Below are positions 1 to 25,187 of a stretch of 25,187 nucleotides of DNA, one piece after another. A program made the position numbers and the translations under genes. Under the pieces are notes generated by a model. That model searched no databases, had not been told where the DNA came from, and saw only the letters and a list, made by a program, of their open reading frames with translations. The stretch's first letter is position 1, and every line of letters starts with the position of its first letter. This DNA comes from a virus, in the IMG/VR virus record IMGVR_UViG_3300014838_000586, positions 1-25,187 of that record; one strand, written 5' to 3'.

Positions 1-74
1 AGCAGCGCTCCGCAACCGTCCGCCGTCGTCAGCAGCGCTCCGCAACCGTCCGCCGTCGTCAGCAGCGCTCCGCA
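1..74 (+). repeat. 30-nt direct tandem repeat inside a coding region
   Basis: Two identical 30-base units (1-30 and 31-60) are followed by 14 matching bases of a third (61-74). The array begins at the window edge, so the copy number is unknown. The unit is a multiple of three and encodes SSAPQPSAVV, so changes in copy number would lengthen or shorten a linker without breaking the frame. Confidence 0.95.
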
Positions 75-240
75 GAAGGCCGCAGCTGCCAGCAAGACTG
101 ACCGGGTGCTGGATGCGCTTCAGGCCGCCCGCGCTAAGGGTGAGACCCCGACCGCCGCGTCGCTGGCTGAGCAGTGTGACGTCTCGCCCACCCTCGCCCG
201 GAACGTCGTGCGGGCTGCATCGAACGGGAAGGCAGCATGA
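1..240 (+). CDS. C-terminal fragment of a plasmid-type protein with a helix-turn-helix end
   Basis: Only the last 79 codons are present; the 5' part lies outside the window. The frame opens with two full copies and part of a third copy of a ten-residue Ser/Ala/Pro/Gln repeat (SSAPQPSAVV), a probable flexible linker. It then reads into a compact helical region resembling a winged helix-turn-helix (TDRVLDALQAARAKG, then SLAEQCDVSPTLARNVVRAA), a plausible DNA-binding domain. The stop codon overlaps the ATG of the FtsK-like gene (ATGA at 237-240), so the two are translationally coupled. Proteins with an N-terminal membrane or DUF2637-type region and a C-terminal HTH often precede FtsK/TraB genes on actinobacterial plasmids. 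That identity is inference, because the diagnostic N-terminus is missing. Confidence 0.7.
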   Translation, partial: SSAPQPSAVVSSAPQPSAVVSSAPQKAAAASKTDRVLDALQAARAKGETPTAASLAEQCDVSPTLARNVVRAASNGKAA

Positions 241-1997
241 GCACCCACGACCCGTCCATGATCATTGCCTTCGCGCACGGGCACCCGCAGCTGGCGCTCA
301 CCGGGCTCGCCATTGCTGCTGTCGGCGTGTTTGTGTGGGTGCTTGAGGAGAAGGCCAAGCGAGAGCACGTCACCGCCCGGGATCTGCTGAGTGCTGCTGC
401 CGCATTTCCTGCTGCTGCTGTTGCTGCCGGGCTGCTGTTCGCGCCAGCACTGATGTACAGGGTTGTGTGGATTGCTGCTGCTGTGCTGGCCGCGGTGAGT
501 GTGCTGCTGCTGGTGCTGACCGTCCGGCGCAGGCGGAGCAGCAGGGTGCACTACCGGCCGCTGCACGATGCTGTCGGTGCTGCTGCCGGGCACGACGGCG
601 ACTCCCCCCGGAAGTACCTGAAGGTGAGCCGGGACCTGTCCCAGACGACGGTGCGGATGACCCCCGCCGCCGCGGCCGACGCCAGCAGGGTGAAGCGTCT
701 CGTCCATGCGGTGCCGCAGGTGCTCCAGCTGGGTGAGCACGTTGTGGTGCAGGAGCTGCACGGGAACCACCCGCGCCTGGTGTTTCGGGCGTGCGGGCCG
801 AAAGAGTCCCTGCCGGTACTGCCCATCCGGGACATGATCCCGCGGCTGGCCCGGGTGGCGGGGCCGAAGCAGATCGCGCTGGGTGTTGAGGCGGAGGCCG
901 GGCTGATCGAGGTGGACTTCGCCCGCGTGGTGCACATGCTGATCAGCGCGATGACCGGCTCCGGGAAGTCGAACCTGACCACCTTCATCCTGATGCAGTT
1001 CCTGTTCAAGGGCGCGGTCGGCGTTGTGATCGACCCGACCGGGATGAGCTACCCGTGGGCGAAAGACCTGCCGAACGTGTTCTACGCCCGCGACGACGGT
1101 GATGTCCGCCGGGCCTGCCACTGGCTCGATGGGGAGCTGAAGCGCCGGGATGCGTTCGTGCGCGACCACAGCGACCTGTCCGGGTTCGTGGAAGGCGGGT
1201 TCGGGACGGACCTGATCGTCGTGGCGGATGAGAAGAACCTGATGGAGCGGCGGCTGAATCAGACGTGGGCCCTGAACGGGGGCAAGGGGTGCGATCCGGC
1301 GCTGCTTATCCTCAACGACGTGCACTACGCGGGCCGGAAGGTCGGCATTCACGCGCTGGTCCCGATGGTGCGCGGGGACGCGAAAGCTGCGGGCGGCGGA
1401 ACCGTGCGAGGGCAGGCGGGGCTGGTGGCGTTCGGGGCGAACCCGAAGCAGGCCGAGTGGGACATGTTTTTCCGTGGTGATCCGAAGCCGGAGTGCCGGG
1501 AAATCCCCGTGCCGGCCGGGCGGATGCAGGTGTGCTTCGGCGGTGCGGTGCACGAGATCCAGGTGCCGCACTGCCTGGAGGTTCCGAAGACCGGGGCCGA
1601 ACGGATTGCGGCGCTGGAGATGGCCACGACGGTGCGGGATTACGCGCTCTCCGGAACGGTGACTCCAGCGCCCGCTGAGCTTCTGGATGGTGAGGAGGAG
1701 TACGTCCAGTTCGGTGCTGAGCTGGAAGAACGCGACGAACCTACTCCTCATACTCAGGTTTCTCTGTCCGACGTGATCGCGGAGGAACTAACGGGCCTGG
1801 ACTTGAGGCAGCTCCAGAACGTCGCCGCCCGCGGCAAGTTCCCCGAGGTCGCCGGTAAGCGGGGCCGGGCCTACCTCTACGACCGCGAGCAGATTATCGC
1901 CTGGGAGCGCGAACGGACTGGCCAGCCTGAGCAGGCAGCCGGGGCCGGGCAGGTAGCCGACGTCATCCCGATCAACCGGAAGAGGGAAAACGCATGA
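237..1997 (+). CDS. FtsK/SpoIIIE-type (TraB-like) DNA translocase with C-terminal DNA-binding domain
   Basis: A 586-residue membrane ATPase likely to pump DNA during conjugative transfer. Hydrophobic segments at about residues 18-36 and 50-92 suggest two or three N-terminal membrane helices. The motor domain has a Walker A motif (MTGSGKSN, residues 239-246) and a Walker B-like strand ending in acidic residues (LIVVADE, 326-332). The C-terminus (about 516-563, LTGLDLRQLQNVAARG through YDREQIIAWERE) resembles a MerR/excisionase-type helix-turn-helix and could recognise a transfer site, as the C-terminal winged helix of Streptomyces TraB does. The start overlaps the upstream stop (ATGA) and the stop overlaps the next start (ATGA at 1994-1997), so it sits within an operon. 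The motor call is firm; the conjugation role rests on the neighbours. Confidence 0.88.
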   Translation: MSTHDPSMIIAFAHGHPQLALTGLAIAAVGVFVWVLEEKAKREHVTARDLLSAAAAFPAAAVAAGLLFAPALMYRVVWIAAAVLAAVSVLLLVLTVRRRRSSRVHYRPLHDAVGAAAGHDGDSPRKYLKVSRDLSQTTVRMTPAAAADASRVKRLVHAVPQVLQLGEHVVVQELHGNHPRLVFRACGPKESLPVLPIRDMIPRLARVAGPKQIALGVEAEAGLIEVDFARVVHMLISAMTGSGKSNLTTFILMQFLFKGAVGVVIDPTGMSYPWAKDLPNVFYARDDGDVRRACHWLDGELKRRDAFVRDHSDLSGFVEGGFGTDLIVVADEKNLMERRLNQTWALNGGKGCDPALLILNDVHYAGRKVGIHALVPMVRGDAKAAGGGTVRGQAGLVAFGANPKQAEWDMFFRGDPKPECREIPVPAGRMQVCFGGAVHEIQVPHCLEVPKTGAERIAALEMATTVRDYALSGTVTPAPAELLDGEEEYVQFGAELEERDEPTPHTQVSLSDVIAEELTGLDLRQLQNVAARGKFPEVAGKRGRAYLYDREQIIAWERERTGQPEQAAGAGQVADVIPINRKRENA

Positions 1998-4000
1998 TCC
2001 GCCGCCTTGCCGTGCTGATCGTAGCGGTCGTGCTCACGGTGCTGGCCACCAGCGGGATGGCGTTCGCGTCCACAGGCCACGCCACACGGCCCCACGTGGC
2101 CGCGGTCACCCCGATCACCTCCTGCAACCAGCTCGGGTTCCTGGGCCCGGACGCTCAGGCCGCCTGCAACCTGGGACCACCGTCGAACAGCGCGATCAGC
2201 GGCATTCTGCACGACCTCAACCCGGCCAACCTCATCAACGGCGCCAACAACACCTGCCAGCCGGGGGTGCCGATGCCGGAGTCCGCATCCGATTCCACCC
2301 TGCTCGCGCCCGCCCCGGTCCCGGCGGCTAACCGTACGCTCTGGTCGAGCTACGGCACCAGCGGCTTGTTCTGGGCGCCTTATAACCTTCAGTGCTCCGA
2401 GTGGGAAAACCTTCTCGGCAACGCCTGGGCGAATGGGATGTTCACCTCCGCGAAGGTGCTCACCTCGGTCACCCTCACCGTCGTGCATGCCGCGACCACA
2501 CCGGGGCTGCTGAACGGTATCCAGACGAAGATCGATGCGGCCATCGTCGCGGTCGGCCACAGTGCTGAGCAGTGGATGGTGGTCCTGATCATCCTGGGCG
2601 CCGGGTATATGGCCTGGGCGCTGGTCCGGCACCGGGCCCGTGAGGTACTCACCTCCGCGATGCACATGGTCATCTTCGCGGTGCCGCTGCTGCTGCTGGT
2701 CGCCATGCCACAGCTCTGGACTAGTATCCCCGCCAAGGTGGTCAGCGCCGCCACCCAGACGACCAGCGACATTTTCTCCACCATGCCCGCCGTCGGCAGC
2801 GCGAACGCCTGTGTGGCGACCAGCCCAGGTGACCCGCAGTCGGCCGGTGAGAAGCTGACCGTCAACGACCACGGTGCCGACGCGCTGTGGGGGTTCATGG
2901 CGTGCCGTCCGTGGCTGGCCGGGGAGTTCTCCGACCCGTCGCTTCAGGTCAAGTACGGCCGGGCGCTGCTGTGGTCCCAGTCGTTCGCAGTGGGCGAGCC
3001 GCAGACCACCGCCACCGCCAGCCTGAAGGCGCAGCTGTACGGCGGGATCGACAACGAGATCAACAAGAACAGCCCCGGCTCGGTGGGCCTGTTCGAGGGT
3101 AACCAGTATCAGGACCGGATGGCGGCAGCCGGGCTGGCCACCCTGATGGACCTGGTGCTGGCGATCGTGTTCATCGGCCTGGCGTGCATGCTGCTGTTCG
3201 CGCAGATCGGGTTCTATCTGCTGCTGGTCGCCGCCCCGGTGATCCTGCTAGTCGGCATGTACCCCGGCGAGGCCGGCCGCCGGTTCTGCTTCAAGTGGTA
3301 TGAGCGGATGCTGGGGCTGCTGGCGAAAATGGCGATCGGCACCGTGCTGCTCACCGGAATGCTGTGGGTGTTCGCGCTGCTGACCGGGCTGTCGTCGTCC
3401 TGGGTGATTCAGGGCATTCTGATCACTCTGGCCGGTGCGGCGCTGCTGGTGAAGCGGAAGAAAGTCGTCTCCGGTGCTGTCTCCGTCAAGGGCAGCATGG
3501 CCGCGAAGCTCACCGGAACAGCACCAGCACAGTCCAGCAGCACTGCCCCCCGGCGTGCTGAAGCCGGAGTGCTGGGTGCTGCTGCTGGCTACGAGGCCGC
3601 CCGCCACCACGCGGCCCGGCCGCCAGAGCAGAGCACCTTCCACAAGACGGTCAAGACTGGCCAGCACGTCGCAGCCGCCTACAGCACGGGGGGCCTGGCC
3701 GCTGCTGGTACCGCCGTCACCGGACTCGCGCACGGTCAGGTGCAGCGCCGCCGCGACGCCAAGCAGGCCGAGGCTGGCCAGCGTACCGCCGACGCAGCCG
3801 CGAAGGCACAGAACTGGCGGGAGAACCTGCCCGGCAAGGTGCACAGCAAGGCCGCCACTGAGCAGCTGCACGGCAACTTCCCGGCGCACAAGGCCGCACC
3901 GCCTGAGCAGCACCGCGACACGGTTGTCCACACCAGCTACCAGACCAGCCCGGCACAGCGGCCCGAAGTCCAGGACGTGCGGGAAGAGAAGTCGGCTTAA
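1994..4000 (+). CDS. VirB6/TrbL-like polytopic membrane protein of the transfer apparatus
   Basis: A 668-residue protein with a signal sequence (residues 1-25, basic MIRR then a hydrophobic run ending near AFA) and an exported region of about 170 residues. Hydrophobic helices follow near 194-215, 218-239, 376-425 (probably two) and 438-490 (two or three). The last 175 residues are basic, Ala/Gln-rich and low in complexity, a likely cytoplasmic tail. This layout matches actinobacterial VirB6/TrbL proteins, which form the inner-membrane channel of type IV secretion-like systems. There are no catalytic motifs to check, so the assignment rests on topology, length and position between an FtsK-like motor and a wall hydrolase. 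The stop (TAA, 3998-4000) shares one base with the next ATG. Confidence 0.75.
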   Translation: MIRRLAVLIVAVVLTVLATSGMAFASTGHATRPHVAAVTPITSCNQLGFLGPDAQAACNLGPPSNSAISGILHDLNPANLINGANNTCQPGVPMPESASDSTLLAPAPVPAANRTLWSSYGTSGLFWAPYNLQCSEWENLLGNAWANGMFTSAKVLTSVTLTVVHAATTPGLLNGIQTKIDAAIVAVGHSAEQWMVVLIILGAGYMAWALVRHRAREVLTSAMHMVIFAVPLLLLVAMPQLWTSIPAKVVSAATQTTSDIFSTMPAVGSANACVATSPGDPQSAGEKLTVNDHGADALWGFMACRPWLAGEFSDPSLQVKYGRALLWSQSFAVGEPQTTATASLKAQLYGGIDNEINKNSPGSVGLFEGNQYQDRMAAAGLATLMDLVLAIVFIGLACMLLFAQIGFYLLLVAAPVILLVGMYPGEAGRRFCFKWYERMLGLLAKMAIGTVLLTGMLWVFALLTGLSSSWVIQGILITLAGAALLVKRKKVVSGAVSVKGSMAAKLTGTAPAQSSSTAPRRAEAGVLGAAAGYEAARHHAARPPEQSTFHKTVKTGQHVAAAYSTGGLAAAGTAVTGLAHGQVQRRRDAKQAEAGQRTADAAAKAQNWRENLPGKVHSKAATEQLHGNFPAHKAAPPEQHRDTVVHTSYQTSPAQRPEVQDVREEKSA

Positions 4001-5064
4001 TGAAAACGGTCGTCGCTATCGCGGCAGTGCTGGCGGCAGTGTTCCTGCTGCCGATGGTGGCGGTCATGTTCACCGGGGCGCCGCCGCCGTTTGCCCGCGG
4101 CGGTAACGGCTGCCAGCCATCCACGAGCACCACCACCTCGGTGACCGGCGCGACCACCCAGGGCAGCGGCGCCCTGCCCGCCAACTGGGCTGCGATCACC
4201 AGCTTCCTGACCTCCCACAGCTACAGCAAGAACGCCGCGGCTGGGATCGCCGGGAACGTGCAGGCTGAGTCCGGCGGGAACCCGGAGGAGCTTCAGATCG
4301 GCGGTGGGGGCGGTACCGGGATCATCCAGTGGACTCCGGCCAGTTCCGCCGCCCCGCTCCAGCCGATCATCACCGGGAACGTCAGCGCTGACCTGGCCAC
4401 CCAGCTGACCGACCTGCTCACCTACAACAGCGCTAAGCAGGCTAGCGGTCTGGCCAGTATCGCCGCGCTTAACGCGGAGCCGACCGCCGCGGTGGCCGCT
4501 GCCTACTACGAATCAGCGTTCGAGCACCCGGCCAGCCTGGCTGACGCGCCGCTCCGGTCCGCGAATGCGAACGCTGTGCTGACGGCCATGACCAAAGGCG
4601 GCGGGAACGGCGGGGTGACCACAGCGAGCGTCGTCACCAAGTGCACCGGGACGAAGACCACCACGACCGGCGACGTCGCCCCGCTGGCCACCGGCAAGGC
4701 CGCCGTCGCTATCGCCTACGCGAAGCAGCAGCTCGGTAAGCCGTACGTGTGGGGCGGCACCGGGCCGGACGGGTTCGACTGCTCGGGCCTGGTGATGGAA
4801 GCGTGGCAGGCAGCGGGCGTGAACATCCCCCGGACGTCGGAGGCGCAGTACGCCGCGCTCCCGCACATCACCGCAGCTCAGGCTCAGCCGGGCGACCTTA
4901 TCTTCTACGCGGGCTCCGACGGCACCATGACCGCCCCGGGCCACGTGGTGATGTACCTGGGCGGCGGCCTCGTCATCCAGGCGTACACGACCGGCACCCC
5001 AATCGAGATCAGCACGCTGGCCTTCATGGGACCCAGCCAGCTCGTCGGATACGCGAGGCCCTGA
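4000..5064 (+). CDS. Membrane-anchored two-domain peptidoglycan hydrolase (tail-lysozyme-like + NlpC/P60)
   Basis: 354 residues, likely acting in the cell wall to open a path for the transfer channel. An N-terminal signal anchor (about 1-27) leads to a Thr/Ser-rich stretch. Residues about 63-200 resemble the phage tail lysozyme fold (SYSKNAAAGIAGNVQAESGG, then GTGIIQWTP), with Glu90 the likely catalytic acid. Residues about 230-354 form an NlpC/P60 endopeptidase with Cys261 in DCSG, His315 in GHVVMY, and the family's YVWGG and PRTSEAQ segments. The muramidase-plus-NlpC/P60 pairing is known from conjugative elements of Gram-positive bacteria (VirB1-like proteins such as Tn916 Orf14). Start and stop overlap the neighbours by one base each. 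Confidence 0.88.
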   Translation: MKTVVAIAAVLAAVFLLPMVAVMFTGAPPPFARGGNGCQPSTSTTTSVTGATTQGSGALPANWAAITSFLTSHSYSKNAAAGIAGNVQAESGGNPEELQIGGGGGTGIIQWTPASSAAPLQPIITGNVSADLATQLTDLLTYNSAKQASGLASIAALNAEPTAAVAAAYYESAFEHPASLADAPLRSANANAVLTAMTKGGGNGGVTTASVVTKCTGTKTTTTGDVAPLATGKAAVAIAYAKQQLGKPYVWGGTGPDGFDCSGLVMEAWQAAGVNIPRTSEAQYAALPHITAAQAQPGDLIFYAGSDGTMTAPGHVVMYLGGGLVIQAYTTGTPIEISTLAFMGPSQLVGYARP

Positions 5065-5255
5065 TGTATGTACTGGTTCTGACCGGCCCGGACTGCGAGG
5101 AGTACCCCGGGCACGAGTGCGTTATAGACGTCATAGAGGTGGAAAGCCGCGCGCAGGCGAAGGAAGCCGCCGGGAAGCTCAGGCAGGAAGGTCTGTGCGC
5201 GCACTTCGGGGCCACCCGTCCGCTGACCGACTACGTGGAGGAAGACCCGTTCTGA
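5064..5255 (+). CDS. Small hypothetical protein (63 aa)
   Basis: A 63-residue acidic protein starting MYVLVLTGPDCEEYPGHE and ending YVEEDPF. The ATG overlaps the stop of the hydrolase gene (TGATG at 5062-5066), and its own TGA overlaps the next ATG in the same way (5253-5257). The same frame stays open further upstream, but that part is a shadow of the hydrolase. The coupled ATG and the amphipathic, non-repetitive product support a real gene. No family is recognised. The predicted pattern is a beta strand, a helix (ESRAQAKEAAGKLRQEG) and a short strand. Confidence 0.65.
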   Translation: MYVLVLTGPDCEEYPGHECVIDVIEVESRAQAKEAAGKLRQEGLCAHFGATRPLTDYVEEDPF

Positions 5256-5722
5256 TGTATGAGCTGGCCTTCTTCGTCATCGTCGCCGCGGTGATGCTGG
5301 CCCGGACTGGCGTGCTGGTGCCACCGCGATGGCGGGCCCGGTACCGGCACTGGGAGAGGCGGCCATTCTTCTGGGCCAGGGCGGGCCGTCAGTACGCCAG
5401 GTCGGCGCGGATCAGCGAGCGGCAGCGGAAGATCGTGCAGGCGGCCGACCGGCACCGCTGCATCATGCGGGACGGGTCATGCGCGGGTTCGCTTCAGGTG
5501 GACCACGGAAGACCCTGGTCATGTGGCGGGCGAACGTGGGTGTTCAACCTGTTCCTGCTCTGCCGGTACCACAACGTGACGATCAAGAGCAACTACTGGC
5601 CTGGAAGCTATTACCGCGGCAGCAACATCGTCCTGGCCGCGGCCATACTCCGGCGGGAGCAGCATGCGCGGTGGAACCCGTTCCGGTGGCTGCGGGCGGG
5701 CCTTACCTCGACGGTGCGTTAG
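5255..5722 (+). CDS. HNH endonuclease with N-terminal membrane anchor
   Basis: 155 residues. Residues 5-22 are hydrophobic (LAFFVIVAAVMLA) and look like a single membrane anchor, followed by a basic stretch. The nuclease part has Cys69 and Cys76 (CIMRDGSC), the catalytic-type VDH with His84, Asn98, and Cys103/His106 (LCRYHN), a zinc-bound beta-beta-alpha-metal HNH arrangement. The ATG at 5255 overlaps the stop of the 63-residue gene, which fixes the start. An upstream extension in the same frame is rejected because it lies over the neighbour. It is the last gene of the plus-strand operon, and its TAG overlaps the stop of the convergent phage gene. Membrane anchoring is unusual for HNH enzymes and would suit processing of DNA at the transfer channel (inference). 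Confidence 0.8.
   Translation: MYELAFFVIVAAVMLARTGVLVPPRWRARYRHWERRPFFWARAGRQYARSARISERQRKIVQAADRHRCIMRDGSCAGSLQVDHGRPWSCGGRTWVFNLFLLCRYHNVTIKSNYWPGSYYRGSNIVLAAAILRREQHARWNPFRWLRAGLTSTVR
5719..5722. other. Convergent stop codons sharing four bases
   Basis: The plus-strand HNH gene ends with TAG at 5720-5722 and the minus-strand tail gene ends with TAA at 5721-5719, so both stops lie within TTAG. There is no room for a terminator between the operons, and I see no strong hairpin with a T-run within about 50 bases on either side. Confidence 0.9.
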
Positions 5723-6288
5723 ATCGGGTACAGCGATCCCGCGAGCGTCTGGCATAGGTTGGCCGCGTTAGCCGTGTCCCACGTCGCTGTGATCACGATG
5801 CTCCACGGCTGGGTACTGTCGAACGGCGCCGGGTGGTTGCCGTAGGTCGGGTTGCCGTGCAGGGTGGGCGTGCCGTTGCCGTTGATGGTCTGGATGGTCT
5901 CGTCCCAGATCGTGTGGCCTTGCAGCTGGCAGGCGGAACCTCCTGCGGTGACGTACATGGAGCCGTCAAGCGCCCAGATCATGTCTCCCTGGCTGGGCCG
6001 GCACGTCCACGGCCCCATGGTGAGCCCGATGACGGAGCCCGCCACGCTGTTGATCCGCAGGTTGAAGGTGAGCGCGGGAGTACCGGTGTCGTTGGCGTTG
6101 CCGAGGATGTGGAAGGCGTAGCCGTTGCCCGCCACCGCGTTGCTGGCCGGGATGGTGAAGCTGCCGATGACCGTCTCGGCGGCCGAGCTGGACACTGACC
6201 CGAGAGTCAGCGGGCTGAGCGTCACCGGCAGGGAGTTGGCCACCGCAGCCGTGATCCGCTGGCCGGCCTGAATAGGTGCCAGTCCCAT
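5719..6288 (-). CDS. Short phage tail fibre/tip protein
   Basis: A 189-residue protein with an N-terminus (MGLAPIQAGQRITAAVANSL) like the small structural proteins at the end of many actinophage tail modules. The rest is Thr/Ser/Gly-rich beta structure, including a QGHTIWDETIQTINGNG segment. A good Shine-Dalgarno (GGAGGG) lies about 7 bases upstream of the ATG, inside the 12-base gap after the preceding gene. It is the last gene of the tail operon. Its TAA overlaps the stop codon of the convergent HNH gene. It probably decorates the tail tip or forms a short fibre; no enzymatic motif is seen. Confidence 0.7.
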   Translation of the reverse strand: MGLAPIQAGQRITAAVANSLPVTLSPLTLGSVSSSAAETVIGSFTIPASNAVAGNGYAFHILGNANDTGTPALTFNLRINSVAGSVIGLTMGPWTCRPSQGDMIWALDGSMYVTAGGSACQLQGHTIWDETIQTINGNGTPTLHGNPTYGNHPAPFDSTQPWSIVITATWDTANAANLCQTLAGSLYPI

Positions 6289-6300
6289 GAGAGTGCCCTC

Positions 6301-7068
6301 CTACATTCCGAAGATAGCCGGATTGGCCAGGTTGACCGCGGCCCCGGCGTCGTGTGCTTTAACGATCCCATTCACGGACCTGACGACGGTGAACGTCTGC
6401 TGGACGGGCGACGCGATGCTCGGCTGGGCGAAAGACAGCACCACGAACCCGGTCTCAAACGTGCCGGCCTGCGCCGAGGTAATCGTCGGGTTGCTGGTGG
6501 GCCCCAGGTATTCAGACAGCCCGATGCAGCTGGACTGCGTGCCGCCAGGTGCCCCCTGTGCGTTAGACCCGATCGGCGGGATGATCGTGGTCCAGCCCGG
6601 CGGGAGGTTCTCCGAGTGCTGACCCGACGTGATGCCGGTGGCACCGTCGTCCAGTGCTCCCGCGAACAGCAGAACCGGCTGTGTGCTGGTCACGTTTGCC
6701 GGAAAGGCCGGTGTGCAGGTGTTAACGGGGGGACCGATCTGAGCAAATGAGCTGGCGGAGATCGTCGCGGGTGGGTATGCGGCTACGACGACTTCGGCCA
6801 TGCACGCGGCGCTGAACGGCACCGTGTAGGTGGACTCGTAGGTGGTGGCGACCTTGTAGAAGACGCCGAACGCGCTGCCGCCTGGAGACAGCGCGGTCCA
6901 GCCGGCCGGAGCTGTGGGGACAACGGCGTAAGGGTTGGCCACCCCGCCGAACGCGCACATGAACAGCAGGCCGCCGCTAATGAACATGGGCGGGGGCGTG
7001 ACGGAAACCGTTGCCGCGGGATTGCCGGACGGCGTGACCCCGAAGCTGTAGGACAGGCCGCTAGTCAT
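6301..7068 (-). CDS. Phage tail tip/fibre protein, beta-sandwich type
   Basis: 255 residues, rich in Gly, Ala, Pro, Ser and Thr, with alternating hydrophobic strands and regularly spaced Trp residues (APAGWTALSPGG, LPPGWTTIIPP), as in stacked beta-sandwich domains. The C-terminus (QQTFTVVRSVNGIVKAHDAG, then VNLANPAIFGM) matches a motif that ends many actinophage minor tail proteins as I recall them. The ATG overlaps the stop of the peptidase-like gene by 8 bases, so it is co-translated in the operon. The region around residues 5-110 resembles the N-terminal domain of the 1304-residue tip protein in composition and spacing, so the two may share a domain family. A receptor-binding or structural role is inferred. 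Confidence 0.65.
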   Translation of the reverse strand: MTSGLSYSFGVTPSGNPAATVSVTPPPMFISGGLLFMCAFGGVANPYAVVPTAPAGWTALSPGGSAFGVFYKVATTYESTYTVPFSAACMAEVVVAAYPPATISASSFAQIGPPVNTCTPAFPANVTSTQPVLLFAGALDDGATGITSGQHSENLPPGWTTIIPPIGSNAQGAPGGTQSSCIGLSEYLGPTSNPTITSAQAGTFETGFVVLSFAQPSIASPVQQTFTVVRSVNGIVKAHDAGAAVNLANPAIFGM

Positions 7069-7759
7069 AGTTCGCCCAGGTCATAGTGAAAGCGCCGCCG
7101 GAGTACGTGCCGGGTGTCTGGTCGGTGTGGGTGTTTACCGTGGTGATGTAAGTCAGGTCTGCTGTGACGAGCGCCGGCACCGTGGCGATATTGCTGAAGG
7201 TGAGCGTTCCGTAGTCGGGCAGCCCTGTACCGCCCCCGGCGGCCTTTTCGTTTTCTATGATCACTTCTGCGGTGTTGTACGGCCAGTTCCACTGCCCCAG
7301 GGCGCTGTTTACCGACTGGGTTGGTGTGGAACTGGCGTACGACCAGCCCTGGGTGGCGTTTACCTGCGTGGCGACCCAGTAATCGCCGACGACGGCCAGT
7401 GTGAGCGTGAGGGCGTCGCCAGCGCTGGAGTAGTAGGCGGACGGGTCCCAGAACTGGCTGGTGACGCCGCCTCCCAGGAACCACGTCCAGTGCGGTGAGG
7501 TGACGATATCGCCGGGATACCCGGTGTAATAGGCCGCGTAGATGCCGGTCTGCATGACGTTGCCGATGCCGACCCAGATGGACGCGAGCGCCCCGGTGCT
7601 GCCCGACAGCGACGGCACCGTGAATGACGCGGTGACCGACGTGACTGGCCCGCTGGTCGCGTTATAGACGATGCCGCCCCAGCCCGGCTGGTTCTGAGTT
7701 CCGGGCGTGGGGGGCACTTCATCCCGCCATCCACGTCGCTTGTGCATAGTCGTGTCCAC
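7061..7759 (-). CDS. Glutamic peptidase (G1/eqolisin-like) fold protein in the tail operon
   Basis: 232 residues. After a short charged leader, the sequence follows the peptidase A4/G1 pattern: a Trp-Gly-Gly start (GWGGIVYNATSGPVTSVTAS), FTVPS, a WVGIGN strand, a Gln in MQTGIYAAYY (Gln70), a later AEVIIENE segment (Glu165, Glu169) and LPDYGTLTFSN. In eqolisins the catalytic pair is one Gln and one Glu in these two places. No secretion signal is present, as expected for a virion component. The start is a GTG at 7759 with AGGA 7 bases upstream; an ATG four codons in is an alternative. It could also be a non-catalytic lectin-like relative with the same beta-sandwich. Position points to a tail-borne protease or adhesin. 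Confidence 0.68.
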   Translation of the reverse strand: MDTTMHKRRGWRDEVPPTPGTQNQPGWGGIVYNATSGPVTSVTASFTVPSLSGSTGALASIWVGIGNVMQTGIYAAYYTGYPGDIVTSPHWTWFLGGGVTSQFWDPSAYYSSAGDALTLTLAVVGDYWVATQVNATQGWSYASSTPTQSVNSALGQWNWPYNTAEVIIENEKAAGGGTGLPDYGTLTFSNIATVPALVTADLTYITTVNTHTDQTPGTYSGGAFTMTWANYD

Positions 7760-7767
7760 GATTAGTC

Positions 7768-10725
7768 CTACGGTATCTGGGCGATCCAGACGCCCGCATA
7801 GGCGCCGGACGTGGCATCGGATTCGGACAGGGCGTACCAGGTCAGGCCGCTCGAATCAGCCAGGCTCATCACTATCTGGCCGGCCGGCAGGTAATTCGAG
7901 TTACAGCAGACGGTGGCGACCAGAAGCGTGCCGGAGGGCGGCTTAACCGGGAAGTAGGCCGTCTGCTGGACCGCGCCGCCCGGGTACGCCGAGGCCAGCG
8001 AAGCGACGGCGGTGGTGACGGCCTCAACCACGATGTTCCCGGCGGTGGCCAGTACCTCGCCCAGCGCGATATTAACTCGCGTATTAGAGGGGGCGGTACC
8101 GCCGTAATAGGTCGCTACTCCTGTAAATGGCGAGGAGGCCGAATTGAACGTGCCGTAGCCAGCTCCGTTGATCGTGTCGTTCACGTTCTGGCTGAATACG
8201 GTGTTGCTGTTTGGCGTGTAAGTGGTTCCCGGAATCCAGTCCATCAGTGCGCCGCTTATCCGGGACCCGGAGCTGTTCGGGGTGATGCCGAGGTGCGGTA
8301 CCGACGACGAACCGGCCGAGTAGGAGGCGTTGTGGGCACCGAGAGCGATGACGTTGGCTGCTGGCGCAGCGCCGGAAAGCGCCTCTACCGTCAGCGCCAT
8401 CCCGATGGTGGGCGCGCCTGCGTAGTTGGTGCTGCCGGTGATGCCCGCCACCCCGCCGCTGGCCGTGGCGGTTATGGCGAGGGTGCTCACCGCCGTCGCC
8501 GTCACTACCCCGGTGCCGCCCACCGCCGCCGAGATGGAGGTGACCGTCATCTGCTCCCCGTCGGCAACGATGTCGAACGGGAACTCCGCGGCTGAGGTAG
8601 TCCACGTGGGGGCCGTGGGCACGGTGGGGCTTACCGCGAAGGACGTCATGGCCGTGTCGATGGCGGTGAGCAGGCCCGAGCCGTCCGTGTCCGCCCGGGA
8701 ATACGTCGGGTCTTCGAACACAGCGGTCTGATACGGGCGCCCCGGTACGCAGTTGAAGCTGATCGTGTAAACGAATGTGTTCAGGCTGATGGTGAAGCCG
8801 AGCGCGAGCTGATTGATGGCGCCGGGCGGCAGGAAGGCGGGCGGGTTGCTGATCTGGATCAGGTCTCCTGGGCCCACCTGCTGGACCTGGGAGAAGATCT
8901 CCGCCACCTCAGACCGGCTCAGGTCCACGTTGAGGACCGGGTAGCGCAGGCCGTCCTGGGTGCCCAGCCACAGCAGCCACGCCGCCGTGTCGTTGAGCCG
9001 TTCCCCATCGAACGCGCTGTAGACCGTCTCCGACACCGGGTAGTCCCCCACCCCGTTTGGCGGCAGGTTGACCGACATGTTCCCGGAGGCCAGTTCCAGG
9101 TGCGCGGAGCTGCCGCCGTTCCTGGTCACGGTGACGTCGTTCTTGGTGTGCTGGTCGTCGTCGGTCGGCTGAAGCGGCGTGGCCAGGGCGGCTGAGGCGT
9201 AGTTGAGCACCGCGGCGGCCTGCTGGTTACTCAGGTCCACCCTGGTCCGGTAGCCGAGACCGAAGTTGCCGGTGGGCTCGTACATGATGCCCATGTCCAC
9301 CGCGACGCACTGCTGGAGCAGCGTGAGCAGCGTGACCCCGGCGACCTGGGCGCCCATCTGCTCGGTGTCGGTGTCCGTGCCCATCAGCTCGGCGTAGACG
9401 CCCTCCTCACCGCACAGCCGGAGGAACCGGTCCGCGGCCAGCTCCCCGGCGTACGCCGCCAGCACCGGGATCAGGTCGTAGATGTTGGTGTAGGCGTACT
9501 GGACGGCGATGTGCCCGATCGCGGTGTCGTTGATGGGCGCGTTGCCGCTGGCGTTGGTGATGATCTCGGTGATCTGGCCGACGATCCCAGACGAGTAAAC
9601 CCCGGATATACCCGGCAGCTCGGTTCCGTCGAGGTTAATGGCGTTGAGCCCCCACGCGATGCTGTTGCCGGGGTACTGCTGAAGCTCCATGCTGACCAGG
9701 ATCGGCTGCCCGTTCACGTGCCAGCTGGCCAGCCCGGTGGTGAACAGCTGAACGCCCTGGGTCCAGCCGCTCATGGTCAGGTCGCCGCCAGTGGTGTAGA
9801 ACAGGTCGAGGTTGCCCACCTTGCCGCTGGTGTAGACCCGCATAATCACCGAGTCGGTCGGCATTTCCGTGCTGGGCACCGACAGCAGGAACCGGACGAT
9901 GTTGGCCGCAGCCGACCCGTCAGCCGACTTGTACGAGACGGTTATTCTGCCCGCGCCGCCCGCACCGCCGGACGCACCCGATCCACCGCCCCCGCCCCCG
10001 CCGGGAGAGCTGCCCGCCGTCCCCGCGTACCCGACCGGGTTGACGACCGGCGGCGGTGCGACGGTAATAACCCCGGTCAGGGATAGCGCCTCGAACTGTG
10101 CGACGGTGGCCGCCACGGAGGTGGGGTCTTCCAGCCCCGGATAACTGCCCTGGAACGCGGAGAAGTCCACCGGGCTGGCGCCGCCGAAGCTGTTGCTGTC
10201 GGAATACTGCCAGACCGTCGGGGTCATCCCGCCGTACGGCTGCCACCCGGCTCCGGTGGTCGCGTCGGTGTAGGTGGTGAAGTTGCTGCTCCACAGCAGC
10301 ATGCCGCGGCCGATCAGGCTGGTGAGGGCGGGTGAGCCCCAGTCCTGCCAGTACCAGTTGGGCAGATACAGCCAGTAGAGGATTCCGCCGTGCGCCCGGT
10401 AGGCGTCGATGAATGCGGTGACGTCCGCGAGCGTCGGGCTGGACCCCGTGGTGGTTTCCACGTCCAGCATCAGCGGCGTCGAGCCCACCACGCTGTAGCA
10501 GTACGCCGCCTGTGAGGAGATCGGCGCCCCGCCGGACCCAGCGCTGCTGTGCAGGAAGTGGTAGGCGACGAAGTAGGCGCCTGCGCTCGCGGCCCCGGAC
10601 TTGAACGTGCTGTAGTACGGGTTGGTGTAGTTGTTACTCTCGGTGGCTTTCCCGATGACCGCCAGCGCGCCGGTAAGGCTGATGCCCGCCTGGCCGCTGC
10701 TGATGTCGGGGAAGTAGATGGTCAC
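7768..10725 (-). CDS. Tail hub C-terminal half fused to an N-terminal GH25 lysozyme domain
   Basis: 985 residues. Residues 1-200 resemble GH25 muramidase: YFPDISSG at the start, TESNNYTNP, YHFLHSS, and LMLDVETTTG with Asp88 and Glu90 as the DxE pair. A Pro linker and a glycine-rich piece (about 231-266, ending GRITVSY) follow. Residues 274-405 look like the second half of a LamG-like sandwich (VRFLLSVPSTEMPTD). Residues 405-695 match the C-terminal part of the actinophage tail hub (Tal-like) protein (AYAGELAADRFLRL, DDDQHTKNDVTVTRNGGSSA, YSRADTDGS). A further beta-domain (EFPFDIVADGEQMTVTSI) and a 240-residue C-terminal region complete it. The start is GTG with AGGTGA 6 bases upstream. Its missing N-terminal half is in the gene upstream. 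Confidence 0.8.
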   Translation of the reverse strand: MTIYFPDISSGQAGISLTGALAVIGKATESNNYTNPYYSTFKSGAASAGAYFVAYHFLHSSAGSGGAPISSQAAYCYSVVGSTPLMLDVETTTGSSPTLADVTAFIDAYRAHGGILYWLYLPNWYWQDWGSPALTSLIGRGMLLWSSNFTTYTDATTGAGWQPYGGMTPTVWQYSDSNSFGGASPVDFSAFQGSYPGLEDPTSVAATVAQFEALSLTGVITVAPPPVVNPVGYAGTAGSSPGGGGGGGSGASGGAGGAGRITVSYKSADGSAAANIVRFLLSVPSTEMPTDSVIMRVYTSGKVGNLDLFYTTGGDLTMSGWTQGVQLFTTGLASWHVNGQPILVSMELQQYPGNSIAWGLNAINLDGTELPGISGVYSSGIVGQITEIITNASGNAPINDTAIGHIAVQYAYTNIYDLIPVLAAYAGELAADRFLRLCGEEGVYAELMGTDTDTEQMGAQVAGVTLLTLLQQCVAVDMGIMYEPTGNFGLGYRTRVDLSNQQAAAVLNYASAALATPLQPTDDDQHTKNDVTVTRNGGSSAHLELASGNMSVNLPPNGVGDYPVSETVYSAFDGERLNDTAAWLLWLGTQDGLRYPVLNVDLSRSEVAEIFSQVQQVGPGDLIQISNPPAFLPPGAINQLALGFTISLNTFVYTISFNCVPGRPYQTAVFEDPTYSRADTDGSGLLTAIDTAMTSFAVSPTVPTAPTWTTSAAEFPFDIVADGEQMTVTSISAAVGGTGVVTATAVSTLAITATASGGVAGITGSTNYAGAPTIGMALTVEALSGAAPAANVIALGAHNASYSAGSSSVPHLGITPNSSGSRISGALMDWIPGTTYTPNSNTVFSQNVNDTINGAGYGTFNSASSPFTGVATYYGGTAPSNTRVNIALGEVLATAGNIVVEAVTTAVASLASAYPGGAVQQTAYFPVKPPSGTLLVATVCCNSNYLPAGQIVMSLADSSGLTWYALSESDATSGAYAGVWIAQIP

Positions 10726-10731
10726 AGAGAG

Positions 10732-13700
10732 TCACCTAATGTACGTGAATTGGAGTTGCGGCGGGTTGATCATTTCAGCCCCGGCGAAGTAACCGTAGTT
10801 GTACTGGCTGTCCACGGCCTTGTACAGGAGCAGGCAGGTGGCGGATGACTGGAACCAGCTGCCCACGCTGGTGATGTTGTGAGAGAGCAGCTGGCCCTGG
10901 TTGATCCACCACTCTTCCTGATCCTCAGTGACGCTCCCGATCGGCGAGGTCGAGCCGAAGCTGGTGATGGTGCCCCAGCCGAGCGTGACGTACATGCCGG
11001 TGGGGTAGTAGCTGCCCAGATTTTGCAGCACCAGGTTCACGTTTGTGATGGCGGCCCCGGCCAGGTCGGACTGGATCTGGCCGTAGTCGAACACCAGGTA
11101 GCTGAAAATGTTGCCGTTGCTGTCATTGGCGTCGCCCTGGTAGACGTACCCGGCCGGGTTGCTGACCAGGTTCCCGTAGCCGTTGTAGGAGTACGTCGCG
11201 GTGGCGCTGTAATAACTGATGTGCGTGGACTTGGCGACCGACGAGGCGCCGCCCGGCCCGCCTGAACCACCGCCGGAGACGACGCCCCCGATGCCCGCGG
11301 AAGTGGCTCCGGAGCCGCCCGCCTTACCGCCCTGGGACGGCCCGCCAGAGCTGCCGCCGCCGCCGCCCGCGTTACCAGGAGCCCCGCCCGCGCCGCCTGG
11401 GTAGAAGATGGGATCGGCGCTGGACACCCCACCCGGGATGCCGCCCGCGATGCTGGTGCCGCCCGTGCCGCTGGGCGCGATCAGGGTGCCGAATATGGCC
11501 GCCCCCGCCGAACCGCCCGGCCCGCTGGTGCCGCCAGCCCCCGGTGCGGGAATCGACCAGTTGACCGGGTTTCCGGGCGTGAATTGGTAGCCGGGTGCGG
11601 AAACGAAGGCGCCACCCGCACCACCGCCCCAGGAGCTTGACGACGAGCCGCCACCACCGTCGCCTGGAGCCCACATGTCCACCGTGCCCGAGGTGGTGCC
11701 TGCTGGCGGGGTGAAAGAGCCTGATCCGGTGGTGTAGGTGACCGAAGCGTTAGTTATGCTGGCCGACCCGAGCTTGGCCTCGCTGATACGCCCGGTCCAG
11801 CTGGAGTTGGACAGCAGCGGGATAGCCATCGACGCGGAGAAGGAGGTGTTGCTGGCCAGCGTCGGGGTGCCGTTGATGAACATCGGCTGGCCGTTGATAC
11901 CGGAAGCCAGGTTGGTGGACCCGGCCAGGTCCTCGCACGGCCAGTAGGCAGCCGGGGCGAGCGTCCCGCTCAGGGAGGTCCAGTAGCGAAGCAGCGCCGA
12001 TCCGAGGGTGCCGCCCTGGCTGAGCCTGCGCAGGATGCCGGAGGCGGTGATGGAGGCGTAGACGTCCGTACCGGTCGGGTCCCACGAGGGCGGCCACTCC
12101 GACACCTCGCCCCAGAACACAGCGACCCGCGGCGACCCCTGGACGGTGGTGGTCTGCACGGAGACCCGCAGCTGGCTGTTCCGGCTGATCTGGCCGTAGT
12201 AGGCACCCAGCGGGTTGCGCAGGGTGAACCGGCCGTCCCGGTTGTTGAGGGTGAGCGCGCAGGTGGACGGGTTGGGCGCCGTCGCCTCGTCGGGCTGGCC
12301 GCTGGTGATCTGGATGTTGTTCCGGGAGTAGACATACGCCGTGATGTCCGCCCACACGTTGGCGCTGGTGAAAAAGGCTGCCCGGGACAGTGCCACCGGG
12401 AAGTTGCGCGCGGCTACAGTGTCCGGGTCGAGCAGCCCCGAGGTGGCGTCCTCCCAGTAGGCGCTCATATAGCATGCCGGGCCGCCCTGCCCGTAGGACG
12501 TGTTCGCCAGGATCAGCGAGGCCATCTGGTAGATGTAGTACGGATCGTCGCCGCCGCCGATGTAGCTGCCGCCGGTCTTCCAGGTGACCAGCCCCCACTC
12601 GGGGAAGCTGAACGGGACACCAGCCGCGGCTCCGGTGGTGACGAACGCTGTCCAGGATTCGATGCCGTCCTGAATCGTCTCCAGGTAGTTCCAGTTGGCC
12701 TCCTGCTGGGCGATGGTCCGGGTGAACGGCGGCGGGGTGACGGACGGGTAATCGCCCCAGTCGTAGAGGTCCAGCCCGATCGAGTCCACGTACGCGGTGC
12801 CGGGGAACCAGTTCTGCACCTCTGCGCCGCCCGTGCTGAACGGGCCCAGGATCGGGTTCCAGCAGAAGACGAAGTTAGCACCGGGCAGCCCGCGCAGCAG
12901 CGTGACGATGTGCTGCCAGCCCGCCACGTACTGGGCGACGGTATCCCCGGTGGTGGTGGGCGACCAGTGGTACCAGTTTCCGTTGAACTCCCGGCCGATC
13001 CTGATCATGGATGACCCGAAGCCGTTTTCGATCAGGTAGCTGCCCAGCGCAGTCCAGTGCGCGTCGTTGGTGCCCGCGGCCTCTGCCGCCCAGGTGGCGC
13101 CTCCCGAGCCGGCCGATACCCCCGCACACGCTGGCAGGGACAGGCACAGCCGCCGTCCTCCCGCCACCGCGGCCGACCAGATGCCTGCCTGGATGGAAGT
13201 GGTGACGTACGCGCCCTCAAACTGAGCCCAGGTGGTGGGGGCGTCCAGCACGTAGTCGAGCACGAAGTCCATCTGCCTGTTGCACGCTGTCTCGTACGCC
13301 TCGACGTTGCCCAGCGCGGTGGCCGGTGTCGGGCTCGTCACCACGGTGCCGTCCGGGTTTTCGGTGCCGCCGTTGCCCCGGTACACGCCGATCAGCGGCA
13401 GCGCCAATCCGGTCACCGGGTCGTTCTTGTTGCCGAACATGCAGCCGTTGCCCAGGCTCAGCTCCACCGTGATGCCCAGCCCCGTCTCCGGGAACGGCGC
13501 AGGAGGCGGGGGTGGAAGCGCCACCGCACCGGCCGGGACGCCGGCCCCGCCCGCAGTACCGGTCTGTGCCGCAGCACCAAGCCGTGCCGAGCTGGTGCCG
13601 CCGAAGATACTGCCGATCCCGCCCGCAGCACCGGCTTGTGCCGCGGCGCCTGGGAGGGGGAATGACCCGGCGCCGGTATTACCGCCATAGACGTCGCCGT

Positions 13701-14646
13701 AGATGTCGGAGTAGCCACCGGTATAGCCGCCTGTAGACGGCACGCCGCCGCTCCCGGCCTCGCCGACCGCCGCGGCCACTCCGGTGACGTTAGCCGGGCC
13801 GATCAGACCGGTGGTGTAACCGGTCCCCGCGCGCGCGGAGATGCCGACGGCTACGCCCGCGACGGCGGTCACAGCGGCCGGGACCCCTGTGCCGCCTGCC
13901 GCTGTGACCGCTGCGGGGACCCCGACGACGTTCTTCGCCCCGGATGTGCCGCCGAAAGGCACGCCCGTGTACGCAGCGACCGTGACGGATGCCGCTGCCC
14001 CGGTGACGTTCGCGCCGGTCCCCGCGTTGGTGGCGAAGGTGGCCACGGCGGCGTACCAGCTGGTCGGGCCCGCAGAAGCGGAGGTTCCGGAGTATGCCCA
14101 GGCTGAGGATGTACTGCTGGCGAACTGGTAGCCGGACACGATCGCGCCGCTGGCCCCGACGTAGGGGGTCAGGTTCGCCCACGGGGCTCCAGGGCCGGTG
14201 ATGCCCGTGCCGAGGGTGACGTAGGCGAGGCCCACCCAGAACTCAGCCGGGTAGTTGGTGTAGCCGCTGGAGACCGACGTCCAGTTCGGGTTGACGTTCG
14301 AGCCGTCGGCTTCAGCGGATACGTCCAGGGTGTAGCAGGCCGGGACTTCGTAGAGGTAGAGGAAACTGTAGCCCGCGACGATGTTGCTGATGTTGATGGT
14401 GGTGTAGCCGCCCACGCTGGACAGGCAGTACCAGTTCTGGACGATGCCCGACGCGCCGTTGAAATAGGCGTAGGTGTCGTTGCTGCCAGCGCCCGCACCG
14501 GCCACCGCGGGCGAGTTGGTGAGCTGAGAGGTGCCCAGGCAGACGACGATCGTGCTGCCCGGCGTGATGTTGCGGGCAAAGCTGGCGCTTACCGTGGTGC
14601 CGCTGGCCGCATAGTTGCTGACGGCAGGCTGGATCAGCGCTGGCAT
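10732..14646 (-). CDS. Giant tail tip protein: GH26-like glycosidase plus N-terminal half of the tail hub
   Basis: 1304 residues. About 1-205 is a beta-sandwich structural domain; 205-385 is Gly/Ala/Val low-complexity linker ending in a Pro run. Residues 385-760 resemble a GH26 (mannanase-type) barrel: RIGREFNGNWYHWS with Glu553 as likely acid/base, FCWNP, and FPEWGL with Glu683 as likely nucleophile. Residues 760-960 match the N-terminal part of the actinophage hub (QITSGQPDEATAPNPSTC, LNNRDGRFTLRNP, GILRRLSQGG, AAYWPCED). Residues 970-1137 are a glycine-rich domain, and 1137-1304 a distinct C-terminal domain rich in Tyr and Asn. A strong Shine-Dalgarno (AAGGAGGAAT) sits just upstream of the ATG. 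Substrate is unknown; binding or degrading an extracellular polysaccharide is inferred. Confidence 0.8.
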   Translation of the reverse strand: MPALIQPAVSNYAASGTTVSASFARNITPGSTIVVCLGTSQLTNSPAVAGAGAGSNDTYAYFNGASGIVQNWYCLSSVGGYTTINISNIVAGYSFLYLYEVPACYTLDVSAEADGSNVNPNWTSVSSGYTNYPAEFWVGLAYVTLGTGITGPGAPWANLTPYVGASGAIVSGYQFASSTSSAWAYSGTSASAGPTSWYAAVATFATNAGTGANVTGAAASVTVAAYTGVPFGGTSGAKNVVGVPAAVTAAGGTGVPAAVTAVAGVAVGISARAGTGYTTGLIGPANVTGVAAAVGEAGSGGVPSTGGYTGGYSDIYGDVYGGNTGAGSFPLPGAAAQAGAAGGIGSIFGGTSSARLGAAAQTGTAGGAGVPAGAVALPPPPPAPFPETGLGITVELSLGNGCMFGNKNDPVTGLALPLIGVYRGNGGTENPDGTVVTSPTPATALGNVEAYETACNRQMDFVLDYVLDAPTTWAQFEGAYVTTSIQAGIWSAAVAGGRRLCLSLPACAGVSAGSGGATWAAEAAGTNDAHWTALGSYLIENGFGSSMIRIGREFNGNWYHWSPTTTGDTVAQYVAGWQHIVTLLRGLPGANFVFCWNPILGPFSTGGAEVQNWFPGTAYVDSIGLDLYDWGDYPSVTPPPFTRTIAQQEANWNYLETIQDGIESWTAFVTTGAAAGVPFSFPEWGLVTWKTGGSYIGGGDDPYYIYQMASLILANTSYGQGGPACYMSAYWEDATSGLLDPDTVAARNFPVALSRAAFFTSANVWADITAYVYSRNNIQITSGQPDEATAPNPSTCALTLNNRDGRFTLRNPLGAYYGQISRNSQLRVSVQTTTVQGSPRVAVFWGEVSEWPPSWDPTGTDVYASITASGILRRLSQGGTLGSALLRYWTSLSGTLAPAAYWPCEDLAGSTNLASGINGQPMFINGTPTLASNTSFSASMAIPLLSNSSWTGRISEAKLGSASITNASVTYTTGSGSFTPPAGTTSGTVDMWAPGDGGGGSSSSSWGGGAGGAFVSAPGYQFTPGNPVNWSIPAPGAGGTSGPGGSAGAAIFGTLIAPSGTGGTSIAGGIPGGVSSADPIFYPGGAGGAPGNAGGGGGSSGGPSQGGKAGGSGATSAGIGGVVSGGGSGGPGGASSVAKSTHISYYSATATYSYNGYGNLVSNPAGYVYQGDANDSNGNIFSYLVFDYGQIQSDLAGAAITNVNLVLQNLGSYYPTGMYVTLGWGTITSFGSTSPIGSVTEDQEEWWINQGQLLSHNITSVGSWFQSSATCLLLYKAVDSQYNYGYFAGAEMINPPQLQFTYIR

Positions 14647-14651
14647 TGCCT

Positions 14652-14661
14652 ATTCCTCCTT
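14652..14661 (-). promoter_or_regulatory. Strong ribosome binding site of the giant tip gene
   Basis: Read on the minus strand this is AAGGAGGAAT, a near-perfect match to the anti-Shine-Dalgarno sequence. It lies 5 bases before the ATG at 14646 (8 from the GGAGG core) and fills the gap after the stop of the GH16 gene. It is the strongest such site I see in the tail operon. Confidence 0.85.
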
Positions 14662-14669
14662 CCGGAGCG

Positions 14670-16049
14670 TTACGGGATCGTCCACTTGACGGACGCGATC
14701 GTCAGGATGGTGATGGGCAGGGTGAGCCCGGCCGAGGGGTAGCCCACGTTATAAGCAGGGCTGCTCGGGCCTACGGTTGTCTCTCCTACCGCCACGTTGG
14801 CGACGAACATCAGCGGGCAGTCCGGGCCGAACGGCCACTGCGGCGCGCTGTACCCGGCGGAGGTCATAGCCGCCAGCCAGGTGCTCTTGGTCAGCGGGAA
14901 GTTGGCCATCGTGGTGCCGTCCATCGTCATGGTGATGGTCAGGTAGTCCGAGGAGATCGAGCACACGTAGGTGTGGAACGCGCCGTCGTTGAGGACCGCC
15001 GGGGTGATGTTCAGCCCGGTGCCGTGGCCTTCCCAGTCGGCCCCGTAGTAGTCGTTGGGGTTCCGCGGGCCGATCACGTTGCTATATCCGTGCGAGATGT
15101 TGAAGCTGCCGCCGTAGGCGCCGCCGAAGTTCTCGATGATATCGATCTCGCCGCATTGCGGCCACTGCTTGTTGATGCCGTTCAGCCAGATGGCCGGCCA
15201 GAATCCAGCGGTCGGGTTGAACTTGGCCACCACGGTCACGGTGCCGTATGTCGCGCAGAACGGCCGGAAGCCCTGCCGCTGGAGGCTCCAGTCGAGCGCG
15301 CCCTGGGCGCCGTTGTTGGTGCCCCGCAGATCGGGGAAAGTGGAAATCCTAGCCGAGTTGTAGTTGCCGAGCGCGTTGGCGACGGTGGTCGCGCCATCGG
15401 TGCCTGTTACGGACATCACCAAAGCCGGTGTGCTGCTAGGGCCGGCAGTTGAGTTGACGTAGCTGTTGTTCGTGTTGGCCACATACCACTGCGCGCCCAG
15501 CGTCGGGTCATCAGATGGCGCCCCGGTTGCGATGGCCCACTTGGAGGCGTCCGGGAGCTGCCCGTTGGGTGTCTGCCCGAAGTTGTCGTAGAACACCGTG
15601 GTGCCGCTTGTGAAGCCGTACAGGGCCTCTGTGTTCAGCCACAGGGCGAGGGTGGCGTTGTAGACGAAAACGAGGATGTCAGCGAACCCCGGCGCGGTGG
15701 ACAGAATCGGAGGCACGCCCCCCGTGCTGTCGGGGAAGTTCCAGGCACTCGACCAGGTGACCAGGCGGTTACCGGAGCTGTCCTGGATAACGGTGATGGT
15801 GATCTTCTGCCCGTCGGTGGGGTTGGACGGCGTTCCGATGATCCGGGTCGCGCCGACGCCAGAGGTGAAAGTCAGCCGGAAGTCGGAGCCGAGGCCAGCG
15901 TTGATCGCGACGGTGGAAGCGTCGGTGAGCGTCACGACCAGGGGCACGCCGGTACGCCCGCTGTTCAGGGACGTATAGATGTCGTCGTGGTCGGTCAGGT
16001 GCCCGCTCTCACCCGTGTACACGCTGTTCTGCGGCAGTGGCCAGGTCAT
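14670..16049 (-). CDS. Tail protein with C-terminal GH16 glycosidase domain
   Basis: 459 residues. Residues 1-155 are a phage structural domain (LTDHDDIYTSLNSG, NPTDGQKITITVIQD, ADILVFVYNATLALW), a pattern common in phage tail fibres. Residues about 160-459 read as a family 16 glycoside hydrolase: FYDNFGQTPNGQLPDASKW, FWPAIWLNG, the catalytic signature GEIDIIENFG with Glu301, Asp303 and Glu306, then a folded C-terminal beta part. GH16 enzymes cleave beta-1,3/1,4-glucans, galactans and related polymers; the actual substrate cannot be told. I chose the ATG at 16049 because AGGAG sits 5 bases upstream, overlapping the tape measure stop. The same frame extends 87 codons further upstream but that part is only a shadow of the tape measure gene. 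Confidence 0.85.
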   Translation of the reverse strand: MTWPLPQNSVYTGESGHLTDHDDIYTSLNSGRTGVPLVVTLTDASTVAINAGLGSDFRLTFTSGVGATRIIGTPSNPTDGQKITITVIQDSSGNRLVTWSSAWNFPDSTGGVPPILSTAPGFADILVFVYNATLALWLNTEALYGFTSGTTVFYDNFGQTPNGQLPDASKWAIATGAPSDDPTLGAQWYVANTNNSYVNSTAGPSSTPALVMSVTGTDGATTVANALGNYNSARISTFPDLRGTNNGAQGALDWSLQRQGFRPFCATYGTVTVVAKFNPTAGFWPAIWLNGINKQWPQCGEIDIIENFGGAYGGSFNISHGYSNVIGPRNPNDYYGADWEGHGTGLNITPAVLNDGAFHTYVCSISSDYLTITMTMDGTTMANFPLTKSTWLAAMTSAGYSAPQWPFGPDCPLMFVANVAVGETTVGPSSPAYNVGYPSAGLTLPITILTIASVKWTIP

Positions 16050-16057
16050 TTTCTCTC

Positions 16058-19000
16058 CTAGCGGCCCAAGACGGACTGCACGTTGCCGCCCCTGATGCGG
16101 ATGTTCTTGCGTATGAAAGCGAGCAGCTCGTCGCCGCCGCTGGTGCCCGTCCACTCGATTTGCAGAGTGCCGCCGCCGCCGGATTGCCCCGGTGCGAGGA
16201 CCTGCTCCGGTCGGCCCGTGTTGTTGACCGCGACGCTCGTGCCGGTGGGCAGCCAGCCACCACTGTCGTAGCCCCTGTAGGTGCCGCTTACCAGCCCGGG
16301 GATGTTCCACGGCGCGCCGTACTGGCTAGCGATATACCGGATACCAGCAACCGCATCGGATACCGGGTTGGTCATACCGCCAGGGACGGTGGCGAACTCC
16401 GCGTAAGTGCCCGCCATCGTCTGAAACAGCCCGGTCGCACCCGATGCGTTCTTGGCGTTCGGGTTGCCGCCAGACTCTTTGGATACCAGAATTTCCAGGT
16501 CGGGCAGCCAGGACGCCGGTTCGCCCGCGTCTTTCAGCGCCTGGGTTATCCAGGACACCACGCTGCCCGATACGCCGGGCACACTACCGCTGGAGAACCC
16601 GCTGGGAGGGATACCCATCGACGTTAGCGGCATGCCGTGCAAGCCCATCAGCGTGGGACCCATGCCGCCACCCTGGCTGATAACTGTGTTGGCGTCCTGG
16701 ATGATGGCGACGTGACCGGGAGTTGGGCCGCCAGCTGGGCTGTAGTAGAACGCAAGGCCGCCCGCCTCGGGGCTGCTGGTGTTTTTCACCCAGGCGCTCT
16801 GGGCTTCGGATGTCCGCGGCGGGTTATACCCGAAGTGCCTGTAGACGGAGCCGGTGAATCCGGAACAGTCTGCGCCGGCCGAACTGAGCGAAGTACCGCC
16901 CCAGACATAAGGAATTTTCCCTAGGAAAGAGAGGGCGTAGGACACAATGTCGCCTCCGCTGCCGATAGCGGACTGTGCGGCGATTTCCGCCTTTTGCATG
17001 GCCAGCGCCAGGGAACGCTCAAGCGAATCCCCGAAAACGTTGAACATCCGCTGCGGCGCGTCGGGGTTAGTGCCGTACACGCTACTGGCGGGCACCGACC
17101 CAGATAGCACACCACCACCCGAGAACGCCATCCCGCTTGAGCGCCTGCCGCCGGAGTGCGCCTTGTTCAGGGCTAGCACTGTGGCCGGCCCGATCGCACG
17201 GACCGCCTCGGGGACCAGGATGCCCTCACCCGGCGACAACGCGGCGAGCACCGTATCCTGACCCGGTGCGTACCCAGGCAGCACGCCGCCCGCGGCCCCG
17301 CCGGGCAGGAAGTTACCGTTCGGGCCGATACTTCCCGACACGACGGGCGTATTAATCGTATAGGTACCGGCGCCGACCATGGTGAGCCGGGCGGCGTACG
17401 GGCTGCCCGCGGCGACTTGATGCAGTGAGCCCCACAGCTTATCGGCGGCTGTCTTAGTAAGACCCAGCTGTCCCGCCAGCCGCTCGAACTGGCCCCTGGT
17501 CTCTCCCGCCTTGGTACCGGCCTCATCGAGCTTCTGCTGAACGAACATGTCCCACAGCTGGTGCGCCTGACTGGTTGTAAGATTCAGGCCGTTCATTGCC
17601 AGCGCGATAAACTGGCCTTCCGCGCCCCCCGCCTTCTTTGCCATGATGTCCAGGTTTTGCTGGCTGAACATGTTCCACAAAGTTTGCGCCTGGCCGGTTG
17701 TAAGATTCAGGCCGCCCTTTGCCAGGTCTACGAACTTGCCCATTGCCACAGCTGCCTGGTTGCCGGTCTGGTCCAGCGCGGGAATGCCCTTATTCAGGAC
17801 GTCCTGCCACAGTGCGTCGGCCTGGGTCTTGGTGAGCCCCAGCCCGCCGACGGCAAACGACTCAAACTGGGTCTTAGCCTGCGGGACGTTATTCAGGGAC
17901 AAGGCCAGGAACTCGTCGCCCAGTTTGATGGCCGCGTTCTTAGTCGTAGTGCTGCTGGCGCCTGTCTGAACAACCGCATTAGCGAAGTCGTCAAACGGCT
18001 TGGTGCCACCGCGGGCCAGCTGGATCGCAGCCGCCTCAGCCCCGGTTAGCCCTGAGCCAAGCGCGAGGGACAGGTTCTGCACGTCAGTGGTCAGGTTCCC
18101 GGCCGACTTGGCCAGCTGATCTGTGTTGCCCTGGAGCTGGCTGGTGGGATTCTTGGCCGCGCTAATCGAACCGCTGGCCGTAGTCACCCACGAGGAAAGC
18201 GCCTTGAAGCTGTCTGCTCCGTGGTAACCGCCCTGCTGGGCCAGCGCGTACAGGATGGTGGTGAAGTCGCTGCTGCCCTTCGACGCCGGGAGCAGCTCCG
18301 CCACCATGTCCTTGACCGAGGAAGTCACCAGGTCGGTGCCCTTACTGCCATCACCGCCCGCAGCCGAGAGCGTCATCAGGTTGTCGGCCTGTGTTTGTGC
18401 TGCCTGCGCGGCAGATATAAAGGCTGCCTGGGCGTTCAGGGAGGCGGTATTGACCCCGTTCATGCTGGTAGCACCCGCAGCCGCCCCGGAGGACAGTGAC
18501 TTGAACGAGATGCTGGCCTTGCCGTTACTGACGGACAGGGTTGCGGCACCGGCCCCGAGCGACTGATACAGCCCAGATGTCTGCTGGAGGAAACCGACGA
18601 GCCCGGAGGCGCCGCCCGAAACGATCTTGAAGAAGTTATCCCAGGCACCCGTGACCGCCGAGATCTTACTGTCCTGCAACTCAGTCTGGAATGTGACCGC
18701 GTTAACAGAGTTAGCGAGGATGCCCGCCTGGACGCCCAGGGCCTGGTAGCCGGTGATGAGGTTATCGACTTTTTGCCTGGCGATATCGTAGGTGTCGTTA
18801 GCTTTTACCCCGGCCAGGTCTTCGATAGCGAGCGCCTGCGCCATGGTGTAATGCTGGGCAACCAGAGTCCCGGCAACCCTGAAAAGAGTCCCCTCTTCGT
18901 CAATTAGCTTGCTGATCTCACCGTCGAGCGCCTTCATGTTGTTGGCGATTGCTACGGTTGCGCCTGACGACGGGGTAACTAGGTCCTTAAACGCCTGGCC

Positions 19001-21220
19001 CAGGTGACCGAGGCCGCTTATCATTTCGGAAGGGGTTTTTGAAGCCAGGCTGCCAAAGAACAGCCCGAACTGGTGCCCCGATGCTTGCAGCTGATCGTCC
19101 AGCGTAGTAAAGGCTCCACCCCAGCTGCTCAGCTCTTTATTAAACTGGGCAATCCCCTGCGCTCCCGAGGCTGCCTGCACCTTCTGGTCGAGCTGGCCGA
19201 CGGAGCTGGCTATATCCAGGATCGCTGAAGACGCGCTGTCGTTGTTTATCTTGTTCTCGATGCCCGCGATAAAGCTGCGGGTTGCGCTGTCGGCCTTCCC
19301 CATGTTGGTGGCCAGCAGTACAAGTGCGACAGCAGCCGCCGCCACCCAGAACAGCGGGTTTGCAGGCAGCGCCAGCAGGGCGAGCGTCATGCCCGTTATG
19401 CCGTTGGCAACGCTGATGAGTATCGGGACGAGGAACGAACCCCACACGTACAGGCCGTGGAGGGCAAGCGTCCCTTCTACGATCGGCGCGGGCAGCTCGC
19501 TGAACAGCTCCAGCAGCTTGGCGACACCACCGATAATGTCGAGGAGGTAGTGGGCGATCCCTGGGTCCTTGGTCATCAGGTCCCCGAGGGCCACGCCGAC
19601 GGTACCGAGAATCTTCCCGAACTGGGAGAGGTAGCCGATGCCCGCTTCCAGGAACTTGGTGAAACCCTGACCAGACGCCCAGGCGTCTATCTTGGCGATC
19701 CAGTCGTCAAACAGGTTAACGACCTGGTGAGCGATAGCGCCCAGGCTGCTCAGCTTGTTACCGGCCAGGTTCAGAGCACCGCCGTAAGCCTCCACCGTCT
19801 GCGGGGCCATCGACTCTCCGAGGGCGTCAAACTGCTGATCAAGTTTCGGCAGCACAGTGCTGTTCAACGAGGAGCCGACATCGTTGACCGCGGTTAGGTG
19901 GTCGTAAATATTATTAACGGCGGGTGCCATTGACGCGGCGCCGAGGGCTGCCGCGGCTGTAGCCAGGCCCACCGAGATGAGCGCTTCGATAACCCCGTCC
20001 AGGGCCACATGCCAGAGCGCGACCGACTTGACCGTGAGACCCAGGATCGGGATCGTGGCCGACAGCCCGCCCATCCACCCGCCGGTCGCGGCAGTCACAC
20101 CGAGTATTCCGCCGCCGCCCCCAGACCCCGCAGCGGCGTCGGCGTTACTCCTCAGGTTTGCGAGGCCCGCAGCCGTTTGACCGAGCAGAACAAAGGGGGC
20201 CGCCAGCGAGTTTTTCAGGGACGCGAATGCAGACGCCAGCCCGCTAACCGAGTCGTCGTCCTGGCCGGAAACGTCACCAAGACTTGTGAGCGCGGCAGTC
20301 ACCGCGTCCATCCGGGCGGAATCAGTGCCTGACGCGCTGCCGAGGCTGATGAGGTCAGCGATTAGGTTTTCTACCCGCTGGGACGCGAAACCCATCGTCC
20401 CGTCTGCTTCAACAGCTGAGGCTTTCAGCTTGTCCAGGGCGGCGGCTACGACGTCTATCCGTGCGGCGTCATCCCCCGTGCCGACGGTGATGTTAACGCT
20501 CTCGTTGGCCTTTTTTACCCCGTCGCTTATCCCCCGGAGGGCGTTGCTCAGGGAAGCCGGGTCAACCACCGTATCGATGAAGTCGGTGGTGGTGGCGTTC
20601 TCCGGCCCCTTGCCCATCAGTTTCTGCAAGATGGTGTCGGTGGTGGTGGTGTTCTTCGGGCCCTCACCCGCCAGGCTCTGCAAGATGGTGTCAGTAGTGG
20701 TCTGGTTGTGGGCGCCCTGACCGGCCAGCTTCTGCAAAATGGTCTGCTGGGCGATGTCCATGGCCTGCGGCCCCTGATCCTGCTTCAGAACCTTGGCCAG
20801 GCCGACGAGCAGCGCATCGGACGCCGCCGTATTGGCGGTGGCTACCGGCGCAGCCCCGCCGCCCAGAGACTTCTCTGTTCCGGCCAGCAGGCCAACGTCG
20901 CCTTTAGACAGGATGTTGCGGAGCATGTTACGCAGCGTGGCGTCGTTACCGGTGCCGAGGATGCCGATACCACCCGGCTGCGTCGCTTCGGATTCCAGCT
21001 TCCGGAGCAAAGCAGGGTCGGTACCGATCAGCCCAGCAGTACCTGCCGTTGCCGCCACCGCCGGGTGTATCCCGCCCGCCTCATTGCTGGCCTGACCGTG
21101 GGCCGCGGCATCGAACGCAGCCGCGTACGCCTTCCCCGCTTCGGCCCCTGCCTTAGCGGCGTCGGCCTTAGCCCGGTCCAGACCCGAATTGTCACTGGTG
21201 GTGCGGATGACAATTTCCAC
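16058..21220 (-). CDS. Tape measure protein with NlpC/P60 and lytic transglycosylase domains
   Basis: 1720 residues, the longest gene here; it sets tail length and is expected to help DNA pass the envelope. The N-terminal half is Ala-rich and helical with long hydrophobic stretches in the middle (ISVANGITGMTLALLALPAN, FWVAAAAVALVLLATN). It contains three 18-residue repeats near residues 160-214 and about four 41-44-residue repeats near 1118-1267. Residues 1418-1530 are NlpC/P60 (YVWGGTS, Cys1452 in DCSGF, His1503 in PGHVAI). Residues 1555-1640 resemble a lytic transglycosylase (SKESGGNPNAKNASGATGLF, Glu1582). The GTG at 21220 is 21 bases from the only good Shine-Dalgarno; an in-frame ATC at 21232 is better placed and may be the true start, adding four residues. 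Confidence 0.9.
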   Translation of the reverse strand: MEIVIRTTSDNSGLDRAKADAAKAGAEAGKAYAAAFDAAAHGQASNEAGGIHPAVAATAGTAGLIGTDPALLRKLESEATQPGGIGILGTGNDATLRNMLRNILSKGDVGLLAGTEKSLGGGAAPVATANTAASDALLVGLAKVLKQDQGPQAMDIAQQTILQKLAGQGAHNQTTTDTILQSLAGEGPKNTTTTDTILQKLMGKGPENATTTDFIDTVVDPASLSNALRGISDGVKKANESVNITVGTGDDAARIDVVAAALDKLKASAVEADGTMGFASQRVENLIADLISLGSASGTDSARMDAVTAALTSLGDVSGQDDDSVSGLASAFASLKNSLAAPFVLLGQTAAGLANLRSNADAAAGSGGGGGILGVTAATGGWMGGLSATIPILGLTVKSVALWHVALDGVIEALISVGLATAAAALGAASMAPAVNNIYDHLTAVNDVGSSLNSTVLPKLDQQFDALGESMAPQTVEAYGGALNLAGNKLSSLGAIAHQVVNLFDDWIAKIDAWASGQGFTKFLEAGIGYLSQFGKILGTVGVALGDLMTKDPGIAHYLLDIIGGVAKLLELFSELPAPIVEGTLALHGLYVWGSFLVPILISVANGITGMTLALLALPANPLFWVAAAAVALVLLATNMGKADSATRSFIAGIENKINNDSASSAILDIASSVGQLDQKVQAASGAQGIAQFNKELSSWGGAFTTLDDQLQASGHQFGLFFGSLASKTPSEMISGLGHLGQAFKDLVTPSSGATVAIANNMKALDGEISKLIDEEGTLFRVAGTLVAQHYTMAQALAIEDLAGVKANDTYDIARQKVDNLITGYQALGVQAGILANSVNAVTFQTELQDSKISAVTGAWDNFFKIVSGGASGLVGFLQQTSGLYQSLGAGAATLSVSNGKASISFKSLSSGAAAGATSMNGVNTASLNAQAAFISAAQAAQTQADNLMTLSAAGGDGSKGTDLVTSSVKDMVAELLPASKGSSDFTTILYALAQQGGYHGADSFKALSSWVTTASGSISAAKNPTSQLQGNTDQLAKSAGNLTTDVQNLSLALGSGLTGAEAAAIQLARGGTKPFDDFANAVVQTGASSTTTKNAAIKLGDEFLALSLNNVPQAKTQFESFAVGGLGLTKTQADALWQDVLNKGIPALDQTGNQAAVAMGKFVDLAKGGLNLTTGQAQTLWNMFSQQNLDIMAKKAGGAEGQFIALAMNGLNLTTSQAHQLWDMFVQQKLDEAGTKAGETRGQFERLAGQLGLTKTAADKLWGSLHQVAAGSPYAARLTMVGAGTYTINTPVVSGSIGPNGNFLPGGAAGGVLPGYAPGQDTVLAALSPGEGILVPEAVRAIGPATVLALNKAHSGGRRSSGMAFSGGGVLSGSVPASSVYGTNPDAPQRMFNVFGDSLERSLALAMQKAEIAAQSAIGSGGDIVSYALSFLGKIPYVWGGTSLSSAGADCSGFTGSVYRHFGYNPPRTSEAQSAWVKNTSSPEAGGLAFYYSPAGGPTPGHVAIIQDANTVISQGGGMGPTLMGLHGMPLTSMGIPPSGFSSGSVPGVSGSVVSWITQALKDAGEPASWLPDLEILVSKESGGNPNAKNASGATGLFQTMAGTYAEFATVPGGMTNPVSDAVAGIRYIASQYGAPWNIPGLVSGTYRGYDSGGWLPTGTSVAVNNTGRPEQVLAPGQSGGGGTLQIEWTGTSGGDELLAFIRKNIRIRGGNVQSVLGR
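17418..17866 (-). repeat. Tape measure 41-44-residue repeats (about four units)
   Basis: Units start at about 17866, 17734, 17611 and 17488 on the minus strand. Each begins with F..LA..GL.LT..QA..LW, for example FVDLAKGGLNLTTGQAQTLW and FIALAMNGLNLTTSQAHQLW. The two middle units are exactly 41 residues; the first is 44 and the last is cut short. Periodic helical repeats are typical of tape measure proteins, where added or lost units alter tail length. Confidence 0.85.
20579..20740 (-). repeat. Tape measure 54-nt tandem repeat (three 18-residue units)
   Basis: Three units start at 20740, 20686 and 20632 with no gap. They encode ILQKLAGQGAHNQTTTDT, ILQSLAGEGPKNTTTTDT and ILQKLMGKGPENATTTDF. 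The DNA is also similar between units, so this is a fairly recent duplication. Confidence 0.9.
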
Positions 21221-21238
21221 GACATTAGCGATTGTGTT

Positions 21239-21247
21239 TCACCTCCC
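21239..21247 (-). promoter_or_regulatory. Shine-Dalgarno of the tape measure gene, pointing to a non-ATG start
   Basis: Minus-strand GGGAGGTGA lies between the chaperone stop (21251) and the tape measure. Six bases after it is an in-frame ATC (21232-21230). The nearest in-frame GTG (21220) is 18 bases after its end, too far for usual initiation. An ATG at 21225 is out of frame. An in-frame TGA at 21241-21239 excludes any start further upstream. Confidence 0.7.
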
Positions 21248-21250
21248 GCC

Positions 21251-21906
21251 CTACCAGGGTTGCTCGTCCGCGGCCTGACCATCCGCTGCTCTTGCGTACT
21301 CCTCCATGCGCATAAGCCGGAGAATGTCAGCCCCCTCCTCCAGAGCCTGGCTGGGCAGGCAGTGGAATCTGGCGCAGATGGCCAGGGTGGCGCGGGCCTC
21401 GATCAGCTCCAGGGGCTCGGTTACGGCGCTTCCATCGGGATAGACCGCTCCAGCGAAGTCCCTGAACCGTTCGAGGCGCTGTTCGAGTTTTTTGGGATGC
21501 CCGACATGGCTTCCATCCACTCACCGATGATCGTCTGAATGAACGGAAGCTCCTGTGTCTTTACCCCGTCATAGTCGGCTGGAATGGGCGCGCCGTCGTC
21601 GTCCTCCAGGTTCCATTCCACCAGGCTCTCGGAGAACCTGCGGAACAGGAGGTCGGCCTGCTGCACCCGCTCCTGCGTGTCGGCGTTGTCCACCGTCAGG
21701 GCCAGGCGGTTGATGTCCAGGAACTTCCCGAGAGACAGCGCCCGCATCGTCACCTCGAACCCCTTCAGGTCAGGGTGCTCCTCGAAGATCAGCTTGTAGT
21801 GCGTCGGCTCCTTGCGGAAACCCTTCTTGCCCATTTCGCTCATTTCCTCTAGCGCAGCGGCGACGGTGATGAGTGCCCCAGCCAGAATGACCAGGGCTGT
21901 GCCCAT
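21251..21906 (-). CDS. Tail assembly chaperone frameshift product (gpGT-like), by -1 frameshift
   Basis: The extended chaperone is made when ribosomes slip back one base at the CCCAAAAAAC site (21496-21487) and continue to the stop at 21251. The fusion carries the short protein's first part, then reads LEQRLERFRDFAGAVYPDGS and ends ADEQPW, about 218 residues from 21906. The second frame (usable from 21520) has no ribosome binding site of its own and lies directly before the tape measure gene, the standard place for the G/T pair of siphoviruses. The extension binds the tape measure or tail tube protein during assembly in lambda. The shift direction (-1) and the location agree with that family; the efficiency is unknown. 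Confidence 0.82.
21421..21906 (-). CDS. Tail assembly chaperone, short form (gpG-like)
   Basis: Up to 161 residues. From MGKKGFRKEPTHYKLIFEEH on, it looks like an actinophage tail assembly chaperone (FEVTMRALSLGKFLDINRLA, then an acidic region and the frameshift site). It keeps tape measure and tube proteins from aggregating during assembly. Three starts are possible. ATG 21906 is coupled to the upstream stop (TGATG) but has no Shine-Dalgarno and adds a hydrophobic stretch (LVILAGALITVAAALEE). ATG 21843 is too close to the AGAGGA at 21850-21845. ATG 21834 is 10 bases from that site and gives the expected N-terminus. I give the longest extent; 21834 may be the true start. Confidence 0.8.
   Translation of the reverse strand: MGTALVILAGALITVAAALEEMSEMGKKGFRKEPTHYKLIFEEHPDLKGFEVTMRALSLGKFLDINRLALTVDNADTQERVQQADLLFRRFSESLVEWNLEDDDGAPIPADYDGVKTQELPFIQTIIGEWMEAMSGIPKNSNSASNGSGTSLERSIPMEAP
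21487..21496 (-). promoter_or_regulatory. Programmed -1 ribosomal frameshift slippery site
   Basis: The minus strand reads CCCAAAAAAC. In the chaperone frame the codons are CCA AAA AAC, so both C CCA AAA and A AAA AAC heptamers are correctly phased for tandem slippage. The -1 frame then reads 78 codons to the stop at 21251. The site lies about 65 bases before the short form's stop. Confidence 0.88.
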
Positions 21907-22325
21907 CAGGCCCAGACGGGGACGTTACCGTCGGCCAGCTGAGCGGGCACCTGGAAAGTCAGCTCTGCGGTGTTGGCGCGGGTGATCTGGTAGTCGGTGA
22001 TCAGGCAGTTGACCGTGATGATCGGTGTGGTGGTGACCGCCGTCGGGCTGATGCTGACCGAACGGGTGACCGAGGTGCCCGAGACGGTAGAGAACACCGA
22101 GTGGGACAGGTTGGGCCCCGGGTCGAAGATGCCGTTGAGGGTGAGGGTGAAGTCGGTGAGGAGAAGCAGCTGCTCGTGCGCGAACTTGTTGAGCCCGGTC
22201 ACGTCCTCCAGACCTCGCGGCATGGTGAATGCGTAGTTGGTGATGTCGGTACCGATGTTCTGGTACGCAGCGGACGCATCGGTGACGCTCAGGGTCCCCG
22301 ACAGGCCAGTGATCTTGGTGCTCAT
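21906..22325 (-). CDS. Second tail-tube-like protein
   Basis: 139 residues of mostly beta structure. The segment DVTGLNKFAHEQLLLLTDFT followed by LTLNGIFD aligns without gaps to the major tail protein's EVTAINNFAHSRVGGLRDGT and IGFTSFFD. I count 11 identities in 28 positions, including the shared NxFAH core. This suggests a paralogous tube or tail-terminator-like fold. It lies directly before the chaperone pair, the usual place of the major tail tube gene, so it may be the actual tube subunit and the larger upstream gene a relative, or both may form the tube. The ATG is 5 bases after the preceding stop. No catalytic motifs are seen. Confidence 0.7.
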   Translation of the reverse strand: MSTKITGLSGTLSVTDASAAYQNIGTDITNYAFTMPRGLEDVTGLNKFAHEQLLLLTDFTLTLNGIFDPGPNLSHSVFSTVSGTSVTRSVSISPTAVTTTPIITVNCLITDYQITRANTAELTFQVPAQLADGNVPVWA

Positions 22326-22329
22326 ATGC

Positions 22330-22773
22330 TTACCCTCGCTGTACTATCTCTGCCAGGTGGCCAAGGTGACCAGCTGAGTCTTCCACCCAGTCCTCGACAC
22401 GGGTGTGCCTGCGGGTAGGACCGGTTCGTGCTCGCCAATCTCCCTGGACAACCAGCAGATGTGGCGGACGGCCAATGGGGATACGGTGCTCGCCCCAGTT
22501 GAAGCAGCGGCTCCCGGGGGGGTAGGTGAATTTCACGGTGCCCATGTTCATCCGCTGCATGGTCGCGTGACGTGTCTTGTCGTGGGTCAGGTAGTTGAAC
22601 TGCTCGCGGCCCAGCTCACTGCTCACGTCGATCGTGGTGACGAAGCCGTGCACGTACTGCTCGCACTCATACTCCTCACAGGTCGCCGGGCGCCAGTGCG
22701 TCCTGAGAGGGGCCGTCATGGCATACGTTTTGTAGTTCTGCGGTCCCATCGACGGCTCAGGCCGGAATACCAC
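22330..22773 (-). CDS. Conserved actinophage tail-operon protein of unknown function
   Basis: 147 residues, basic and aromatic-rich, with Cys in CEEYECEQYVHGFVTTID and SRCFNWGEHRIPIGRP, and a C-terminus WVEDSAGHLGHLAEIVQRG. I recall this pattern (FRPEP start, THWRPATCEE, GRPxHxLVxxGDWR) from actinophage tail operons, where its role is unknown. I chose the GTG at 22773: GAGGAG (22785-22780) lies 6 bases upstream, directly over the stop of the major tail gene, and the product then begins VVFRPEPSMGP as expected. An ATG at 22824 in the same frame would overlap the upstream gene by 41 bases and adds a run that looks like a shadow of it. Confidence 0.72.
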   Translation of the reverse strand: MVFRPEPSMGPQNYKTYAMTAPLRTHWRPATCEEYECEQYVHGFVTTIDVSSELGREQFNYLTHDKTRHATMQRMNMGTVKFTYPPGSRCFNWGEHRIPIGRPPHLLVVQGDWRARTGPTRRHTRVEDWVEDSAGHLGHLAEIVQRG

Positions 22774-22779
22774 CGTAAG

Positions 22780-22785
22780 CTCCTC
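22780..22785 (-). promoter_or_regulatory. Ribosome binding site that sets a GTG start
   Basis: Minus-strand GAGGAG overlaps the TGA of the major tail gene and is 6 bases before the GTG at 22773. It supports that start over the longer in-frame ATG at 22824. Confidence 0.75.
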
Positions 22786-23944
22786 AGAACTGCTGTCCGG
22801 CTGCGCCGTTGCGAATAAACACAACCGCGAAGGTGGCCAGCGAGAATGTACCCGTGGTGACCACTTTCAGGTACCGGTTGATGGCGGTGGTGTTGGATGT
22901 AGCCAGCCGCTGCGCCCCGACCGCGGTCATGGCGGTGGTGGTCAGCCCCGTGGTGGCGTAAGAACCGCCAGAAGTAGCGCAGGACTGGATGTCGATGGTG
23001 ACCGAGGTGCCGATGAACTCGACCAGCTGGAAATACGCCTGGCCGCCGTACGCGAGTCCCACCGCTCCGGAGTCGTCAACAGCAGGCCCGGTGGTCGCGG
23101 CGACATCCGCGCGGAACCCCTGGGTGAGCTGCTTGCCCCATTCCAGGCCGTATCCGTTTGCCATCCAGGTGACTTTTAGCGTCAGGTTGGCGCTGGTGTC
23201 ACGGGTCGGGTCGTAGTTCGTCTGCTTGGCCACCATGCACGCTGCTGGGTTACCGATAGCCGACCCGCGCAGGTAGGTGCATATCTGGTCGGCGCTCGGC
23301 AGCCCGGACAGGGCGCTGTGCTCCTGGCCCAGAACGAACCAGTTCCAGGTGGGGGCCGAAGAGTAGGCCAGCGTGATGGTGCCGTACGCGGGGAGCGTAT
23401 AGGTGCTGGAGCCGTTAGCCCAGGTCCAGGTCGGGGCCACCGTGTAGAGCATGTAGATGGTCTCGCCGGGGAACAGCTGGTAGACACCCGCGCCGGCGCC
23501 GGCGGTAGCCCCGTTGATGACCACCGCTGTCATGGTGCCGCCGGTGATGGTGACCGTAACCAGAGCGCCTGTCGTGTTGCGGATCAGCACACTGTTGGCG
23601 GGTACCGCGGGGGTTGCGACCGCGTACGACTCGACTCCGCTGACCAGGACCGAGGTCACGGTGCCTGTTACCGTGACCTGCACCGGGAACCCGTAGGTGC
23701 TGACGTACGGCACCGTGGTCAGCGGCACACCGGGGGAGGAAACGGCCGAGGTCACATCGAAGAATGACGTGAAACCGATGGTGCCGTCGCGCAGACCGCC
23801 AACCCGGGAGTGTGCGAAGTTGTTGATGGCGGTCACCTCGATGGGCGTCATCGGGGAAGAGATCGTATCAACCGAGGAAACGTCCCCGGAGAGATCAACG
23901 CCCTGGGTGATAAAACTGTCCCCGAGGCCAGCCTGCTTCGGCAT
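22784..23944 (-). CDS. Major tail protein
   Basis: 386 residues. The N-terminal region (ISSPMTPIEVTAINNFAHSR, then GGLRDGTIGFTSFFD) fits the tail-tube family of actinophages. A Thr/Val/Gly-rich insertion follows (about 65-190, TVTGTVTSVLVSGVESYAV through FPGETIYMLYTVAPTW). The tube part then resumes (QICTYLRGSAIGNPAACMVA, ANLTLKVTWMANGYGLEWGK). The C-terminal beta-sandwich (FIGTSVTIDIQSCATSGGSY through YLKVVTTGTFSLATFAVVF) probably faces outward. The ATG shares one base with the stop of the glycosyltransferase. The family is well known to form siphovirus tubes. The many exposed Ser and Thr residues make it a candidate acceptor for the adjacent glycosyltransferase (inference). Confidence 0.78.
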   Translation of the reverse strand: MPKQAGLGDSFITQGVDLSGDVSSVDTISSPMTPIEVTAINNFAHSRVGGLRDGTIGFTSFFDVTSAVSSPGVPLTTVPYVSTYGFPVQVTVTGTVTSVLVSGVESYAVATPAVPANSVLIRNTTGALVTVTITGGTMTAVVINGATAGAGAGVYQLFPGETIYMLYTVAPTWTWANGSSTYTLPAYGTITLAYSSAPTWNWFVLGQEHSALSGLPSADQICTYLRGSAIGNPAACMVAKQTNYDPTRDTSANLTLKVTWMANGYGLEWGKQLTQGFRADVAATTGPAVDDSGAVGLAYGGQAYFQLVEFIGTSVTIDIQSCATSGGSYATTGLTTTAMTAVGAQRLATSNTTAINRYLKVVTTGTFSLATFAVVFIRNGAAGQQF

Positions 23945-24582
23945 TACGTCACGCTCCCGAACATGATCGCCTTTACGTGCCCGACTTTAATGCCGGTGTG
24001 GATGTGTACGGGGAAACCCGCCTGCCGGGCTCTCATCGCAAAGCTGAGATCCTCACCGATCACCCGCCGGTTTACCACCTGCTCGCGGAACCAGCACTGA
24101 TCACCCTGGTTGTCATCGCGGATCTTTTCCAGGACGCTGCGGTGAACCAGCAGGCAGCCCGCTCCCGTCCCTCCCACCTCGATCAGCTTGTTGTCCTCGA
24201 AGTCCCGCGGGGTGTTGAAAGTGCCCTCGTCGGCGAGGTTGTCCTGGTAGATGGTCGCTACCCGGTGGCCGTCCATGATGGTGTAGTACAGCGCGCTGAC
24301 GATGGGCCGGGAAACAGGGTCGGCCGCCTCGATCAGCTGGTCAATGCAGTCCTGGGAGAAAACGATGTCGGTGTCCAGGCACCACAGCCACTCTTCCTGA
24401 CCCCTGTCCAGGAACCTCTGCACCAGGTTGTTGCGTGCCAGGGCGATCAGCGGGCCCGCGGAAGAGTTGGACATGTTGCCGATCAGCGGGTTCGCGATGA
24501 CGTTCATCACCGAGATCATGAACTCCACCCTCACGGTCCCCGAGTGGATGAACCCCAGTGAGACGCTGTGTTCACTACCCAT
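23944..24582 (-). CDS. Family 2-like (GT-A) glycosyltransferase inside the tail operon
   Basis: 212 residues. Features in order: ALARNNLVQRFLDRGQEEWL, the DxD motif CLDTDIVF (Asp70, Asp72) that binds metal and sugar nucleotide, a Tyr-rich acceptor region (SALYYTIMDGHRVATIY), GGTGAGCLLVHRSVLE, and the late IGEDLSFAMRARQAGFPVHIH with Glu177/Asp178 as likely catalytic base. This is the order expected for GT-A enzymes of the GT2 type. There is no membrane segment, so it should act in the cytoplasm. The ATG overlaps the upstream stop by 8 bases and has GGGGAG nearby, so it is expressed with the tail genes. Donor and acceptor are unknown; glycosylation of a tail protein is the simplest reading. Confidence 0.82.
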   Translation of the reverse strand: MGSEHSVSLGFIHSGTVRVEFMISVMNVIANPLIGNMSNSSAGPLIALARNNLVQRFLDRGQEEWLWCLDTDIVFSQDCIDQLIEAADPVSRPIVSALYYTIMDGHRVATIYQDNLADEGTFNTPRDFEDNKLIEVGGTGAGCLLVHRSVLEKIRDDNQGDQCWFREQVVNRRVIGEDLSFAMRARQAGFPVHIHTGIKVGHVKAIMFGSVT

Positions 24583-25049
24583 TTGCGCTACTCCCCTGAA
24601 CCCACATGTCGTTCACCATCACTGGCAGCGAGATCGTCATTATCCGCATGATTTTACGGTCGATCTCCACGTACCCGGCTTGGGCGTTCAATGGCGTTCC
24701 CGACATCCCCAGCAAGTCAACTGCCCGCACGCCGCCGTCGCCGCCGAAATCAAAGTCACCGGAATACGCACCGATCAGCGCCGACGTGGCGGCCAGGACG
24801 TTCGGGTCAATAGCGTCGTACGGCTGGGACAGGAAGCTGGTGTAAATCCGCACGTGGAGCAGGAGTACGCCGCTCGTTATCGCCAGGCCAGACCCGTACG
24901 GCCGGATCGACTGCACCCACACTGCCGCGGACACACCGTTCCCGGGCGCGTTTTTCGGCTCGTGGCCAAGCACGCTGTCGAAGTAGCCCAGGGTGGCGGC
25001 GTGACTAACTATCTTGTCGAAGATGGTGCTGATGGCGGCTTCGTTGAAA

Positions 25050-25072
<23 letters not shown>
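24575..25072 (-). CDS. Tail terminator/neck-like protein
   Basis: 165 residues. Position (first in the tail module, just before the major tail protein region), size and a mixed alpha/beta pattern (ISTIFDKIVSHAATLGYFDS, then strands SAAVWVQSIRP and SGVLLLHVRIY, late IDRKIMRIMTISLPVMV) fit phage tail terminator or tail completion proteins. Those cap the tube and join it to the neck. No catalytic residues are expected. GGAGGTGGTGA lies upstream of the ATG at 25072 with good spacing; an ATG two codons in is an alternative. It overlaps the (EP)n-tailed upstream gene by 23 bases. Confidence 0.6.

Positions 25073-25187
<115 letters not shown>

Follow-up and report, generated by a model that had tools for sequence, protein, structure and literature searches.

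The window analyzed here is the whole of IMG/VR record IMGVR_UViG_3300014838_000586, a linear, incomplete metagenomic fragment of 25,187 bases. Its tail genes lie on the minus strand in the order tape measure (16058-21220, with NlpC/P60 and SLT domains), P0003 (GH16), P0002 (10732-14646), P0001 (7768-10725), P0005 (7061-7759), and P0006 (6301-7068); all features below are on this strand unless stated. A tail hub, spread over P0002, P0001, and P0006 (chains 1, 2, and 3), follows the tape measure gene with P0003 intervening as one extra gene. Chain 1 consists of a β-rich N terminus, a GH26 domain, the hub N-part, the first part of a LamG-like domain, the body of a Gly-rich domain, and a C-terminal module. 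Chain 2 runs from a GH25 domain through the last Gly-rich strand, the rest of the LamG-like domain, the hub C-part, and the start of a barrel to a β-rich C-terminal module. Chain 3 joins an N-terminal β-rich module, P6N (6418-7068), to the end of the hub barrel (6304-6399). P0005, located as a gene of its own between those for chains 2 and 3, encodes a predicted eqolisin-like peptidase A4 (PF01828, 55.1 bits; cut-off 22.3).

L190, the closest relative identified, encodes its hub as a single chain (ORF 8716-11799, start at 8761). BLASTP aligned P0002 residues 736-1135 with L190 hub residues 44-482, and P0001 residues 232-759 with residues 483-1009. The two chains abut at L190 residues 482|483 with zero residues missing, in searches run without composition correction and without the low-complexity filter. 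With default statistics, P0001 694-732 matched L190 hub residues 953-991 (44% identical), and P0006 224-255 matched residues 997-1028 (53% identical). Because these matches succeed one another on the L190 hub, P0002, P0001, and P0006 tile one relative end to end. The single-chain PHROG family phrog_5313 (1052 positions) likewise recognized all three chains at successive profile positions: P0002 834-957 at 431-555 (E = 1.1e-45), P0001 355-750 at 649-1028 (E = 6.8e-94), and P0006 221-254 at 1018-1051 (E = 3.3e-07). A profile from seven Streptomyces phage hubs gave the same picture.

On a hub core profile of 603 positions, P0002 occupied 10-210 and P0001 205-603. The former match covers the hub N-part and the first LamG-like strands (P0002 757-959; 11770-12378) and the latter the LamG-like rest and the hub C-domains (P0001 about 272-670; 8716-9912). 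The first half of the C-terminal barrel (EFPFDI...TSIS; P0001 694-732; 8530-8646) was assigned from its L190 match. Conserved residues are kept in both P0002 and P0001, and the conserved parts missing in one are present in the other. A sequence-only reading of this DNA had put the N-terminal half of a hub at the end of P0002 and the C-terminal half in the next gene, citing LNNRDGRFT and AYWPCED in P0002 and VRFLLSVP, DDDQHTKNDVTVTR, and EFPFDI in P0001. All of these motifs were located as claimed, the phrog_5313 and L190 tiling bears the placement out, and the proposed alignment to single-chain hubs ran continuously, interrupted just at the junction. Used as a query against solved structures, the hub C-part found no match by sequence search, and fold comparison alone worked; an NCBIfam search returned no useful match.

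The first break interrupts the final loop of the Gly-rich domain, which is itself set in a loop of the LamG-like sandwich. The Gly-rich body (P0002 960-1136) is at 11239-11769, and its end (GYAGTAGSSPGGGG...GGAGRITVSY), which aligns from L190 residue 483 onward, is at 9912-10032 together with the return to the LamG-like sandwich. A Gly-rich/LamG-loop profile from eight single-chain relatives (267 positions) was matched by P0002 at 2-211 and by P0001 at 210-266. These pieces are exact complements, and when joined they align across the junction without loss. The Pfam family PF21722 (Gly_rich_2) had no match in either piece alone, and the joined sequence scored 15.8 bits over 2-226 of 226 positions, with a curated cut-off of 24.3; the relative L135 scored 68 bits. 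The complementary profile matches support the earlier view that the LamG-like domain is cut midway and that the Gly-rich domain inserted there is cut as well.

Between the two Gly-rich pieces lies an insert of 1206 bp (10033-11238), a multiple of three by codon arithmetic from the L190 alignment residues and within 3 bases of the sequence-only estimate (about 1.2 kb, 11235-10032). It begins with the C-terminal module of chain 1, ending in TGA, which is followed after six bases by GTG and GH25; the extra material had been described in these terms, and the sequence and PF01183 agree. The C-terminal module (10732-11238, including the TGA stop) is Tyr/Asn-rich and β-rich, and its GC content is 0.598 versus 0.67-0.74 in the flanks. 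The module is shared with gp34 of the Streptomyces tectivirus Forthebois (L005, 3959-4420), to whose C terminus it is 32.9% identical in a match that runs to the last residues of both proteins. The similarity points to exchange of a tail-tip module across unrelated virus realms. Pfam holds no family for this module, for P6N, or for the chain 2 C-terminal module P1C.

The second part of the insert, from chain 2 residue 1, is a predicted GH25 lysozyme domain (10126-10725; PF01183, 52 bits, cut-off 27, profile 18-179 of 180), with a DxE motif seen by eye at D88/E90 of P0001. Module and chain boundaries thus fall together: the C-terminal module stops where gp34 stops, and GH25 begins at residue 1. 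The TGA of chain 1, known from one assembly, overlaps a Shine-Dalgarno-like AGGTGA (10732-10737) that lies 6 nt before the chain 2 GTG in the same frame. This AGGTGA would be the putative ribosome binding site of chain 2, and the overlap, six bases ahead of GTG, makes a separate chain 2 start plausible. GH26 occupies chain 1 residues about 384-745 (12412-13497, boundaries approximate); the Pfam match at residues 549-630 is a partial one (PF02156, 26.2 bits, cut-off 20.2, profile 156-232 of 311). With GH26 near the chain 1 N terminus and GH25 at the chain 2 N terminus, each of these two chains has its own predicted glycosidase, as proposed earlier. Neither P0001 by itself nor the C-terminal module, used as queries against viral_contigs, recovered a relative that shares this break. 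The break showed no inverted repeat, and Pfam scans revealed no intein-like family that could be its cause.

P0006, downstream of P0001, ends with the final 32 hub residues (224-255; 62 bits with a hub tail profile), which places a second cut in a C-terminal barrel loop. As the hub end is on P0006 and P0001 matches the L190 hub only up to residue 991, the hub consists of three chains, not two. The earlier proposal of one hub turned into two chains therefore holds for the P0002/P0001 split but misses the third chain. With the tail profile, the hub tail was found within the hub chain in 175 related loci, in another ORF in four loci besides the window (L034, L149, L114, and L129), and not at all in five, four of them at contig ends.

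The modules at this second break have counterparts in L190. P1C (7771-8496) is 53% identical to residues 269-509 of the ORF of an L190 accessory tail protein, P6N (P0006 1-217) shows 51% identity to the same L190 protein, and the L190 homologue of P0005 is 57% identical. In L190 (2583-8764), A4 is followed by P6N-P1C as one protein, all upstream of the hub, whereas the window has hub-P1C, A4, and P6N-hub end, so that the order is circularly permuted with the barrel loop as the pivot. Such an order would follow from recombination via a circular or tandem intermediate.

The hub core is on one chain in 226 related loci, about 199 of them distinct. The same LamG loop carries an insertion in eleven distinct loci of the tree (L014, L135, L190, L191, L192, L194, L195, L196, L197, L208, and L212), all Gly-rich and all unbroken; in L014, L194, L195, and L196, the Gly-rich domain itself encloses another one. 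L199, truncated by the end of its contig and outside this count, also has an unbroken Gly-rich insertion in this loop. The window groups with the eleven loci in a 23-tip clade with a support of 0.999. Given these unbroken clade mates and the lossless junction, the break is derived and sits in the last Gly-rich loop. Homologues with both proteins complete, named beforehand as evidence against a split hub, were not found, the 226 loci being single-chain and the Gly-rich relatives of the clade unbroken. L206 (3809-7429) and L072 (5178-9284) accommodate large enzyme-like domains in loops of a hub chain that remains whole, so that a break is not required; the inserted stretch of L072 had no match in Pfam.

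We modeled the contiguous frame with AF2, reading TGA as W (P0002 757-1304, three codons, and P0001 1-649), with an alignment of 32 sequences from single-chain relatives. The pLDDT was mostly near 90 at model residues 1-200 and 820-1200, which are the hub parts, and below 50 in the insert, for which there was no alignment. The best hub comparison, with 8fqc_C1, gave a Z score of 18.1 (rmsd 3.9, 289 aligned residues, range 1-1200), and the hub domains of this read-through model are predicted to adopt a gp27-like arrangement. LamG-like sandwiches matched with Z of about 16-17 over 138-975, and the match to the 5hon domain, with Z of 15.8 (rmsd 3.2, 184 aligned, range 138-971), spans both chains. 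The jelly-roll sandwich of the model would therefore take strands from both chains, in line with the interlocking chains suggested by the sequence-only reading. One read-through chain and a single-chain alignment favor a shared fold from the start, so the model speaks for compatibility rather than for assembly. The unbroken control L135 showed the same topology with its elements in order (Z of 20.0 to 3d37_B, 296 aligned).

Single-chain actinophage hubs of phrog_5313, such as Vondra gp18, Dubu gp16, phiSASD1 gp38, and Chymera gp18, share the hub domains and their order with the window, as well as the LamG-like insertion, the C-terminal barrel, and the position adjoining the tape measure gene. 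Unlike the window hub, they are one polypeptide, their middle LamG has no Gly-rich domain, and they have no GH25 or GH26. The gp27-like hubs of Mu (gp44), MuSo2 (43-kDa protein), Milano (C1), and the S. coelicolor CIS matched 289-294 residues from both window chains with Z of 17-18 at an identity of 10-15%; in contrast to the window hub, they are single chains without insertions.

Broken hubs also occur in other phages, a recurrence absent from the sequence-only reading. In the Thermobifida phage P1312 (P1312_021/P1312_022; L002, 6357-11617), its near copies L181-L183, and L185 (5307-8789), the hub is encoded by two genes, with the break near core position 435 and a PhoD-like domain (PF09423 in L185) at the start of the second chain; the P1312 protein is annotated as a "phosphodiesterase." P1312 and L185 resemble the window in having two adjacent genes, a loop break, and an enzyme-first second chain, but the loop is another one, LamG is intact in chain 1, chain 1 has no C-terminal module, and the C-terminal barrel is unbroken. 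In L149 (6048-10313) and L034 (3272-7269), chain 2 begins with a poly-γ-glutamate hydrolase(-like) domain (PF05908, Gamma_PGA_hydro, from L149) and carries the hub tail. A LamG-like sandwich is cut in a loop there too, although it is the one inserted in the C-terminal barrel and not the middle LamG. L114 (6261-9733) is broken at the same barrel-insert loop without an insert, and L129 (5643-10336) has the barrel tail in a second ORF, with an extra gene between. Hub breaks thus appear, from these loci, to be rare, with 226 loci unbroken, but recurrent, and those of P1312/L185 and L149/L034 appear to be independent. L140 (4390-4480) resembled another case of the LamG split seen in the window but was rejected; it has a perfect 21-bp inverted repeat and has lost hub residues, and its break is likely an assembly artefact. 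We found no report of split tail hubs in the open-licence literature, which is weak evidence of novelty.

Taken together, P0002, P0001, and P0006 very probably represent one ancestral gp27-like hub that was opened twice and whose chains would fold together, displaying their modules. The ancestor would have made the hub as one polypeptide, as about 200 relatives (viruses and prophages) still do, and a surface loop of its LamG-like sandwich would have acquired a Gly-rich domain. The 1206 bp, bringing a C-terminal module, stop, ribosome binding site, start, and GH25, would then have entered the last Gly-rich loop in frame, and the opening of a C-terminal barrel loop would have moved the last strands to a third gene. 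Each opened loop would provide two free chain ends, each with an accessory module. We infer that the separate chains, made from one operon, assemble into one normal hub, folding co-translationally or soon after. Gp27-like hubs are trimers at the end of the tail tube, and by analogy the assembled hub is probably a trimer as well. GH26, GH25, and the binding-type β-rich modules would be shown around the tail tip, where they may degrade envelope or extracellular polymers at adsorption. A module in an intact chain is held by both ends and in a broken chain by one, so that larger or movable enzymes may be tolerable.

Other explanations account for parts of these data. Programmed read-through, in which the TGA is partly read to yield small amounts of an uninterrupted hub containing a CBM-like/GH25 insert, would fit the shared frame on both sides, the mere CTC TCT between TGA and GTG, the C after TGA, and an insert length that keeps the frame; L206 and L072 show that single chains of relatives do accept large domains. 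Against this, AGGTGA and the start sit exactly at the beginning of the GH25 domain, chain 1 stops at the natural domain end marked by the gp34 match, and the breaks in P1312, L034, and L114 change the frame, so read-through is not a general solution. We therefore regard it as improbable.

Even less credit is due to decay or mis-assembly, in which the living phage would have an intact hub and the break would reflect a mutation or an assembly error. The L140 artefact is a precedent, but the window hub lacks no residues and has no such repeat at the break, complete foreign modules stand on both sides, and the operon has a second break of the same style. An equally slim chance attaches to the halves having become independent proteins, one serving as a hub with another gene's help and the other as a fiber or tail-bound lysin. 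The fold complementation of the chains is deduced rather than seen, and lambda-like tails have multi-chain hub regions with distinct proteins, three of them in lambda (PMC13033339). Nevertheless, the conserved parts are complementary between the halves, which both keep their conserved residues, and no second hub gene was seen in the 25-kb record, incomplete as it is.

Beyond the reading of P0002, P0001, and P0006 as one opened hub, we give roughly even odds to a broader proposal, that hub-loop opening is a recurrent route by which actinobacterial phage tails gain enzymes, with the cut falling in a loop of an inserted domain, the separately translated chains re-forming the hub, and the new ends acting as free docking points for modules. 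In the window, two openings would have led to a three-chain hub whose sandwich and Gly-rich domain are each completed by another chain's strand. The tail hub is the conserved gate of DNA delivery, and its chain is expected to be whole; here, it is cut twice in nested domains with no hub residue lost. If the chains assemble in this way, this would be natural fragment complementation in a virion and would explain how tail tips accrete enzymes, suggesting a way for phages to gain parts that attack the host while the tail machine is left undisturbed. It also implies that hub genes may be missed or misread as fiber or lysin genes, as the filing of P1312_022 illustrates.

The remainder of the window holds several further genes. 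A glycosyltransferase-like gene (phrog_34859; 23947-24582, minus strand) lies within the tail gene cluster. Facing the tail operon, a single plus-strand run at 237-5064 resembles a conjugation module, encoding an FtsK/HerA-like ATPase, a TrbL/VirB6-like membrane protein (a weak assignment, under the Pfam cut-off), and a protein with NlpC/P60 and phage lysozyme domains. Between the two convergent gene blocks is an HNH endonuclease-like ORF (5117-5722, plus strand) with weak PHROG matches.
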